From NCBI GenBank assembly GCA_018242525.1, contig JAFEBS010000055.1, forward strand, positions 161,556 through 225,555: DNA of 64,000 nucleotides, written 5' to 3'. Below, one piece after another: positions 1 through 64,000 of this stretch. The stretch is from Planctomycetota bacterium. GTDB lineage: Bacteria; Planctomycetota; Planctomycetia; Planctomycetales; Planctomycetaceae. Numbering within the stretch: position 1 is the first letter of the stretch; each line of letters starts with the position of its first letter. The notes under the pieces were generated by a model. The model was given only the letters and a program-made list of their open reading frames with translations. It had not been told where the DNA came from and did not search any database. The translations under genes and the position numbers were made by a program.

Positions 1-1
1 C

Positions 2-2437
2 GTCATCGACGCCAAGGATGGCGTGCCGATCCGGGTTTCGGATGTTGCCGACGTGGTCATCGGACACGAAATTCGCCGGGGTGCCGTGACGGCCAACGGA
101 CGGGGAGAAGTCGTGCTCGGCCTGGGATTCATGCTGATGGGCGAAAACAGCCACGAAGTCACGTGGGCCATGAAGGAAAAACTGAAGTCCCTGGAGGCAA
201 ACCTGCCGTCCAATGTGCAGGTCAAGCCAGTCTACGACCGTACGCAACTGGTGGACCATGTGATCGACACCGTGCGGAAGAATCTCTTCGAGGGAGGCCT
301 GCTCGTCATCGCCGTGCTGTTTGCATTCCTCGGCAACCTGCGGGCGGCGGCCATCGTGGCCCTGGCCATTCCGCTGTCCATGCTGTTCGCTTTCATGGGG
401 ATGTACCGCTTTGGCATTGCGGCCAGCCTGCTGAGCCTGGGGGCCATTGACTTTGGCCTTGTTGTCGACAGTTCCGTGGTCATGATCGAGAACTGTGTGC
501 GGCATCTCGCCCACGATTCCAACAGTGGCAAGAGCCGACTGGACATTATCCGCGACGCTGCCGTGGAAGTGCGTCGGCCGACAATGTTCGGCGAACTGAT
601 CATCATGATTGTCTACCTGCCGATCCTGACGCTGGAAGGGATCGAAGGCAAGATGTTCCGGCCGATGGCGTTGACGGTCATCTTCGCCCTGATGGGGTCG
701 ATGGTATTGTCACTGACCCTGATGCCGGTGCTCGCCAGTCTCTTGCTACCCAGGAAAGTCGAGGAGCACGAGCCGTTTCTGATGCGGGTGGCTCATGCGA
801 TTCACTACCCGATCCTTCAATTCGCGCTGCATCACAAAATGGCGGTCATGGCTTTTGCCGCCAGCGTGTTGATCGTCGCGTTCGGAATGATCGCTCCGAA
901 TCTGGGAACCGAGTTTGTACCACAACTGTCTGAAGGAGCGATCGCCATCAACATCATTCGGTTGGCTGGCACGGATCTAAGCGAGTCGATCCGCTCGAAT
1001 ACCGAGATGGAAAAGGTGATTCTCGCTGAGTTCCCGGATGAGGTCGAGAATGTCTGGAGTCGCGTTGGGGCCGCTGAAATCCTGACCGATCCGATGGGTG
1101 TGGAACTGACGGATATGTACATCACACTCAAGCCGCGGAACCAATGGAAAAAAGCCCAGTCACAGACAGAACTCACCGAACGCGTCGACCAGGCGTTGCG
1201 CGACATTCCCGGGCAGAAACTCGCGTTTGAGCAGCCCATCGAAATGCGTATCAACGAAATGGTCTCTGGTGTCCGTTCGGATTTGGGTGTCAAGCTTTTC
1301 GGTGACGACTTCGATGTCCTGGTGACAAAAGGACAGGAGATCGAGCAGATTCTGAGGTCGATTCACGGTTCTGCCGACGTGAACCTCGAACAGATCACCG
1401 GCCAGCCGATGCTACAGATCAAGGTGAATCAGGATCAGATTGCCCGATACGGCGTCTCGGCTCAAGCCGTGCTGGAGTTGGTTGAGTCGATCGGCAGCAA
1501 ACCCCTCGGCGAAATTGTCGAAGGACAGCTTCGGTTTCCCCTGATCGTGCGGTTGCCGGAGCAGTTCCGGGAAAGTCCGCAGTCCATCGGCAATCTGTTG
1601 ATTTCCTCCCCCAACGGCGAGCGGCTTCCTCTGTCCCGACTGGCTTCCGTGGAAATTGTCGAGGGGCCGTCGACGATCACGCGGGAATGGGGCCAACGAC
1701 GAATCACGATCACGGCCAACGTGCGGGGACGCGACCTGGGCAGCTTTGTCGCAGAGGCTCAAGCGAAGATTGCAGAAAAGGTGGCCTTGCCGTCCGCCCG
1801 TTATCGGGTCGAATACGGCGGGCAGTTCGAAAATCTCCAGCGGGCACAAACCCGCCTGATGATCGTCGTCCCGCTGGCCCTCGTGCTGATTTTCACGTTG
1901 CTCTACATGACGTACCACAACATCGCGGACACCCTGCGCGTGTTTACGGGAATTCCGTTTGCCTGGGTCGGCGGGATCTTCGCCCTCTGGTTGCGCGACA
2001 TGCCGTTTTCGATTTCAGCGGGCATCGGCTTCATTGCCATGTCCGGTGTGGCGGTGCTCGATGACATGATTCTTGTCTCTTACATCCGGCAGCTTCGACA
2101 AAAGGGCCTGGCGCTTGACGAGGCCGTCACACAGGCAGCCATCACCCGTCTCCGGCCGGTGCTGATGACCACCCTCGTCGCCAGCCTTGGATTTGTGCCG
2201 ATGGCATTCAGCGAGGGAGTGGGCGCGGAGGTGCAGCGTCCCCTGGCCACGGTTGTCATTGGTGGCGTGATCGGTGCCATGATCATGTCGCTACTGGTGC
2301 TGCGTGTACTTTACCTGCTCTTTAACGCGTCCGTCGCTCGCCATGAGCGCCAGGATCATCACGAAGGAACGCCCGTCGAACCGTCTCTGGCGAGAACCAC
2401 TGAACGGCCCCGATCGACCTGGAGTCACCACGAATGA
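2..2437 (+). CDS. CzcA-like heavy-metal efflux RND pump (5' truncated by window edge)
   Basis: Inner-membrane proton/metal antiporter of the HME-RND family, the pump subunit of a three-part efflux complex. The reading frame is open from base 2, so the N-terminal ~200 residues lie outside the window. Visible are the second half of the first porter region, TM helices 2-6 and the whole second half. TM4 carries DFGLVVD followed by IEN. An Asp-Phe-Gly-x3-Asp motif is typical of the divalent-cation pumps (CzcA/CnrA type) and differs from the CusA-type helix of the second pump at 2859-6164. The C-terminus is short and hydrophilic. The stop overlaps the start of the next gene (ATGA), so the two are co-translated. 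Substrate (Zn, Co, Ni or Cd) cannot be decided. Confidence 0.93.
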   Translation, partial: VIDAKDGVPIRVSDVADVVIGHEIRRGAVTANGRGEVVLGLGFMLMGENSHEVTWAMKEKLKSLEANLPSNVQVKPVYDRTQLVDHVIDTVRKNLFEGGLLVIAVLFAFLGNLRAAAIVALAIPLSMLFAFMGMYRFGIAASLLSLGAIDFGLVVDSSVVMIENCVRHLAHDSNSGKSRLDIIRDAAVEVRRPTMFGELIIMIVYLPILTLEGIEGKMFRPMALTVIFALMGSMVLSLTLMPVLASLLLPRKVEEHEPFLMRVAHAIHYPILQFALHHKMAVMAFAASVLIVAFGMIAPNLGTEFVPQLSEGAIAINIIRLAGTDLSESIRSNTEMEKVILAEFPDEVENVWSRVGAAEILTDPMGVELTDMYITLKPRNQWKKAQSQTELTERVDQALRDIPGQKLAFEQPIEMRINEMVSGVRSDLGVKLFGDDFDVLVTKGQEIEQILRSIHGSADVNLEQITGQPMLQIKVNQDQIARYGVSAQAVLELVESIGSKPLGEIVEGQLRFPLIVRLPEQFRESPQSIGNLLISSPNGERLPLSRLASVEIVEGPSTITREWGQRRITITANVRGRDLGSFVAEAQAKIAEKVALPSARYRVEYGGQFENLQRAQTRLMIVVPLALVLIFTLLYMTYHNIADTLRVFTGIPFAWVGGIFALWLRDMPFSISAGIGFIAMSGVAVLDDMILVSYIRQLRQKGLALDEAVTQAAITRLRPVLMTTLVASLGFVPMAFSEGVGAEVQRPLATVVIGGVIGAMIMSLLVLRVLYLLFNASVARHERQDHHEGTPVEPSLARTTERPRSTWSHHE

Positions 2438-2844
2438 AAAGGAATCGGTCCATGCGTCTGATCACGAAGAATCTGCTGCTGACCTGTCTGATCACGGCGA
2501 GCTACGGCTTTGTCGGCTGTACTCCGAACGCCGCATCGCCGCAGGTCGCGAAAACCGATCACGCCAACCAACGCGGTCAAAAGGACGGCGATGAGCACGG
2601 CAAAGGAAAGAGCGAACATGCTCACGATGGCTGGTGGTGCAATGAACATGGCGTTCCCGAGGCCGAATGTGCCCTGTGCAATTCCAGGATCGCGGCGGAT
2701 TTTCAGAAGAAGGGAGACTGGTGCAAGGAGCACGACCGTCCCGATTCGCAATGCTTCATCTGCCATCCGGAGAAACTCGACGCCTACGCCGCCAGGTATG
2801 AAGCGAAGTTCGGCAAGAAGCCGCCGAAGCCGGACCTCAATTGA
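2434..2844 (+). CDS. Cys/His-rich lipoprotein with tandem WCxEH metal-binding motifs
   Basis: 136-residue probable lipoprotein: basic start, hydrophobic stretch and lipobox GFVGC (Cys29). A second Met at codon 7 is an alternative start. After a His/Lys-rich linker there are two copies of one motif, W-C-x-E-H-x2-P-(D/E)-x2-C-x2-C, at about residues 68-83 and 98-113. The same short domain is known at the N-terminus of some RND periplasmic adaptors, so here it is probably a free-standing metal chaperone or sensor. The 4-base overlap with the upstream pump gene indicates one operon. The 3' end faces the convergent cusA-like gene 14 bases away. Metal specificity is unknown. Confidence 0.85.
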   Translation: MKRNRSMRLITKNLLLTCLITASYGFVGCTPNAASPQVAKTDHANQRGQKDGDEHGKGKSEHAHDGWWCNEHGVPEAECALCNSRIAADFQKKGDWCKEHDRPDSQCFICHPEKLDAYAARYEAKFGKKPPKPDLN

Positions 2845-2858
2845 TGTGACCGTTCACT

Positions 2859-5800
2859 TCAACTTCCATGACTGTCCTCGGCCGGTGTCGATGAGGACAG
2901 TCGCTTCGCCGCCGAGCCGCTAAACCTCCAGAACAGGCCCGGGTGGACGACGTATTCGCAGATCGTGGACGTAATCAGGCCGCCAAGGATGACAGTGGCC
3001 ACCGGGTACAGAATCTCCTTGCCGGGCTGTTGGCCGCCGAGGACGAGCGGGACCAGGCCGATCCCGGCCGTGAGGGCTGTCATCAGCACCGGGGCCAGGC
3101 GTTCGAGGCTGCCACGCATCACCATCGACGCAGTAAACTGTTCTCCCTCTTCCCGCATCAGGTGCAGGTAGTGCGCAACCAGCAGGATACCGTTGCGGGC
3201 CGCGATGCCACCCAGCGAGATAAAGCCGACCATACCGGCGACCGTCAGCGTTTGATTGGTCAACCACAGAGCGACGACTCCCCCGACGAAGGCGATCGGC
3301 AGCGACAACATGATCTGCAGCACGATTCTCGTGGACGGAAACTGCGTGAAGAGGACGAGAAACACACCTGCCAGTGACGCCAGACTCAGAATCGAGATCA
3401 ACCGCGTGGCCTCCTGTTGTGCTTCAAACTGCCCGCCGTATTCCACGAAATAGCCTTCGGGCATTTTGACCTTCTGCGTCACCGCTGCCTGGATGTCGGC
3501 GACAACGCCACCAAGGTCGCGGTCAGTCGTGTTGCCTCGAATCGTGATGCGACGCTTGGCGCGTTCGTGGCTGATCGTGTTCGGCCCGGCACCGTCGTAG
3601 ATTCGGGCGACAGCGGACAAGGGAACGTGCCCGCCGCTCGGCAGACCGATCACCAGCCGACGGATGGTATCCACGTCCGTGCGATATTCGTCGTCCATTC
3701 TCACCACGAGGTCAAACGTGCGAGAACCTTCGAGAATCGTCGAGACTGTACGACCGTTGAGCGCCGTTTCGACGAGTCGATTCACATGGCCGGGGGTCAG
3801 CCCGTACAGCGCAAGTTGCTCGCGATTGAGTTCAATCCGCAATTGCGGAATCATTGTCTGCGGTTCGACAACCGGCGGAGCCAACCCCGGTATGCCCGTA
3901 ATCGCCGCCTTGATTTCGTTCGCCTTCTTCCTCAAGACGTCCAGATCTTCGCCATACACCTTGATCGCGATTTGGGCCGACACGCCCGAGAGCATGTGGC
4001 TGATCAGATGCGCCAGCGGCTGCTCGACCTCGTACTCAATGCCGGGGATCGCTTCGAGGTCTTTGCGCAGAATCGCCAGCGCTGCCTGACGCGGCACTCC
4101 GCTTTGTGGATTCATCGAGACGATGTACTCGGTGACGTTGACCCCTTCCGCGTGCTCGTCCATTTCAGCTCGACCACTGCGGCGGACCAGGGACTTGATC
4201 AGCGACTTGTCGACGGAACTGTCTGCCCCGCCACTAAAGAAAAGACTGAACGGAAACGCAGCCTGCATTGTGTGGCCCGTTGCCGGCGCGTCGTTGCTCC
4301 TTTTCTCGGCCATGTGCTTGCGAAACACCTTGTCGACCATGTGGCTGACGCGGTTGGAGGTCTCCAGCGACGAGCCCGGTGGCAGTACGATATTGACTTG
4401 CGCAGCCCCTTCATCGAACGGCGGCAGGAAGTCGGTGCCTAAACTCACGACCAGGACCGAACTTGCCACGATGGCCGAGAACACCGCCAGCAGGATCATT
4501 TTCAGCCCCCACGGATTCATGCTGAAGGTAATCACCGGAGTGACAGCTCGCTTCAACAGGCGCAACAGGAAGCTGTCGGCTGCGTGCGGATCGACTCCGT
4601 GGGCATCGGCTCCAAGACCGGCCGCAGCCTTCGAGGCGGCGAGTCTTCCCTGACGTTCGATCTGTCCGGCCAGCAGCAGACTGCCCAGAACCGGTGTCAC
4701 GGTCAGCGACACCAGCAGCGATGCCAGAATCGACACAATGTAGGCCACTCCCAGCGGTGCAAACAAGCGGCCCTCAACCCCCGACAACGCAAACAGTGGC
4801 AGGAAGACGAGGATCACCAGCATCGTGCCGAACACGATGCAACCGCGCACCTCGATGCTGGCGTGATAGATGACGTCCAGCGACGGCCTGGGCTGGGCCA
4901 GCCGGGCGTTCTGGTGCAGGCGGCGAAAGACGTTTTCGATATCGACGATGGCGTCGTCGACCAGTTCACCCATCGCGACTGCCAATCCTCCCAGAGTCAT
5001 GACGTTGATCGACTGGCCGAGGAAGTGAAAAACCAGTCCCGTGATGACAATCGACAGCGGGATGGCAGTCAACGTGATAAACGTTGTGCGAACATTCATC
5101 AGAAACAGGAACAGGATTATCAGAACCAGCACGGCTCCGTCCCGCAACGCCTCCAGTACGTTGTGAATGCCAAGGTCTATGAACTTCCGCTGCTGGAAGA
5201 TGGAAGAGTCGATCTCGATGTCATCCGGCAGCGAGGCCTTGAGGTCACGCAACGCCTGTTCGATGCGGTCGGTCAGCAACCGAGTGTCGCCGGTTGGCTG
5301 CTTGGCGATCGTGAGCACGACGGCGGGGTGACCGTTGACGGACGAATCGCCGCGCTTGACCTGCGGTCCCTCGACGACTCGCGCCACATCGCGCACCAGG
5401 ACGGAACGATCTCCGTGCGACTTGACGACCGTTTGCTCCAGGTCGCCAATCGACGTCACTCGGCCAATGCCTCGCACCAGGAACTCCAGCGAACCTCGTT
5501 CAAGATAACCGCCGGTGGCGTTCTGGTTGCTTTCCACCAGCGCCACTTCGACGTCATCCAGTGTGACATCGAACGCCTGCAGTTTTGCGGCATCGACCTT
5601 GACGTGATACTGTTTTCGTCCGCCCCCCATCGTGATGACCTGGGCGACGCCGGGAATTGTCAACAGTCGGGTCCGCACGGCCCAGTCGGCCAGCGTGCGG
5701 ACTTCCATCGGCGATGTCGACCCGTCCTTGCTGTACATGCCGACCATCACGATCTGTCCCATGATGGACGAGATCGGAGCCAGTTCCGGCTTCACGGTTT

Positions 5801-6164
5801 CGGGAAGTCGGTCACGTACGATGGCGATGCGCTCGTTGACGATCTGCCGCGCGATGTAGATGTTTGTGTTCCAGCCGAACTCGACGTAGATCACCGACAG
5901 ACCGATGCCCGACGAACTGCGGACCGCCTCAACGCCGGTCGCGCCGTTGAATGCAACTTCCAGCGGAATCGTCACCAACGCTTCGACTTCTTCCGGTGAC
6001 AGACCGGGACATTCGGTCATCACGGTCACACGTGGACGGGTCAGCGACGGAAAGATGTCGATTGGCAGCGTCGCCATCGTCATCGAGCCCGCCACCAGCG
6101 TGATGAGCGCCAGACAGACGATCAACATGCGGTTGTGCAGGGCAAACTTGATCATGCTGTTCAT
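2859..6164 (-). CDS. CusA-like efflux RND transporter permease
   Basis: 1101-residue full-length RND pump of the HME family. It starts with a TM1 segment and the LPIDIFPSL motif usual for this group. Two large periplasmic loops and 12 TM helices are inferred from the hydrophobic pattern. TM4 reads AVAMGELVDDAIVDIEN and lacks the DFG of the divalent pumps. It resembles the CusA-type helix, suggesting Cu(I)/Ag(I) or an atypical substrate. Residues ~500-530 form a hydrophilic insert between the two halves. It lies 87 bases after the adaptor gene (6252-7733) on the same strand, and the TolC-like gene is further upstream, so all parts of a tripartite pump are present. An alternative Met lies three codons in. 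Confidence 0.93.
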   Translation of the reverse strand: MNSMIKFALHNRMLIVCLALITLVAGSMTMATLPIDIFPSLTRPRVTVMTECPGLSPEEVEALVTIPLEVAFNGATGVEAVRSSSGIGLSVIYVEFGWNTNIYIARQIVNERIAIVRDRLPETVKPELAPISSIMGQIVMVGMYSKDGSTSPMEVRTLADWAVRTRLLTIPGVAQVITMGGGRKQYHVKVDAAKLQAFDVTLDDVEVALVESNQNATGGYLERGSLEFLVRGIGRVTSIGDLEQTVVKSHGDRSVLVRDVARVVEGPQVKRGDSSVNGHPAVVLTIAKQPTGDTRLLTDRIEQALRDLKASLPDDIEIDSSIFQQRKFIDLGIHNVLEALRDGAVLVLIILFLFLMNVRTTFITLTAIPLSIVITGLVFHFLGQSINVMTLGGLAVAMGELVDDAIVDIENVFRRLHQNARLAQPRPSLDVIYHASIEVRGCIVFGTMLVILVFLPLFALSGVEGRLFAPLGVAYIVSILASLLVSLTVTPVLGSLLLAGQIERQGRLAASKAAAGLGADAHGVDPHAADSFLLRLLKRAVTPVITFSMNPWGLKMILLAVFSAIVASSVLVVSLGTDFLPPFDEGAAQVNIVLPPGSSLETSNRVSHMVDKVFRKHMAEKRSNDAPATGHTMQAAFPFSLFFSGGADSSVDKSLIKSLVRRSGRAEMDEHAEGVNVTEYIVSMNPQSGVPRQAALAILRKDLEAIPGIEYEVEQPLAHLISHMLSGVSAQIAIKVYGEDLDVLRKKANEIKAAITGIPGLAPPVVEPQTMIPQLRIELNREQLALYGLTPGHVNRLVETALNGRTVSTILEGSRTFDLVVRMDDEYRTDVDTIRRLVIGLPSGGHVPLSAVARIYDGAGPNTISHERAKRRITIRGNTTDRDLGGVVADIQAAVTQKVKMPEGYFVEYGGQFEAQQEATRLISILSLASLAGVFLVLFTQFPSTRIVLQIMLSLPIAFVGGVVALWLTNQTLTVAGMVGFISLGGIAARNGILLVAHYLHLMREEGEQFTASMVMRGSLERLAPVLMTALTAGIGLVPLVLGGQQPGKEILYPVATVILGGLITSTICEYVVHPGLFWRFSGSAAKRLSSSTPAEDSHGS

Positions 6165-6251
6165 GGTCGGTTTCGATTCATCTCGCGAGGTCGTTTCCGG
6201 CCCCCTCGCCCTGGCTTTGCGATGTCGGCGAGAGGCGGCGTTTATTTGCTG

Positions 6252-7733
6252 CTAGTGATTGTGGCCTTCGTGGCTGTGCCCACCGCCGCCCCCTTCGCCC
6301 AGCTTCTTTTTCAATTCGAGGTTCAGCTGGTACGCGTGGTTCCGGGCGACGAGATCGAAGCCGGGGGTCAGTGTTCCGTCGTTCTTGATGACAGCCATGC
6401 GGGAATCGAGGTGTTCCAGCACGATGGCAGTCCGCTCAAGCTGCCGACCGTTGGCTCGGAACACGTACGCATCGGACCCCTCCTGAATGACCGCTTCGGC
6501 GGGCAGAACAATCCGCTCCGTCAGCTTTTCGACGGGAACCGAGAGCCGCACACGCTGCCCCGGCCGAAAGAGCCAGGCGTGATAGACGATCCCGTCGTCG
6601 CCCGTCGTCTCGCGGAGGACCTGGTTGACGAGGGGGATGTGAAATTTCTGGATGCGACTGAGTCCATCCACGGTGCTTTCGAGATAGCGGATCTTCAGGT
6701 TGTCTCGCGTTAGCGCAGTCCCGTCCGCCGTTTCAAACGTCGCGGTCACCGCCCACTTCTCCTGCATCGTGCGCAGGATCAGAGGTGAGTCACGCTCAAA
6801 CGCCTGACCGGCAATGTCGAGCACCGTATGCAGCGCCAGATCGACGAGAACGTCCCCTGGTTGCACCAGCTTGCCTGGGAAGACATCAATGGCTTCGACT
6901 GAGTAGATGTCGTTACCCGGCTCCATTGCCGGGGATTCCTCGTTGACCAGCGTAGCCATCATGAAACGCGGTGCGCCTCGACGCGGCAGTTCCAGGAGAG
7001 TCTTCGCGTCCACCGCCGGCCCTTTGCCACCGGGGACGCGCACGGTGAACTTCCGAATCAGTAACTTTGACTCGACGATCGTGCCAATCTGTTCGGGTGC
7101 CAACCCGCGCACCAGCAGTTCCTGCGTTTGAACCAGTTGCTGCGATTCGAGCCGCCGCCGCTCGTATTCCTTCTCAATTTTGTTCTTCGCCGGCAATGCG
7201 CCGCTCTCAACCAGAGGCGTAATGCGTTTCAGTTCAATGTCGATCAGTTCGATGTCCTGCAGAGTCCTCAACAGCGAAGCCTGCGCCGCCGTCAGCAATT
7301 CACTCGTCGGTTGGACATCCATCAACGGGTCGCCCGGTCGCACCGACTGGCCGGGAAAGACATACAGCCTGGTCACGATCCCAGCCACAGTCGCAGGAAT
7401 GCGTCGTTCACTGTGTCCCTGTTGTTCGGAGACGATCCCCGGAATCTGGATCGTCCGCCAGTAGTCGGACAGTCGGATTTCGGCCATCTCCAACCCCAGA
7501 TTCTGTTTCGCCTGATCGGACAGCGTCAGCACGGGCTTGACTTCAGCTCCGCCGTGGTCATGACCCGCATGATCGTGTCCCGCGTGTTCTTCTGTCTCAG
7601 GAGCGGCGGCCGGGCTGGTCCCTCGAGCCTGATCGAGCCAGCCCTGCCAGCGAGATCGCGTGGCAAACGCTGTCACGCCGCACGCCGCCAGGAGTACTGT
7701 TCCGAGGACAATGCGTTTGAGTCCGGTGTTCAT
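6252..7733 (-). CDS. Efflux RND periplasmic adaptor (HlyD/CusB family), His-rich at both ends
   Basis: 493-residue membrane-fusion protein that should bridge the CusA-like pump and the outer-membrane channel. It begins with an uncleaved or signal-type TM helix, then a His cluster (HAGHDHAGHDH). Barrel-sandwich and alpha-hairpin segments follow (Q-rich coiled region ~145-220), then beta-barrel regions. It ends in GGGGGHSHEGHNH. The two His clusters suggest metal capture in the periplasm. The start at 7733 was chosen because GAGGGGG lies 7 bases upstream; an ATG two codons earlier (7739) is too close to it. A frame extension upstream to 7841 has no signal-like sequence and runs into the structured leader at 7820-7911. 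Confidence 0.92.
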   Translation of the reverse strand: MNTGLKRIVLGTVLLAACGVTAFATRSRWQGWLDQARGTSPAAAPETEEHAGHDHAGHDHGGAEVKPVLTLSDQAKQNLGLEMAEIRLSDYWRTIQIPGIVSEQQGHSERRIPATVAGIVTRLYVFPGQSVRPGDPLMDVQPTSELLTAAQASLLRTLQDIELIDIELKRITPLVESGALPAKNKIEKEYERRRLESQQLVQTQELLVRGLAPEQIGTIVESKLLIRKFTVRVPGGKGPAVDAKTLLELPRRGAPRFMMATLVNEESPAMEPGNDIYSVEAIDVFPGKLVQPGDVLVDLALHTVLDIAGQAFERDSPLILRTMQEKWAVTATFETADGTALTRDNLKIRYLESTVDGLSRIQKFHIPLVNQVLRETTGDDGIVYHAWLFRPGQRVRLSVPVEKLTERIVLPAEAVIQEGSDAYVFRANGRQLERTAIVLEHLDSRMAVIKNDGTLTPGFDLVARNHAYQLNLELKKKLGEGGGGGHSHEGHNH

Positions 7734-7819
7734 GGACATACCCCCTCGTCTGTCTGTCGCGATCCGTCGGCTTCGCTCATCTCTGCCTGGGGGCAGAGCC
7801 CTGTATCTGCTGCAGGAGA

Positions 7820-7911
7820 CTGAATGAAACAGGAAACCCACCCGGCGGCAACGTCTGGACGGACCTCATCCGCCGAGTGGGCCTGCTCCGGATTCGCACC
7901 GGATACAGTTC
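7820..7911 (-). promoter_or_regulatory. Structured leader resembling a cobalamin riboswitch
   Basis: In the 366-base gap upstream of the adaptor gene, read on the - strand, ATCCGGTGCGAATCCGGAGC (about 7904-7885) closely matches the P5/J hairpin of cobalamin riboswitches such as the E. coli btuB leader. It is followed by a 12-base-pair stem with one G-U pair (7881-7870 with 7848-7837) and a short T-rich run (7836 onward), which could act as a terminator. A further hairpin (7779-7797) lies ~45 bases before the start codon. The canonical 3' B12 box is not clearly present: GTCCAGACGTTGCC at 7860-7847 is only a weak match. I therefore call it a candidate RNA regulator; cobalamin is the best guess for the ligand. 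Confidence 0.42.
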
Positions 7912-8099
7912 GGTCATTTCTTGAGCCTGGAATCGTGTTTGTGGTTGTCTTCTGTGGCATGGCCTTCAGTCACAGGCAGGTGCCGCAGTCCAATGGTCAA
8001 GTACCGCCTGACCGTCGTTGCAGGAGCACACGTCGAAGAAGAATCACAGCGCAGGCCGACACCGTGGTCGGCTCGCAAGTGACGTGAAGGAAGGACCGC

Positions 8100-8558
8100 T
8101 TAGATACGATAGACGCAAAGCGCCGATCGCTGCGGACACGAAGACAGCGGCGGATCCAAGTCAACTCTGTGGTGACTCGCTGCCGCCAATGTCGTCATCG
8201 CGACATGACCGGACAAGTCCAACTGTCCGAAGCAGAAATCGTGGTTCGTCACTGCCTGAGAGATCTCGGCTCGCGGAGCGGACACGAAGAAAACATGCGT
8301 CCCGATGCAGTAATGATGCTGGTGCGAGTGCTTGCCGGGGACACTTTCGCGGCCGAGCGGCCGAGAGCTGGACGGGGCCGAATGTTCATGGTCGCACTCG
8401 TCCAAACCGTGATCAATCTGGTGATGCTCGATTGCACAGACGGCTTCGGCAGAGGAATGGCCGTGGTCACACGAGCCTGCGGCTGCTCCGGTGCAACAAC
8501 ACATCATGTGCTGAGCAGCGAACGCAACAAACATCACCAATGAAGCCAGACGATTCAC
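8100..8558 (-). CDS. Small secreted His/Cys-rich protein, probable metal binder
   Basis: 152-residue protein of no recognised family. A signal-peptide-like segment (MNRLASLVMFVAFAAQ) is followed by a Cys/Met cluster (MMCCC). The middle region is rich in His, Asp and Cys (CDHGHSS, DECDHEHS, KHSHQHHYC). This composition and its position between the TolC-like and adaptor genes suggest a periplasmic metal-binding accessory protein. The GTG start at 8558 is supported by AGGAG 7 bases upstream. The frame is open to another GTG at 8579, which lies upstream of that ribosome-binding site. The composition could in principle be a non-coding artefact, but the signal sequence and ribosome-binding site argue for a real gene. 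Confidence 0.72.
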   Translation of the reverse strand: MNRLASLVMFVAFAAQHMMCCCTGAAAGSCDHGHSSAEAVCAIEHHQIDHGLDECDHEHSAPSSSRPLGRESVPGKHSHQHHYCIGTHVFFVSAPRAEISQAVTNHDFCFGQLDLSGHVAMTTLAAASHHRVDLDPPLSSCPQRSALCVYRI

Positions 8559-8665
8559 AACCCAACTCCTGTAAACCACTTCGCAGGATTATGCGTGGTC
8601 GACGAATCCTGTCAACTGCGAACTTTAGATTTCCCGACGAACTGTGCCATTGGACTCAGAATTCA

Positions 8666-10279
8666 TCACCTTCCAATCTGGGCTGCGGGCAACAGTTGCT
8701 TCGCCGCGCGATCCTGAACTTCCTTGAGCAGGGCTCGCTGGCGCTGCGTGGCTCCCCCCGGCTGGTTCTGGATGGCCGAGCCGATCGCTGCGGGATTCAA
8801 ACCGCCCGTCAGTTGCAGTCCGTTGATTTCGGTCACGACCTTGTGCAGCTCCGTCTGCGCTTCCACATAAGCGACCTGGCTTTCAAAGTACGCTTGCTGA
8901 GCCAGCAGTACCGGCGAGAACCCGGTCTCGCCGGCCGAATAGAGTTGCGTCGCGAGTTTCAGATTCTCTTCCGTATTCGGCAGAATCGACTGTTGCAGAC
9001 GCTGCGTCTGCCGCAGACTCGTCTTGTAGCGCCGGAAGGAATCCGCGAGTTGATCGCGCAGAACCAGTCGCACACGCGAAACTTCAGCCACATCAGTCCG
9101 AACGTCGGCCGCCGCCTTGTCGATGTTGCCCTGGTTGCGATTGTAAACGGGCAATGGCAGGGCCACGAGGGTGCTGGCCGTCGTCGACTGCGTTGCCTTG
9201 TCGTATTCCACGACGGATTGCAGCGTGACGTTGGGAATGGCTTGTGCGATCGCCAGTCGATGCAGAGCCCGTCCGTGGTCCAGTTCGGATTCGGTGGATC
9301 TCAGTTGCGGACTGCGCGACAGCAACTCCTGCCAGCACGTCTCCAGGTCGAGAACCGGAACCTCACTCTTCAGGTCACCTGCAAGCGGAACCGGCTGCAT
9401 GGGTGACGTGCCGATGATGGTGGACAGTTGTTCCCAACCGGCGGCAAGTCGGTACTCGGCATCATCGAGATTCAACTGCACGGTTTCCAGTTGCACCCTG
9501 GCTTGCAGCACATCGGATCGCGTTCCCTGCTTGGCTTCAAACAACCGTTCGGCCACTCGCAAGTTTTCAGCGGCAATCTTCTCCAACCGCTGAGCCACCG
9601 CAATGGCTTCCTGGGCTCCCAGGACTTCGTAGTAGCGAATTCTCAAGTCATTGAGCACTCGCATGCACTGGGCTTCCCGATCCCACTCAACCCGTTTGAT
9701 CTCCTGGGACCAGGCATGTTGATCCAGGTGAAGTTTACGGGCCGTGACAAACTCCTGACTGAGGAAGACGCCGTTGGATTGCTTCACGGCAGGATTCGAC
9801 GCCGTGCCGTTCAAATAGCCAACTTGCGGATTCGGGTAGAGTCCCGCTTGCCGGTAACTACCCGCTTCCACTTCAATTCCAGCCTCGGCCTGCGCCAGAG
9901 TGGGATTGTTCTGAAGGGCCAGAGCTTCCAGTTCTGCCAGCGAAATCGCGGCGGATGCGGGCACGTCCGGCAAGGGCGACTCACCAGCAGTTCCTGGCGC
10001 GGGCGGAATGTTCGCGTCGGCAAGACTCTGAAGCTCGATGGGAAGTTCATCACTGCCAGCGACAAGTCGAACCGTGTCGGTGTGAGATGCAACCCCATGA
10101 TCAGCTTTGTCCTGTCGGCCCGAATCGGACGTCTCAGCCACCGTCTCAGGAGCCAGTGTCCTGTCCCGTGGCTTGATGGAGGACTGTCCTCCATAATTGG
10201 AGCGAGCGGACGTACATCCGACAGCCAATCCGGAAGCGGTCATTCCGAAGAGGATCAGCAGAGTCCAACGTCCACACAT
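8666..10279 (-). CDS. TolC-family outer-membrane efflux lipoprotein
   Basis: 537-residue outer-membrane channel of the TolC/OEP (CusC-like) family and the probable exit duct for the neighbouring RND pump. Start 10279 gives a lipoprotein signal with lipobox LAVGC (Cys22); the frame is open upstream to 10552 but that part has no signal and includes a repeat. After a ~100-residue low-complexity spacer come two OEP repeats: an NPTLAQAEAGIEVEAG helix near residue 125, and a second with the expected coiled alpha-barrel pattern (RLFEAKQGTRSDVLQARVQLE; YSAGETGFSPVLLAQQAYF). It is first in the - strand set TolC, His-rich protein, adaptor, pump. No strong ribosome-binding site is seen. Confidence 0.9.
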   Translation of the reverse strand: MCGRWTLLILFGMTASGLAVGCTSARSNYGGQSSIKPRDRTLAPETVAETSDSGRQDKADHGVASHTDTVRLVAGSDELPIELQSLADANIPPAPGTAGESPLPDVPASAAISLAELEALALQNNPTLAQAEAGIEVEAGSYRQAGLYPNPQVGYLNGTASNPAVKQSNGVFLSQEFVTARKLHLDQHAWSQEIKRVEWDREAQCMRVLNDLRIRYYEVLGAQEAIAVAQRLEKIAAENLRVAERLFEAKQGTRSDVLQARVQLETVQLNLDDAEYRLAAGWEQLSTIIGTSPMQPVPLAGDLKSEVPVLDLETCWQELLSRSPQLRSTESELDHGRALHRLAIAQAIPNVTLQSVVEYDKATQSTTASTLVALPLPVYNRNQGNIDKAAADVRTDVAEVSRVRLVLRDQLADSFRRYKTSLRQTQRLQQSILPNTEENLKLATQLYSAGETGFSPVLLAQQAYFESQVAYVEAQTELHKVVTEINGLQLTGGLNPAAIGSAIQNQPGGATQRQRALLKEVQDRAAKQLLPAAQIGR

Positions 10280-10430
10280 CGATTTCGTCAATTCTGCCAC
10301 GGGAGAAGGCGTGAACTGCGATGGCTCACGCAAATCGGTGGAGACGAGTGGCGGCAACATCTGTGCCACAATGTGTACGGACCGTCCTGGCAACATCGCG
10401 TCCCATTCAATTGATGGGTCTCCCCTGAGA

Positions 10431-10513
10431 GCCCGTGAAAAAAGGTGACTTACCCATGGGAGCGCTCGGAATTCGCGCCCCCGGAGAGGGACAGATACCT
10501 TTTTCCACGGGCC
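10431..10513. repeat. CTAG-type palindromic repeat, copy R1 (degenerate)
   Basis: Imperfect inverted repeat running from GCCCGTGAAAAAAGGTGACT to GAGAGGGACAGATACC and CCACGGGC. Its outer arms and the GGAGAGGG(T/A)CAGA motif match the copies at 28156-28260, 31829-31934 and 45042-45140, but it is shorter and lacks the CTAG ends. It lies in the 550-base gap between the TolC-like and rpoD genes. Apart from this repeat and the rpoD terminator, nothing else is recognised in that gap. Confidence 0.75.
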
Positions 10514-10768
10514 GCCAGGCCGACCCGGCCAACCATCGCTCAGTCCGTCCAAGTGTTATTCTCGGACTTAACGTCACCACGCGGACAGTCGGACTGCGAC
10601 ACCCTGCTGTTGTCCACACAATCGGCACAGATTGACAGAGCGTTGGCGGGCTGGCACAACTGAATCAGTGTTACTCAGGCGGATCAGTTTGCAGATGGAA
10701 ATCAACCAATTGGTTTTGCGATTCTTGTCATGAGGTACAGCGAGTGGAGGTGGCAGGATTTCGAGGTT

Positions 10769-10807
10769 GAAAACGCACACAGCGACGATCAGGGATCGTC
10801 GCTGTGT
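10769..10807 (-). terminator. Intrinsic terminator after rpoD
   Basis: Perfect 14-base-pair stem (10794-10807 with 10777-10790) with a 3-base loop, followed on the - strand by GTGCGTTTTC. It starts 24 bases after the rpoD stop codon. Confidence 0.8.
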
Positions 10808-10831
10808 GGGGAATCGCGATTTGTCGGCGGT

Positions 10832-12499
<1,668 letters not shown>

Positions 12500-12611
12500 C
12501 TGGAACTCCTCAGAAAACACATGGATCTGTTTTATTCGCGCAGCGCGTGATTGTCGACCAGCCCCACCTCAACTGCCGTCGGATCCCTCGCACGGTCAGC
12601 GTACGTTCAAC

Positions 12612-14594
12612 TCAACTTGTCTTTGCCGCCCTTTGACGATGAAACTGAGCTGCCTTGATCAGCAGTTCGCGAGTTTCGTCGGTCAATTTCCTGGTGTCAT
12701 GCGGCCGCTCGATGAGTGAAGTCTGTGAAGCCTGATGCAAATCCCGCGTACGACGCCACTTTAATTTGTCCAACACCAGCCGAATCAGCCCTTCCGGGTG
12801 ATCTGTTCCCCTTTGTGCGGCAGCGTCCTGCGCCAAACGGTTCGCGAAATCCCGCTCGCGTGCCTGCTCGTCCAACCACACGACCAAGCCCTTCATGTCC
12901 GGGCATTCCCAGCGAGACAGCACTCTGTCAAAACTGGGGGGCCAACCTTCGTCTGCCAGGTCAAAGCAGAGGGTCAGTAAATCTCGCAAAACCTCGTGCT
13001 TGATATCGTCCGTTCCGATCTCCCGTCGAACTACGTCAATCATATCTGGTGAAGTAAAGAGGAGCTGGATCAATTCAGACTCCAACTGATCGTCTTTGGA
13101 TTGAGTTTGCTGGAGTGAAAGGATGGACCGTTTTCGCGCGTTACGTGCAGCTTCTCCGGATGGGTCGGTTGCGGGAACTTTCCGCTCCGCAGGTCGACTT
13201 GCAGGAGATTTCCGTTGACCTCGCAATTCCGATAACCGTTTGCGCACTTCCTCTTCCGGCAACCGGAGTCTTAGTGGCAACTGGCTAATGAGCAGCCTTT
13301 CCTTATTCGTTCCCATCACTCCAGGGGACACAACCAACAACTCCAGCATTCCGTCCAGCACCCGCTGTCGGGCGTCCAATGTTTCGACGCCGTGGCGCTT
13401 GATCAACAGTCGTAATTCGTACTCCCCCACGTCCGGCGCAGCCTCGATTAACTGTTCCATCGCTACGGTCCCGCGCTGGGCCAGGAACTCATCCGGGTCC
13501 AGATCGTCCGGCAGTGTTAGAATTCGCAAATCCACGTCCTGAGCCAGAAACTTCATCAATGCCCGCTCGGAAGCGTCCTGGCCGGGGCCATCGCCGTCAT
13601 AAACCAGCACCACTTTTCGAGCCAGACGCTTCAACAGTGTCACATGCAGATCCGTCAGTGCCGTTCCCAGCGTGGCCACCACATTCATCAATCCGGCCTG
13701 ATGAGCCTTGATGCAATCGGTGTACCCTTCTGTCACCAGCACCGTCCCGGTCTTCTTGATCGCCTCACGCGCCCAGTTCAATCCATAACACAGCCGACTC
13801 TTGTGGAAGACCGGGCTGTCATCACTATTCAAATACTTTGGAGCATCTTTCCACGAGTGGTCCGGAAGGATGCGTCCCCCAAAACCAACCGTGTGGCCAC
13901 GCTCGTCGTGAATTGGAAACAAGACCCGATCAACGAACTTGTCCACACAACCGCTACCGTCGGTTCGCTCCTTGATCAACCGGGCCCTCAGCAGCAAATC
14001 CGTTTCAAATTTTCCCCGCGCCCGTCGCAGCAGCCATTCACGATCGTCCGGGGAGTACCCAATCTTACAACGTGAAATGGTCGCCTGTGTAAAACCACGC
14101 TCTTTCAAATACTGTCGCGCACGTTCTCCAGCGGCCGAAGTGAGCAGGCAGTTGTGAAACTCGTCCTGCGCCCAGGCCAGAACATCATACAATCGGGGCT
14201 TTTCGGGCGATTCTGCCGGTCCGCGCCGCATCTTCGTCGGTAATTCCAAATGAGCCCGCCGCGCCAGGAATTCCAGAGCCTCCGGGAAACTCATGGCGTC
14301 ATGCTTCATCACGAACGAGTAACAGTCGCCCCCTTCACTGCAAACCCAGCATTTGTACGACTGACGTTCCGGATTGACCGTAAATGACGGATTGTGATCC
14401 TGGTGGAAGGGGCACAATCCCTTATAAACCCGGCCTCCCTGCTGTGGCTGCAGGGCAATGGTCTCGCCAATCAGTTGAACAATGTCCGTGCGCGAGCGGA
14501 CCAGTTCTTTGAACTCTTCCGATGACTGTCCTTCCACAACCTGCCCCTCGCCACCGATCGAAATCCGTTCCAAAGAAATCACGATCCCAGACAT
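12612..14594 (-). CDS. dnaG: DNA primase DnaG
   Basis: 661-residue primase that makes RNA primers for replication. The N-terminal zinc finger is CPFH ... CWVC (about residues 65-86). The catalytic core follows, with the TOPRIM motifs VTEGYTD and LVYDGDGPGQDAS and the DPDEFL segment. A variable C-terminal helicase-binding region ends the protein. Start 14594 (MSGIVISLERISIG) is preceded by GCAGG 6 bases away. The open frame continues to 14756 without family similarity. rpoD follows. No rpsU was found upstream, unlike in enteric bacteria. The C-terminal half is long and contains a Lys/Arg/Ser-rich linker around residues 455-490. Confidence 0.96.
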   Translation of the reverse strand: MSGIVISLERISIGGEGQVVEGQSSEEFKELVRSRTDIVQLIGETIALQPQQGGRVYKGLCPFHQDHNPSFTVNPERQSYKCWVCSEGGDCYSFVMKHDAMSFPEALEFLARRAHLELPTKMRRGPAESPEKPRLYDVLAWAQDEFHNCLLTSAAGERARQYLKERGFTQATISRCKIGYSPDDREWLLRRARGKFETDLLLRARLIKERTDGSGCVDKFVDRVLFPIHDERGHTVGFGGRILPDHSWKDAPKYLNSDDSPVFHKSRLCYGLNWAREAIKKTGTVLVTEGYTDCIKAHQAGLMNVVATLGTALTDLHVTLLKRLARKVVLVYDGDGPGQDASERALMKFLAQDVDLRILTLPDDLDPDEFLAQRGTVAMEQLIEAAPDVGEYELRLLIKRHGVETLDARQRVLDGMLELLVVSPGVMGTNKERLLISQLPLRLRLPEEEVRKRLSELRGQRKSPASRPAERKVPATDPSGEAARNARKRSILSLQQTQSKDDQLESELIQLLFTSPDMIDVVRREIGTDDIKHEVLRDLLTLCFDLADEGWPPSFDRVLSRWECPDMKGLVVWLDEQARERDFANRLAQDAAAQRGTDHPEGLIRLVLDKLKWRRTRDLHQASQTSLIERPHDTRKLTDETRELLIKAAQFHRQRAAKTS

Positions 14595-15139
14595 TGAATA
14601 CCTGCGGTGGTCCCCTGCTGGGAACCCTCGACAAACGCGGCGCGAACCTTGATCCACAACCGACGCTGGAGAACTGAAACACCGCAAACCGACGATTTCG
14701 TGCGGGGGGTTGACTTTTGTTGCCCCGAGAAACCGATTCGTTGGAAAATCTGCCACAACCCATCAGATTCTATCCAACCAGCCCCCATCGTCAAGCCGCC
14801 GCCGATTCCGTTCAACCGCAAATCCCGGGAACGGTTCACGGCCTATTCTGTAGAACTTTTTTGGAATTCCCCAAAACGACAATTTCCCTGCCAATTCCAC
14901 GGTATTGGACAGTTCCGGACCGATCCGCCGCACCTGCTCCACCGTGAAGAAACCGTGAACTGGACAGTTGGTTTATGCGATTTCAGGTCGGTTCCCTGAT
15001 CAGACCACGACGCCCGCCGTGCCCGATTCCAACCGGCCCGCCGGACCCGGCTTTTCTGCGATGGCTCGATTCCGGTGCGCGCAAACGAAAGCCGGAAGGT
15101 GGGATCCCGTTTGCTGGCCAACGCCCAATCCGGCGATCC
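14595..15139. other. Intergenic region upstream of dnaG
   Basis: About 545 bases between the metY terminator and dnaG. No convincing gene, tRNA or ribosomal-protein gene (such as rpsU) was found. It should hold the dnaG-rpoD promoter on the - strand, but no -35/-10 pair stands out. Confidence 0.5.
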
Positions 15140-15188
15140 CAGAAAGACCAACGGCCGTGGTTTGCCGTACGCAAACCACAGCCGTTGG
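15140..15188 (-). terminator. Intrinsic terminator after metY
   Basis: Long hairpin with arms 15148-15166 and 15170-15188, nearly perfect, and a short loop containing GTAC. On the - strand it is followed by TCTTTCT. It begins ~24 bases after the metY stop. Confidence 0.85.
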
Positions 15189-15211
15189 AAATCGCTTCGC
15201 CCATCCGTGTC

Positions 15212-16537
<1,326 letters not shown>

Positions 16538-17469
16538 TTAGAGCGGTCAGGTACGTTGCGGATGGGCCGGTCCCGGATCCGCAGTGATCAGACAATTTGG
16601 ACGACTGCGTCCAGTCGGTCGCCGCACCGATTCCACACAGGAAATGGTGCGAAGAGTGCCAGCCTTGGCGGGACTGGCGAATTGGGCCTAGAATCGTAAG
16701 AGTTGCGACTTCGAAACGCAATTCGCCCCCGGCCGATCCGACGAAGGAAGATTCTCCTGGATGTCATCCCCCGCTGAACCACTACCGCTGCCACCGCCGA
16801 AATCACGCAATTTGCTCTGGAGATCCGTCCAATTCGTCCTGCAAAACCTGTTTTGCTTCTGGCTGCAATACCGGTCTCGGGGATACCAGAGACTGGATGA
16901 CGCCGAAGGGGGACTGGTTCTGGCAAACCATCAAAGCTTCCTGGATCCGCTGCTGATCGGGTTGCCGTTGCACCGCCCGATCAGCTTTCTGGCTCGCGAT
17001 TCGCTGTTTCGGGTCCCGGTGATTGGCTGGATCCTGAAGAATACGTACGTGATGCCCATCAACCGCGAAGCGGCCAGCACCGCCAGCCTGCGGGAAACCA
17101 TTCGCCGCATGCAGCACGGCTATCTGGTGGGGGTCTTCCCCGAGGGCACCCGGACGGAAACAGGTGCCGTTGGGGAATTCAAACCAGGTTTCGTAGCGAT
17201 CGTCCGCCGGGGAAAACTTCCCATTTATCCCGTGGGAATCGCGGGCGGGATCCAGGCCCTGGGTCGCAACAGTTGGTTTCTGAAGCCAGCCCGCGTGCGC
17301 GTCGTTGTCGGCGAACCGATTACGGTGCAGGAACTGGAACAGTTTTCGAGCCGGGATCAGGACCAGGCGTTGATCGAGTTCGTCCGGAATCGGATTATCG
17401 CGTGCCACGAAGAGGCTGAAGCATGGCGACTGGGTCAGGAACCCGCCCTCGAAAGAAATGCCGTCCCGT

Positions 17470-18921
<1,452 letters not shown>

Positions 18922-19267
18922 GACAATCACAACAGAGGATCCGTCGACGCGTATGTCGGCAGATCATTCAAGCACGACACCGCGGTAATTCCGAGTGACA
19001 ATCGAGTTTCGAGGGCTGGTCTTCGAGCCGCGATCCAGAATCCAGCCGTCAAACTCGTTCCATCCGCTACAACACCGCGCCGTTGGTGACTTTTCGACTG
19101 CGGAATTCCTGATTTCCCCGTCGTTCACCACGGGCGCAACTACGTTTATTGATCACGTCACAAGCAACTGCGATTTACCATCACATCTTTTTGTGGTTGC
19201 TTCGATTTTCCATCTGCGGGCCGCAACATTTTACGTAGAAGTCTTCGTCTCCAAGGAGGAACAGAAG
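18922..19267. other. Intergenic region, cls to small ORF
   Basis: 346 bases between divergent genes, more AT-rich than its surroundings toward the right end. It must hold the cls promoter (-) and the promoter for the small ORF (+). No other feature is recognised. An open frame from 18995 continues into the small ORF, but its first part looks non-coding. Confidence 0.4.
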
Positions 19268-19426
19268 ATGCGCGACGTTGTTGTCGAAAAGGCCAGTCCG
19301 TTTGCCTTCCTGATCATTGTCATGTGGTACATCGACGGTCCCCGGACCCTGGTCAGTGGCATCCTGCATGACGTCTTTCTGAACTTCAGCGTGTCATTCG
19401 GATTGATGAGCGACTTCTTTGGTTAG
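19268..19426 (+). CDS. Small hydrophobic protein, 52 residues
   Basis: No family recognised. AAGGAGGA, the best Shine-Dalgarno sequence in this region, lies 7 bases before the ATG. The product has a short charged N-terminus (MRDVVVEK), a hydrophobic stretch (FAFLIIVMWYI) and a second moderately hydrophobic half ending in LMSDFFG. It could be a single-pass membrane peptide. It is flanked by the divergent cls gene and a region with gene remnants. The strong ribosome-binding site is the main argument for expression. Confidence 0.55.
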   Translation: MRDVVVEKASPFAFLIIVMWYIDGPRTLVSGILHDVFLNFSVSFGLMSDFFG

Positions 19427-19519
19427 AGAAACCCGGCACGCACTTCATTCTCTGCCAAATCGCCAACGACAGTCGATTCAGAAATCGGCTTTCTTCACGC
19501 GGAGCGACAAAGGCGACTT

Positions 19520-19782
19520 GAATTGTCACATTGTTGCTGGGGGACAATGGTTCGGGCAAAACGACCATCCTGCGGCTGAAACAAAGCATTCACGGACTGG
19601 ATGCTGACGACCCCTTCGTCGAGCAATTCCTGCGGGGGAGCCCATTGGGCCACTTCGGCCTTTGGCCGGTTGCCTGGACGTTTCGTCGCCGTATGCAAAC
19701 TGCCTGCGGTCATTTCATCGCCTCTACCGGAAATCCCGCAAGAATGCCGCTGACGTTTATGACGACATTGCCAGATTTCTAA
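19520..19782 (+). pseudogene. Possible remnant of a P-loop ATPase gene
   Basis: A short frame contains LLLGDNGSGKTTILRL, an excellent Walker A motif with the leading hydrophobic strand seen in ABC/SMC/AAA-type ATPases. It stops after ~80 residues with no Walker B. The sequence before it is not in the same frame as any ATPase N-terminus. After ~40 residues the sequence no longer looks like a P-loop protein. This fits a decayed gene fragment; chance similarity cannot be excluded. The rest of 19427-19923 shows no gene. Confidence 0.3.
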
Positions 19783-19852
19783 ACACGACTTCGCCGGGCT
19801 GAAGAATCCGCCAGTTCTTCGGTGGAATGTTTCCCGTCAAAGAACGAACCGA

Positions 19853-19871
19853 CCCCGTCGGACGGACGGGG
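19853..19871 (-). terminator. Possible terminator after the Flp pilin gene
   Basis: CCCCGTC/GACGGGG hairpin with a 5-base loop, followed on the - strand by TCGGTTCGTTCTTTG. It lies ~53 bases after the pilin stop codon. The weak T run lowers confidence. Confidence 0.45.
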
Positions 19872-19923
19872 GCGGCTCAAATGTCGTGTCTGCGCCGGTG
19901 AAGCACCTGGCGACAATTTCAGA

Positions 19924-20100
19924 CTAGAGGTTCAAAGCGTTGTTGGCCGAGCCGAACTTGGCATTGGCGCTCTGGCCGATGCTCTGCACGGCACCGATGC
20001 AGACGATGACAATCAAGGCCAGCATGATCGCGTATTCGACTGCGGTTGGACCATCTTCAGACACCAGGAAATTCTTCACACTCGTCACGAACTTGCTCAT
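19924..20100 (-). CDS. Flp-family type IVb pilin
   Basis: 58-residue Flp pilin, the major subunit of Tad pili. A short charged leader (MSKFVTSVKNFLVSEDG) is followed by PTAVEYAIMLALIVIVCIGA. This has the expected Glu five residues after the prepilin peptidase cleavage site and a hydrophobic helix. The C-terminus is small and polar. Start 20100 has AAAGG 8 bases upstream; the open frame upstream to 20274 is not pilin-like. No Tad assembly gene is nearby, so the machinery must be encoded elsewhere. Confidence 0.9.
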   Translation of the reverse strand: MSKFVTSVKNFLVSEDGPTAVEYAIMLALIVIVCIGAVQSIGQSANAKFGSANNALNL

Positions 20101-20270
20101 TGGATCGACCTTTCTGGACTGTTGTAAAAAATCCCGACCGCACGTCAGGCCACGGTGGGCCGTGTTCACGTTCGGGGTTGCACCTGCTGGTCGGGGCTGA
20201 ATTCCCCATAACCAGAACCTAGGCCAGAATTGGATCGAGGCAAGAAAAAACTTGGCCTGTCCTCGCAGAT

Positions 20271-21062
20271 TCACGTCTGCGGTGCCAGATCGACTTCCGG
20301 AATCAATGCAGCCCCGGTCGCCGGGGCCGCCTCGGCGGAAGGAGGCAGCACATAGATTTCGCCAAATTCGGAAACCTGGTCGGCCCGAAAACCGTGGTGG
20401 CGCAGCAACTCTAACACGGCCAGGAAGATACCGATGATCTTGCTGCGCAGATTCGTCCCCTCGAAGAACTCCGAAAAGGGGATTTTCCCCACTTCGCGAA
20501 CGCGGGCGCCGATTCGATCAATGTAGGTTGAAATCGGAGTATCGTCGTAACGGATGCTCGACGTTTCCTCGACAAATTTCTTCTGCAGCACCCGGGACAA
20601 GGCGCTGACCAGATCCCACAACTCCACTTCTTTGATCGAATCTTCCGAATGATCCTTGCCGACACTGGGGCGATCGTCCGTCAGACGGGGATACCGTTCC
20701 TGCCAGTCAGCAGCCCGCTGTTCCATCGCGAGCGCGGCGTCTTTGTACCTCTTGTATTCAATCAATTGCTGGATCAGTTCACTCGACGGATCGTCGGTGA
20801 GCGGTGTTTCCTCAGGGAGTTCCTCATCAGCCCTCGGCAGAACCTGCCGACTTTTGATTTCCACCAGGGTGCTGGCCATGACGACGAAGTCGCCGACCAG
20901 ATCCAGATCGAGGAATTCCAGGACTTCCAGGAATTGTAGAAACTGATGCGTGATCCGGGAAATCGGCAGTTCGCTGACGTCAACTTCGTTTCGCCGAACG
21001 AGATACAGCAGTAAATCGAGCGGACCCGAAAAGAGATCGAGTTGTACGCGGTAATCGGCCAT
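20271..21062 (-). CDS. scpA: Segregation and condensation protein A
   Basis: 263-residue kleisin subunit of the SMC-ScpAB condensin complex. The N-terminus MADYRVQLDLFSGPLDLLLYLV is the hallmark of ScpA, followed by the helical block EVDVSELPISRITHQFL and VGDFVVMASTLVEIKSRQVLP. The middle is charged and variable. The C-terminal winged-helix segment (FLAVLELLRHHGFRADQVSEFGEIYVL) that binds the SMC head is present. Start 21062 matches the family; the frame is open to 21200 without similarity. No scpB is in the window. Confidence 0.95.
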   Translation of the reverse strand: MADYRVQLDLFSGPLDLLLYLVRRNEVDVSELPISRITHQFLQFLEVLEFLDLDLVGDFVVMASTLVEIKSRQVLPRADEELPEETPLTDDPSSELIQQLIEYKRYKDAALAMEQRAADWQERYPRLTDDRPSVGKDHSEDSIKEVELWDLVSALSRVLQKKFVEETSSIRYDDTPISTYIDRIGARVREVGKIPFSEFFEGTNLRSKIIGIFLAVLELLRHHGFRADQVSEFGEIYVLPPSAEAAPATGAALIPEVDLAPQT

Positions 21063-21345
21063 GGAGCGTTGTTTTCGGATCTCAGTGCGGCGATTGGATA
21101 TCCCGGGCGGAAACCATAGTGTGCCCTGATCAATCCTCCTTATCGTCACAATCCGATCCGCCGAATCAGTCCCGGATGTCGACTGGGGACTGGGAGGCAT
21201 GGGAATCCTGAGAATTCTGGGACGGCCGAATCCGGCTGATGCTCATTTGGCTTTCTGATCCACAATGCCCTGGCCCTGATTCACTTCGGAAAAATGAGCG
21301 TCCGGAAGCCTGTCCCGCGGGGGTTCGGCCGAATATCATCGGGGG

Positions 21346-22107
21346 ATGATCGCTCAATTTGCACTGATGTTGATAATTGGAATGAGCCTGATGTGGGCGT
21401 TGATGCCCCGTGCGCGGGTCACGTCCGGGTTTTTCCGAATTCAGATGATGATCGCGATGGCGTTGGGAGTCCTCGCCATCCTGACGTTGGGACAGCTGAC
21501 ATCCGCCTCCGGAGAACTTGTGGCGGACGAGTGGATCCTTGCGGCACGCGTGGCCGCGGGCGTAGCCGCGCTGACTGGTTATGTGGGCTCGGTGCTGTGG
21601 ATGCTTGACCGACGTTCAGCAGGAACGGCCTGTGGATTCGTCATCCTGAGTGCATCACTGGGAAGTCTGATCCTGTCGATGGGTGGACTGGGGTCGGGCG
21701 GGCTGCTGTTGGTGTCGCACATTTCGACGTCTGCCGTGCTGGGCGGAGCGGTCACGGGTATGCTACTGGGGCACTGGTACTTGACGGCACCGACAATGTC
21801 GATCGATCCATTGAAGCGGCTAAGTTTGTTATTCGGGATGGCCGTCGTGGTCCGACTGATTGTCTCGCTGGCCGGCTGGATGCTCGCCGGACAATCCCTG
21901 ACGGACGGTACCCTGTGGACCTGGTTTGCCTTGCGCTGGCTGGCCGGCATCATCGGTCCGCTGGTGATCGCAGTGATGGCCCTGCAGATCCTGCGGTATC
22001 GAAACACCCAGGCCGCCACCGGGGTCCTGTTTGCAGGGGTGATACTGACATTTATCGGAGAAATGTCTGCGGCATTGCTGTACTACGAACTGCACGTTCC
22101 CTTGTAA
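21346..22107 (+). CDS. Polytopic membrane protein of unknown function
   Basis: 253 residues with about seven hydrophobic helices (e.g. FALMLIIGMSLMWALM; MMIAMALGVLAILTLG; VVVRLIVSLAGWMLAG; FAGVILTFIGEMSAALLYY). A conserved-looking segment SHISTSAVLGG...GHWYLTAP lies in the middle, with His residues inside membrane helices. This recalls redox or heme-related membrane proteins, but I do not recognise a family. Its stop is 54 bases before a zinc-ribbon membrane protein, so the two may be co-transcribed. The start is uncertain, because GGGGG lies directly against the ATG. Confidence 0.75.
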   Translation: MIAQFALMLIIGMSLMWALMPRARVTSGFFRIQMMIAMALGVLAILTLGQLTSASGELVADEWILAARVAAGVAALTGYVGSVLWMLDRRSAGTACGFVILSASLGSLILSMGGLGSGGLLLVSHISTSAVLGGAVTGMLLGHWYLTAPTMSIDPLKRLSLLFGMAVVVRLIVSLAGWMLAGQSLTDGTLWTWFALRWLAGIIGPLVIAVMALQILRYRNTQAATGVLFAGVILTFIGEMSAALLYYELHVPL

Positions 22108-22161
22108 TGACCGCAACCTGCGCTGCCTGCCTTTACCACTACTCACGGTTTACGTTCTGCC

Positions 22162-22641
22162 ATGCAAATCTCGTTTGACTGCCCCAAGTGTCTGAAGTCA
22201 GCGCAATGCGAAGTCACAGAGTCCAGCCACGCGATCCAGTGCCCGGAATGCAATTGGAATCGTCCGCTCGCCGAGGGGGACCTGCAAGATCAGGTTCCGT
22301 GTCACTGCCTGGCCTGCGGATGCACCGACCTGTGGCGACAAAAGGATTTTTCACAGCGGCTTGGCGTGTCGATTGTCGCCTTGGGGATCCTGCTCAGTAC
22401 GATCGCGATGGCATACATGCAGCCAGAATTGTCGCTGGGGATCCTGATGGTCTTCGCCCTGGCGGACATGGTACTGTACGTGGTGATGCGCGATTGCCTG
22501 GTCTGCTATCGGTGTCACGCACGATACCGACGGATTCCGAACCTGGGACAGGTGGGTACGTTCGACCTGGAGGTCAACGAGCGGTATCGTCAGGAGGCAA
22601 TTCGATTGAAGCAGACGCAACAATCTGCGGGCTCGCGGTAA
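22162..22641 (+). CDS. Zinc-ribbon membrane protein, unknown function
   Basis: 159 residues. The N-terminus carries a zinc ribbon (CPKC ... CPEC, residues 7-10 and 27-30), then a second pair CLACGC. Two TM helices follow (VSIVALGILLSTIAMAYM; LGILMVFALADMVLYVV), and a last CLVCYRCHARYR lies just after the membrane. The Cys pattern suggests a structural zinc site. No catalytic motif is visible. It lies between the membrane protein at 21346-22107 and the FAD/Fe-S oxidoreductase. Confidence 0.8.
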   Translation: MQISFDCPKCLKSAQCEVTESSHAIQCPECNWNRPLAEGDLQDQVPCHCLACGCTDLWRQKDFSQRLGVSIVALGILLSTIAMAYMQPELSLGILMVFALADMVLYVVMRDCLVCYRCHARYRRIPNLGQVGTFDLEVNERYRQEAIRLKQTQQSAGSR

Positions 22642-22715
22642 AGGCCGGTTCCGGTGCGATCGCGGGTGGCTGCACCCGAGCCAGGTCACAGTTTCATTTC
22701 GTAAATTGAATTCCC

Positions 22716-25664
22716 ATGGACATCCGGCAGACGAGACTCGTCGAAGACATGGCCGGTCTGTTCCGTGGTGAACTGGCCTGCGATCCGGTGTCGACATCGT
22801 TGTATGCGACCGATGGCAGCCTGCACCAGGTCACGCCACTGGCAGTGGCGTGTCCGCGCGATCGCGACGACCTGATCACCCTGGTCAATTATGCGGCCGA
22901 ACAGCATCTGCCGCTGATTGCGCGGGGGGCTGGAACCAGCGTCGGCGGCGAAGCCCTGGGGAACGGCATCATTGTCGATTTCGCGCGGCACATGCACGGC
23001 ATCGAGCAGATTGGAGACCAGACTGTCCAGGTTCAGCCGGGGGTTGTTCACAGCGTATTGAACCGAGTCCTGGCGCAAACGGGACGCTGTTTTGCTCCGG
23101 ATCCCTCCAACTCGTCCACGACCACAATCGGCAGCATGGCCGCGCTGGACGCCGCTGGATCCCATTCGTTACGGTCGGGGTCCACGCGTGATCACGTTGT
23201 GGGGCTGGAAGCTGTCCTGGCCAATGGAACCTGCTTCCACGCTGAGTTGGAACCTTTGGAGTTCGCCCCTGCCGCTGAGCTGACCGATCCGGGTCTGGTT
23301 ACCAAACGTGAGATCGTTCGGCAACTGGCCCGACTGCTGACGAAACATGCGACGTTGATCGGCGAGAAGCAGCCCGCAGATTTGCCCCGCAACCGGGCCG
23401 GTTACTTTCTGCGCGGGACCCTGTCGCCGACTCACCTGAATCTACCGCGGTTGCTGGTCGGATCCGAGGGAACCCTGGCGATCTTCTCATCCATCACACT
23501 GCGAACTGTTTCCTTACCCGCTCACCGGGGAGCGATGCTGATTTCGTTTGGATCATTGGAAGGGGCCGTGCGCGCGGTCGCCGATATTACCGACGACGAC
23601 CCCAGCGCATGCGACCTGTTGGATCGACGACTGCTGACACTGGCCCGAGAAACGGATACTCGATTTGAGCGACTGTTGCCAGCCGGTGCCGAGGCGGCAT
23701 TGCTGGTCGAGCATGTCGGTTTCAGCGAGAACGAAGTGGCAGGCAAACTGACGTCCCTGACAAAGCGCCTGGGCGAATTGACCGATTCCGGGGCCACCGC
23801 GTTTGTCGCACGGACGGCGGAAGAGTTGGAGTTTCTCTGGTCGCTTCCACTCCGCGTCGTGCCATTGCTGAATGGGGTCCGGGCTCCGACCAGTAGTCCG
23901 CTGCCATTTGTTGAGGACGTCGCGGTTCCGCCTGCAGCGCTTGAGGAGTTTGTTGTCCGCATGCGGAGGATCCTGCAGCGTCACGAAGTGACGGCGTCGC
24001 TCTATTCCCATGCTGGAGTCGGCCAGTTGCACATTCGTCCATTTCTGCCGCAACCGACGATGGCGAATGCGTCTCGAATGGAGGCCTTGGCGCGAGACCT
24101 GTACCACGCGGCCTTGTCACTGGGCGGATCCATCAGCGGTGAACACGGGCTGGGACTGTCACGAACCGCCTTCCTGCGATCTCAATACGGCGAACTGTAC
24201 CGGGTCTTCCAGGAGATCAAGCGACTGTTCGACCCGCATAACCAGTTGAATCCGGGCAAGGTGCTGACGGACGATCCCCATCTGACCGTCCATCATTTGC
24301 GGCCGGTCTCCGCGCCGGACGCTCAATTGTTTGATCTGCAGTTGCGGTGGTCGCCGCAACAGATGAACGAAACTGCCGTCGCGTGTCACGGTTGCGGTGC
24401 CTGCCGAACCCAGGAACCGGCCCAGCGGATGTGCCCGTTCTTCCATGCGATCCCGTCCGAGGATCGATCTCCCCGCGCCAAAGCCAATGCTGTGCGCGCG
24501 GTGTTTGATGGCCGCATTGCTGCCCATGAACTGGCATCGCCCGAAATGCGGCAACTGGCAGATCGCTGCTTCAACTGCAAGCAATGTGAGCGTGAATGTC
24601 CCAATCATGTGGATATTCCGCACTTGATGATTGAAGCCAAGGCTCAATACCTGGCGACCAACGGGCCCCGGACTTCAGAATGGTTTCTGTCCCGTGTTCA
24701 TTCGTGGGGCGATTTCTTGTGTCGGTTCTCCTGGCTGGTCAATCCCCTGCTGGGAAATTCCGCCGCTCGATGGGTCCTGGAACGGACTTTGGGTGTGGCG
24801 GCGGCACGTCGACTGCCGACATTTGCCCGGCGCCCGTTCCTGAAGTCTGCCCGGCGCGAGTGGACATCTCCGCCCGCCACAATTCGTGGTGGCCAGCCGG
24901 TGGTTTATTTTGTCGATCACTTCGCGAACTATCACGACCCGGAACTCGCCACCGCGTTTGCTCGCATCCTGGAATTCAACAGCCAGAAGGTCCATGTTCC
25001 ACCGCGTCAATTGCCGTCGGGCATGGCGCTGATCTCGATGGGAGACCTTGATACGGCACGTTCCATCGCCGAAAACAATGTTCGTATTCTTGCCGAATTT
25101 GCGCGTGAAGGGAGCCCCATTGTCTGCACCGAACCTGCAGCGGCGGTCTGCCTGAAATTCGAGTATCCCAAACTTGTCAGCCATCCGGACGCTCAGGTGG
25201 TGGCCGCTCAGGTGGTGGAAGCGGGTACGTTTTTGTCCGGACTGCGTCGACATGGTCAATTGCGCACCGAGTTCGCCGAGTTACCCTTGATCGCCACCTA
25301 TCACACGCCGTGCCACATGAAAATGCTGGGCCCGACGACCCCGCTGGCAGATCTCTGCAGTCTGATCCCGTTTTTCGCCGCCCGCAGATCCGAAAACGGC
25401 TGCTCGGGTCTGGCCGGAACCTTTGGACTGACGCGTGAACACTTCCAGGAATCGCTGGAGATCGGCCGCGACCTGATCGAGCGGATGCGCGCCGACGATC
25501 ATCATCTGGGCCTGACGGAATGCAGCAGTTGCCGCCTGCAGATGGAACAGCGTTCGCCCACCCCCACATTACACCCACTCAAGATCCTCGCCCTGGCCTA
25601 CGGCCTGATGCCGGAGATCCATCGCCGACTGAAGCCGAATACCCGGAAATGGCTGACATCGTAA
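22716..25664 (+). CDS. FAD-linked oxidase / Fe-S oxidoreductase fusion (GlcD-GlcF or D-lactate dehydrogenase type)
   Basis: 982-residue flavo-iron-sulfur enzyme, expected to oxidise a 2-hydroxy acid such as D-lactate or glycolate and pass electrons to the respiratory chain. A PCMH-type FAD domain comes first (LIARGAGTSVGGEALG; PDPSNSSTTTIGSMAALDAAG), then the FAD-oxidase C domain ending in GEHGLGLSR and NPGKVL. From about residue 550 there are two ferredoxin-type cysteine groups (CHGCGAC...CP and CFNCKQCERECP). The C-terminal cysteine-rich domain has TPCHMK, GCSGLAG and ECSSC. All three domains are intact. The gene is the last of a + strand run and converges on the protease-nuclease gene. Confidence 0.92.
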   Translation: MDIRQTRLVEDMAGLFRGELACDPVSTSLYATDGSLHQVTPLAVACPRDRDDLITLVNYAAEQHLPLIARGAGTSVGGEALGNGIIVDFARHMHGIEQIGDQTVQVQPGVVHSVLNRVLAQTGRCFAPDPSNSSTTTIGSMAALDAAGSHSLRSGSTRDHVVGLEAVLANGTCFHAELEPLEFAPAAELTDPGLVTKREIVRQLARLLTKHATLIGEKQPADLPRNRAGYFLRGTLSPTHLNLPRLLVGSEGTLAIFSSITLRTVSLPAHRGAMLISFGSLEGAVRAVADITDDDPSACDLLDRRLLTLARETDTRFERLLPAGAEAALLVEHVGFSENEVAGKLTSLTKRLGELTDSGATAFVARTAEELEFLWSLPLRVVPLLNGVRAPTSSPLPFVEDVAVPPAALEEFVVRMRRILQRHEVTASLYSHAGVGQLHIRPFLPQPTMANASRMEALARDLYHAALSLGGSISGEHGLGLSRTAFLRSQYGELYRVFQEIKRLFDPHNQLNPGKVLTDDPHLTVHHLRPVSAPDAQLFDLQLRWSPQQMNETAVACHGCGACRTQEPAQRMCPFFHAIPSEDRSPRAKANAVRAVFDGRIAAHELASPEMRQLADRCFNCKQCERECPNHVDIPHLMIEAKAQYLATNGPRTSEWFLSRVHSWGDFLCRFSWLVNPLLGNSAARWVLERTLGVAAARRLPTFARRPFLKSARREWTSPPATIRGGQPVVYFVDHFANYHDPELATAFARILEFNSQKVHVPPRQLPSGMALISMGDLDTARSIAENNVRILAEFAREGSPIVCTEPAAAVCLKFEYPKLVSHPDAQVVAAQVVEAGTFLSGLRRHGQLRTEFAELPLIATYHTPCHMKMLGPTTPLADLCSLIPFFAARRSENGCSGLAGTFGLTREHFQESLEIGRDLIERMRADDHHLGLTECSSCRLQMEQRSPTPTLHPLKILALAYGLMPEIHRRLKPNTRKWLTS

Positions 25665-25683
25665 CTGACGCTGCCAGCGTCGG
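25665..25683. repeat. Short palindrome CTGACGCTGCCAGCGTCGG
   Basis: Near-perfect palindrome between two convergent genes. A matching copy (CCGACGCTGCCAGCGTTGG) lies at 58581-58599 between divergent genes, so it is a dispersed repeat rather than simply a terminator, although it could act as one here. Confidence 0.5.
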
Positions 25684-25730
25684 CGTTCCGGCGGCGTAGC
25701 CACAGGATACCCCAACACGACGGTGGACAC

Positions 25731-27833
25731 TTACAGCCGGATCTGCTCATTCGCTGTCAGTGCCGCTGGCGGAGCCTCTTCACCGGCCACGGCTTCCAAC
25801 AGACCGTCTTTGTCGAGACTGTCGAATTTCCGCAGGGTGCCGAAGTCCAGTTGGGTCAGTTTTTCGATCTGGCTGACACGAACCTGGAACGTCTTTGCCG
25901 CATCTTCAGCGGTCGACTCAAGAGCGGCCAACAGGTCTTCCTGGCTTACCAGAAAACCTGCTGAGCCAAGCGACCCGTCGTCGCGGACAAATGCGACGAC
26001 TTTCCAGAACCGGGTCGGAACCTGGACGCCGCTGAAATCTGGATCGTCCTTTCCGAAGATGGGGCCAGTGAAAATCGTGATCCGGCGATCGTTCTTGTTC
26101 GCATTGTCGAGCAGGTAATTTTCCAGGCCCTGCCACAGGGCTTTCCCCTGATTGAAACGCGAATGTTGCGGGCTGCAGTTTGTGAAATGGAACGTGTCGT
26201 CATTGGCGGATTTGGCTATGGCAACGGATCGTCCCCAGGCGGGATCCAGCCGGCGCACCAGGTGCCCCCGATCAAACGGCTTTCCGTACCATTCGTTCCC
26301 GATCTGCAGGCTTTTGTCGACGCGGTGGTCGAAGATCCAGCGGTCTTGTTCCCGTTTGCCGAGGTTTTGTTCCTGTGTTCCATCGATGTTGACGGCGGTA
26401 AAGAACGCCAGCCGACGCTGCTTGTTCATGACCACGCTGTAGTGGTGGTACTGCAATTCATATGGGGCACCGGTTCCTGGTTCGTTGTTGATCGCGGCAG
26501 CCTTCACTTGCGTCGTCGTCAACACGGGCAATGGAACACTCAGCTTTCCACCCCCCAGGAAATTCGGGTTGTACCCTTCACGTTTACTGTAATCCGTGTC
26601 GATCTCGACCTTCTCCTGAGCCGCGGGTGCCACACTGCCCGTAGTTGTGGCCGCGGTTGTCGGAGTTCCCAGGCGGACGGTCACCTGCAATGGAATCGTC
26701 CAGGTGACGCTGCCAGAGTCCTCCGCCGGTTTGGAAAGAGTGACTGAATTCTGAACGGGTTGTGACATGGTTTCTCCTTCGGTACGAGCCCACGCAGCGG
26801 CCCACTCGGAAGTTCCGTCAACGGTGCCTTGAAAGTTCAGTGCGGCATCGACAACGCGCGAATCGCGCGCCAGCTCGAAGGTGGGGACGGCGTAGTTGGC
26901 TTCCAGGTAAACGCCAGCAAAATGCAAGCCGATGATCGTTCCCGTTTTGACGTCGATGACGGCCGACCCGGAGTTGCCCCCCAGGGTTGAACTGTCGTGG
27001 GTCATCGCCATCACTTCGCTTTCAAAACTGCGGACTTTCGCCCGCCCCCGGATCTTCCCGGGTTGCATTCGCTTGACGCCAAAGATCGTGCCGAAGACCC
27101 GCTTCTGGACGTCGGCATCATTGCGGAAGTCCTGGGCCGGGTATCCCACCACCACGACATCCTGATCGACCATGCCATTCGGATCGGTGACGGATAGCGG
27201 CAACGGCCTGGCAGTTGCAGGCAGACCTTCCATACGCAGCAGTGCCATGTCCCAGAACGGATGGACCATGACCACGTCAGTCACCCGGATCAGCGTCCCC
27301 GGGTCGGGTTCAGGCATCCCGTTTTCCCGACGAAAGTCGACCAGCGATCCCCCCGCGTGGAAACGCACATGTGTCCCCACGCCGTCGGAGAACAGCTTCG
27401 CCACATGACGATTGGTCATCATCAGGTTCGGACCCACAACAAACCCGGTTCCGCCATAGGGGATATTTGGGGTCAGCGGCAGTTCCAGGCGGCCGATTGA
27501 AGGGAAAAGAGGCTCCAACCGCTGGTGGATTTCCGGAGCGTTCAAATGTTTCCAATCGTCCATCGGTACGGTTTCGTAGGCGTTCGCCTTGATGAAAACG
27601 ACCGGTCGCTTGTCCGGGAGTACAATCGCTTCCAGGCCGAACAGTTCGTCCGATGTCAACGATTTGCCCAGCTTGAGCTTCTCGAGTGCAGACGCGGTCG
27701 GATCGATTTCCAGAGCCTCAAATCCGCCCTCCAATCCGACCTGCGATTGGGGCAGGGAGATCGATTCCAGTCCATCCTTGGCGACTTGAGTCAGCATGGC
27801 CTTGAGGCGTTTGGCGCGTTCGTCCAGATCCAT
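25731..27833 (-). CDS. Trypsin-like serine protease fused to DNA/RNA non-specific endonuclease
   Basis: 700-residue two-enzyme protein. Residues ~1-115 form a helical N-terminal domain (LEPLFPSIGRLELP) of the kind found before proteases in conflict-related proteins. Residues ~120-330 are a trypsin/V8-like protease with all triad residues: His143 in MTNRHVAK, Asp195 in PFWDMALLR and Ser288 in GGNSGSAV. A Thr/Ala/Pro linker follows. Residues ~455-660 are a non-specific nuclease domain with the DRGH motif (Asp521-His524), the metal-ligand Asn552 in FTNCSPQ and Glu571. No signal peptide is visible, so it probably acts in the cytoplasm. GAGGA lies 6 bases before the start. It has no obvious operon partner. 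The arrangement suggests proteolytic control of a toxic nuclease; this is inference. Confidence 0.9.
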   Translation of the reverse strand: MDLDERAKRLKAMLTQVAKDGLESISLPQSQVGLEGGFEALEIDPTASALEKLKLGKSLTSDELFGLEAIVLPDKRPVVFIKANAYETVPMDDWKHLNAPEIHQRLEPLFPSIGRLELPLTPNIPYGGTGFVVGPNLMMTNRHVAKLFSDGVGTHVRFHAGGSLVDFRRENGMPEPDPGTLIRVTDVVMVHPFWDMALLRMEGLPATARPLPLSVTDPNGMVDQDVVVVGYPAQDFRNDADVQKRVFGTIFGVKRMQPGKIRGRAKVRSFESEVMAMTHDSSTLGGNSGSAVIDVKTGTIIGLHFAGVYLEANYAVPTFELARDSRVVDAALNFQGTVDGTSEWAAAWARTEGETMSQPVQNSVTLSKPAEDSGSVTWTIPLQVTVRLGTPTTAATTTGSVAPAAQEKVEIDTDYSKREGYNPNFLGGGKLSVPLPVLTTTQVKAAAINNEPGTGAPYELQYHHYSVVMNKQRRLAFFTAVNIDGTQEQNLGKREQDRWIFDHRVDKSLQIGNEWYGKPFDRGHLVRRLDPAWGRSVAIAKSANDDTFHFTNCSPQHSRFNQGKALWQGLENYLLDNANKNDRRITIFTGPIFGKDDPDFSGVQVPTRFWKVVAFVRDDGSLGSAGFLVSQEDLLAALESTAEDAAKTFQVRVSQIEKLTQLDFGTLRKFDSLDKDGLLEAVAGEEAPPAALTANEQIRL

Positions 27834-28155
27834 GACATGTCCTCAGAATTCAGGTCAATGAAGTAACGAGATTGAAATGATTCGCAGCAATCTGCGGGCG
27901 GCTATTGCCGTGGTGCCTGTGGTATACCATCTCCGCCGGCTCACCCTGTGTCGCAACCCGACGCTTCAATAAAAGCATGCGTTGTAGTACGCCCGACGGT
28001 AGCACTGTCATGATTGGCCCTCAGCGTTTTCGCGACCCTGTTTCGGAAGGCCCCAAAGTATGGTGCTGCATTTTGGCGAATGCAATGCGACTCAAAGATA
28101 TCCACCGAAGCAGAGTTGCACCGAATGGGATCAGAGCGACGTAGGCTGGTGCAGT
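27834..28155. other. Intergenic region left of repeat R2
   Basis: 322 bases upstream of the - strand protease-nuclease gene. Short frames on both strands look non-coding. The promoter of the nuclease gene should lie here. Confidence 0.4.
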
Positions 28156-28260
28156 CTAGCAACCCGTGGCAAAAGGTCTGACCCTTTGGAGGGCACAGAA
28201 TCCACCTTGAAAATCGCGTGCCCGGAGAGGGTCAGACACCTTTTTGCCACAGGCTGCTAG
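28156..28260. repeat. CTAG-bounded palindromic repeat, copy R2
   Basis: 105-base imperfect palindrome beginning CTAGCAACCCGTGGCAAAAG and ending CCACAGGCTGCTAG. Inside each arm are GGTCTGACCCTTTGGAGGGC and GGAGAGGGTCAGACACC. Copy R3 (31829-31934) is the same element in the opposite orientation. It lies between the nuclease gene and the pirin gene. Confidence 0.85.
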
Positions 28261-28401
28261 CCGCTTTTCGGCATTCAGATCGCTGGAGCAGGCTTGATGC
28301 ATCGAATGTCCGTCGACGAACCCGATTCATGATTCTGTGTAAGGCAGGGAGCCGATGCCCTGTATTCACCGCTGAGTGATGACAGGACAAAGGAGAATTC
28401 A

Positions 28402-29100
28402 ATGATCCAGATTCGCAAAGCGTCAGAGCGTGGTCACGCTGATCACGGCTGGTTGAACACGTTCCACACGTTTTCATTCTCATCGTACCAGGATCCCAAC
28501 CACACCCGGTTTCGTTCTCTACGAGTCATGAACGAGGACTGGGTTGCCCCCGGGCAGGGGTTCGGAACGCATCCTCATCGTGACATGGAAATCGTGACCT
28601 ATGTCCTGGAGGGGGCGTTGGAACACCGCGATTCAATGGGAAATGGCGAGGTTTTGCGTCCCGGTGAATTCCAACGAATGTCCGCCGGAACCGGGATCAC
28701 GCACAGCGAATTCAATCCGTCCTCAACGGATCCGACGCACTTGTATCAGATCTGGCTGTATCCCGAGCAGAAGGGGATAGCGCCCAGTTACGAACAGAAG
28801 CAGTTTGCGGACTCCGGACGCCACAACCGGTTGCAACTGGTGGCCTCGCGGACCGCGGCGGAGGGTTCGCTGTTGATTCAACAAGATGCACGGATATACC
28901 TGTCGACGATTGACGCGGGTGTCTGCGTGGCGCACGAACTGCCGGCCGAACGATACGGGTGGGTGCAGGTGCTGCGCGGTTCAGTAGAACTCAATGGCCA
29001 CTCACTCCAAACCGGCGATGGTGCCGCAATCAGCGACGAAAGGCACTTGAGTTTTCACGGCACAACCAACGCAGAAGTTATGATATTCGATCTGGCATAG
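28402..29100 (+). CDS. Pirin family protein (YhhW-like)
   Basis: 232-residue bicupin. The N-terminal pirin domain shows HTFSFSSYQDP, the metal-binding HPHRDMEIVTYVLEG and GTGITHSEFNPS, supplying the His/His/Glu set of the first cupin. The second cupin (DQDARIYLSTIDAG ... GDGAAISDE) is weaker, as in E. coli YhhW, a quercetin dioxygenase in vitro. AAAGGAG sits 7 bases before the ATG. It is followed 57 bases later by an Old Yellow Enzyme on the same strand. The two probably form an electrophile or redox-stress operon. Confidence 0.93.
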   Translation: MIQIRKASERGHADHGWLNTFHTFSFSSYQDPNHTRFRSLRVMNEDWVAPGQGFGTHPHRDMEIVTYVLEGALEHRDSMGNGEVLRPGEFQRMSAGTGITHSEFNPSSTDPTHLYQIWLYPEQKGIAPSYEQKQFADSGRHNRLQLVASRTAAEGSLLIQQDARIYLSTIDAGVCVAHELPAERYGWVQVLRGSVELNGHSLQTGDGAAISDERHLSFHGTTNAEVMIFDLA

Positions 29101-29157
29101 GCGCGAACATGCCTGAGAATGGAACAAACCTCTTTTTAAAGTTCTGAAAGAAATGAG

Positions 29158-30252
29158 ATGTCCGAACAAGCCCTGTTCCAACCGTTTGCGCTGCGAGATT
29201 TGACGCTGCCGAACCGAATCGTGCTCGCTCCCATGACGCGTTCACGAGCGGGGGCTGAGCGAATTCCAAACAAACTGATGGCGGAATACTACGTCCAGCG
29301 CAGGTCGGCAGGACTGTTAATTACGGAAGCGACTACAGTTTCCGAGCAGGCCAATGGCTGGGTCGATTCGCCCGGAATCTACACCGACCCGATGACAGCC
29401 GGTTGGCGACTGGTGGTTGACTCGGTCCATCAGCGGGGAGGGAGAATATTTCTGCAACTGTGGCACATGGGGCGGGCTTCTCACAGCAGCTTTCATCGTG
29501 GACAACCAGCGGTGGCGCCGTCAGCCATCAAGATCAATGGCGATTACATCCATACTCCGATCGGCAAGCAGCCGTACGAGGTTCCTCGAGCCTTCGAAAC
29601 CGATGAAATCCCCCTGGTCGTGGAACAGTACCGTGCTGCCGCGCGGCGGGCTCGCGACGCCGGCTTTGACGGGGTCGAAATCCACGGAGCCAACGGCTAC
29701 CTGATCGACCAGTTCCTGCAGTCGAAAACGAATCAACGGACCGACCGCTACGGTGGAAGTGAGACGAATCGCCTGCGGTTTCTCGTGGAAGTCACCGAGG
29801 CGGTGGGCACGGTATTCCCGTTCAATCGTATTGGCGTTCGGCTGTCGCCAAACGGTGTGTTCAACGACATGGGTTCGCCGGACTTTCGAGAACAGTTCTC
29901 GCTGGTGGCGAGTACGTTGGATGCGTATGGATTATCCTACCTGCACATTATGGACGGACTTGGCTTCGGCTTTCATAATCTGGGTGAGCCAATGTCGCTG
30001 GCCGAATTCCGCCCGTTGTTTCATGGTCCGTTGATGGGGAATGTCGGCTATACCCAGGCGACGGCCGAGGCGGCAATCAGTGCCGGTCACGCCGATCTGA
30101 TAGCATTCGGGCGACCCTTTATCAGTAACCCGGATCTTGTCGACCGATTCCAGCATGGCTGGCCATTGGCACCAGCCGCAGAGGTTTCTGACTGGTACTC
30201 CCCGATCGGAGCTCGGGGGTATACCGATTTTCCGGCTCATTCACCGGTGTAG
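29158..30252 (+). CDS. nemA: Alkene reductase, Old Yellow Enzyme family (NemA-like)
   Basis: 364-residue FMN TIM-barrel ene-reductase, expected to reduce activated C=C bonds and possibly nitro compounds with NAD(P)H. Family signatures are LPNRIVLAPMTRSRA at the FMN site, LQLWHMGRASH, the substrate-binding HGANGYLIDQFLQ with its His-x2-Asn pair, TDRYGGS, and the C-terminal ADLIAFGRPFISNPDLV. The length equals the family norm. Co-directional with the pirin gene. The physiological substrate is not deducible. Confidence 0.94.
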   Translation: MSEQALFQPFALRDLTLPNRIVLAPMTRSRAGAERIPNKLMAEYYVQRRSAGLLITEATTVSEQANGWVDSPGIYTDPMTAGWRLVVDSVHQRGGRIFLQLWHMGRASHSSFHRGQPAVAPSAIKINGDYIHTPIGKQPYEVPRAFETDEIPLVVEQYRAAARRARDAGFDGVEIHGANGYLIDQFLQSKTNQRTDRYGGSETNRLRFLVEVTEAVGTVFPFNRIGVRLSPNGVFNDMGSPDFREQFSLVASTLDAYGLSYLHIMDGLGFGFHNLGEPMSLAEFRPLFHGPLMGNVGYTQATAEAAISAGHADLIAFGRPFISNPDLVDRFQHGWPLAPAAEVSDWYSPIGARGYTDFPAHSPV

Positions 30253-30318
30253 AGGGAAAACCGTGGCACGAGGGCCGGATGCGGTTCGCGGTCAGCCCAG
30301 GAACTGACCGCGGATTCA

Positions 30319-31758
30319 TCAGGCCAGCAACTCCTTGATGACATGCGCCTTGTAGACGTCCGTCAGGCGTTCGTCGCGACCGTTGTGGGAGAAGGTCAGT
30401 TTTTCGTGATCCAGTCCCAGCAGGTGCAGCATCGTGGCGTGCAGGTCCGAAGTCTGTGTGCGGCTGACGATCGATCGATATCCGAAATCATCAGTCGCTC
30501 CGTAGGCCTGGCCGCCGCGAATCCCGCCGCCAGCCAGCCAGACGCTGAAGCCGTACGGATGGTGATCACGCCCTTCGTTTCCGCGTGTTTTGTTGTCGGT
30601 GCGCTGTTCCGCCCCAGGAGTGCGACCGAACTCGCCGCCCCACAGGATCAAGGTGGAATCGAGCAAGCCACGCTGTTTCAGGTCTGTGAGCAGGCCGGCT
30701 ACAGGAAGGTCGGTTTGTTCGCAACAACTGCGAGTCCCTGCCGTGTTGTTGGTGTGAGTGTCCCAGGGCTGGCCCGCCATGAACAACTGAATGAACCGTA
30801 CACCGCGTTCAACCAGCCTGCGCGCCATCAGGCAGCGTTTGCCATAGGAGCGCGTTTTCGGCTGGTCCAGTCCGTACAACTTCTGTGTGTCGGCCGTTTC
30901 CTGATTCAGATCGAGTGCGTCGGAGGCCGTCAGTTGCATGCGAGAGGCCAGTTCAAAACTGGCAATCCGGGCATCGAGTTCCAACTCGCCCGGACGGGCC
31001 TGACGATGCCGTTGGTTCAGTTGTCGCAGCAGGTCCATGCGCCCCTGGTCGATTTCGGTGGCGCGCGCGGTTTTGGGTTGCAGATGGAGGACCGGCATTC
31101 CTTCGGAGCGGATGACAGTTCCCTGATACTGCGGCGGCAGCCAGCCACTGGACCAGTTGCGGGCTCCGTCGACCGGCATTCCTCCCGGGTCGGGCAGAGC
31201 GACGTACGCGGGCAGATTCTGGTTTTCGGCTCCCAGGCCGTAGGCCACCCAGGATCCGATGTTGGGGCGGCCGGACACGATCAACCCGGTGTTGGCCATC
31301 CAGATCGCCTGCTCATGATTACGATGTTCAGTGAACATGGAGCGGATTACGGCGATGTCGTCGGCGTGACTGGCAATGCCGGGCAGGACTTCGGAGAACT
31401 CCAGGCCGCTCTGACCATGTTTGGAAAACTTGAACGGACTGCCCATCAGGTAGGTCGTCCGGTTCTCATCATCAGCGACTTCGGCGGGCGGCGACTTGCC
31501 GTCCAGCCGGCTCAGTTCCGGCTTGGGATCGAGCAAATCCACCTGGCTGGGGCCGCCATGCATGAACAACTGAATCACGGCCTTGGCGCGGGGGGCGTAG
31601 TGCGGCGTCCGCGAGCCCTGACCGAGCTGAGATTCGGTGGCATGCGCGAGGGGGGGGAAGTCGCCGCACAAAGCGGCCAGAGCCAGCCCGCCGAATCCAC
31701 TGCCGAGTTGCATCAGGGTGTCGCGGCGCGAGCGGAGTGGAACATGGAATTCAGGCAT
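30319..31758 (-). CDS. DUF1501 domain-containing secreted protein
   Basis: 479-residue member of the DUF1501 family, which has the alkaline-phosphatase/sulfatase fold and is greatly expanded in planctomycetes. A twin-arginine-type start (RSRRDTLMQLGSGFGGLALAAL) indicates Tat export. Family phrases include AKAVIQLFMHGGPSQVDLLDPKP, WMANTGLIVSGRPNIGSWVAYGLG and LILWGGEFGRTPGAE. Start 31758 was chosen for the signal; the open frame extends to 31902 through repeat R3. It follows the PSD1 cytochrome gene on the same strand, a pairing found throughout the phylum. The function is unknown, perhaps polysaccharide or sulfate-ester processing. Confidence 0.93.
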   Translation of the reverse strand: MPEFHVPLRSRRDTLMQLGSGFGGLALAALCGDFPPLAHATESQLGQGSRTPHYAPRAKAVIQLFMHGGPSQVDLLDPKPELSRLDGKSPPAEVADDENRTTYLMGSPFKFSKHGQSGLEFSEVLPGIASHADDIAVIRSMFTEHRNHEQAIWMANTGLIVSGRPNIGSWVAYGLGAENQNLPAYVALPDPGGMPVDGARNWSSGWLPPQYQGTVIRSEGMPVLHLQPKTARATEIDQGRMDLLRQLNQRHRQARPGELELDARIASFELASRMQLTASDALDLNQETADTQKLYGLDQPKTRSYGKRCLMARRLVERGVRFIQLFMAGQPWDTHTNNTAGTRSCCEQTDLPVAGLLTDLKQRGLLDSTLILWGGEFGRTPGAEQRTDNKTRGNEGRDHHPYGFSVWLAGGGIRGGQAYGATDDFGYRSIVSRTQTSDLHATMLHLLGLDHEKLTFSHNGRDERLTDVYKAHVIKELLA

Positions 31759-31828
31759 GACAGTCTTCCCAATCGGTCGGTTGTGTCTCACGGATTCTTC
31801 TGCGATATCAATTTGGATCGACACCGGT

Positions 31829-31934
31829 CTAGCAGCCCGTGGTAAACGGGGGCTGACCCTCTCCGGGCATTCGATTTTCAAGCTGAATCGATTGCCCTCC
31901 AAAGGGTCAGAGCCCTTTTACCACGGGCAGCTAG
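31829..31934. repeat. CTAG-bounded palindromic repeat, copy R3
   Basis: 106-base palindrome from CTAGCAGCCCGTGGTAAACG to CCACGGGCAGCTAG, inverted relative to R2. Its right CTAG provides the TAG stop codon (31933-31931) of the PSD1 gene. It lies in the gap between the PSD1 and DUF1501 genes and so in their likely common transcript. Confidence 0.88.
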
Positions 31935-34576
31935 TCCAGATAGACAAACTCGTTCGAGGCCAGCAGCATGTGGCAGACGTCGGCGAGGGCCAGGCGCCGG
32001 GCTTCGTCTGACGCAACTCCCTTGGCAGCGTGACGTCCCTGCTGGTCCGCGACGAAATCGTTGAGCAATTTCAATTCGTCCGCAGTTGGTTCACGAGACA
32101 GGGCTGCCAACACGGTGAAATGAACGGGTGCGTCCGGGGATTCGCGGAGCGCTCGATCGGCAAACGCCACGGCGTAGGCGACGGCCGCATCACTGTTCAA
32201 CAGGGTCAGGGCCTGCGTGGAGACGGTCGATCGACTGCGACGGGTGCAGTTTGTTTCCATCACCGGCTGATCGTGCGCCTGCAGAATCGTCAACGGGTTG
32301 CCACGCAATACCTGCACATAGATGGAACGCCGGCGATCGTTCTGGCCGTCGGCAACAGTGACTTCGCCATCGCCTCGTCGCGCCACCGGAACTGGTGTAC
32401 CGTACAGGCGCTGGTCCAGAAGTCCCGCAACACAGAGCATCGCGTCCCGCAATGGTTCGGCATCGACCCGCCGGCCCCGCTGTCGCCAGAGTAACCGGTT
32501 GTCGGGATCCAATTTCGTTGCCCTGGCTTGAGTCGCTTCATCAATGTTCGATCGTTGGCGATACGTGCTTGATGTCATGATCAGCCGATGCAGATGCTTG
32601 ATGCTCCAACCGTTATCCACGAATTCGCGGGAAAGCCAATCGAGCAGTTGCGGGTGGCTGGGCGACGATCCGAGCGTGCCAAAGTCTTCGGGAGTCGAAA
32701 CGATGCCTTCGCCGAAGTGTTGCATCCAGATCCGATTGACTATGACGCGTGAAGTCAGCGGGTGATCGGGTTGCGTCAGCCAGCGGGCGAAAGCCAGTCG
32801 CCGCCCTGACGTTTTGGCATCCGCGGCCGGCGGGACCCATTGAAACGAAACCGGTGTCGTCAACGACGAGAGGACTCCCGGTTCAACCGGGGCTCCGGGG
32901 GTCAGCGCGTCGCCACGCCGCAAGAGCGGGGTTGTAACCGGACCGGGCAAATCGTACAGGGCGCGAATCTCGTCAAAACTGATCCGCTGACGTTCCTGAG
33001 CGGCAATGGCAGCGTTCCGCTGGTCCACGCCAGAGCGGTACTCGGGATACGTTTCTGGAAGCAGTTTGTCGAGAGTCTTGTCGTCCGGCTGCAATTGAGC
33101 GGTGAATTTTGCGATCAGGTATTTGTCGACTTCGGTCCTTTGATCGGCCGGTTTGCCGAACGCGGCTGTGATGTCGGCCCGCAGAACTTCCGGAAGGGTG
33201 GCCAGTCGTTCGTCGAACAGTTTTCGTTTGTGAGTGGCGCGCAGGGCGGCCATTTCATTCCGAAGTCGCGCAATTTCCGTGTTTAGTCTCGCGTTCAATT
33301 CGTCGGCAGACTTCTTCTGGGACGCCGTGGCGACCTGCAGTCGCCGATCCATCTGCGCGATCCATTGTTGCGGCCGCAAGGCAGACATGAACACCGCCTG
33401 CAACCGGTAGTACTCCGTCTGCGGGATCGGATCAAACTTGTGGCTATGGCAGCGGGCACACTGCAACGTCAGGCCCATTGTCGATGATGAAACGATCTGC
33501 AGAGTATCATTGATGGTGGGATAGAAATATTGTGCGTCCGCATTCTTGATCGTCGAAAAATCCGGTCGGCTGGAATCCGCGGCACAACGCAGGTATCCGG
33601 TGGCAGTGATCGCTTCGACGACCTCATCGGGCAGACGATCCAGCGTTTCGTACGCGGTCCAGTAGTCACTGAGTTCGTCGCCCGCCAGTTGCTCCTGCAG
33701 AAACCGATCGTACGGTTTGTCAGAATTGAACGCGCGGATCACATAGTCGCGAAACTTGTAGGCGGTCGGCAGGGGCCGATCTTCGGACAGGACTCCGGCG
33801 GAATCGGCATACCCGGCCAGATCGAGCCAGTGCCGAGCCCACCGCTCACCGTATTGGGGACTGGCGAGCAATCGGTCGATCATTCGTTCGTAGGCAAACT
33901 CATCCTGGTCTGCGAGAAATTCACGCAGTTCCTCGGGTGATGGAGGGAGACCGATCAGGTCATAGAACGCGCGGCGCAGCAGGATGTCCGGGCTGGCATC
34001 GGGAGCTTGAGTCAATCCTTTCGCAGCAAGTGCCGCCAGGACGAACGAGTCAATGACATTGCGAACACGTCCTGCCTCCAGAGCCTTCGGAATGTCAGGT
34101 CGTGTGGGTGGACGAAACGACCAGTGGTCGCTGCCGCCAGCATCAGCCTGCCCCCTGGCCTCTTCCTCGTCGACCAGGGACTCGGACGAGGTGGCACCGT
34201 CGTTGATCCACGATCGAATCAGCCCCTTTTCCTCGGCCGACAGGGCCGGCCCACCCTTCGGCATGTCGTTGGAGGCGAGCTTTTCCCACAAGAGACTGGA
34301 TTCCGCCGCCTTGATCCGGATCGCCGGGCCCGACGTCCCGCCACGGAGCAGTTCGCGGGTGGTGGTCAGCCGCAGTCCCTGTTCCGGCTCCGCTCCTGCA
34401 TGACATTTGACGCAGCGAGCCTTGAAGATCGGCAGAATGTGTTCTTCAAATGTGACTTTTGGTTTGGGATCGTCGGCCAATGAGATCTGGCAGAGGAACA
34501 CCAGCCCCAACCCGAACAGGGGCGATACAGGTCGACCGGCGTTTCGCTTCTTCGCGGCAATCATTGCAGCCTGCAT
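31931..34576 (-). CDS. PSD1 and planctomycete cytochrome C domain protein (PSCyt1-DUF1549-DUF1553)
   Basis: 881-residue secreted protein restricted to planctomycetes and relatives. After a signal peptide (FGLGLVFLCQISLA) comes the PSCyt1 domain with one heme site CVKCH. DUF1549 follows (RNVIDSFVLAALAAKGL; RWARHWLDLAGYADS). A coiled linker with an added CARCHSHKFDPI motif separates it from DUF1553 (RLAFARWLTQPDHPLTSRVIVNRIWMQHFGEGIV; NDFVADQ). Start 34576 has GGGGGAG 7 bases upstream. The DUF1501 gene follows. The stop codon lies inside repeat R3. The role is unknown, probably periplasmic redox-linked degradation. Confidence 0.94.
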   Translation of the reverse strand: MQAAMIAAKKRNAGRPVSPLFGLGLVFLCQISLADDPKPKVTFEEHILPIFKARCVKCHAGAEPEQGLRLTTTRELLRGGTSGPAIRIKAAESSLLWEKLASNDMPKGGPALSAEEKGLIRSWINDGATSSESLVDEEEARGQADAGGSDHWSFRPPTRPDIPKALEAGRVRNVIDSFVLAALAAKGLTQAPDASPDILLRRAFYDLIGLPPSPEELREFLADQDEFAYERMIDRLLASPQYGERWARHWLDLAGYADSAGVLSEDRPLPTAYKFRDYVIRAFNSDKPYDRFLQEQLAGDELSDYWTAYETLDRLPDEVVEAITATGYLRCAADSSRPDFSTIKNADAQYFYPTINDTLQIVSSSTMGLTLQCARCHSHKFDPIPQTEYYRLQAVFMSALRPQQWIAQMDRRLQVATASQKKSADELNARLNTEIARLRNEMAALRATHKRKLFDERLATLPEVLRADITAAFGKPADQRTEVDKYLIAKFTAQLQPDDKTLDKLLPETYPEYRSGVDQRNAAIAAQERQRISFDEIRALYDLPGPVTTPLLRRGDALTPGAPVEPGVLSSLTTPVSFQWVPPAADAKTSGRRLAFARWLTQPDHPLTSRVIVNRIWMQHFGEGIVSTPEDFGTLGSSPSHPQLLDWLSREFVDNGWSIKHLHRLIMTSSTYRQRSNIDEATQARATKLDPDNRLLWRQRGRRVDAEPLRDAMLCVAGLLDQRLYGTPVPVARRGDGEVTVADGQNDRRRSIYVQVLRGNPLTILQAHDQPVMETNCTRRSRSTVSTQALTLLNSDAAVAYAVAFADRALRESPDAPVHFTVLAALSREPTADELKLLNDFVADQQGRHAAKGVASDEARRLALADVCHMLLASNEFVYLD

Positions 34577-34754
34577 ACCCACTCCCCCGGCAATTCCCAG
34601 TTCCCTGGAGCGGACGCAGAATGTAGTTCCCCACACGCAGTCAATGACGCGACGCCGCTCCCATCAATTCTCGCTTACGTTTAGGGCTTGCGTCAACCTC
34701 GGCAATCGTAGGGAATTCCGAAAGGTGGGGTTGGCACCTTTGATCGCTGATTTC
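34577..34754. other. Upstream region of the PSD1 gene
   Basis: Left part of a 734-base gap (34577-35310). It should contain the - strand PSD1 promoter. Repeat B1 occupies 34755-34882. The rest, to 35310, shows no convincing gene. Confidence 0.4.
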
Positions 34755-34882
34755 GTGAGCGGCGCGGCACTAGCCGCGGGTGCATTATCACTCGTACCCG
34801 AAGAACCCGCGGCTCGCGCCGTGCGGCTCACAATGCAACCCAAAGCGTCAGCGAGGCATCGAGTTAATTCCCGCCCTCCCTC
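34755..34882. repeat. Large hairpin repeat, copy B1
   Basis: Palindromic core with arms at about 34755-34781 and 34805-34831 (several mismatches), followed by a 50-base single-copy flank ending GCCCTCCCTC. The same core and flank recur at 45179-45312, where the flank is on the other side. Confidence 0.85.
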
Positions 34883-35310
34883 AATCGCACCGACCGATGC
34901 CCCACTGGCCAAATCAAAGGTCCGTTGTTGGCGTTGCAACCCGGAAACATCCAGGCACCAATCGAAGCGCGCATCGGATCTCTTCTTCCAATCTGATGTT
35001 GCGTCCGAATTCCGCCCTTCCTCACTCGTTGAACGTGGCTTTCCGGCAACGGACTGCGAAACCTCAATTCCATTCTGACGGACCGCCAGCTCGCTTTTTT
35101 GTCGGGCCGCAACATCTGACGTGAAAACGAGTTACCGGTGACGCCGCGGATTCGCGAATTCAGAAAGCTGAACGGAATGTTTCATTGGCATTTCGATTGC
35201 TTTACATCCTGTTCATCCTGCGAAACACAATTGCAAACAGACCGAGACGACAGCAGGGGTCTCGGCAACCGAATCACAACGTCCCGCGAAGTTCCAGAAA
35301 GAACATCACC

Positions 35311-35619
35311 ATGCCGACTCTTTTCGCCGCCCTGATCCATGACGAATCCGGTTTCATCGTTTCCGCCGAACTGGTCCTGGTCGCCACGATCGCTGTCCTG
35401 GGGATGATTGTCGGACTGTCGGAAATCGCCCTGAACGTGAACAACGAACTGGAAGACGTCGGCTCTGCATTCGGATCCCTGAATCAAACGTACTGCGTCA
35501 AGGGGATCAAGGGTTGTGCCGGGTACAGCAGCGGGACGGAATTCCGCGACAACATCGATAACTGCGACAACACCTGCGACGTTCAAAGCTTCGATGGCCG
35601 CGGCGAATACTCGGAATGA
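35311..35619 (+). CDS. Pilin-like small secreted or membrane protein
   Basis: 102 residues. The short N-terminus MPTLFAALIHDESGF is followed by a hydrophobic helix VSAELVLVATIAVLGMIVGL, with Glu five residues after Phe-Ile as in Flp/TadE-type prepilins. The remainder is polar with four Cys residues (YCVKGIKGC; NCDNTC), which could form two disulfides. It resembles planctomycete pilin-like proteins often left as hypothetical. No assembly gene is adjacent. Start 35311 was chosen because the upstream part of the frame (from 35185) lacks any such pattern. Confidence 0.75.
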   Translation: MPTLFAALIHDESGFIVSAELVLVATIAVLGMIVGLSEIALNVNNELEDVGSAFGSLNQTYCVKGIKGCAGYSSGTEFRDNIDNCDNTCDVQSFDGRGEYSE

Positions 35620-35983
35620 ACCTTGACTGCACCGGGTACGTAAAGTCGTCGGAACGCACCCGCTCCGCGACAGCATGATCGACCCTCTCTGGTCCGCGAA
35701 CAAAAACTGCCGCAAGTCTCTCGCACCCGAGGCCTCTGCGGCTGTCGCGTTCTATGTTGTCCGATCACGCCAAAAACAAGCCTCACAATCGATCCATTCA
35801 GAACACGTCCAACAAGATGAGCGAAATCAAAACGATGTTGCCGACACGCCTCGTGACGTGAGCTATGTTTTTTACAGACGTCAATGTGCGAGATTGGGAT
35901 TCTGTTTGGCCCATCTTCTTGTCACGGCGTCGCACTGCAAAATATGTCTGAAATCTCTGGCAAGTACTTTGGAGCCTGACACC
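35620..35983. other. Intergenic region before the carrier-protein cluster
   Basis: 364 bases with no recognised gene or repeat. It probably holds the promoter of the cluster that starts at 35984. The ACP frame stays open back to 35675, but that extension is Cys/Arg-rich and unlike ACP. Confidence 0.4.
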
Positions 35984-36244
35984 GTGACCGATGCCACAGC
36001 CACAACTGATACCACCGCCGTTCGAGAAGTTCTGGCTCAACACGGCCGGTTGACCGTGGATATCCAGACCCTGGATGAAGATTTTGATCTGTACGGTGCC
36101 GGACTGACGTCGCTGGCCACCGTCGGGATCATGCTCGCGCTGGAAGATCGATTTGAGATCGAGTTTCCAGAATCGATGCTCAGCCGTAGTACGTTTCGCA
36201 GCGTCTCGGCCATTGCGGAAGCGGTGGCTCGACTCGCCGGTTGA
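35984..36244 (+). CDS. Acyl/aminoacyl carrier protein
   Basis: 86-residue carrier protein. The phosphopantetheine attachment motif is LYGAGLTSL with Ser43, replacing the usual DSL. It is followed by the helix-III pattern VGIMLALEDRFEIEFPESML and SVSAIAEAV. The GTG start at 35984 has GGAG 9 bases upstream. It is the first gene of the six-gene set and the natural acceptor for the amino acid:[carrier protein] ligase at 37573-38502. It needs a phosphopantetheinyl transferase, which is not in the window. The Thr-Ser variant at the attachment site suggests a dedicated carrier rather than the fatty-acid ACP. Confidence 0.88.
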   Translation: MTDATATTDTTAVREVLAQHGRLTVDIQTLDEDFDLYGAGLTSLATVGIMLALEDRFEIEFPESMLSRSTFRSVSAIAEAVARLAG

Positions 36245-36355
36245 TTTCCAGCACGCAACGCCTTCCCGACGCCCCGCAATCATCACCAGCCATGACGTGA
36301 CCTCCTGTTTCCTGATTCCCGGACGCTCCCCGTTTCGTCCCTTCGAGAGTTCCCC

Positions 36356-37570
36356 ATGATGCCAGTCGCAGACCTGCCTGCCGTATCGACCGCATCCGCC
36401 ACCGACGCGGTTGATTTTGATGAATTGCTCAATCGAGTCCATGTCATTGGCCGGGATGTCCTGGCGGTGCATGCGGCGGACGTCGATCGCCTGGCGCGAT
36501 TTCCCGTCGAATCGATCGATGCGATGAAGGAAGCCAGACTGCTCAGCGCCTATGTCCCCGTCGAATACGGCGGCATGGGTCTGAACATTGTGGAGATGGC
36601 TCGAATCTGCGAGGCGCTCGGCCAGTATTGCGGTTCGTCCGCCATGATCTATGCGATGCACTGCATCCAGGTCGCCTGCGTCGTCCACCACGCTCAAGAA
36701 TCGTCCTACTTCCGTCACTATCTGCGGGATCTGGTGACCGAACAACGCCTGATGGCTTCCGCCACGACGGAAATCGGCACCGGCGGAGACCTGCGATCCA
36801 GCGTCTGTGCCATTGAAGTCAACGGTGATTGCTTCACACTGACCAAGAAGGCCCCCGTCATTTCATACGGCGAATACTCCGATGACATCCTCGTCACCTG
36901 CCGCCGGGCACCCGATGCTGCCGCGAGTGAGCAGGTGCATGTGATGGTCAAGCGGGGTGAATACCACGCAGAACCGTTATCGACGTGGGATACGATGGGT
37001 TTTCGTGGGACCTGTAGTTCCGGGTTTACGCTGACGTCGCATGGCGCAACCGACCAGATTCTGCCGACTCCATTCAATGACATCCTGTCACAAACGATGC
37101 ATCCCTATTCGCATATCGTCTGGGGCGCGCTCTGGACGGGGATTGCGGCTGACGCCGTCAACCAGGCGCGTGCCTTCGTTCGGGCCGAAGCCCGCAAGAC
37201 GCCCGGTGAAACGCCGATTTCGGCAATTCGCCTGGCGGAAGTCGATCTGGTCCTGCAGGAAATGCGGCACAACGTCTACAGCCTGGCCCGCGAATATCAC
37301 GAATTGCTGTCGAATAATGCCGGCGAATCCATTCACGGCTTCGGCTTCTCGATCCGCACCAACAACCTGAAGCTGTCCTGTTCCCAACGCATCGTCGAAA
37401 TCGTCGGCCAGGCGCTGTTGATCTGTGGCATCCAGGGCTATCGCAACGATTCCAAGTTCAGCCTGTCGCGCCACCTGCGGGATTCCTACGGGGCGGCACT
37501 GATGGTCAACAATGACCGGATTACCAAACTTAACGCCACCATGCTGCTGGCACACAGAGAGGGACATTGA
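36356..37570 (+). CDS. Acyl-CoA dehydrogenase-like flavoprotein
   Basis: 404-residue member of the acyl-CoA dehydrogenase fold. The N-terminal helical domain shows YVPVEYGGMGL. The flavin-binding beta domain shows ASATTEIGTGGDL and TKKAPVISYGEYSDDILV. The C-terminal helical domain contains RHLRDSYGAALMVNN. The usual catalytic Glu is not obvious. In this setting it may oxidise a carrier-bound aminoacyl thioester, as related flavoproteins oxidise prolyl-carrier proteins. That role is inferred from context. It ends 2 bases before the ligase gene. Confidence 0.9.
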   Translation: MMPVADLPAVSTASATDAVDFDELLNRVHVIGRDVLAVHAADVDRLARFPVESIDAMKEARLLSAYVPVEYGGMGLNIVEMARICEALGQYCGSSAMIYAMHCIQVACVVHHAQESSYFRHYLRDLVTEQRLMASATTEIGTGGDLRSSVCAIEVNGDCFTLTKKAPVISYGEYSDDILVTCRRAPDAAASEQVHVMVKRGEYHAEPLSTWDTMGFRGTCSSGFTLTSHGATDQILPTPFNDILSQTMHPYSHIVWGALWTGIAADAVNQARAFVRAEARKTPGETPISAIRLAEVDLVLQEMRHNVYSLAREYHELLSNNAGESIHGFGFSIRTNNLKLSCSQRIVEIVGQALLICGIQGYRNDSKFSLSRHLRDSYGAALMVNNDRITKLNATMLLAHREGH

Positions 37571-37572
37571 CA

Positions 37573-38502
37573 ATGTGCATTGCGACCATGAGTTTGAGTG
37601 AAGCTTATCAGCACTGTCAGGATCAGTTGCTCGAAGCCGGTTTGCTGATTTCCTCAGGCGTCCCCGGCCTGTACGGCTTCAGCGGTGTGTTCGAAGATGT
37701 GGTCGAACGGTTCGAAGCCGCGGTCACCCGACGTGCCAAGCCATTGAAGGCGGAAGTCATGCGGTTTCCGGCCATCCTGAATCGCAAGCACTACCTGCAA
37801 ACCACGCACATTGAGAATTTTCCTGATCTGATGGGCTCGGTCCACAGTTTTACCGGGAACGAACACGATCACGCCAAACTGCTGGACAAGCGGGCGCGCG
37901 GCGAAGACTGGACAACCAGCCTGACTCCGACTGACGTCATGTTGACTCCGGCCGCCTGTTATCCCCTATATCCGACGGCAACCGGCACCACCCTGACCAG
38001 CGAAGGTCGGCTCGTCGACTTGCGTTCCTTCGTCTTCCGTCATGAACCATCGATCGATCCAGCCCGGATGCAGATCTTCCGCCAGCGGGAATTTGTCCGG
38101 ATGGGAACCGCTGAGCAGGCGCTGGAACACCGGGAATACTGGTTGCAGGTCGGTCAGGAAGTTTTGAACTCGGTCGGCCTGGCCGTGCAGAGTGTCGTGG
38201 CCAATGATCCCTTCTTCGGTCGTGGTGGCCGCATGATGGCTGCCGCCCAGAAGGAACAGGATCTGAAGTTTGAGCTGGTGCATGCCGTGGCAACGTCGGA
38301 AAAGCCGACGGCCATCACGTCGTGCAATTATCACCTGGACCATTTCGGGCACGCATTCGACTTCAAGACCCCCGATGGAAAGTACGCTCACACGGCGTGC
38401 ATCGGTTTCGGTCTGGAGCGAATTGCCCTGGCCCTGTTCATGACTCACGGTTTTGACCCGGATCACTGGCCTTCAGACGTGAAGAGTGTACTCGCACTAT
38501 GA
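37573..38502 (+). CDS. Amino acid:[carrier protein] ligase (class II aaRS-like)
   Basis: 309-residue homologue of seryl-tRNA synthetase catalytic domains without a tRNA-binding domain. This family activates a small amino acid with ATP and loads it on the phosphopantetheine of a carrier protein. Class II marks are HEPSIDPARMQIFRQREFVRMG (motif 2) and GFGLERIALALF (motif 3). The zinc ligands of the family (Cys, Glu, Cys) appear as Cys129, Glu173 and Cys276. Start 37573 follows GAGAGGG; a TTG two codons earlier would overlap the previous gene. Its stop overlaps the next start (ATGA). The amino acid is probably Gly or Ala, from the known members. Confidence 0.92.
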   Translation: MCIATMSLSEAYQHCQDQLLEAGLLISSGVPGLYGFSGVFEDVVERFEAAVTRRAKPLKAEVMRFPAILNRKHYLQTTHIENFPDLMGSVHSFTGNEHDHAKLLDKRARGEDWTTSLTPTDVMLTPAACYPLYPTATGTTLTSEGRLVDLRSFVFRHEPSIDPARMQIFRQREFVRMGTAEQALEHREYWLQVGQEVLNSVGLAVQSVVANDPFFGRGGRMMAAAQKEQDLKFELVHAVATSEKPTAITSCNYHLDHFGHAFDFKTPDGKYAHTACIGFGLERIALALFMTHGFDPDHWPSDVKSVLAL

Positions 38503-39479
38503 CGAAACAGGTTTTCCCGCTGAGCCCCGCTGGCTACCAGCGACACTTGATTCATACGAGAGAACGTCACTGGGCGGAAACGAACTGTTACGTCGACGTC
38601 TGGATCGAGTTGCTGCATGCCTGGGGCTTTGATCCCCTCGCCGCCATGCCATTCACGGTGGGCATCGACTTCGAGGGGGATCAGTGGACCTTCTTCAAAT
38701 TCCCGCACGCGGATCTGCGGGACCTGTTTGGATTGGACGTCCAGGAACTGGCGATCTGGCAGCCGTTGGTGGAACATGTCGACGAACAGGTTGGTCGCGG
38801 TCGGCCGGTGCTGGTCGAACTCGATTCCTTCTACCTGCCGGACACCGCCGGAACCGCTTACCACCTGCAACATACCAAGTCGACGGTTGCAGCCATTGAC
38901 ATCGATGTTGCAAACCACCGGCTGGGATACTTCCACGGACAGGGGTATTACGAACTGAGCGGCGACGACTTCGCAAGCGTATTCCGAATGGCGGGGCCGA
39001 ATGATCCGGCGATGCTGCCGCCCTATGTGGAATTCGTCAAACGCCGTCCCATTCGGGGAACGACAGGAGGTGGATTAGTGGAAACCTCACTGTCGCTCCT
39101 GAAGCAGCAACTGCAACTGATCCCCGACGTGAATCCGTTTGAAAAGTTCAAACCGCGATTTGCCGCCGATCTGGACTGGCTGACCAACGAATCTCTGGAC
39201 GTGTTCCATCAATACTCGTTTGCCACGCTGCGTCAGTTTGGCGCCTGCTATGAAATGGCGGCACTTTACCTGGATTGGCTGGGAGCTCACGATGTTGCCG
39301 GCCTGGAACTGGCACGAGATGCCTTCAACCAGTTGTCGACGGGAGCCAAGACGTTGCAGTTCCAATTGGCCCGGGCAATGGCTCGCAAAAAGCCGCTCAG
39401 CCTGACACCGATTGATGACATGGCCAGCACCTGGCAAACCGCGATCAGCCATCTGACCTCGCGGCTTCTGGCAACTTGA
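38499..39479 (+). CDS. DUF1839 family protein
   Basis: 326 residues, no known activity. The N-terminal half has conserved-looking phrases HWAETNCYVDVWIELLHAWGFDP, GDQWTFFKFPHADLRDLFGLDVQEL and VELDSFYLPDT, with HTKSTVAAIDID. The second half is helical. The family tends to occur next to amino acid:[carrier protein] ligases, so it may take the aminoacyl group from the carrier. The Cys in NCYVD and the His/Asp residues are candidates for catalysis. The 4-base overlap with the ligase gene shows translational coupling. No signal peptide is visible. Confidence 0.85.
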   Translation: MTKQVFPLSPAGYQRHLIHTRERHWAETNCYVDVWIELLHAWGFDPLAAMPFTVGIDFEGDQWTFFKFPHADLRDLFGLDVQELAIWQPLVEHVDEQVGRGRPVLVELDSFYLPDTAGTAYHLQHTKSTVAAIDIDVANHRLGYFHGQGYYELSGDDFASVFRMAGPNDPAMLPPYVEFVKRRPIRGTTGGGLVETSLSLLKQQLQLIPDVNPFEKFKPRFAADLDWLTNESLDVFHQYSFATLRQFGACYEMAALYLDWLGAHDVAGLELARDAFNQLSTGAKTLQFQLARAMARKKPLSLTPIDDMASTWQTAISHLTSRLLAT

Positions 39480-39516
39480 AACAGCCTGTGACTGTCATCT
39501 GGCTGGACACTACTCA

Positions 39517-42042
39517 ATGGCTGCGGACTACGAAGAATCAGCAATCCCATCCCAGGGCTCGTGGAGTCCCTGGCATTGCTCCGCGCATCCTCCCGGATCG
39601 ATCACGGATCCGTCACAATTGCCGCGGGAAAGTAAAGACTGGATTCCTGCCACGGTCCCTGGAACCGTCGCCGGCGACCTCGCGGCGATTGACCGCTGGA
39701 CGTTTGAGAGCCCGGCAGAGATCGACAAAGACGACTGGTGGTTTCGGTCCACTCTGCAGGTCCCGATCGAGGCGATGTCCCGAATGGCGTGCCTGATCTT
39801 TGAGGGCCTGGCGACGCTTGCCGAAGTCTGGCTGAACGGTGAATTGCTGCTGACCAGCGACAACATGTTTCGCAGCCACCGCGTGGACGTCTCGTCCCGC
39901 CTGCGTGGCGACAACGAACTCGTCCTCGGTTTTCGATCGGTGACCGAAAATCTCAAGCAAAAGCGGCCGCGACCGCGATGGAAGACGAATCTGGTGAACA
40001 ACCAGCAATTGCGCTGGCTCCGCGGAACATTGCAGGGACGAATCCCCGGCTGGTCGCCTCCCGCTCCGGCGATCGGACCCTGGCGTGGAATTCGACTGGA
40101 AATCCAGCCCGTCTCCCTTCATTCCGTTCATCTGAAGTCGCGCCTCGACAACGGCTGCGGCATTGTCACGTTCGACGCCAGCGTGGTCAGTGCCGGTTCG
40201 ATCGAATCCGCCTCATTGCGAGTTGGAACTCACGTTGTACCGCTGCGACTGTTACGGAAACTGGAAGGCAATTCATTACACGGCGAATTGCGGATCGACC
40301 AGCCGAATCTCTGGTGGCCGCACACCCATGGTCAACCGGACCTGTATGAATGCGAAGTGGTTGTCGAATCCGGAGGCCGCAAGGATTGCTTTCCTTGCGC
40401 GCCGATTGGATTCCGCCAGTTGGAGATTGAGACCACCGATGGCTTCCGGGTGCGGGCGAACGGACAGTCGATCTATTGTCGCGGTGCCTGCTGGACCGTC
40501 TGTGACATCCTGACACTGTCAGGCACGGAAGAGCAATTGCGGCACGACTTGACCCTTGCGCGCGACGCGGGTGCAAACATGCTGCGCGTCGGTGGCACGA
40601 TGGTCTACGAGAGTGACACGTTCTACCGCCTGTGCGATGAACTCGGGATCCTCGTCTGGCAGGACTTCATGTTTGCCAACATGGACTATCCGGTCGATGA
40701 CGTAGCCTTTCGAAAGAATGTGGTAGCCGAGGCAACCGAACAACTCACGCGCCTGGCCGCTCATCCTTGCGTTGCAGTGTACTGTGGGAACAGCGAGATC
40801 GAACAGCAGGCGGCGATGCTGGGAATGCCGCGAGAAATGTGGACCAATTCCTGGTTTACGCAGGATCTGCCTGAACTGGTTCGCCACCTGCACCCGGGGA
40901 CCGGTTATGTCCCGTCGACTCCCACGGGCGGAGTTCTACCGTTTCAGCCGAATACCGGGCTGACACACTATTACGGAGTGGGTGCCTACTTGCGCCCGGT
41001 CACCGATGTGCGTCGTTCGGACGTCAAGTTCACTCCAGAATGCCTGGGGTTTTCGAACGTTCCGGAAGCGGTGACGATCGATGCGATCATGCAGGTATCG
41101 AATGCGGTCACACACGATCCCCGCTGGAAGCGCCGCGTGCCGCGGGATTCCGGTGCCGGTTGGGATTTCGAAGATGTCCGCGATCACTATTTGCGGGAAG
41201 TCTACCTGGTCGATCCCGTTCAACTGCGGTCCTGGGACAGTCCGAAATATCTGCAACTGAGCCGGCTGGTCACCGGCGAAATGATGCAGCAAACGTTTTC
41301 CGAATGGCGCAGCGGCCACGGGAGCAATCGGGGTGGACTGGTCTGGTTCTACAAGGATTTATGGCCTGCCGCCGGTTGGGGGATCCTCGATTCCACAGGA
41401 ACCCCCAAGGCCGCGTACTACGCATTGAAGAGAATCTGGAAAAGTCGCCAATTGGTACTGACCGACGAGGGACTGAACGGATTGCAACTGCATCTGGTCA
41501 ATGAGGGTGGCGACGCCTGTGACGGATTCTTGGAAGTCCAGTTGCTGAAGGGACCTGATGTTGTCATTGCCCGGCAGGAAATTCCCGTCCAGATCGAGGG
41601 AAGAGCGTCTCGGACACTGAGCGCCGACGAAATCCTGGGCGGGTTTTACGATGTCAGCTATGCCTATCGATTTGGCCGTCCTCACCACGATGTCGTCGTG
41701 GCGACGTGGTTCGATGCGGACCGGAATGTCGTCAGTGAGGCGTTTCATTTTATCCGACGCGGAATTCCCGCACTGGAACGAAACGTGGTTCTGGAAACCT
41801 CGGCGGCACCAGCGGCCAGTGGCGACTATCGCATCACATTGCGCGCGGATCGCTTCCTGCAGAGCGTTCAGGTCTCGGCGTCAGGATTTCTGCCAGACGA
41901 CAACTACTTTCATCTCGCGCCGAATCGGACGAAGTCGGTCACGTTCCGTCCCCGTCAGCCAGCGTCTCGATTCAAAGCGATGGTCGAAGCCCTGAACATG
42001 GATGCCAGCCACATCGTCACTGTTCGGCCTACAACCACCTAG
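39517..42042 (+). CDS. Glycoside hydrolase family 2 protein, beta-mannosidase-like
   Basis: 841-residue GH2 enzyme. The N-terminal sugar-binding domain (WWFRSTLQV; FEGLATLAEVWLNG) is followed by Ig-like domains and the TIM barrel. The barrel holds WQDFMFANMDYP, the acid/base Glu427 in YCGNSE and the nucleophile Glu508 in FTPECLGFSN. Both catalytic residues are therefore present in beta-mannosidase-like positions. No signal peptide is visible, so it may act in the cytoplasm. Its place between DUF1839 and a hydrolase in a carrier-protein operon is unusual and points to a sugar-containing product. Substrate is uncertain: mannoside or glucosaminide. Confidence 0.9.
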   Translation: MAADYEESAIPSQGSWSPWHCSAHPPGSITDPSQLPRESKDWIPATVPGTVAGDLAAIDRWTFESPAEIDKDDWWFRSTLQVPIEAMSRMACLIFEGLATLAEVWLNGELLLTSDNMFRSHRVDVSSRLRGDNELVLGFRSVTENLKQKRPRPRWKTNLVNNQQLRWLRGTLQGRIPGWSPPAPAIGPWRGIRLEIQPVSLHSVHLKSRLDNGCGIVTFDASVVSAGSIESASLRVGTHVVPLRLLRKLEGNSLHGELRIDQPNLWWPHTHGQPDLYECEVVVESGGRKDCFPCAPIGFRQLEIETTDGFRVRANGQSIYCRGACWTVCDILTLSGTEEQLRHDLTLARDAGANMLRVGGTMVYESDTFYRLCDELGILVWQDFMFANMDYPVDDVAFRKNVVAEATEQLTRLAAHPCVAVYCGNSEIEQQAAMLGMPREMWTNSWFTQDLPELVRHLHPGTGYVPSTPTGGVLPFQPNTGLTHYYGVGAYLRPVTDVRRSDVKFTPECLGFSNVPEAVTIDAIMQVSNAVTHDPRWKRRVPRDSGAGWDFEDVRDHYLREVYLVDPVQLRSWDSPKYLQLSRLVTGEMMQQTFSEWRSGHGSNRGGLVWFYKDLWPAAGWGILDSTGTPKAAYYALKRIWKSRQLVLTDEGLNGLQLHLVNEGGDACDGFLEVQLLKGPDVVIARQEIPVQIEGRASRTLSADEILGGFYDVSYAYRFGRPHHDVVVATWFDADRNVVSEAFHFIRRGIPALERNVVLETSAAPAASGDYRITLRADRFLQSVQVSASGFLPDDNYFHLAPNRTKSVTFRPRQPASRFKAMVEALNMDASHIVTVRPTTT

Positions 42043-42053
42043 CAGGTGTCCCC

Positions 42054-43928
42054 ATGTCTGCCGCCAAAGTCAAACCTCAGGATTACAGCCGCGCCGTATC
42101 GGTCTGCACGGCAACGGAGGTGGAACGAACGGCCTTTTATTTAAACAGCCGTGGCGATTCCCTGTTTGCCTGGCTGCACCGCCTGTCGGATCAACCGCTC
42201 GGCCACCATGGGATCCTGATCTGCCCGCCGATTGGATTCGAGCAACTGCACGCGCATCGCGCGCTGCGACACCTGGCGGATTCACTCGCCCGTTCCAACT
42301 TTCCGACGGTGCGTTTCGACTGGCACGGCACGGGTGATTCGGCGGGCGATGACATGCAGCCGGGTCGCTGCCAGACGTGGCTCGACAATGTCCGTGACAG
42401 TGTGCGCTGGATGAAGAATCACCTGGGCTGCCAGCAAGTGAGTGTCGTTGGCCTGCGAATCGGAGCCACTCTGGCGGCCCTCGCGTTGAACGAAGAGGAC
42501 ATTGAGAACCTCGTGCTGTGGGCTCCGGTGACCAACGGCCGGGCCTTTGTTCGCGAACTCAACGTCATCGACATGTTGTCCGAGGCCCGTCCGCCGGAAA
42601 CGATCGCTGCTGGCGTGATCGATGCGGCCGGCTTCCGACTGAGTGCAGAAACGTCGGCGGATCTGTCGAAACGCAGCCTGCTGCAGTCAAAACCGCATTG
42701 CCGTCGAATTCTGGTCGCGTGGCGCGACGACACCCCGGCCGACCTGCGCGTCATCGATCACTTTCAGAATCAGGGAGTTTCCGTCGATCTGAAGACGCTC
42801 ACCGGTGTGCCACAAATGCTGGTGGAGCCCCACAAAAGCCAACTGCCGGTCGCGGCGATCGGTGAGATCACGAACTGGTTCGAGCAGCATGCTGCAAACG
42901 AGCCTGTGGGCGTGCCCGATCATGAGTGGATTCCCACGGACGATTCGGCCCATCTCGACTCGCTGGCCACCGGATTCGAAGCCGATGCGTTTCGTGAGAC
43001 AGTCTGGCCAATCTGCCAGTCACCCAACCTGTTTGGCATCCTGAGTCAGCCAAAGTCGGAGCCGGACACGGAACTTCCGATCATTGTCCTGCTGAATGCA
43101 GGCGCGGCATACCGCATTGGCCCGGGCCGGATGAATGTCGAACTGTCACGACACTTTAACCACCTCGGTTTTCGCTGCCTGCGAATGGATTTGTGCGGCC
43201 TGGGCGATAGCGTTCCAGAACACGTGTCGGAGGAAAACGATTCCTATGCGGCGACCGCGTTCCGCGACATCGCCATGACCCTGCAAGCCCTGCGGGAGAA
43301 ATGGAGTGGCCGCCGGTTTGTATTGATGGGACTCTGTTCCGGTGCGTATGCGTCATTTCAGTCGGCAGCGCAATTCACGGATGCCGACCTGGTGGAATGC
43401 ATCCTGATAAACCCGTTGACGTTTTTTTGGCAGGACGGAATGACGCTGGAGACGGCGCCGACCGTCGAGTTGATTCGCGAGCATTACTATTTCCATTCCG
43501 CGCTCCAGCCGGGTAAGTGGTTCAAGCTGCTGTCCGGCCGCAGTCACATTGGCATCGCAGGTGCGTTGCGCATGGCCGCACAGAGACTCGGTTTGACACG
43601 GTCGGAGCGGAAACGGCTTGTGGCAGGTTCGTGCCATGGCTGCCAGACGGGACCTGCGCATCCGGCGCAAGAAGACCTGACAGGCGACTTGAAGCGCATC
43701 GTGGCTTCCAAACGCCAATTGACGATGGTCTTTTCCCAGTCCGATCCTGGATACAGCATCCTGACCAGTCAGGCGGGCCGGCAGGTCCGCCGGATGCTCC
43801 GCAGCGGACAAATGCAGGTGAACCTGATCGAGGATGCCGACCACACGTTTTCACGCCACGCCGCCCGGCAGAAACTGATGGACACGTTGGCTCGGCATTT
43901 GTTGGAACGATATCGACCAAGTCGCTGA
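42054..43928 (+). CDS. Two-domain alpha/beta hydrolase with altered nucleophiles
   Basis: 624 residues forming two alpha/beta-hydrolase domains. The first (~50-280) has GLRIGA at the nucleophile elbow, with Arg135 replacing Ser, so it is probably inactive. The second (~340-620) has GLCSGA with Cys428 at the nucleophile place, plus Asp564 (FSQSDPGY) and His597 (DADHTF). The two elbows resemble the two hydrolases known from exosortase-A gene clusters, here fused. It is last of the six-gene set, 11 bases after the GH2 gene. It may release or transfer the carrier-bound group. No exosortase is in the window. Confidence 0.85.
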   Translation: MSAAKVKPQDYSRAVSVCTATEVERTAFYLNSRGDSLFAWLHRLSDQPLGHHGILICPPIGFEQLHAHRALRHLADSLARSNFPTVRFDWHGTGDSAGDDMQPGRCQTWLDNVRDSVRWMKNHLGCQQVSVVGLRIGATLAALALNEEDIENLVLWAPVTNGRAFVRELNVIDMLSEARPPETIAAGVIDAAGFRLSAETSADLSKRSLLQSKPHCRRILVAWRDDTPADLRVIDHFQNQGVSVDLKTLTGVPQMLVEPHKSQLPVAAIGEITNWFEQHAANEPVGVPDHEWIPTDDSAHLDSLATGFEADAFRETVWPICQSPNLFGILSQPKSEPDTELPIIVLLNAGAAYRIGPGRMNVELSRHFNHLGFRCLRMDLCGLGDSVPEHVSEENDSYAATAFRDIAMTLQALREKWSGRRFVLMGLCSGAYASFQSAAQFTDADLVECILINPLTFFWQDGMTLETAPTVELIREHYYFHSALQPGKWFKLLSGRSHIGIAGALRMAAQRLGLTRSERKRLVAGSCHGCQTGPAHPAQEDLTGDLKRIVASKRQLTMVFSQSDPGYSILTSQAGRQVRRMLRSGQMQVNLIEDADHTFSRHAARQKLMDTLARHLLERYRPSR

Positions 43929-43942
43929 TCCATTGAGTTTCA

Positions 43943-44252
43943 TCGTTCCCAAGCTCCAGCTTGGGAACGCCCGTCTTTGAAGCTCCGCTTCACAGTCCCA
44001 AGAACACCCCTACATCCAGTCAGTCACCATGTCAACCAGTCCAGGTTGGCGAGCACAGTTGCGGGAGTTGGAGTATCTCCAATTCACTGGATCGTCAACA
44101 TCGCCGCGTGCAACCGGCTTGGTGTGCGTACATTCCTGTGACTGCCATATCATTTTGTCACTCAGGGGCGTCATCGAGTGATCTCCTGCCGAATACCGAT
44201 CGCGAAGCGGAGCTTCGAAGACGGGCGTTCCCAAGCGGGAGCTTGGGAACGA
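43943..44252. repeat. Inverted-repeat element of about 310 bases (GTTCCCAAGC family)
   Basis: Two inverted copies of a ~48-base sequence face each other: 43943-43990 (CGTTCCCAAGCTCCAGCTTG onward) and 44205-44252. Each contains its own small palindrome. The ~210 bases between them have no evident gene. Together with R4 this fills most of the gap 43929-44382. Confidence 0.8.
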
Positions 44253-44255
44253 GAA

Positions 44256-44301
44256 GATTCAGTGCCCTCCAAAGGGTCAGACACCTTTTGCCTCAGGCTG
44301 T
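44256..44301. repeat. Truncated CTAG-type repeat, copy R4
   Basis: Right half only of the R2/R3 element (GCCCTCCAAAGGGTCAGACA then CCTTTTGCC and CAGGCTG). It abuts the inverted-repeat element, which may have inserted into or deleted the other half. Confidence 0.7.
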
Positions 44302-44382
44302 CATTCCTGAGACGAGAATTCTGGCCGCAATTCTGGCAGAATTGGACTTGTGTCAGGTCCCTCGGGTGATCAGCATAAAAAG

Positions 44383-45027
44383 ATGCTCAAGATCCTCGAA
44401 ACACCGCTGCCCCAGTCCCTGCTCAGCTACGTCGCGTTTCGCGTTGCGTTCCGCGAGACGTTTGAGCGGATGTCACTTCATAAACGATCCGCCAATGACA
44501 TTGGCGACGCGTACGGATTCCTGGGAGAAATCCCGTTCCTGCGCGAAGTTCCACCGCAGGTCCAACTGGATTTGCTCGCCACGACCTGGCAACGGCATAT
44601 CAGCCGTGAAGCTCATGTTGCCGACCTGGTCGACGAGAGCGTGATTTATGCCGTGTGCGAAGCGGCAGCGCGCCTGGTGGAACAGGATGCGGATGCCTTT
44701 GTCAACCTGATGCGCAGCGGTCCCGTCGACATGGCCGTCCCCGTGGATTCCTACCTGGCGCGCGAACTGCGCCTGCTGTATCTGGAACTTCCCAACGACG
44801 GTGATTTTCTACTGGTCAGTCAGTTCCTTGACCTGGAGCCGGAGGAATCCCGTCAGCAGAAGATTGAAATGGGTGTCGACCCCCGCCGGTTGGAATCCCT
44901 GTTCGATCTTCTGGGCCGCTGGCATGTGTCGTCCCAATTCCCCGCCAGATTAAAGGGGCTGCTCACCGAATCCGAGGTGGCGTCCGTGACGACGATCATG
45001 CACGCACATGTCTCCAGTTCGACGTAA
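44383..45027 (+). CDS. Hypothetical helical protein
   Basis: 214 residues from ATG 44383 (225 from GTG 44350). No family recognised. It is predicted mostly alpha-helical and acidic (SLLSYVAFRVAFRETFERM; ESVIYAVCEAAARLVEQDADAF; YLARELRLLYLELPNDGDFLL), without signal peptide or TM helix. It stands between repeat elements and is separated from the carrier-protein cluster by ~450 bases, so membership of that operon is doubtful. GATCAGCATAAAAAG before the ATG gives no strong ribosome-binding site. Confidence 0.72.
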   Translation: MLKILETPLPQSLLSYVAFRVAFRETFERMSLHKRSANDIGDAYGFLGEIPFLREVPPQVQLDLLATTWQRHISREAHVADLVDESVIYAVCEAAARLVEQDADAFVNLMRSGPVDMAVPVDSYLARELRLLYLELPNDGDFLLVSQFLDLEPEESRQQKIEMGVDPRRLESLFDLLGRWHVSSQFPARLKGLLTESEVASVTTIMHAHVSSST

Positions 45028-45041
45028 TCATCGGTGACTGG

Positions 45042-45140
45042 GCAGCCCGTGGTAAAAGAGGTCGGACCCTCTCCGGGCATTCGATTTTGAGGTAAATCTA
45101 GTGCCCTCCAAAGGGTCAGATCGCTTTTACCGTGGGCTGC
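45042..45140. repeat. CTAG-type palindromic repeat, copy R5
   Basis: 99-base copy in the R3 orientation: GCAGCCCGTGGTAAAAGAGG ... CCCTCTCCGGGCATTCGATT ... CCCTCCAAAGGGTCAGA ... ACCGTGGGCTGC. The terminal CTAG is lost on both sides. It starts 15 bases after the preceding gene and may act as its terminator. Confidence 0.85.
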
Positions 45141-45178
45141 GAGCCAATGGTACTCATTTTAGCCATGTCATTCGAAGC

Positions 45179-45312
45179 GTGAGCGAGGGAGGGCGGGAAT
45201 TAACGCGATGCCTCGCCGACGCTTTGGGTTGCATTGTGAGCCGCACGGCGCTAGCCGCGGGTGCATTCTCACTCGTACCCGAAGAACCCGCGGCTAGCGC
45301 CGTGCGGCTCAC
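45179..45312. repeat. Large hairpin repeat, copy B2
   Basis: Perfect 27-base-pair stem (45236-45262 with 45286-45312) with a 23-base loop, preceded by a ~57-base flank. B1 (34755-34882) has the same loop orientation but the flank on the opposite side. It lies upstream of the ggt gene; 45313-45451 shows only the probable ggt promoter region. Confidence 0.88.
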
Positions 45313-45451
45313 AAAGTAAGTGCCATTGGGCTGCCAGCGCGGGGCCGTTCGTGGAATTCTCTTGTTCATCCGCGCCCCTGGCGATGTCGGCGCTTAGAAT
45401 GTTGCCCTCCTGGTGCGACAGCGTTTTGAGACCCCGCAAGGTGAATGGACA

Positions 45452-47158
45452 ATGAATCGAATCAAACTGTTGCTGCTGTTGTTTACTGTTGCGGCGCGCA
45501 CTTCCAATCTTTACGGCGCAGACACCGCGCCGCTGGTTCAGTCGAAGCAGGGGATGGTGGTCAGTGTGAATCCAGAGGCGAGCGACGCGGGGTTGCAGAT
45601 CTTGCAGTCGGGCGGGAATGCCGTCGACGCGGCCGTGACCGTTGCTCTCGCACTGGCGGTGACATTTCCGGAAGCGGGAAACATCGGTGGCGGCGGCTTC
45701 ATGATGGTCTGGCCGGGTGCGGGGGTTGATCCGGTCTGCATCGAGTACCGCGAAACGTGCCCGGCGGCAGTCGGACGGGACACGTTCCTCAAAGAGAACC
45801 GGCAGGAGGGTCACCATACGGTCGGCGTCCCCGGCACGGTGCGTGGAATGGGCCTGGCACATCAGAAATATGGCAGGCTTCCGTGGGCCAGCCTGGTGGC
45901 ACCGGCCATTCGACTCGCCCAAGCGGGATTTCCCGTCGATAAGACGCTCGCCAGCGGGCTGAACCGGTTGATTGAGCAGACCGGTGAATTCCCGGAATTC
46001 CGACGCGTTTACGGCAAGGCAGATGGCTCCGTCTGGAAGCCAGGCGATCGACTGATACAGCCTGATCTGGCTATGACACTGTCGGTCCTGGCAACGGACG
46101 GGCCGAACGCCTTCTACGAAGGGCAGATTGCTGACAAAATCGTTGCGGAGATGAAAGCAGGCGGGGGATGCCTGACTCATGATGATCTGGCGAAGTATCG
46201 CCCCCACGTTCGAGTGCCCGTGCATACGACCTATCGGAGTTACGATGTTTTCGCTCCGCCACCACCGAGTGCTGGCGGAACTCAACTGATCGAATGCCTG
46301 AACATCCTGGAACGTTTCGACTTGGCGGCGCTGGGACCGAAATCGCCCCGCGCGGCGCATCTGCTCGCCGAATCGATGCGGCGGGCCGGGTGTGATCGGG
46401 TCCGCTTCCAGGGGGATCCAGAGTTCACTCCAGTTCCAGCCCGGCTGGTGTCAAAGGAGCACGCGGAACAGGTGTCGCACAGCATCCAGTTGGATCAGGC
46501 CACTCGCAGTGAAGATCTGGCGGAAGACTTGAAACTGACGGACGAACCACCCAGTACCACGCACTTCTCCGTGGCGGATGGCGCAGGGATGGCGGTTGCC
46601 AATACGTATACCCTGCAGAACAGTTATGGATCGCGGGTGGTCGTGCGGGGTGCCGGATTTCTGCTGAACAACGAAATGACTGACTTTAACTGGAAGCCGG
46701 GCGTGACGACGCGTGCAGGTCAAGTGGGGACCGAGCCGAACGTGATGGCCCCCGGCAAACGCATGGTCAGTTCGCAATGTCCCACGTTCGTTTCGCGGGA
46801 CGGTCGACTGCAATTGATCACCGGCAGTCCCGGCGGTCGAACGATTCCCAGCACCGTGTTGTGCGTGCTGGTCAATGTGCTGGATTTTCAGATGTCGATC
46901 CGTGACGCGGTGGATGCCCCCCGCTGGCATCACCAATGGTTCCCCGACCACTTACAGTTTGAACACCTCGGCGATCCCGAATATGCCGAACAGTTACAAA
47001 TTCTGAAGCAGTGGAAGCACAATTTCGGCAGCGACATCAAGAAACTGGGGGACGGCTACCGCCGTCAGGGCGACGCCCATTCCATCCTGATTCGTGACGG
47101 CACACTGTACGGAGCATCCGATTGGAGAAGGACGCAGGGGAAGGCCGCCGGGTGGTGA
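45452..47158 (+). CDS. ggt: Gamma-glutamyltransferase
   Basis: 568-residue exported N-terminal nucleophile hydrolase that cleaves or transfers the gamma-glutamyl group of glutathione and similar compounds. A signal peptide (MNRIKLLLLLFTVAART) is followed by the large-subunit part (GGNAVDAAVTVALALAV; GGGGFMMVW; HHTVGVPGTVRGM). The self-cleavage site is STTHFSVAD, with Thr369 as catalytic residue. The small subunit holds NNEMTDF and TGSPGGRTIPST. All key residues are present. AAGGTGA lies ~8 bases before ATG 45452; the frame continues back to 45413 with no signal-like sequence. Confidence 0.94.
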   Translation: MNRIKLLLLLFTVAARTSNLYGADTAPLVQSKQGMVVSVNPEASDAGLQILQSGGNAVDAAVTVALALAVTFPEAGNIGGGGFMMVWPGAGVDPVCIEYRETCPAAVGRDTFLKENRQEGHHTVGVPGTVRGMGLAHQKYGRLPWASLVAPAIRLAQAGFPVDKTLASGLNRLIEQTGEFPEFRRVYGKADGSVWKPGDRLIQPDLAMTLSVLATDGPNAFYEGQIADKIVAEMKAGGGCLTHDDLAKYRPHVRVPVHTTYRSYDVFAPPPPSAGGTQLIECLNILERFDLAALGPKSPRAAHLLAESMRRAGCDRVRFQGDPEFTPVPARLVSKEHAEQVSHSIQLDQATRSEDLAEDLKLTDEPPSTTHFSVADGAGMAVANTYTLQNSYGSRVVVRGAGFLLNNEMTDFNWKPGVTTRAGQVGTEPNVMAPGKRMVSSQCPTFVSRDGRLQLITGSPGGRTIPSTVLCVLVNVLDFQMSIRDAVDAPRWHHQWFPDHLQFEHLGDPEYAEQLQILKQWKHNFGSDIKKLGDGYRRQGDAHSILIRDGTLYGASDWRRTQGKAAGW

Positions 47159-47176
47159 CGATCCTGTCGGCTTTGC

Positions 47177-47260
47177 CCAACAAATGGGGTCAGACCCCTA
47201 CCACAGGTGTCTTATTCGAATAGAAGCCACATTGGGAGGGGGTCAGACCCCATTTGTTGG
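47177..47260. repeat. REP-like inverted repeat R6 (GGGGTCAGACCCC type)
   Basis: 84-base element with 22-base ends (47177-47198 and 47239-47260) that are inverted repeats with one mismatch. Each contains GGGGTCAGACCCC. Such motifs are typical of REP elements moved by RAYT transposases. It lies between ggt and a convergent gene. Confidence 0.85.
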
Positions 47261-47283
47261 ACTAAGCGGATCCTGCCGCAATG

Positions 47284-47751
47284 TCATTCATCGCACGGCC
47301 GCGAGGGCCAGTTCAGCGCCACGGCGGCAGTCCAGGCAAAGACCAGCCCAACAAGATTGATCCACTTCGAAGCTTCGTGATAGGCCACGAAACTGGACGG
47401 CTTGGCCTGCCCGGGCGGTTTGACCATCGATTCCAGGGGCCCATAAATCCAGTGGTAATCCACGAACAACAATGCCAGAACCGCTACCAGGCTCAGGATT
47501 GCGAAGGCTCGACGGCGACGGGGAAGTTCGACATGAAATTCGGCCACGCAGGCCCCCAGCCAGGCGAGCCCGGCCAGCAGAAATCCCGTCACATAGAATG
47601 GGGGAAACCGAAGTGCGACCAGGATGTCTTTCGTGGTTGAGTCCAATCCTCCGCGCGTGACTTCCAGGATTCCGACGACGACGAACAATGTTGCCGCGCC
47701 GATCCACGCTGACGAACAGAAACGAGCCAAAAACAACGCGGCACGATGCAT
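47284..47751 (-). CDS. Four-helix membrane protein, DUF4149-like
   Basis: 155 residues with four TM helices: SSAWIGAATLFVVVGILEV, YVTGFLLAGLAWLGACVAEF, AFAILSLVAVLALLFVDYHW and INLVGLVFAWTAAVAL. The pattern, with an Asp-Tyr-His motif in helix 3 and His-Glu before helix 4, recalls the TMEM205/DUF4149 family of unknown function. It is alone on the - strand between repeat R6 and the divergent PVC cytochrome gene. The start is moderately certain. Confidence 0.78.
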   Translation of the reverse strand: MHRAALFLARFCSSAWIGAATLFVVVGILEVTRGGLDSTTKDILVALRFPPFYVTGFLLAGLAWLGACVAEFHVELPRRRRAFAILSLVAVLALLFVDYHWIYGPLESMVKPPGQAKPSSFVAYHEASKWINLVGLVFAWTAAVALNWPSRPCDE

Positions 47752-47992
47752 GGGATTCCTTCGACGGACGGTCTATCATGAAAGCGGATGCCCGCTTGCA
47801 TCAGGATACAATCCCCGGAGAATTGTCGACAGGATTCCACCCCACCAGGAAATCGCAACGTCAGTCCGGCCGTCAGTTGGGCGTAGAAGAGCTTAATGCT
47901 CTCAACACTGACGCGGTGGATTGCCAGATGCTCAATGCCTATCACGTGTTAAATTCAGAAGTTAAGACGCAATGCCAGATTGGAGTCGACTT

Positions 47993-50989
47993 GTGAAGCC
48001 GTCGTGCAGTTTCTGGATCGTGGCCGCGCTGTTGATCCACTTCGTCGCCCCAGCGATCGCGCAGGATCCTGCCCCCATCAAAAGCCCGTTGTCCGCCGAC
48101 GATGCCCAGAAAGGCTTCGTGCTGGCATCGACAGACTTGAAGATCGAGCTGGTTGCATCTGAGCCCGAAGTCGTTGACCCTGTTGCGATTGCGTTCGGCA
48201 ACGACGGATGCATGTGGGTCGTCGAAATGCGCGACTATCCGTATGGCCCAAAACCGGGAAGTGGCGATCGTCCGAAGTCCCGCATCACACGATTGTACGA
48301 CAAGAATCGGGATGGTCGATTTGAATCGTCTGCGGTCTACGTCGACGAATTATTGTTTCCCACTGGCGTCCTTCCCTGGAAGGACGGAATCATCGTCACG
48401 CTGGCGGGCGAGATTGCGTTTTTTGCCGATCGCGACGGCGACGGTCGGGCCGAATTCAAAGAAACCTGGTTCACGGGATTCGTCCAGGAGAATTCGCAAC
48501 TGCGAGCGAACCATCCGACGTTTGGCCCCGATGGCTGGATCTATGTCGCCAATGGATTGCGGGGGGGAACGATTGTCGCGGCGAAACCGGAATGGAAGGC
48601 CAAGGGACAGCCGGTCGCGCTGGCGGGATTTGATTTCCGCTTTAACCCGCTGACAGGGGAAGCGGGTGCAGTCTCAGGCAACGGGCAATTCGGATTGTGC
48701 TTTGACGACTACGGAAACCGGTTTATCTGCTCGAATCGCAATCCGGTCCAGCACGTTGTCCTGGAAGATCAGTACATCAAGCGGAATCCGTTCCTGGCGG
48801 TCAAAAAAGCCGTTCAGGACGTCGCCGCGTTCGCGGAGCATTCGCGTTTACATCCGATCAGCCGGGCATGGACCACCAGTACGTTGCACGCCAATCAATT
48901 TACCGCGGCCTGCGGGGTACAAATCTATCGCGGTGATGCGCTCCCCCCGGAGTTCGTGGGGAATGCCTTCACTTGTGACCCGACAGGAAATCTGGTTCAC
49001 CGCGAAGTCCTGACTGCGTCCGGTGCCTCATTCATCGGACACCCCTCCGATGGCGACCAGGAATTCCTCGCCAGTGCCGATACCTGGTTTCGGCCGGTCA
49101 ATCTGTCGAATGGACCCGATGGAGCCTTGTACGTGGTCGACATGTATCGGGCGGTCATCGAGCATCCCGACTGGATGCCCGCCGAATTGAAGACGCGCAG
49201 GGATCTGCTCGACGGCAATGACCGCGGACGAATCTGGCGGATCACATCCGTGGAACCGGCGATGGCTCAGGACCGCCCCGACGAACCGCTCAACAAGCTG
49301 CCCACAAAGGAACTGATTGAACTGCTGGAACATCGCAATGCGTGGCAGCGCGATGCGTCCATGCGAATCCTGCTGGAACGGAATCCTGACGAAGTTCTGG
49401 ACTTGCTGAAGCTCAACTGGAAGCAGAACAAGTTGACTCGCAGCCGTCTGCGAGTCCTGTGGATGCTGAAAATCCTCGATCCGCGTCTGACTCCCGCCGT
49501 ACTGGCCTGGTCCGAAACCCGGAACCGAGATGGGCGGGTCCGGGAACACATTGCAGCGGCCATCGGCGACAATCTGGACGAGTTGCTAGGTGAGCAGGCC
49601 GCGGACCTGGTCAACGAGGAAGCCGACGAACGAGTCCGGTTCCGACTGGCACTGGATCTGAGTGGCCGCAGCGAAGACGGGGTAGCCGAACGTAAACTGC
49701 TGATACAACTGGTGGATCATGGTGCGGAAGATCCCTGGCTGCGACTGGCCGTGGCGACAACCCGCTGTAATCCTCCAGAAGCGCTGATCGTCGAATTGCT
49801 GAAACATTGGCAGTCGCGAGGGATGACGCCCGACGGTGGGGTGGAACTGATCGAAGAATTGTGCGAAGTGACCGGAGCCCAGATTGCAGCAGGGGCGTCC
49901 AAGTCGCTCTTCCAGTCATTGCTTGCGTTTGAGTCGCCCACGCTGAGTTCGCAGGTGGTCCATGACCTGCAGGTCGCGGGGCTGAGGGGATTCGGTCAGG
50001 GGGCCGCGCGACGCGGAGTGTCTCTGCAATCGCACCTGGATCAGTTGGCGGAATCCGACCGTCCGCTGCTGTCAACATTACTCGCACGCACGACGAACAC
50101 GATTTCGGACACTGACGCGACCCCCGCTCGACGTCTGGCAGCAATGCGGATGTTGCGGTTCGTCACCAGTCCTGGCGTGGCTGAGGCACTGCTGGAGGTG
50201 GCACTTTCTGATGAAGACGTCGCATTGCGACTGGCAGCCCTGGATGCGTTGACGACATCCACCAGTATGGCCGTTGGTCCGAAATTGCTGACGGCGTTCG
50301 ACAGCCAGACACCTCAATTGCGCCGGGCGATGCTCGACGTTCTGCTGGCGGACGAAGCCCGGTCAAACCTGTTGCTGGACGCGCTCGAAAAAGGGAACCT
50401 GAAGACGACTGAAGTCGATGTGACTCGGCAGGGACGACTGACAAAACACCGCAATTCAGCACTTGCGGCACGCGCGGGGAAGTTGTTTGCCGGAGCGATT
50501 TCTGCAGATCGCGCGGCCGTGCTCGCAAAGTACGAGGCTGCGCTGACCATGAAAGGCGACGGGCCTCGAGGTCGGGCGATCTTCGAGAAAAACTGCGTCA
50601 CTTGTCATCGAGTCGCCAACAGTGGCACTAATGTCGGGCCAGACATTGGCGACAGTCGCGACAAGACCCCCGCTTATCTTCTCACCAACATTCTGGATCC
50701 AAACCGAGCCGTGGATGCCAACTATTTCGGCTACACGCTGGTGACCAATTCCGGCAAGATCCTGACCGGGTTGATCAAAAGCGAGACCGCTTCGTCGATT
50801 ACGATTCGTCTGCCGGAAGGGAAGGAAGAAACCATCCTGCGGGCGGATGTCGACGAGTTAAAGTCGAGCGGTCTGTCCCTGATGCCCGTCGGTCTGGAAA
50901 AGACGATTACTGTCGAGCAGATGGCCGACCTGATCTCGTTCCTGAAGAACTGGCGATATCTGGACGGTGTCGTGCCGCTGGCAGAGTAA
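47993..50989 (+). CDS. PVC-type heme-binding CxxCH protein (membrane-bound dehydrogenase-like)
   Basis: 998-residue exported protein. The signal peptide (SFWIVAALLIHFVAPAIAQ) is followed by a beta-propeller dehydrogenase-like domain (FGNDGCMWVVEMRDYP; HPTFGPDGWIYVANG; NGPDGALYVVDMYR). A HEAT-like helical region occupies ~430-820. The C-terminal cytochrome c segment has CVTCH and a PNRAVDANYFGYTLVTNSGKI module. The GTG start 47993 has GGAG 7 bases upstream; an ATG at 47972 in the same frame is the alternative. Probably oxidises sugars or alcohols in the periplasm. Followed 23 bases later by a lactonase-like gene, which suggests a sugar-oxidation operon. Confidence 0.93.
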   Translation: MKPSCSFWIVAALLIHFVAPAIAQDPAPIKSPLSADDAQKGFVLASTDLKIELVASEPEVVDPVAIAFGNDGCMWVVEMRDYPYGPKPGSGDRPKSRITRLYDKNRDGRFESSAVYVDELLFPTGVLPWKDGIIVTLAGEIAFFADRDGDGRAEFKETWFTGFVQENSQLRANHPTFGPDGWIYVANGLRGGTIVAAKPEWKAKGQPVALAGFDFRFNPLTGEAGAVSGNGQFGLCFDDYGNRFICSNRNPVQHVVLEDQYIKRNPFLAVKKAVQDVAAFAEHSRLHPISRAWTTSTLHANQFTAACGVQIYRGDALPPEFVGNAFTCDPTGNLVHREVLTASGASFIGHPSDGDQEFLASADTWFRPVNLSNGPDGALYVVDMYRAVIEHPDWMPAELKTRRDLLDGNDRGRIWRITSVEPAMAQDRPDEPLNKLPTKELIELLEHRNAWQRDASMRILLERNPDEVLDLLKLNWKQNKLTRSRLRVLWMLKILDPRLTPAVLAWSETRNRDGRVREHIAAAIGDNLDELLGEQAADLVNEEADERVRFRLALDLSGRSEDGVAERKLLIQLVDHGAEDPWLRLAVATTRCNPPEALIVELLKHWQSRGMTPDGGVELIEELCEVTGAQIAAGASKSLFQSLLAFESPTLSSQVVHDLQVAGLRGFGQGAARRGVSLQSHLDQLAESDRPLLSTLLARTTNTISDTDATPARRLAAMRMLRFVTSPGVAEALLEVALSDEDVALRLAALDALTTSTSMAVGPKLLTAFDSQTPQLRRAMLDVLLADEARSNLLLDALEKGNLKTTEVDVTRQGRLTKHRNSALAARAGKLFAGAISADRAAVLAKYEAALTMKGDGPRGRAIFEKNCVTCHRVANSGTNVGPDIGDSRDKTPAYLLTNILDPNRAVDANYFGYTLVTNSGKILTGLIKSETASSITIRLPEGKEETILRADVDELKSSGLSLMPVGLEKTITVEQMADLISFLKNWRYLDGVVPLAE

Positions 50990-51012
50990 ATCATTCATCA
51001 CAGGTTTCCAAC

Positions 51013-52281
51013 ATGAATTCCATGGATCATTCCCGCCGTTCGTTCTTGAAAACTTCGGTCGCTCTGGCCGGAGCGGCCGCTCTGTCGGAAGGCCTGCTTC
51101 ATGCTCAGCCACAAGCCGCCGGGCCGTTGATGGCCTATGTCGGAACATTCAGTTCGCCGCTGCGTGACACACTGCCAACGCAGGTTGATCTGCCTCCCGG
51201 CAATGGTCGCGGAATTCACCTGTTTGAAGTGAACCGGGCCACGGGAGCGTTGACTCCGGCCGGGATTCACGAGATGGGGACCAGTCCCAGTTGCCTGGTG
51301 TTGAATGCTGCGGGGACTCACCTGTATTCCGCCAATGAGACCGATCGAGTCGGCGATGCGAAGGAAGGAACCGTCAGCGCATTTGCCCTCCAGAGCGCGG
51401 GGCGAAAGTTGGAATTGTTGAATACGGTCCGATCGGGAGGTGCCGGTCCGACTTATGTGAGTATTCATCCGTCGGGCCGGTTCCTGCTGGTGGCCAATTA
51501 CTTTGGTGGTTCGGTCTCCGTCATCCCGATTCTACCGGATGGCCGCCTGGGCCCCGCCACGGACGTCAAGAACGATGAAGGTCCGATTGGTCCCACGCGG
51601 GCAACCAATGCTCCACCCGGCAGCTTTGCCATCAGCGGGCACGATCGCACGCACGCGCACATGATTCAGGCCGATCCGACTGGCAAATTCGTGCTGCATG
51701 TGGACCTGGGCCTGGACAAGATCTTTGTCTGGAAATTTGATGACAAGCATGGACGGCTCACCCCGAACGATCCGCCGTTTGTCGAGTTCCCTGCGGGCGA
51801 CGGACCACGGCATTTCTACTTCCACCCGAACGGACGCTGGTTCTATTCCATTCAGGAGGAGGGATCGACCGTGGTCCTGTTCGACTACGACGTCAGGACG
51901 GGGCGCCTGGTCGCACGGCAGACGATCTCCACGCTGCCTCCCGGATTCAGTGGCAGTAACTTCTGTTCCGAGATCCTGGTTTCAGCGGATGGCAAATTCG
52001 TCTATGCCGGCAACCGCCTGCACGACAGTGTCGGAATCTTCTCGATTGGCGCAGACGGCACTTTGACGCACGTGGCCGACGAATGGACCCGAGGGAACTA
52101 TCCGCGCAGCTTCAATCTGGAACCGGGCGGAGATTTCTTCTACTGCTGCAATCAGCGGGGGGATAACATCGCAGTCTTCCGGGTCGACCATCAGACGGGC
52201 GGGCTCAAGTTTACGGGGCTATACGTCCCGGTTGGAAATCCGTCGATCATCGTCTTCCAGGATTTCAGCTCACAAAAATGA
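51013..52281 (+). CDS. Lactonase family protein (YbhE/6-phosphogluconolactonase-type propeller)
   Basis: 422-residue seven-bladed beta-propeller with a Tat signal (HSRRSFLKTSVALAGAAAL). Family phrases: GIHEMGTSPSCLVLNAAGTHLYSANE, GAGPTYVSIHPSGRFLLVANYFGGSVSV, DGPRHFYFHPNGRWFYSIQEEGSTV and FVYAGNRLHDSVGIF. Homologues hydrolyse sugar lactones. An exported version next to a PVC-type dehydrogenase fits hydrolysis of the lactone made by that enzyme; this link is inference. Start 51013, or Met4 at 51022. Confidence 0.92.
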   Translation: MNSMDHSRRSFLKTSVALAGAAALSEGLLHAQPQAAGPLMAYVGTFSSPLRDTLPTQVDLPPGNGRGIHLFEVNRATGALTPAGIHEMGTSPSCLVLNAAGTHLYSANETDRVGDAKEGTVSAFALQSAGRKLELLNTVRSGGAGPTYVSIHPSGRFLLVANYFGGSVSVIPILPDGRLGPATDVKNDEGPIGPTRATNAPPGSFAISGHDRTHAHMIQADPTGKFVLHVDLGLDKIFVWKFDDKHGRLTPNDPPFVEFPAGDGPRHFYFHPNGRWFYSIQEEGSTVVLFDYDVRTGRLVARQTISTLPPGFSGSNFCSEILVSADGKFVYAGNRLHDSVGIFSIGADGTLTHVADEWTRGNYPRSFNLEPGGDFFYCCNQRGDNIAVFRVDHQTGGLKFTGLYVPVGNPSIIVFQDFSSQK

Positions 52282-52525
52282 CCGCCGTTGGCGCGGCGTG
52301 TGGGTGAAGGGCACGAGCGGGTTCGTGAATACCGACGGCGAGAATTTGGCGGCTTGCCTTAGACGGAAACAGATTCGATTACGGACTTGGCCGAACGATT
52401 CGACTCCCGGAAATCCGCCAAAATACTCCACTTGCAGAGCTCTGCGGCTATAATTGCAGCGTGGAGATCGGGGCCGATCCGGTGTCCCGTGAGTCGAGAT
52501 CCCAATTTGTGATGGAACGTGACGT

Positions 52526-54790
52526 ATGAAGTTCTGCAAACTGATCTCCGTCGTCTCTGTTCAGTCTGCGTTGCAAGCGCGATGGTTGTGGGTGGGAATG
52601 CTCGCGGCGGTCCTTGCCATTCCCTTCACGTCGACGCAACTGCTGGCGGCCGATGGTGACGAAGCCGAGCGGACGGCGGTTGGACAGTTCATTACCATTA
52701 CCAGCCCCGTCGATGACCAAGTGGCTTCGCGTGTCACGAACGCGGCCCTCAAGCTGCAGGCTCTGGCTGTTCAGGATGGTCGCCCGGCGTTTCTGGTTCT
52801 GCAAATCGAGCCGGGGACCAGTCCGTTTCATCACGTCCTGGGTTTGGCGAAGTTTCTGACGTCCTCAAAGGTGAGCAATGTCACCACGGTTGCCTGGATT
52901 CCGCAGACTGTCACGGGGCCCAATGCGGTGCTGGCGCTGGCCTGTCGGCAGATTATCATGCATCAGGATGCCGAGCTTGGCGACATCAACCGCGGCGCTC
53001 CGATGGATCCAATCGACCGGCAGGGTGTGTTGGCGATCGCTCAAAAGCGTCACAATCCCAGGGTCAACGTCGCCATTGCTCGCGGCATGATGGATGCCAA
53101 TGAACAACTGTGGAAAGTTCGCCTGCGATCGACCGAACCCGGCAAGGATGATCTGGAGTCACGCGTCGTGACGAAGGACGAACTCGACGAATTGCGCAAG
53201 ACGACCCTGGCCATTGAAGGAATCGATGTTGTCAAGGAAGCGGGCATGCTGGGCGTCTTCCGCGGTGCGACGGCCCGCAACATGAACATCCTGGTTTCCC
53301 AGACCGCCGACTCAAGGGCAGCCGTCTGTGAACTGTTGGGATTGCCACGTGAATCGATGCGTGAACAGACGGTGGAGCGGGAAGCGCGGAATGTGCGGCT
53401 GATCCGTTTGGACGGTGTCATTGATCAGTTGCAGGAAAGCTTTATCGTTCGCCAGATCGAACGGGCGGTGGCAGGTGGCGCCCAGGTGATCGTTTTTCAG
53501 ATCGACTCTCCGGGCGGCTATCTGTCGGCGAGTTTCAGCCTGAGCGAAGCGATCATGAATCTCGAACAGAACAAGGTTCGCACGATCGCCTATGTTCCGC
53601 GCGAGGCGATCAGCGGCGCTGCCATTGTGGCGTTGGGTTGTGACGAAATCATCATGCATCCGACTGCCAAAATTGGCGACGCAGGACCAATCCAGATGAC
53701 CCAGGGGATGTTTGAACGCGCCCCCGAGAAAATCCTGAGCATGATGCTGGTCATGATGGGGGATCTGGCAACCCGAAAGCACCGCCCCGTCGCGCTCTGC
53801 AAGGCGATGGCGGATCGAAAGGCCAAAGTTTTTGAGGTCAGTCACCGCGACAATGGACGGGTCTGGTATATGGACGAACAGGAAATCCAGGATTCCGCGG
53901 GCGAATGGATCATGGGCCGGCAATTGCCGGAAACGAACGGGGAATTGCTGTTCACCGCCAACGGAGAACGAGCCCACAAACTGAAACTGGCAGATTCACC
54001 GGTTCACGACATTAGTGAGTTGAAGGTGCGACTGGGTTTGCCCGCGTCCGCCGAATTAAAACCGATTGCCATGACCTGGGTCGACAGCCTGGTGTTCTGG
54101 TTGAATTCCCCTGCGATGACCGTGGTCCTGGTCAGCGCGGGAGTGATCCTGATCTATGTAGAACTGCAGATGATGACCGGGCTGCTGGGAATCCTTTCCT
54201 GCCTGTGCTTCTCACTGTTTTTCTGGAGTCGTGCCCTGGGAGGAACCGCGGACTGGCTGGAGGTTGTGTTGTTCGTGCTGGGGGCCGGTTGCCTGGCGCT
54301 GGAGTTCTTTGTGATCCCCGGATTCGGTGTGTTCGGCGTGTCAGGAATCCTGCTGGTCCTGGCCTCGCTGGTCCTGGCATGCCAGGCGTGGTCGTTTGAT
54401 CTGGCGACCAATCTGGAGGAGATCGTCGTACAGACGGGTTGGGTGTCGCTGGCCTTCGTCATGGTGGGTGTCATCGGTATCGCCGCCGCTCGCTACTTGC
54501 CTCAATTGCCGATGTTCGAGAATCTGATCCTGTCCCCGAGTGCGACGACTGAGCCGCAGTTGAGGCTGGAGACCGGCATGAGTGAAATGTCTCTGCTGGA
54601 AGCGATGTTGATCGGTGAACACGGTGTCGCGGTGACGATGCTGCGTCCGGCGGGTAAGGCCAGGCTCAACAACCGCGTGATAGACGTCGTCAGCGAAGGC
54701 CCGTTTGTGGCGCCCGAGGCCACAATTGAGGTGATCGCCATCCGAGGCAACAAGGTCGTCGTCCGTGAGCTGTCGAAATCGGAGGTCTAA
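52526..54790 (+). CDS. NfeD/SppA-type membrane serine protease with duplicated ClpP-like domain
   Basis: 754 residues: signal or TM segment (LWVGMLAAVLAIPF), then two ClpP-class domains. The second (~290-470) keeps the nucleophile Ser363 in REAISGAAIVALGCDEIIM and FQIDSPGGYL for the oxyanion site. In the first (~50-250), the aligned QTVTGPNAVLALACRQIIM has Gly131 in place of Ser, so it is probably inactive. Four to six TM helices (520-660) follow, then a C-terminal NfeD OB-fold (GEHGVAVTMLRPAGKARLN ... IEVIAIRGNKVVVREL). The family works in membrane-protein quality control, often with a stomatin partner; none is adjacent here. Confidence 0.9.
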   Translation: MKFCKLISVVSVQSALQARWLWVGMLAAVLAIPFTSTQLLAADGDEAERTAVGQFITITSPVDDQVASRVTNAALKLQALAVQDGRPAFLVLQIEPGTSPFHHVLGLAKFLTSSKVSNVTTVAWIPQTVTGPNAVLALACRQIIMHQDAELGDINRGAPMDPIDRQGVLAIAQKRHNPRVNVAIARGMMDANEQLWKVRLRSTEPGKDDLESRVVTKDELDELRKTTLAIEGIDVVKEAGMLGVFRGATARNMNILVSQTADSRAAVCELLGLPRESMREQTVEREARNVRLIRLDGVIDQLQESFIVRQIERAVAGGAQVIVFQIDSPGGYLSASFSLSEAIMNLEQNKVRTIAYVPREAISGAAIVALGCDEIIMHPTAKIGDAGPIQMTQGMFERAPEKILSMMLVMMGDLATRKHRPVALCKAMADRKAKVFEVSHRDNGRVWYMDEQEIQDSAGEWIMGRQLPETNGELLFTANGERAHKLKLADSPVHDISELKVRLGLPASAELKPIAMTWVDSLVFWLNSPAMTVVLVSAGVILIYVELQMMTGLLGILSCLCFSLFFWSRALGGTADWLEVVLFVLGAGCLALEFFVIPGFGVFGVSGILLVLASLVLACQAWSFDLATNLEEIVVQTGWVSLAFVMVGVIGIAAARYLPQLPMFENLILSPSATTEPQLRLETGMSEMSLLEAMLIGEHGVAVTMLRPAGKARLNNRVIDVVSEGPFVAPEATIEVIAIRGNKVVVRELSKSEV

Positions 54791-54867
54791 GCACCGGAGG
54801 ACCGTCAGCTTTTCCCAACCGTCCAGTCCGATTGGGAAGTGCCACCCAGCGCGGGTCACGATTTTTT

Positions 54868-54933
54868 GTAGCCGAAGTCGTGAGAATTCAGATGTTTGTC
54901 ACACGACGTCCGATCTCTCACGAGATCGGCTAC
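54868..54933. repeat. Inverted repeat, GTAGCCGA family
   Basis: Arms GTAGCCGAAGTCGTGAGA (54868-54885) and its near complement (54916-54933) with two mismatches and a 30-base loop. It lies in the 323-base gap 54791-55113, which otherwise shows no gene; an open frame from 54832 runs through it into the DUF1080 gene but has no signal peptide. Confidence 0.7.
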
Positions 54934-55113
54934 GCCGGGAAATGCGCAAACTTTGGACGGGAATTCCTCGTTGAGTGTCGCTCAAGCGTGTTCGTGGCCC
55001 TCGGCGAGCCTCCTTTGCTGCCAACTCAATCGACATTTGATACCATCACATTCCGTGACTGGCTCCAAGTCTTGGAGCGTCCAGAAGCCTTTTTTATCCA
55101 GGAAAAAATCACC

Positions 55114-55815
55114 ATGAATCGACTCCATTGTTGCGCGGCGGGTCTGTGCTTGCTCGTAATGTCATCACTGTCGCTGGCGGCAGACACGGTTGCTGAAAAC
55201 ACCCTGACGGACGCGGAAAAGGCGGCGGGATGGAAGCTGCTGTTTGATGGCAAGACGGCGACCGGCTGGCGCAATTACAAGAAGGATGCACTCGGCCCCG
55301 GCTGGAAAGTCGAGGACGGGGCATTGGTCTGGGCCAGCAAGGGAGCGGGTGACATCGTGACAGTCGATCAGTACGACGCGTTTGAATTCACGGTCGATTA
55401 CAACATCTCCAAGGGCGGCAACAGTGGTTTGATGTACCATGTCGCCGAAACCGGCGGGGCTCCCTGGATGACCGGTCCCGAGATTCAGATCCAGGACAAC
55501 AAGGACGGCCACGATCCCCAGAAGTCCGGATGGCTGTATCAGCTTTACAGTTCCGAAAAGGACGCCACGAAGCCGGCTGGTGAGTGGAACACGCTGCGAA
55601 TTCTGATCACTCCCGAAAAGTGCGAGCAGTTCATGAATGGCGAAAAGTACTGTGAGTACGTCAAGGGGAGCGACGACTGGAACGAACGGGTCGCCAAGAG
55701 CAAGTTTGCGAAGATGGAAGGTTTCGGCAAGCCGACCAAAGGCTTCATCTGCCTGCAGGATCATGGCAATGTCGTGAAGTTTCGGAACATCAAGATCCGT
55801 CCGATCACGAAGTAA
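55114..55815 (+). CDS. DUF1080 (3-keto-disaccharide hydrolase) domain protein
   Basis: 233-residue exported protein of the concanavalin-like DUF1080 family, abundant in planctomycetes and recently linked to 3-keto-glycoside hydrolysis. Signal peptide RLHCCAAGLCLLVMSSLSLA, then GWKLLFDGKTATGWRNYKKD, GDIVTVDQYDAFEFTVDYNISKGGNSGLMYHV, GPEIQIQDN and the C-terminal ICLQDHGNVVKFRNIKIRP. The length equals a single domain. AGGA lies 11 bases before ATG 55114. A strong hairpin follows. Substrate unknown. Confidence 0.93.
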   Translation: MNRLHCCAAGLCLLVMSSLSLAADTVAENTLTDAEKAAGWKLLFDGKTATGWRNYKKDALGPGWKVEDGALVWASKGAGDIVTVDQYDAFEFTVDYNISKGGNSGLMYHVAETGGAPWMTGPEIQIQDNKDGHDPQKSGWLYQLYSSEKDATKPAGEWNTLRILITPEKCEQFMNGEKYCEYVKGSDDWNERVAKSKFAKMEGFGKPTKGFICLQDHGNVVKFRNIKIRPITK

Positions 55816-55826
55816 CTGAAAAGACG

Positions 55827-55868
55827 ATCGACCGACAGTGACGCAGGGGCTGCCGACTGTCGGTCGAT
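55827..55868. terminator. Bidirectional hairpin between convergent genes
   Basis: Perfect 13-base-pair stem (55827-55839 with 55856-55868) with a 16-base loop. It is placed between the DUF1080 gene and the convergent thioredoxin-like gene, about 11 and 26 bases from their stops. T runs are weak on both strands. Confidence 0.7.
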
Positions 55869-55894
55869 TCTATCGTCAGGCAAATGTGCCTGGA

Positions 55895-57136
55895 TCAGTT
55901 GACTGCGGGCTCCGCCTTTTCGTCTGCCAGTTTCTGGACGATAATTTCGAGCAGTTCGTAGTCGTTGTATCCCACAAGCTTGGCGCGGACTTTTCCTGAG
56001 CGGTCAATGAAGAGAGTCGTGGGAAACGCATTGAATTCCGGGATCTGATCCAGCGTGTCCTGTCCGGCGATCGCACATGGATAATTCATCTCGTTTTCCG
56101 CGTGAAACTCCTGGATGAGTTTCAACGCCTTCTCTTCGTCGCGGACCCGCTCGCTGTTCAGCCCGACCATGGCCAGATCCGCCTTGTCGAACTTCTTGAC
56201 GAGTGCCACGAAATGCGGGATCTCCATACGGCAGGGAGGACACCAGGTACCCCAGACATCCACGATCAGGACCTTGCCCGCGAAATCGGCCTTGGCGATC
56301 GGCTTTCCGTCGAGATCCTTCAGTTTGAAGTCGAAGTCGAACGGCTTGTTTTCCGCCATCAACTCTTCCACACCCTTCAGGATCGCGGCTCGTGCTTCCT
56401 CGGCTTTCTTTTTGATCGTCGCTTCGGCCTGCGATCTGAAGTCTGCGAATTCGGTCAGAGCTCGCACTTCCTCCAGGTCAAGATCTCCATCCAATTTCGC
56501 AAGGTCTTTAAAACCAATGTCGACGGCTTCCCCCAGGACTTTCAGCGCTTCTTCGGGCTTCTTTTCGACCGCCAGAGCGCACGCAGCGTTGTAGTACCCC
56601 AGCGAGGCCAGGCCCTGCACATTCGGATTTTCCACCAATTCCGGGTTCTCCTTCAATCCCCGACGAATGTACTCCGCCGCCTTCAGGTATTTGGGGTAAT
56701 CCGGTGCCTTGGGATCGGCCGAAGCCAGACGACCTGTGAGCTGGGCCAGGGTGAACAGCAGATTGATATCATCTGGATTTCCGGGGAGCGCGCGCTCCAG
56801 AACCTCAACGGCCCCTGCGATGTCCTGCTTGCGCAGAAACATCTGAGCTTCTCGAAATGCGTCCTGGATCGAGATTTCCTTATCGTCTTTATCTGCCGGG
56901 TCCTTCTTGCTGGGGGCTGGTTTGGTAGTTTCCTCGGTCGCGACGGCTTTCGGCTCAGCAGATTTGCCATTCGCAGCCGGCAGTTCCGGCGGCGATTCGG
57001 AGACGGATTGAGTCGTGGCGATGGCATCCTTCTCGACAGGGGGACTGCCTGTGGCGGTGGATTGAGGCGGGGTTTTGGTTCCTCCGCAACCGCACAGAAT
57101 GCACAGCAATACCAGCGAACAGAACTGACGGGACAT
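55895..57136 (-). CDS. TPR-containing thioredoxin-like lipoprotein (TlpA family)
   Basis: 413 residues. A lipoprotein signal (MSRQFCSLVLLCILCGCGG) is followed by a Lys/Pro/Thr/Ala-rich spacer (~20-95) and a helical TPR-like region (~95-250: AQMFLRKQDIAGAVEVLERALPGNPDDINLLFTLAQ). The C-terminal redoxin domain has the active site WCPPC (Cys299, Cys302), with cis-Pro in FPTTLFIDRSG. It should reduce or isomerise disulfides outside the cytoplasm, for example in cytochrome maturation, which this cytochrome-rich genome needs. Start 57136 has AAAGG 8 bases upstream; the frame extends to 57301 but would overlap the next gene and lose the signal. Confidence 0.92.
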   Translation of the reverse strand: MSRQFCSLVLLCILCGCGGTKTPPQSTATGSPPVEKDAIATTQSVSESPPELPAANGKSAEPKAVATEETTKPAPSKKDPADKDDKEISIQDAFREAQMFLRKQDIAGAVEVLERALPGNPDDINLLFTLAQLTGRLASADPKAPDYPKYLKAAEYIRRGLKENPELVENPNVQGLASLGYYNAACALAVEKKPEEALKVLGEAVDIGFKDLAKLDGDLDLEEVRALTEFADFRSQAEATIKKKAEEARAAILKGVEELMAENKPFDFDFKLKDLDGKPIAKADFAGKVLIVDVWGTWCPPCRMEIPHFVALVKKFDKADLAMVGLNSERVRDEEKALKLIQEFHAENEMNYPCAIAGQDTLDQIPEFNAFPTTLFIDRSGKVRAKLVGYNDYELLEIIVQKLADEKAEPAVN

Positions 57137-57261
57137 GATCACGGCCTTTGGAGGATACGAGCGAACGGAGTGAGATCTTCGGCGAACGGAGCGTCGGCAG
57201 TCTCCCAGACGGCACTGGAAAACACAAATGATTTCCCTGGAGGCAGCCGGGCGAATGATTG

Positions 57262-58482
57262 TCAGGCTGTCAAATCCACGAGACCTTTCACGGCGTCGCA
57301 CAAGACGTCAACTTCGTCTGCCGTGTTATAAAGATGGCAAGAGACACGCAGATAGCGATGACCATGGCATTCAGTGACCAGAGTCTCGATCCGGTACTGG
57401 TCCCACAAGGCCTGTTGCAGCGGATGAATGGCATTTGGCCGGGCCTTCCGGGACGCGTCCACGCGAAGCGGAATGGCGATCATGGAACCGTACCAGTCGG
57501 CGGTGTCCGGGATTGTGGCCGCGCGACCCAGGATTGGTTCCAGTTTCTGGCGGGCATACCTGGCCAGGTCATGGGTCTGCTGCTGAAACGTCTCCAGGCC
57601 GACTCGCTCCAGGAAATCAATCGCGGCCGGAACTGACAGAAATGGGGCTGGATCACGCGTCCCCAGCCAGTTCAGCGAGTCTTGCCATACGGGCGGTGAG
57701 CCACCCAGGCTGCGGCCCCAACTGGTCAGATGCGGTTTCAGTTTCGACTGCCAGTTTCGGCGAACGTACAGAAAGCCGGACCCAAACGGTGCGGACAGCC
57801 ATTTGTGCAGGCTGGCACAGTAAAAATCGCAATCGATCTGGCGCAAGTTGACCTTCAACATCGCAATCGCGTGCGGCCCGTCAATGCAGACGGGAATTCC
57901 GAGTTGTCGGGCCTGTCGGCAGACCTCTTCGACGGGAAAGTTGATTGCCGTGGGTGACGTGATGTGGCTGATCACGATCAGTTTTGTGCGTGGCGTGATC
58001 GCCGCGAGAATCGGCCCGGAAATGTCTTCGGGTTGCTCGAATCGTCGGGGTTCCGCATCGCCATCTCCCCGTCCCAACGTGGGAGAAACGATTTTGGCGC
58101 CCACGCGGTCACAGACCGAGCGCCAGATCCGAAAGACGGCTCCGTATTCGTGATCGTTGAGCAGGATTTCATCACCGGCTTCCAGCGGCAGCGATTCGGC
58201 AACGACATTCATCGCGACCGTGGCATTGTCGACGAACACCAGGTCGCGATGGTCGACTCCGATCCACTGCCCGAGTCGCCTGGCAGCGTCTTCCAGTGCA
58301 CCGTCAAACTGGCGCAGATAGAAATCCATCGGGTTGGCGTTCAGCCGCTGCGACCACTGCTCACGCACGGCTTGAACGGCACGCGGCGACGGCCCGAACG
58401 AGCCGTGATTCAGATAGGTCACCCCGTCAGCCAAAGCCCAGTCACCGCGACCGGCTGGCAACGACACACTGTTTTCCGCCAT
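57262..58482 (-). CDS. Class V aminotransferase (isopenicillin-N epimerase-like PLP enzyme)
   Basis: 406-residue PLP enzyme, aminotransferase class V/NifS fold. Marks are YLNHGSFGPSPRAV, VFVDNATVAMNVVAESL, LLNDHEYGAV, ISHITSPTAINFPVEEV, CIDGPHAIAM and the PLP lysine in CASLHKWLSAPFGSGFLYV (Lys227). This subfamily is often named isopenicillin-N epimerase, but the true activity is usually a desulfurase or racemase-like reaction on small amino acids. Start 58482 has AGAGG 5 bases upstream. It lies 125 bases upstream of the thioredoxin-like lipoprotein on the same strand. Confidence 0.92.
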   Translation of the reverse strand: MAENSVSLPAGRGDWALADGVTYLNHGSFGPSPRAVQAVREQWSQRLNANPMDFYLRQFDGALEDAARRLGQWIGVDHRDLVFVDNATVAMNVVAESLPLEAGDEILLNDHEYGAVFRIWRSVCDRVGAKIVSPTLGRGDGDAEPRRFEQPEDISGPILAAITPRTKLIVISHITSPTAINFPVEEVCRQARQLGIPVCIDGPHAIAMLKVNLRQIDCDFYCASLHKWLSAPFGSGFLYVRRNWQSKLKPHLTSWGRSLGGSPPVWQDSLNWLGTRDPAPFLSVPAAIDFLERVGLETFQQQTHDLARYARQKLEPILGRAATIPDTADWYGSMIAIPLRVDASRKARPNAIHPLQQALWDQYRIETLVTECHGHRYLRVSCHLYNTADEVDVLCDAVKGLVDLTA

Positions 58483-58580
58483 TGGAACCTCTGATCCTCG
58501 CACGGCCTGTGGATTCTGCCTGACAGTTCATAATCGATTCCGGTGAAGACAGAAACCGAAAGTCGGAAAGTCCTGCGTCA

Positions 58581-58599
58581 CCGACGCTGCCAGCGTTGG
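58581..58599. repeat. Short palindrome, second copy (CCGACGCTGCCAGCGTTGG)
   Basis: Same 19-base palindrome as 25665-25683. Here it lies between the divergent aminotransferase and apgM genes, so it cannot be their terminator. No other feature is seen in 58483-58757. Confidence 0.5.
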
Positions 58600-58757
58600 C
58601 GAAGAGGCACTCAATAAATCCAGCCTCGTCGATTGGTCAGATGCAGCGACACTTGCATGCCGCCGATTTCTGATCGACAATCACGAGCCGTCGGCCGCCG
58701 TACTGTCTGTGCGACCGAGCCCAATTGCGACTGTATTCCGAAAGTGATCACTGATTC

Positions 58758-59966
58758 ATGACCGATCCGCATGATTTGACTCGCAAGCTGCAGAAGGACA
58801 ATGGCTCCAAGATCGTGCTCGTCGTTGGCGACGGCCTGGGTGGGTTGCCATTGGAGCCAGGAGGAAAGACTGAACTGGAAACGGCGAACACGCCGAACCT
58901 GGACGCACTTGCCCGTCGCGGGACGCTGGGATTGAGTACTCCGGTGCTGCCGGGAATCGCTCCGGGCAGCGGGCCGGGGCACCTGGGATTGTTTGGGTAC
59001 GATCCCATGAAGTACCAGATCGGTCGTGGCGTTCTTGAGGCACTCGGTATCGATTTTGAACTCGGTCCCAACGACGTGGCGATTCGTGGAAACTTCTGCA
59101 CGATCGACGCGGCACACAATATAACGGACCGCCGGGCGGGGCGAATTCCGACCGAAGTCGGCACGAAGCTCAGCGAAAAACTGAATCAGATTAAGGTTCC
59201 CGGCGTGGAAGTGTTCGTGAGGGCCGGCGAAGGCTATCGCACGGTCATTATCTTCCGCGGGGAGGGGCTGGGGGGAGATGTGGCGGATACGGATCCACAG
59301 AAGACGGGAGTTCCTGCGCTGGAACCGGAAGCCCGGTCCGCTGGCAGTGCCAGGACTGCCGAAGTGGCCAGAGCATTTCTGGCTCAAGCGAAGGAAGTCT
59401 TGAAAAATGACGCTCCCGCGAATTTCCTGACCCTGCGCGGGATCGACAAACTGCCACATATTCCGCGTTTCAGTGATGTCTACGGGATGCGGGCCGGGGC
59501 GATTGCCGTTTACCCGATGTACCGTGGCCTGGCCCGACTGGTGGGGATGGATATCCTGGATGCCGGCCATACGCTGGACGAGCAGATGAACCGCCTGGAG
59601 GCGGCCTGGAACGACTATGATTTCTTCTTTATCCACTGGAAATACACTGATTCGTCGGGTGAAGACGGCAATTTCCCGCTGAAAGTCCAGCGGACCGAGG
59701 AATTGGATGCCGCGATGCCGCGCGTGACGAAGTTGAATCCCGACGTCATTGTGGTCACCGGGGATCACAGCACTCCCAGCAAGATGAAGTCGCACAGCTG
59801 GCACCCGGTGCCGGTCTTGCTGTCGGCGAACAACTGTCGGTTCGATGGCTCAACCAAGTTCGGCGAATCGCAGTGCCTGCGCGGTGGACTGGGGCAGTTT
59901 GAAGCCAAGCACCTGATGCTGCTGGCGATGGCACATGCCGGGCGGTTGGAGAAGTTTGGGGCGTAG
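58758..59966 (+). CDS. apgM: 2,3-bisphosphoglycerate-independent phosphoglycerate mutase (archaeal type)
   Basis: 402-residue cofactor-independent mutase converting 3- to 2-phosphoglycerate in glycolysis. Alkaline-phosphatase-fold marks: VVGDGLGG (metal Asp), ANTPNLDALARRG, the nucleophile Ser71 in APGSGPGHLGLFGYDP, RGNFCTID, GYRTVIIFRG, and the second metal site TGDHSTP and HSWHPVPVL. The length and order match ApgM rather than GpmI. ApgM is common in planctomycetes. The nadD gene follows 77 bases later on the same strand. Confidence 0.94.
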   Translation: MTDPHDLTRKLQKDNGSKIVLVVGDGLGGLPLEPGGKTELETANTPNLDALARRGTLGLSTPVLPGIAPGSGPGHLGLFGYDPMKYQIGRGVLEALGIDFELGPNDVAIRGNFCTIDAAHNITDRRAGRIPTEVGTKLSEKLNQIKVPGVEVFVRAGEGYRTVIIFRGEGLGGDVADTDPQKTGVPALEPEARSAGSARTAEVARAFLAQAKEVLKNDAPANFLTLRGIDKLPHIPRFSDVYGMRAGAIAVYPMYRGLARLVGMDILDAGHTLDEQMNRLEAAWNDYDFFFIHWKYTDSSGEDGNFPLKVQRTEELDAAMPRVTKLNPDVIVVTGDHSTPSKMKSHSWHPVPVLLSANNCRFDGSTKFGESQCLRGGLGQFEAKHLMLLAMAHAGRLEKFGA

Positions 59967-59997
59967 TTCGGCCGACTGAAGCCAGCAGAGCGTTGCT

Positions 59998-60019
59998 TTC
60001 GCCGACGCGGGTCGGCGAA
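59998..60019 (+). terminator. Hairpin between apgM and nadD
   Basis: Nine-base-pair stem TTCGCCGAC/GTCGGCGAA with a GCGG loop, followed by GCAGCAAATCTTT. It may partly terminate apgM transcription or modulate nadD. There is no clear T run. Confidence 0.4.
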
Positions 60020-60043
60020 GCAGCAAATCTTTGGGGTTCGTTC

Positions 60044-60673
60044 ATGCGGATTGGCGTTTTTGGCGGCACGTTCGACCCCATTCACCTCGGTCACCTGGTG
60101 CTGGCGGAGCAGTGTCGGGAGCAGTGTCGATTGGATGAAGTCTGGTTTGTCCCTGCGGCTCTGCCCCCGCATAAACTGGACGCTGTCATTTCGTCGGCGA
60201 AGACGCGGATGGAAATGATCGAGTTTGCCATTTCGGGACATGTACAATTCAAGGTCTGCCCAATTGAACTCGACCGGGAAGGGCCATCCTATACCGTCAC
60301 CACTCTGGAGCAGTTACAGGCGGAAGATTCGACGCGGGAATTGTTTCTGCTGGTCGGTGCTGATTCAATCCGGGATCTGCCAACGTGGCGACAGCCACAA
60401 CGGATCCTGGAACTGGCCACGGTCGTGGCGGTGAATCGGGGGCGCGATTCCTTGTCCGATGCGGCGACGCGGGAGCAACTGAACCAGAACTTCGGTCTCG
60501 GTGCGGCAGGGCGTCTGGAATTCGTCGAAATGCCGGCGATCGATATCTCGGCGAGTGACATTCGTCGACGGGCATCGGCAGGGCGCAGTTTGCGATATCT
60601 GGTACCGCGCGCCGTGGAAATGTACATTCGCGAGTTCGGGATTTACTGTGCGGACAATTCAACCGCCGGATGA
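60044..60673 (+). CDS. nadD: Nicotinate-nucleotide adenylyltransferase
   Basis: 209-residue enzyme that adenylates nicotinate mononucleotide in NAD synthesis. Nucleotidyltransferase motifs: GGTFDPIHLGHL (HxGH) at the N-terminus and ISASDIRRRASAGRS near the C-terminus, plus LLVGADSIRDLPTW. The usual C-terminal YLVP...YI is present. Start 60044 gives the canonical MRIGVFGG; the frame is open to 59993 without similarity. The helix-capping and length are normal. Confidence 0.95.
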   Translation: MRIGVFGGTFDPIHLGHLVLAEQCREQCRLDEVWFVPAALPPHKLDAVISSAKTRMEMIEFAISGHVQFKVCPIELDREGPSYTVTTLEQLQAEDSTRELFLLVGADSIRDLPTWRQPQRILELATVVAVNRGRDSLSDAATREQLNQNFGLGAAGRLEFVEMPAIDISASDIRRRASAGRSLRYLVPRAVEMYIREFGIYCADNSTAG

Positions 60674-60895
60674 CGGCTGAGATTCAGCGTTCCCCGAAAA
60701 CGGCAGTGGCAGTGTAAGTTCTTTAATTGTCGCCGGATACGAGATTCACGAGGCTGCCATTCGCCTGCGAAAACTGGCACGCTGAGTCGGTCCATTGACG
60801 AATCGATTCTTGTTTGCCATGATTTCGCGTTCTGATGGTTTGCCAATTTGGTGTTAAGTCAAAGAGCGCTAGGATTTCGCGCGGGAGTTGAGTGC

Positions 60896-61507
60896 ATGGG
60901 TCGCTATTCTGGTCCCAAAGGACGTGTTAATCGCCGCCTTGGGGCAATGGTATTTGAGAATGCAGGTGCGGCGCGGGCATTGGAAAAGCGGCCCAATCCA
61001 CCAGGGATGGCGGAACGTCGTCGCAAGCTGTCCTCCTACGGCGTGGCTTTGGCCGACAAGCAGAAGATCAAGTACCACTATGGTATGCGGGAAGCTCAGT
61101 TGCGCCGGTACTTTGCCAAGGCGCGTGCCCAGAAGGGGAACACGGGCGATATCCTGCTGGTGATGTGCGAACGACGATTGGACAATGTTGTCCGACGCGC
61201 TGGTTTCACCACGACCCGCATGCAGGCGCGGCAGGGTGTGGTGCATCGGCACTTCCAGCTCAACGGCAAGACCGTCAACAAACCGTCGATCGCCGTCGCT
61301 CCTGGTGATGTCATCACCCTCCGCAATCGTCCCAACGTTCGCAAGTTGTACCGGGAAATCGTGGACGGATCCTCGCGTCAGAACTGCGACTGGATTTCGT
61401 TTGATGCCAAGGAACTGGAAGCCCGCGTTCAGGCGCTTCCAAGCGGTTCGGACGCGACTGTTCCTGAAATCGAAATCGGCCGCGTGATCGCCTTCATGGC
61501 TCGCTAG
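60896..61507 (+). CDS. rpsD: 30S ribosomal protein S4
   Basis: 203-residue primary 16S rRNA-binding protein. The N-terminus MGRYSGPKGRVNRRLG lacks zinc-binding Cys residues. It is followed by YGMREAQLRRYF, RLDNVVRRAGF and the S4 domain ARQGVVHRHFQLNGKTVN...PGDVITLR. Start 60896 has GGGAG 9 bases upstream; the ORF extension to 60848 is not conserved. A good intrinsic terminator follows. It is not with the other alpha-operon genes here. A self-regulatory leader could exist in the 222-base gap upstream, but none is recognised. Confidence 0.97.
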   Translation: MGRYSGPKGRVNRRLGAMVFENAGAARALEKRPNPPGMAERRRKLSSYGVALADKQKIKYHYGMREAQLRRYFAKARAQKGNTGDILLVMCERRLDNVVRRAGFTTTRMQARQGVVHRHFQLNGKTVNKPSIAVAPGDVITLRNRPNVRKLYREIVDGSSRQNCDWISFDAKELEARVQALPSGSDATVPEIEIGRVIAFMAR

Positions 61508-61538
61508 TCAGCCCGATCAGGCAACGACGAATACGACC

Positions 61539-61566
61539 AAGCGTCCTCAACGATGGGGACGCTTTT
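61539..61566 (+). terminator. Intrinsic terminator after rpsD
   Basis: AAGCGTCC/GGACGCTT stem (61539-61546 with 61556-61563) followed by TTTCATTTCTTC. It is 32 bases after the rpsD stop. Confidence 0.85.
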
Positions 61567-61748
61567 TCATTTCTTCACTGTGAATTCTTCGGTTTTATTG
61601 ACTCCGGGAATTCTCAGGGGGTGGCTTCTGCGGGGCTTTGCGCGACCTGAAGAAACCGATAGGATTCGACTCGCGCAGGTTTTCCCCGGCCGACGGTGTT
61701 GTGCGGAATCACAGGTGTGTCTGACTTGGAATGACGGAGGCTGGGGTC

Positions 61749-62378
61749 ATGTTTGATGAACGGTTTCCCACCATCCTGCTGTTTGGTGCCCCAGGCGTGG
61801 GTAAGGGAACGCAGGGGATGATCTTGGGGCAGATCCCGGGCTTTTATCATCTGTCGTGCGGCGACGTCTTTCGATCGCTGAACATCAATTCTCCGGAAGG
61901 TCGCGAGATCTATGAATTCAGTTCGCGAGGCCAACTGGTCCCGGACGAACTGACGGTCAAGATCTGGAAGAAGTCGTTACTGGGACACATTGCGATTTCC
62001 CGCTACCGCCCCCCCGATGAACTGCTGGTGCTGGACGGGATTCCGCGCAACCCGCATCAGGTCGAAATGCTCAAGGATACGATCAACGTTCTGCACATCA
62101 TCTACCTGGTCTGTGCCGACATGGACAAGATGATCGACCGGATCAAGCGCCGGGCGATCCGTGAGAACCGGGCGGACGACGCGAATGAAGAAGTGATTCG
62201 CTCGCGGTTCGAAGTCTATCAGAACGAGTCCGAGCCCGTGATCAACGCGTATCCATCGAGCGTTATTTCCCAGGTGGACGCGATGCGATCCCCGGCCGAA
62301 GTGCTGGTGGATGTGCTGAACAAGTTGATTCCTGTTCGGAAGGCCTGGCTGGATAGCCTGCCCGCACAGCCATTCTAA
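61749..62378 (+). CDS. adk: Adenylate kinase
   Basis: 209-residue nucleotide kinase, AMP + ATP to 2 ADP. P-loop GAPGVGKGTQ, then HLSCGDVFRSL, LVPDELTV, the AMP-site DGIPRNPHQ and LVCADMDKMIDRIKRRA. The LID is short and lacks the zinc Cys residues. The usual DGFPR is DGIPR, a mild change. Start 61749 has GGAGG 9 bases upstream; an ATG at 61731 would place that site inside the gene. Single gene after the rpsD terminator. Confidence 0.93.
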   Translation: MFDERFPTILLFGAPGVGKGTQGMILGQIPGFYHLSCGDVFRSLNINSPEGREIYEFSSRGQLVPDELTVKIWKKSLLGHIAISRYRPPDELLVLDGIPRNPHQVEMLKDTINVLHIIYLVCADMDKMIDRIKRRAIRENRADDANEEVIRSRFEVYQNESEPVINAYPSSVISQVDAMRSPAEVLVDVLNKLIPVRKAWLDSLPAQPF

Positions 62379-62425
62379 ATGGCGTTGCACGTTGTTGGGA
62401 CGGAATCGCGGAAGCCTCAAAACAC

Positions 62426-62781
62426 TAGCCCGACTCGCGAGTTTTGAAGTTGCATTTTTTCTCTTGCGATTTCAAACGACCGGGTCACTTGCCCGCGATG
62501 AATGTGGATTCTCTCCGCGTCGTCCGCGCCTTCCGCGTACCAATCTCCTTTTGCAGAAATTCCTGCCACGTCCGGCAGGGAATTCCAAGGATTCTTGGCG
62601 GCAAACAAAGAAGTCGAATGCAGGATATTCACCACGAAGGACACGAAGATCTACGAACGAATACAAAGAAACATTCTATTCTTCCCTTCGTGGACCTTCG
62701 TGTCCTTCGTGGTGAATCTCTGCGACTCTCAACGCCGAAATGGTTTTCGTAGCGCAACTTCAAAACTTGCGCGTCGGGCTA
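62426..62781. mobile_element. MITE-like element with 28-base inverted ends
   Basis: Ends 62426-62453 (TAGCCCGACTCGCGAGTTTT onward) and 62754-62781 are inverted repeats matching at 26 of 28 positions. Nested inside is a second inverted repeat, CACCACGAAGGACACGAAG (62631-62649) with its complement near 62696-62716, a motif widespread in bacteria. No coding sequence is evident, so this is a non-autonomous element, possibly with one repeat inserted into another. It fills most of the 501-base gap between adk and uvrB. Confidence 0.75.
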
Positions 62782-62879
62782 ATAATGTCCCATGTTTACG
62801 CAACGCTATTCAGGTCTCACTTGGCGTGTCCGACTGCTTTTGGGCATCGGCCGAATGGTGCGTGTGGCGCGCTGGATCG

Positions 62880-64000
62880 TCAATTGGGTCCAAACGGTTT
62901 TGGTTTTCTCTTTCCGGAACCGCGTCCTCCCGCGCCGCGTCCCTTTTTTCGCTGGGGCGCGGCGGTTTCTTCTTCGAGTGAGACTTGTTGGCCGATTTGC
63001 TTTTTCAACTGCAGAATCCGGTCGCGCAGCTTCGCGGCGCGTTCGAATTCCAGGGCGTCGGCGGCCACCAGCATTTCTGCCTCCAGTTCGTTCAGGTATT
63101 CCTGCGTGACGTACTGAGTTTCGTCGGCGACTCCACCGGCTTCCTGAGCGATTCGTTTGGCCTGGATCTCTTCTTCGATCCCCTTCTTGATGGCCTTTTT
63201 GATCGTTTCGGGAGTGATCCCGTGTTCCTGGTTGTAGGCCAGTTGCAATTCGCGCCGGCGGTTGGTTTCGTCGATCGCCTGCTGCATGCTGTCTGTCACC
63301 GAATCGGCGTACAGGATGACCTCGGCATTGACATTCCGGGCCGAGCGTCCGATCGTCTGGATCAGGCTGGTGGCGCTCCGCAGAAATCCTTCCTTGTCGG
63401 CATCCAGGATGGCCACCAGCGACACTTCAGGAAGGTCGATCCCTTCACGCAGCAGGTTGACCCCGATCACCGCGTCGTACTTGCCCTCGCGCAGATTTCG
63501 CAGGATTTCGACCCGTTCGAAGGCATCCAGCTCCGAGTGCAGCCAGGCGCATTTGACTCCTTCTTCGATCAGATAGGTCGTCAGGTCTTCCGACAGGCGC
63601 TTGGTCAGCGTGGTGACCAGCGTTCGTTCGCCGATGTCTGATCGACTGCGAATCTGCTGCATCAGGTGAGGGATCTGGCCGCGTGCCGGGTGGATCGTGA
63701 TCCTCGGGTCCACCAGGCCGGTGGGACGAATCACCTGCTCGACAATCTCCCCCTCGGACTGCTCCAGTTCCCAGTCGGCGGGAGTGGCGGAGACAAACAC
63801 AGTCTGGCGACGGCGGGCGTTCCATTCCTCGAACTTCAGAGGTCGATTGTCCAGGGCCATGGGCAGCCGGAATCCGTGATCGACCAGTGTCGTCTTGCGT
63901 GCGTGGTCTCCATTGAACATGGCCCGGATCTGCGGGACAGTGACATGGGATTCGTCGATAAACAACAGAAAGTCTTCGGGGAAGAAATCGAGCAGCGTAA
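62880..64000 (-). CDS. uvrB: UvrABC system protein B (C-terminal part; gene runs past the right edge)
   Basis: 373 residues of the excision-repair helicase-like subunit. The frame is open to the window end ([19 protein letters not shown]), so the Walker A half is missing only because of the window. Visible: [11 protein letters not shown], the beta-hairpin-distal [13 protein letters not shown], helicase motifs [48 protein letters not shown], and the UVR domain ([24 protein letters not shown]) near the C-terminus. A basic Gly/Lys/Arg-rich tail of ~25 residues follows the UVR domain. Confidence 0.97.

Follow-up and report, generated by a model that had tools for sequence, protein, structure and literature searches.

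A V8-like protease and EndoG-like nuclease fused in a planctomycete protein, a probable effector of the NucA-trypsin conflict-system type with a candidate strand adaptor in its linker

The protease-nuclease fusion encoded at 25731-27833 (minus strand, ATG start, 700 aa) was probably a nuclease effector under protease control, belonging to the NucA-trypsin type of conflict system. The window, that is, the whole stretch of DNA analyzed, was 64,000 nt long, and all features of the fusion given below lie on its minus strand. An AGGA Shine-Dalgarno-like site (27840..27843) was found 6 nt ahead of the main ATG. The conserved catalytic residues, the V8/Esp and EndoG folds superposing at Z > 20 and the conflict-type neighbors of the relatives were counted in favor of this assignment; against it were counted the solitary gene, the unlinked candidate partners on contigs C15 and C78, the solitary relatives and, weighing most, the dispensable nuclease of the studied protein LypC together with the decayed nucleases of loci L044 and L058.

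Two enzyme domains were recognized by Pfam in the protein, Trypsin_2 at residues 128-303 (E 7e-17) and Endonuclease_NS at residues 449-665 (E 2e-49). An AlphaFold2 model was built from 35 sequences (window and fetched genomes) and reached a mean pLDDT of 81.5. The protease domain of this model (residues 72-335, 26829..27620) superposed on two glutamyl endopeptidases, Esp and V8, with a Z of about 23 and an rmsd of 2.7 over 204-205 residues (VIA-align; Z 23.1 for 204 aligned residues), and V8 was also matched in the profile search (E 1.6e-16). The intact triad claimed in the preliminary description, His143 (27405..27407), Asp195 (27249..27251) and Ser288 (26970..26972, in GGNSGS), was found at exactly these positions and, together with T283 (26985..26987) and H304 (26922..26924), was invariant wherever aligned in 35 relatives. 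T283 is the counterpart of the S1 residue Thr/Ser190 of glutamyl endopeptidases and H304 that of the S1 residue His213. Glu- and Gln-specific enzymes are marked by these two residues (chymotrypsin numbering), His213 being common to both specificities (PMC5508998). Since both markers were matched, the protease would be expected to cleave after Glu or Gln, not after Lys or Arg. Like the V8-type (S1B-like) glutamyl endopeptidases, the fusion has a chymotrypsin fold with an intact triad and both S1 equivalents; unlike them, secreted with a signal peptide, it has no hydrophobic N-terminal stretch, its first 30 residues being charged and helical as judged by eye. Hence, the absence of a signal peptide noted earlier was upheld.

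The second domain (residues 412-677, 25803..26600) superposed on EndoG and Serratia nuclease with a Z of about 21 and an rmsd of 2.7-2.9, and the profile search matched EndoG (E 4e-21). The EndoG/NucA fold and an H-N-E active site were thus present by Pfam, superposition, alignment and profile search. The nuclease motif had been described as DRGH with Asn552 and Glu571; DRGH (521-524, 26262..26273), N552 and E571 (26121..26123) were indeed present and conserved. Nevertheless, the metal-ligand Asn is likely N561 (26151..26153, in RFNQG) and not N552 (in TNCSPQ), as judged from the RFNQG motif and from alignments with EndoG and NucA. N561 was taken to be the equivalent of the metal ligand N119 of Serratia nuclease, and N552 to be a conserved active-site Asn. 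H524, N552 and E571 were invariant in all 27 nuclease-bearing relatives, and N561 was kept in 26 of the 27. Because the triad and the nuclease residues are invariant in relatives, their co-occurrence in one protein is not a matter of chance. In two other loci (L044, 8878-12687; L058, 5809-7785), nuclease domains without catalytic residues were observed behind intact proteases.

The N-terminal extension (residues 1-71, 27621..27833) was modeled with helices at 3-17, 45-54 and 61-75, at low to moderate confidence and without a recognisable sensor fold. No EAD1 match was obtained with Pfam or with hhalign against an EAD1 set (probability 0.2%), and no fold match was found for residues 1-122 (model pLDDT 70); an EAD1 domain or a CARD/Death fold at this end of the protein drew no support. 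The proposal that the helical N-terminal domain may be the sensor or adaptor was not supported: the helices matched no such family, and the adaptor-like element sits in the linker instead. A PADLOC match to a "nacht" model, covering the N-terminal and protease part (48-317), was set aside because no P-loop was noticed there.

Furthermore, Glu68 (27630..27632) emerged from its conservation as a candidate self-cleavage site. It was kept in 30 of 32 aligned rows of alignment A2 and in 27 of 27 of alignment A1, and it adjoins the segment A69-I-V-L-P, which sits where the mature N-terminus of V8 and Esp falls (model residue 72 pairs with V8 residue 2). In the glutamyl endopeptidase of Streptomyces, self-processing takes place at a Glu(-1)-Val1 bond (PMC5508998). 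Given this precedent, and with a conserved Glu placed before a V8/Esp-type mature N-terminus, residues 1-68 could be a propeptide lost by self-cleavage. The model itself weakens this reading: E68 is placed within helix 61-75, and the register deviates by one to three residues.

In a class survey of 397 genomes, 49 contained a match to the fusion with an E-value no higher than 1e-10, with a patchy spread. Of the same-genus genomes listed, 14 in number, only 3 had any match, the fusion's own genome included. In PLSDB, 110 plasmid records, mostly from rhizobia, contained a match to the fusion. The phage collection yielded one weak match, confined to the nuclease, and no sign of phage carriage.

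The neighborhoods described are those of the best matches, and the association reported is a description, not an enrichment statistic. EAD1-trypsins were found beside relatives in L094, L097 and L098, and EAD1, nSTAND1 and Lipase_3 genes were also present in L094. The neighbor was an S8 subtilase in L095, a TIR gene of the CAP12 type in L100 and a WD40-Lipase_3 gene in L103, and TIR, CHAT and S8 genes were found in L046. One contig (L034/L035) carried TIR, SLOG, S8 and LRR-Roc-COR-TIR genes together with several protease and protease-nuclease genes. In L044, a trypsin and STAND NTPase operon was observed, with a subtilase added to the fusion itself. L049 and L058 contained trypsin and AAA-ATPase/STAND-like operons matching LypA-LypB-LypC, and L052 combined MoxR/SAV_2336 genes with an EAD5-trypsin, as in a MoxR/VMAP-like ternary system. 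Caspase genes were also found among the neighbors. A lack of defense association among homologues would have spoken against the preliminary description; instead, relatives adjoin EAD1-trypsins, STAND NTPases, subtilases, lipases, TIR and SLOG genes. The check that it proposed, a search for the same fusion beside known defense genes, found such genes next to relatives and not at the window locus. Two relatives, on plasmid records of Pseudomonas aeruginosa (L050) and Paracoccus (L057), were solitary among metabolic genes. The former (L050, 7779-9707) has ilvA on one side and a LysR gene on the other, its surroundings look chromosomal, and from the gene order it is presumably PA1327. In the literature searched, PA1327 was mentioned in mutation tables only.

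Fusions of NucA and trypsin have already been named as "System 3" conflict systems by Kaur, Burroughs, Iyer and Aravind in 2020 (PMC7159879). These authors proposed a proteolytic cascade deploying NucA, with a role in defense or cell death as a prediction (PMC7159879), so the protease-control interpretation given here is largely theirs (Kaur et al., 2020). As in System 3, the window fusion combines a trypsin-like peptidase and a NucA endonuclease in one protein, and the subtilisin, EAD1-trypsin and STAND NTPase partners described for System 3 are also the partners of its relatives (PMC7159879). The fusion differs in being solitary, in its V8/glutamyl-endopeptidase-like S1 residues and in the absence of the optional operon partners from the window locus, homologous ones being found elsewhere in its own genome. 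The linker strand motif and the versions with a lipase, Endonuclease I, PLD or PtuA, all described below, were not found in the main text of that study (PMC7159879). What was added here is the placement of the window protein in this class, the V8-type specificity, a trypsin-PtuA paralogue, effector swapping, and the motif, which also occurs in a candidate partner encoded by the same genome.

The paralogue, on contig C70, is 47% identical to the fusion over the first 350-360 residues. In this protein (L033, 6300-8714), the V8-type protease forms the N-terminus of a Septu PtuA ATPase (E 3e-68), and the next gene (L033, 8686-9513) encodes PtuB (E 8e-47); an integrase, a D5-type primase and a D12 methylase were found nearby. 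With this protease-PtuA paralogue and its adjoining PtuB, a known defense system of the same genome, Septu, is, judged by sequence, served by the same protease module as the fusion. No description of a trypsin-like protease-PtuA Septu fusion was found in the literature searched. Across the proteins analyzed, PtuA, Lipase_3, NucA plus astacin, Endonuclease I and PLD stood behind this module, and the effectors were interchangeable behind it.

Additionally, two sets of partner-type genes were found in the same genome, both unlinked to the fusion gene. Contig C78 (L113, 11691-16217) encodes an EAD1-trypsin, an EAD1 helical protein and an nSTAND1-like protein that includes a membrane stretch, a cluster homologous to the genes flanking the fusion of genome G317 in L094. 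Contig C15 (L161, 9849-11681) encodes a 610-aa TPR-S-type protease, solitary among housekeeping genes and, from end to end, a homologue of the L045 TPR-S-trypsin (33%, E 1e-68). On the same C15 stretch (L161, 613-2744), an AAA ATPase was followed by a small gene that resembled DUF4276 by eye, a candidate defense pair.

The fusion and the C15 protease have a short element in common. In the fusion, the linker (residues 336-411, 26601..26828) was disordered in the AlphaFold2 model over residues 354-408, and within it lies a strand motif of about 12 residues, WTIPLQVTVRLG (residues 378-389, 26667..26702), with the consensus TIPLxVxVxLG. A profile of 20 columns, built from 27 relatives, was used to search whole genomes. 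Over a set of 14 genomes, it gave 23 matches at E 9e-5 or better, the next being only at 0.05, and in the 397 genomes of the class it gave 33 matches in 21 genomes. All 33 were V8-type protease and/or hydrolytic effector proteins (NucA, Lipase_3, Endonuclease I, PLD), about 11 of them from outside the training set of the profile; Endonuclease I was identified in L103 by a PDB match (E 1e-6) and in the others by the same sequence motif. The second match of the fusion's own genome (E 7e-5) was the C15 protease, which ends in FSVPLQISVRIG.

The position of the motif varied with the type of protein. Proteins consisting of the protease only (L134/L106, L148, L141) carry it at their very C-terminal end, whereas in stand-alone nucleases and lipases (L147/L103, L138, L139, L126, L159, L160) it lies close to the N-terminus; in protease-effector fusions it is mid-protein. 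Stand-alone effectors with the motif were found in seven genomes (G317, G388, G372, G363, G417, G291, G512), and all seven also encode a protease with the motif. The motif was not a universal part of NucA-trypsin proteins, as a short-linker type lacks it. In genome G363, a row of four genes (L103, 2-10469) was observed that encodes WD40-Lipase_3, protease-motif-Endonuclease I, protease-motif-Lipase_3 and motif-NucA.

Kaur et al. described an "EAD principle", by which sensor and effector proteins have homotypic adaptors in common (PMC7159879). The distribution of the motif follows this principle, a single strand replacing the helical domain. Like EAD, Death-fold and amyloid signalling motif adaptors, it is a small element that recurs in both sensors and effectors of one genome, which suggests homotypic recruitment; it differs in being a single strand of about 12 residues, predicted to be disordered, and not a helical domain, and no EAD1 match was found. 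The disorder predicted in the monomer would fit a segment that folds upon assembly. We put forward, at slightly less than even odds, that TIPLxVxVxLG may be an undescribed homotypic adaptor through which sensor proteases, such as that of C15, recruit unlinked, interchangeable killers (NucA, Endonuclease I, Lipase_3, PLD), in the manner of Death-fold, EAD or amyloid motifs in other systems. No mention of the motif or of the lipase versions was found in the main text of the System 3 study (PMC7159879), most of the literature not being searchable. Were the motif a real adaptor, bacteria would build apoptosis-like protease-effector complexes by means of a twelve-residue tag, and scans for this tag would find unlinked defense parts that neighborhood searches miss.

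Taken as a protease-controlled effector, the fusion would work as follows. In the resting state, a single chain would contain both the Glu-type, V8-like protease and the EndoG-like nuclease with a disordered linker between them, the full-length chain or self-sequestration restraining the nuclease activity. A trigger protein sensing invasion, most likely the C15 TPR-S-type protease and perhaps also the C78 EAD1-trypsin/EAD1/nSTAND1-like cluster, would assemble with the fusion through contact between their common TIPLxVxVxLG motifs. The clustered proteases would then cut the linker, perhaps also at E68, and free the nuclease, which would be toxic and destroy nucleic acid, so that the cell stops or dies, with a putative anti-phage role. 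With the present analysis, a predicted and little-tested class of bacterial immune effectors gains a likely Glu-type protease, named catalytic and S1 residues, a sensor-effector motif and a candidate partner protease in the same genome.

For linker cleavage that would free a nuclease, the likeliest way of working, the precedents are the trypsin-opened nucleases of Hachiman/AVAST and the CARD-NLR systems. A trypsin-activated pro-nuclease is known in Hachiman/AVAST (Tuck et al., 2025; PMC12799240), and the nuclease-protease pairs of Hachiman, AVAST, Lamassu and DRT have the same logic, a trypsin-like protease controlling a DNA-cutting enzyme (PMC12799240). In these systems, the protease module hops between defense systems (PMC12799240), to be compared with the trypsin-PtuA fusion of the genome analyzed here. 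The nuclease of Tuck et al. is a separate upstream MBL-fold protein opened at Ile sites (PMC12799240), whereas that of the window protein has the EndoG/NucA fold and is part of the same chain.

A variation would make the gene a source of two products, with an internal ribosome-binding site also yielding the nuclease as a subunit of its own, which would begin with the strand motif and dock onto the protease. An internal AAGGAG (26774..26779), 5 nt ahead of the in-frame ATG of Met356 (26766..26768), is a better site than the AGGA of the main start, and the resulting nuclease-only product would have 345 aa. Across 43 fusion genes, a strong Shine-Dalgarno site with ATG occurred at 3 of 32 linker ATGs and at 1 of 377 other ATGs (Fisher p 0.0017; p 0.016 without the window gene), and the separate nuclease gene of L103 begins just ahead of the same strand motif. 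Nevertheless, the internal start was noticed first in the window gene and is missing from nearly all other fusions, so it was rejected as a conserved feature of the family, and the site may be a relic of gene fusion. A dual product was therefore considered possible for this gene, at a tentative level only.

A second explanation makes the protease the active part and treats the nuclease as a passenger with a structural or regulatory role, the proteolytic signal being relayed to an unlinked effector. This is the case for the closest studied protein, LypC of the CARD-NLR-like LypABC of Caulobacter crescentus, in which the protease is needed for GTA lysis and the nuclease is dispensable: S296A abolishes lysis, H471A and N505A do not, and deletion of the nuclease domain destabilises the protein (PMC13236601). 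Like the fusion, LypC has an N-terminal trypsin-like domain, a flexible linker and a C-terminal endonuclease, a likeness by description and not by sequence (PMC13236601). LypABC-like operons were found among the relatives (L049, L058), and the decayed nuclease sites of L044 and L058 also favor a passenger. By contrast, no LypA or LypB stands beside the window fusion, and a Paraburkholderia LypB-like ATPase used as query gave no match in its own genome, in a search without a positive control. Furthermore, all key residues were intact in 26 of 27 aligned nucleases of the planctomycete set, and a stand-alone motif-bearing nuclease exists without a protease (L103). The intact sites, together with the stand-alone motif-bearing nucleases, argue that selection acts on nuclease catalysis here. 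Since these sites are kept, we hold that catalysis probably matters in the planctomycete set, and a passenger nuclease was judged improbable.

The surroundings of the gene bear on a third explanation, a conserved housekeeping or stress protein, related to conflict systems by ancestry alone and acting, for instance, in programmed lysis or in the turnover of damaged DNA. The fusion gene is solitary in a housekeeping setting. It adjoins a convergent FAD-linked oxidase gene (22716-25664) and, on the other side, a divergent pirin-like gene (28402-29100), and the rest of the window held ScpA, DnaG, sigma-70 factor, DUF1501-type and cytochrome-type planctomycete genes, all named from sequence. No second trypsin, S8, EAD1 or STAND partner was present at the locus, and no defense neighbor was found in the 64,000-nt window, where PADLOC on 41 ORFs returned housekeeping look-alikes only. 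Judged by sequence, with the pairing of match and gene inferred from pooled matches, those to DRT models were DnaG (12612-14756), that to DrmC a cardiolipin-synthase-like PLD (17470-18930), that to DndA/SspA an aminotransferase-like protein (57262-58503) and those to helicase models UvrB (62880-63965). This setting, along with the solitary relatives in metabolic settings (the P. aeruginosa and Paracoccus plasmid records), favors a housekeeping role. The patchy spread, with any match in 3 of 14 same-genus genomes listed (own included), and the strong link of relatives to EAD, STAND and TIR genes oppose it, and this role was considered quite improbable. The preliminary idea that the protease controls the nuclease in a conflict setting drew support from the neighbors of the relatives, and not from the window gene, which has no defense neighbors.

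V8, Esp and Serratia nuclease are secreted enzymes; nevertheless, a secreted enzyme that breaks down protein and nucleic acid outside the cell, or a toxin for delivery into competitors, was hardly credible here, as no signal peptide or transmembrane stretch was seen in the fusion (sequence and AlphaFold2 model), no secretion genes adjoin it in the window, and the STAND and EAD partners of its relatives are intracellular.

A short C-terminal tail was also observed in common between the fusions and the stand-alone nucleases of alignment A1. It is DDIVL-like, and in the window protein it reads NEQIRL and is predicted to be disordered.

Follow-up and report, generated by a model that had tools for sequence, protein, structure and literature searches.

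Organization of the gene cluster

The window analysed here, a stretch of 64,000 nucleotides from a Planctomycetota bacterium (contig JAFEBS010000055.1), carries at positions 35984-43928 of its forward strand six co-directional open reading frames, which lie in the following order:

35984..36244, + strand: acyl/aminoacyl carrier protein, 86 aa, GTG start, phosphopantetheine site Ser43
36356..37570, + strand: flavoprotein with the ACAD fold, 404 aa (PF02771, PF00441)
37573..38502, + strand: amino acid:[carrier protein] ligase, SerRS-like, 309 aa (PRK07080)
38499..39479, + strand: DUF1839 protein, 326 aa (PF08893)
39517..42042, + strand: GH2 enzyme of the beta-mannosidase type, 841 aa (PF22666, PF17753 (Ig_mannosidase))
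42054..43928, + strand: fused double alpha/beta hydrolase, 624 aa (TIGR03101-like N half, TIGR03100-like C half)

The reading frames and their profile matches agree with the families named in a first-pass annotation of this DNA. That annotation also placed an overlap or a gap of 2-11 bases at four of the five junctions; the spacings are in fact 111, 2, -4, 37 and 11 bases, in gene order, so that three of the five junctions are tight. By simple hydropathy, none of the six proteins has an evident N-terminal signal or anchor. The dispersed repeats flanking the cluster (34747-34882 and 45185-45320) were considered as a sign of mobilisation and set aside; they are weak evidence of it because the element has 83 matches in the genome. 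A phage origin was also rejected: only the hydrolase, among three proteins scanned, gave a weak and generic PHROGs match.

The ligase and its carrier protein

The ligase lacks a tRNA-binding domain and only its catalytic core aligns to SerRS. It scores 432.4 bits against PRK07080 (curated cut-off 357), and its best PDB match is Bll0957 of Bradyrhizobium (3mey/4h2w). The zinc site that had been read as intact (Cys129, Glu173, Cys276) is invariant in all 90 ligases compared, and the proposed attachment site of the carrier, Ser43, is kept in 86/86 homologues; the carrier itself matches PF00550 (31.6 bits) and NCBIfam PRK07081 (101 bits, cut-off 72). Carrier loading by homologous amino acid:[carrier protein] ligases has been shown by others, and the suggestion that an amino acid would be activated on the carrier at this locus is well founded by homology. 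With respect to the Bll0957-type ligase and carrier, the two proteins score above the cut-offs and conserve both the zinc site and the attachment serine; we found no difference in the proteins themselves, but the cluster here has additional genes. What carrier-protein aminoacylation by such aaRS-like ligases does in the cell has been an open question since 2010, and a paper of 2022 again called it unknown (PMC9437257).

A flavoprotein without the dehydrogenase glutamate

The amino acid had been thought perhaps to be desaturated on its carrier. The flavoprotein does have the ACAD fold, and its best profile is that of butyryl-CoA dehydrogenase (85.6 bits), some 10 bits above the nitrososynthase-type oxygenases (DnmZ 75.7, KijD3-type 74.2). 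However, alignment to solved ACADs puts Val384 at the place of the canonical catalytic Glu; this position is V or I in 79/79 flavoproteins, and a Glu at the MCAD/SCAD position occurs in none of them. At the IVD position there is again no Glu, residue 252 being Ser, Ala or Thr, and the neighbouring His253 is found in all 79. His102 is invariant as well. The missing glutamate had not been remarked upon earlier. The idea of desaturation thus loses its catalytic residue, and because the residues concerned are missing or replaced, the flavoprotein is more likely to be an oxygenase than a desaturase. That it is nonetheless a true dehydrogenase, which desaturates the aminoacyl-carrier in the way that RedW and PigA act on a prolyl-carrier, by means of a base at a non-canonical position and leaves the rest of the pathway as proposed below, seems to us quite improbable.

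Structural relatives of the DUF1839 protein

The DUF1839 protein matches its Pfam family at 393 bits, and we found no biochemistry of any DUF1839 protein in the literature. Searching its sequence against solved structures gave nothing meaningful; it was the fold search alone that produced matches. The AF2 model (pLDDT 94.8) is a papain-like fold with Cys30, Thr129 and His146, of which Cys30 and His146 are present in 40/40 sequences and Thr129 in 39/40. Its sole Foldseek matches at E < 0.001 are CcbD, AziU3 and CtaG, the three that are also at the top in VIA, with Z of 17.0-19.5 over 271-289 residues, whereas the next group reaches 7.8. The closest is CcbD (Z 19.5, rmsd 3.6, 289 residues). Weighing against amide transfer, AziU3 is an enzyme of the azinomycin pathway that functions in aziridine formation, not amide formation.

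In CcbD, a carrier-tethered proline is loaded on the active-site Cys and from there reaches the amine group of an amino sugar (PMC12945683). The DUF1839 protein shares with the condensing enzymes CcbD/LmbD and with CtaG the whole-chain fold and an active-site Cys, and the donor of CcbD is likewise a carrier-bound aminoacyl group. Nevertheless, the identity to CcbD is 11-12%, and here an aaRS-like ligase, in place of an A domain, would load the donor. The catalytic residues of CcbD are Cys-His-Glu and those of the DUF1839 protein presumably Cys-Thr-His (PMC10318531, PMC12945683), so catalysis may differ; a Cys-Thr/Ser-His arrangement is described in PMC10318531. A further comparison is butirosin BtrH, a papain-like acyl carrier protein:aminoglycoside acyltransferase (PMC10318531), to which the DUF1839 protein has a weak Pfam BtrH_N match (E 0.059), although this match is not significant by sequence and no solved BtrH was among the structural matches. 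On the strength of the model, we propose the DUF1839 protein as a candidate aminoacyl-carrier:amine condensing enzyme.

The GH2 enzyme and the double hydrolase

The GH2 enzyme aligns to the beta-mannosidase 5n6u with 300 bits. Both catalytic Glu residues had been noted in it, and Glu427 (acid/base) and Glu508 (nucleophile) indeed prove invariant among 71 GH2 proteins. An earlier reading had not remarked that Ser426-Glu427 replaces the Asn-Glu doublet of clan GH-A, a substitution found in 70/71 sequences; Gly359 stands in place of the mannosidase Trp (Gly in 48/71). Ser-Glu together with Gly replacing His/Trp, and few signal peptides, form the signature of GH2_14, where these two features have been tied to room for substituted sugars; the characterised members show weak activity only, mainly on artificial galactosides (PMC12243196). 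The cluster enzyme is likened to GH2_14 by this residue signature, and we infer that its pocket may suit a C2-substituted sugar.

The description of the last gene as a double hydrolase holds insofar as two halves are fused, and the structure model has two domains, but its N half has lost the nucleophile and its C half uses a cysteine. In the N half the motif reads Gly-Leu-Arg-Ile-Gly, and Ser is found at position 135 in 0/46 homologues; the C half has Cys428 as nucleophile (Gly-Leu-Cys-Ser-Gly) with Asp379 and His597, and both Cys428 and His597 occur in 46/46. Each half matches one of the exosortase A-associated hydrolases 1 and 2 (TIGR03100, TIGR03101); the two scores are 128.7 bits (cut-off 168.45) and 105.0 bits (cut-off 202.75). 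The differences are that the halves are fused here, fall under the cut-offs, include one without a nucleophile and have no exosortase nearby. A linkage to exosortases was rejected: the genome of the window has two, neither of them on the contig of the cluster (C50), and the panel has none on any contig with the module.

Conservation across relatives

Co-occurrence of these genes in relatives, which had been put forward as the check on the cluster, was found: the order carrier-flavoprotein-ligase-DUF1839-GH2 is kept in 59/63 relatives with enough flank, the GH2 gene being present in 59 of these 63 loci and the double hydrolase in 55. The gene order is shared across at least seven phyla, which is beyond chance, and the cluster genes diverge in a correlated fashion (rho 0.55-0.84). 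The glycosidase and the fused hydrolase, once taken to mark a new variant, are therefore standard parts, and a publication of 2010 had already linked such genes with a glycosidase (PMC2922099). In the passages of that paper concerned (Biology Direct 2010, 5:48, note in proof), a neighbourhood of this kind is described from its gene neighbours. It is predicted there that an amino acid becomes linked through an amide to an amino sugar, with the uncharacterised gene as the ligase, the redox enzyme as a monooxygenase and a cell-surface sugar derivative as the product. That neighbourhood shares with ours a carrier, a redox enzyme, a conserved uncharacterised protein, a glycosidase and the proposed chemistry; it differs in that the redox enzyme is termed Rossmann-fold and that the double hydrolase is absent from those passages. 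The cluster in the window is thus another member of a known system, and its arrangement is not in itself new. What is new relative to the 2010 prediction is the structural support that the model now lends to the amide-transfer step, the solved relatives of the DUF1839 protein used here dating from 2022 onward.

In some lineages, flippase, O-antigen-ligase/polymerase-type and Wzc-type genes adjoin the module. Bac_transf, a polysaccharide glycosyl-1-phosphate transferase, occurs no more than 10 kb from the ligase in 7/35 genomes against 0.33 expected, a count from genomes that were hand-picked after a first look at the flanks and are not phylogenetically independent.

A proposed pathway and its alternatives

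The cluster probably encodes a system that aminoacylates an amino sugar by way of a carrier protein. Judging from its homologues, the ligase would use ATP to activate a small amino acid (Gly and Ala being the probable candidates) and attach it to the carrier's phosphopantetheine. The flavoprotein would then oxidise the tethered aminoacyl group, in keeping with its altered residues as an oxygenase sooner than as a desaturase. By analogy with CcbD in celesticetin synthesis, and as its fold suggests, the DUF1839 protein would take the aminoacyl group on Cys30 and pass it to the amine of the amino sugar, giving an amide; it is the fold match to CcbD that supports this transfer. The cytoplasmic GH2 enzyme might remove a beta-linked sugar from a precursor or from the product. 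The weakest part is the Cys hydrolase, which may hydrolyse or transfer a thioester- or ester-bound acyl group, either as an editing or as a late step. The product may enter exopolysaccharide in several lineages and could be a free metabolite elsewhere, including in this planctomycete.

Transfer to a glycan, as the first-pass annotation had it, finds support in the fold match to CcbD and CtaG and in the exopolysaccharide neighbours of some lineages; such neighbours were not seen around this window and are absent from most loci. A broader version would have all holders of the six genes attach an amino acid to exopolysaccharide or another glycan of the cell surface, in the manner of a dlt-like surface modifier. 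The proximity to glycosyl-1-phosphate transferases, flippases, polymerase-type genes and Wzc speaks for this, as do the surface product predicted in the cited passages of PMC2922099 and the kinship of the hydrolase halves with hydrolases of exopolysaccharide loci. However, a minority of genomes have those genes close to the module, no module contig in the panel has an exosortase and all six proteins of the window lack an evident signal or anchor, so that we regard so general a role as decidedly unlikely. A free antimetabolite or signal made from the tethered amino acid, with that amino acid or a non-sugar amine as the substrate of the DUF1839 protein and a GH2 enzyme that does no more than unmask a sugar-protected form, would suit a GH2 enzyme with no evident signal peptide, and two of the fold matches, AziU3 and CtaG, belong to non-sugar pathways. 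It also finds a parallel in a Priestia plasmid, where a holo-ACP synthase, carrier, flavoprotein, ligase, ATP-grasp, alanine permease and alanine racemase, with a D-Ala-D-Ala ligase nearby, form a set that has neither DUF1839 nor GH2. Yet genes for export or resistance are not among the recurrent, conserved neighbours of the module, and the GH2 gene is more constant than an accessory unmasking role suggests; we consider this alternative unlikely.

Implications

Should the acceptor be an amino sugar, as we favour, a speculative and rather doubtful extension is that the cluster represents a widespread pathway in which lincosamide-like amides of amino acids and amino sugars are made with an aaRS-like ligase in the role of the A domain, and the GH2 enzyme sets the completed compound free. 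If true, soil, freshwater and plant-associated bacteria would contain an entire class of small aminoacyl-sugar metabolites that has escaped notice. Now that DUF1839 is seen to resemble CcbD and CtaG in fold, what was a guess based on gene neighbours becomes a specific, testable reaction, from aminoacyl-carrier and amino sugar to amide. Since the gene set occurs in culturable bacteria (Azospirillum, Mesorhizobium and Rhizobium among them), its product can be sought directly.

Organization and conservation of the module

The cluster comprises six genes that all run in one direction, and the profile matches bear out the families to which the first-pass annotation had assigned them. The intergenic spaces, in gene order, are 111, 2, -4, 37 and 11 bases; thus three of the junctions are tight, not the four originally counted. 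The active-site residues named earlier are all there and are invariant across large homologue sets.

35984-43928: six co-directional genes for a carrier (PRK07081), an ACAD-fold flavoprotein, an amino acid:[carrier protein] ligase (PRK07080), a DUF1839 protein, a GH2 enzyme and a double hydrolase
34747-34882 and 45185-45320: palindromic dispersed element of ~130 bases, on both sides of the cluster (83 genome matches, palindromic copies often being counted on both strands)
43931-43991 and 44204-44264: 61-base inverted repeat (89%), directly downstream of the hydrolase gene
25731-27833: 700-aa protein with a trypsin-like domain joined to a DNA/RNA non-specific endonuclease domain

A ligase alignment was used to scan GTDB contigs, and the 80 loci recovered, which are the best ligase matches, were examined with profiles for all six proteins; the resulting counts describe the nearer relatives of the window ligase rather than every ligase of the family. 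The order carrier – flavoprotein – ligase – DUF1839 – GH2 is kept in 59 of the 63 loci with enough flank, the double hydrolase lies within the fetched stretch in 55 of the 63, and 36 loci have the plain six-gene order of the window. The module is therefore real and conserved: the co-occurrence in relatives that had been named beforehand as a check is found, and so common a cluster is not the new variant that had been claimed. These loci belong to the Planctomycetota, Pseudomonadota, Verrucomicrobiota, Acidobacteriota, Myxococcota, Chloroflexota and Abditibacteriota, and the gene set, with or without the hydrolase, occurs on annotated plasmids of Azospirillum, Shinella, Rhizobium, Mycetohabitans and Caballeronia. 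Pairwise divergences of the module genes are correlated (rho 0.55-0.84, shared host descent contributing), as expected of a module that stays together.

Within the Planctomycetota the module is sporadic, with a strong ligase match in only two of 294 sampled genomes (the window's own included) and DUF1839 in 12 of 170 genomes from the window's family. In the ligase tree the window's ligase branches with that of Schlesneria and further planctomycetes (support 100/92), near the Verrucomicrobiota, and several phyla are split, a pattern that allows for horizontal transfer without proving it.

Variant loci and polysaccharide neighbours

Some ligase loci have a different gene complement or unusual neighbours.

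L016, Priestia megaterium plasmid, 1854-15677: holo-ACP synthase, carrier, flavoprotein and ligase, without DUF1839 or GH2; also DMT transporter, ATP-grasp, alanine permease and alanine racemase, with D-Ala-D-Ala ligase nearby. It looks like a cluster for an alanine-derived product
L015, Tsukamurella plasmid, 5737-15906: ligase and carrier with a phosphopantetheinyl transferase, without DUF1839 or GH2; also several glycosyltransferases, an EPS glycosylphosphotransferase and a double-hydrolase-like protein
L010, Rhizobium gallicum plasmid, 1-14425 (40 kb in L111): module immediately following nifHDKENX-fdxB, with a gene annotated as ACC deaminase after it
L038, Abditibacteriaceae MAG, 11062-12414: GH99-like gene (under the Pfam cut-off) between DUF1839 and GH2

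The most frequent flanking families are flippases, glycosyl-1-phosphate transferases and glycosyltransferases. In seven of 35 genomes a member of PF02397, the polysaccharide glycosyl-1-phosphate transferase family, is found no more than 10 kb from the ligase, where 0.33 would be expected (P 3.5e-8 if independence is assumed, an optimistic value since these genomes are related and were hand-picked after a first look at the flanks). Flippase, O-antigen-ligase/polymerase-type and Wzc-type genes stood beside PF02397 in both of the loci examined. Around the window cluster, none of the ten scanned genes is of polysaccharide type.

Predicted functions

The association itself is not new. A note in proof of 2010 linked a SerRS-like ligase to a carrier, a redox enzyme, the conserved but uncharacterised protein Atu2574, a glycosidase and liposaccharide genes, and predicted that an amino acid is coupled to an amino sugar through an amide bond, the uncharacterised protein acting as ligase (PMC2922099); from its position in the cluster, Atu2574 is probably a DUF1839 protein. 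We found no experimental follow-up of this prediction in the open-access literature searched, and a 2022 paper still described the function of carrier aminoacylation as unknown (PMC9437257).

DUF1839 was classed in 2023 as papain-like with a Cys-Thr/Ser-His site (PMC10318531), and Cys30 and His146 are present in 40/40 sequences, Thr129 in 39/40. An AF2 model built from 40 window and locus sequences (mean pLDDT 94.8) gave Foldseek matches at E < 0.001 to AziU3, CtaG and CcbD only; VIA-align placed CcbD first (Z 19.5, rmsd 3.6, 289 residues), then AziU3 (Z 18.6) and CtaG (Z 17.4), the next match falling to 7.8. CcbD, the celesticetin condensing enzyme, accepts proline from a carrier on an active-site Cys and then transfers it to a thiooctose amine (PMC12945683). 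The modelled fold gives the 2010 prediction independent support, and it strengthens the earlier suggestion of transfer to a glycan, although the reaction is one that we infer from a match at 11-12% identity. The DUF1839 triad is apparently of another type than that of CcbD, so we do not assign the protein to the CcbD family.

For the flavoprotein, desaturation on the carrier had been proposed. Aligned with solved ACADs, Val384 occupies the place of the MCAD/SCAD catalytic Glu and is Val or Ile in 79/79 sequences; the IVD position, set by our reading of the alignment, also lacks Glu and adjoins the invariant His253. Classical desaturation is unlikely. Profile scores (85.6 bits for butyryl-CoA dehydrogenase, 74-76 for the amino-sugar N-oxygenases DnmZ and KijD3) do not separate dehydrogenase from oxygenase; oxygenation, already guessed in 2010, fits better than desaturation.

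The GH2 enzyme, in which hydropathy reveals no evident signal peptide, is nearest to beta-mannosidases (300 bits to 5n6u). Where characterised mannosidases have Asn-Glu, 70 of 71 GH2 proteins have Ser-Glu, and the mannosidase Trp is Gly in the window enzyme and in 48/71. The same Ser-Glu and Gly were tied to subfamily GH2_14 in a 2025 division of the family, which proposed that they make space for substituted sugars; its tested members were weak on artificial galactosides and did not cleave mannobiose (PMC12243196). The Ser change is also found in glucosaminidases (PMC12243196), as in CsxA Ser468 (PMC6566704). These residues would suit a C2-substituted amino sugar as substrate.

The double hydrolase resembles TIGR03101 in its N half and TIGR03100 in its C half, and is modelled as two alpha/beta hydrolase domains, with matches mainly of the N half to general esterases and lipases. 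The N half has a nucleophile Ser in 0/46 sequences; in the C half Cys428, Asp379 and His597 are invariant, a Cys nucleophile that would suit a thioester substrate. In a Kangiellaceae MAG (L025, 425-5367) the module is immediately preceded by genes for an A-domain-like ligase, a carrier and a further ACAD, together with two hydrolases, encoded separately, from the exosortase-type families of the two halves; these families thus occur alongside carrier-based activation.

The module's likely chemistry is that an amino acid would be activated on the carrier, oxidised while bound there and transferred, as an amide, to an amino sugar.
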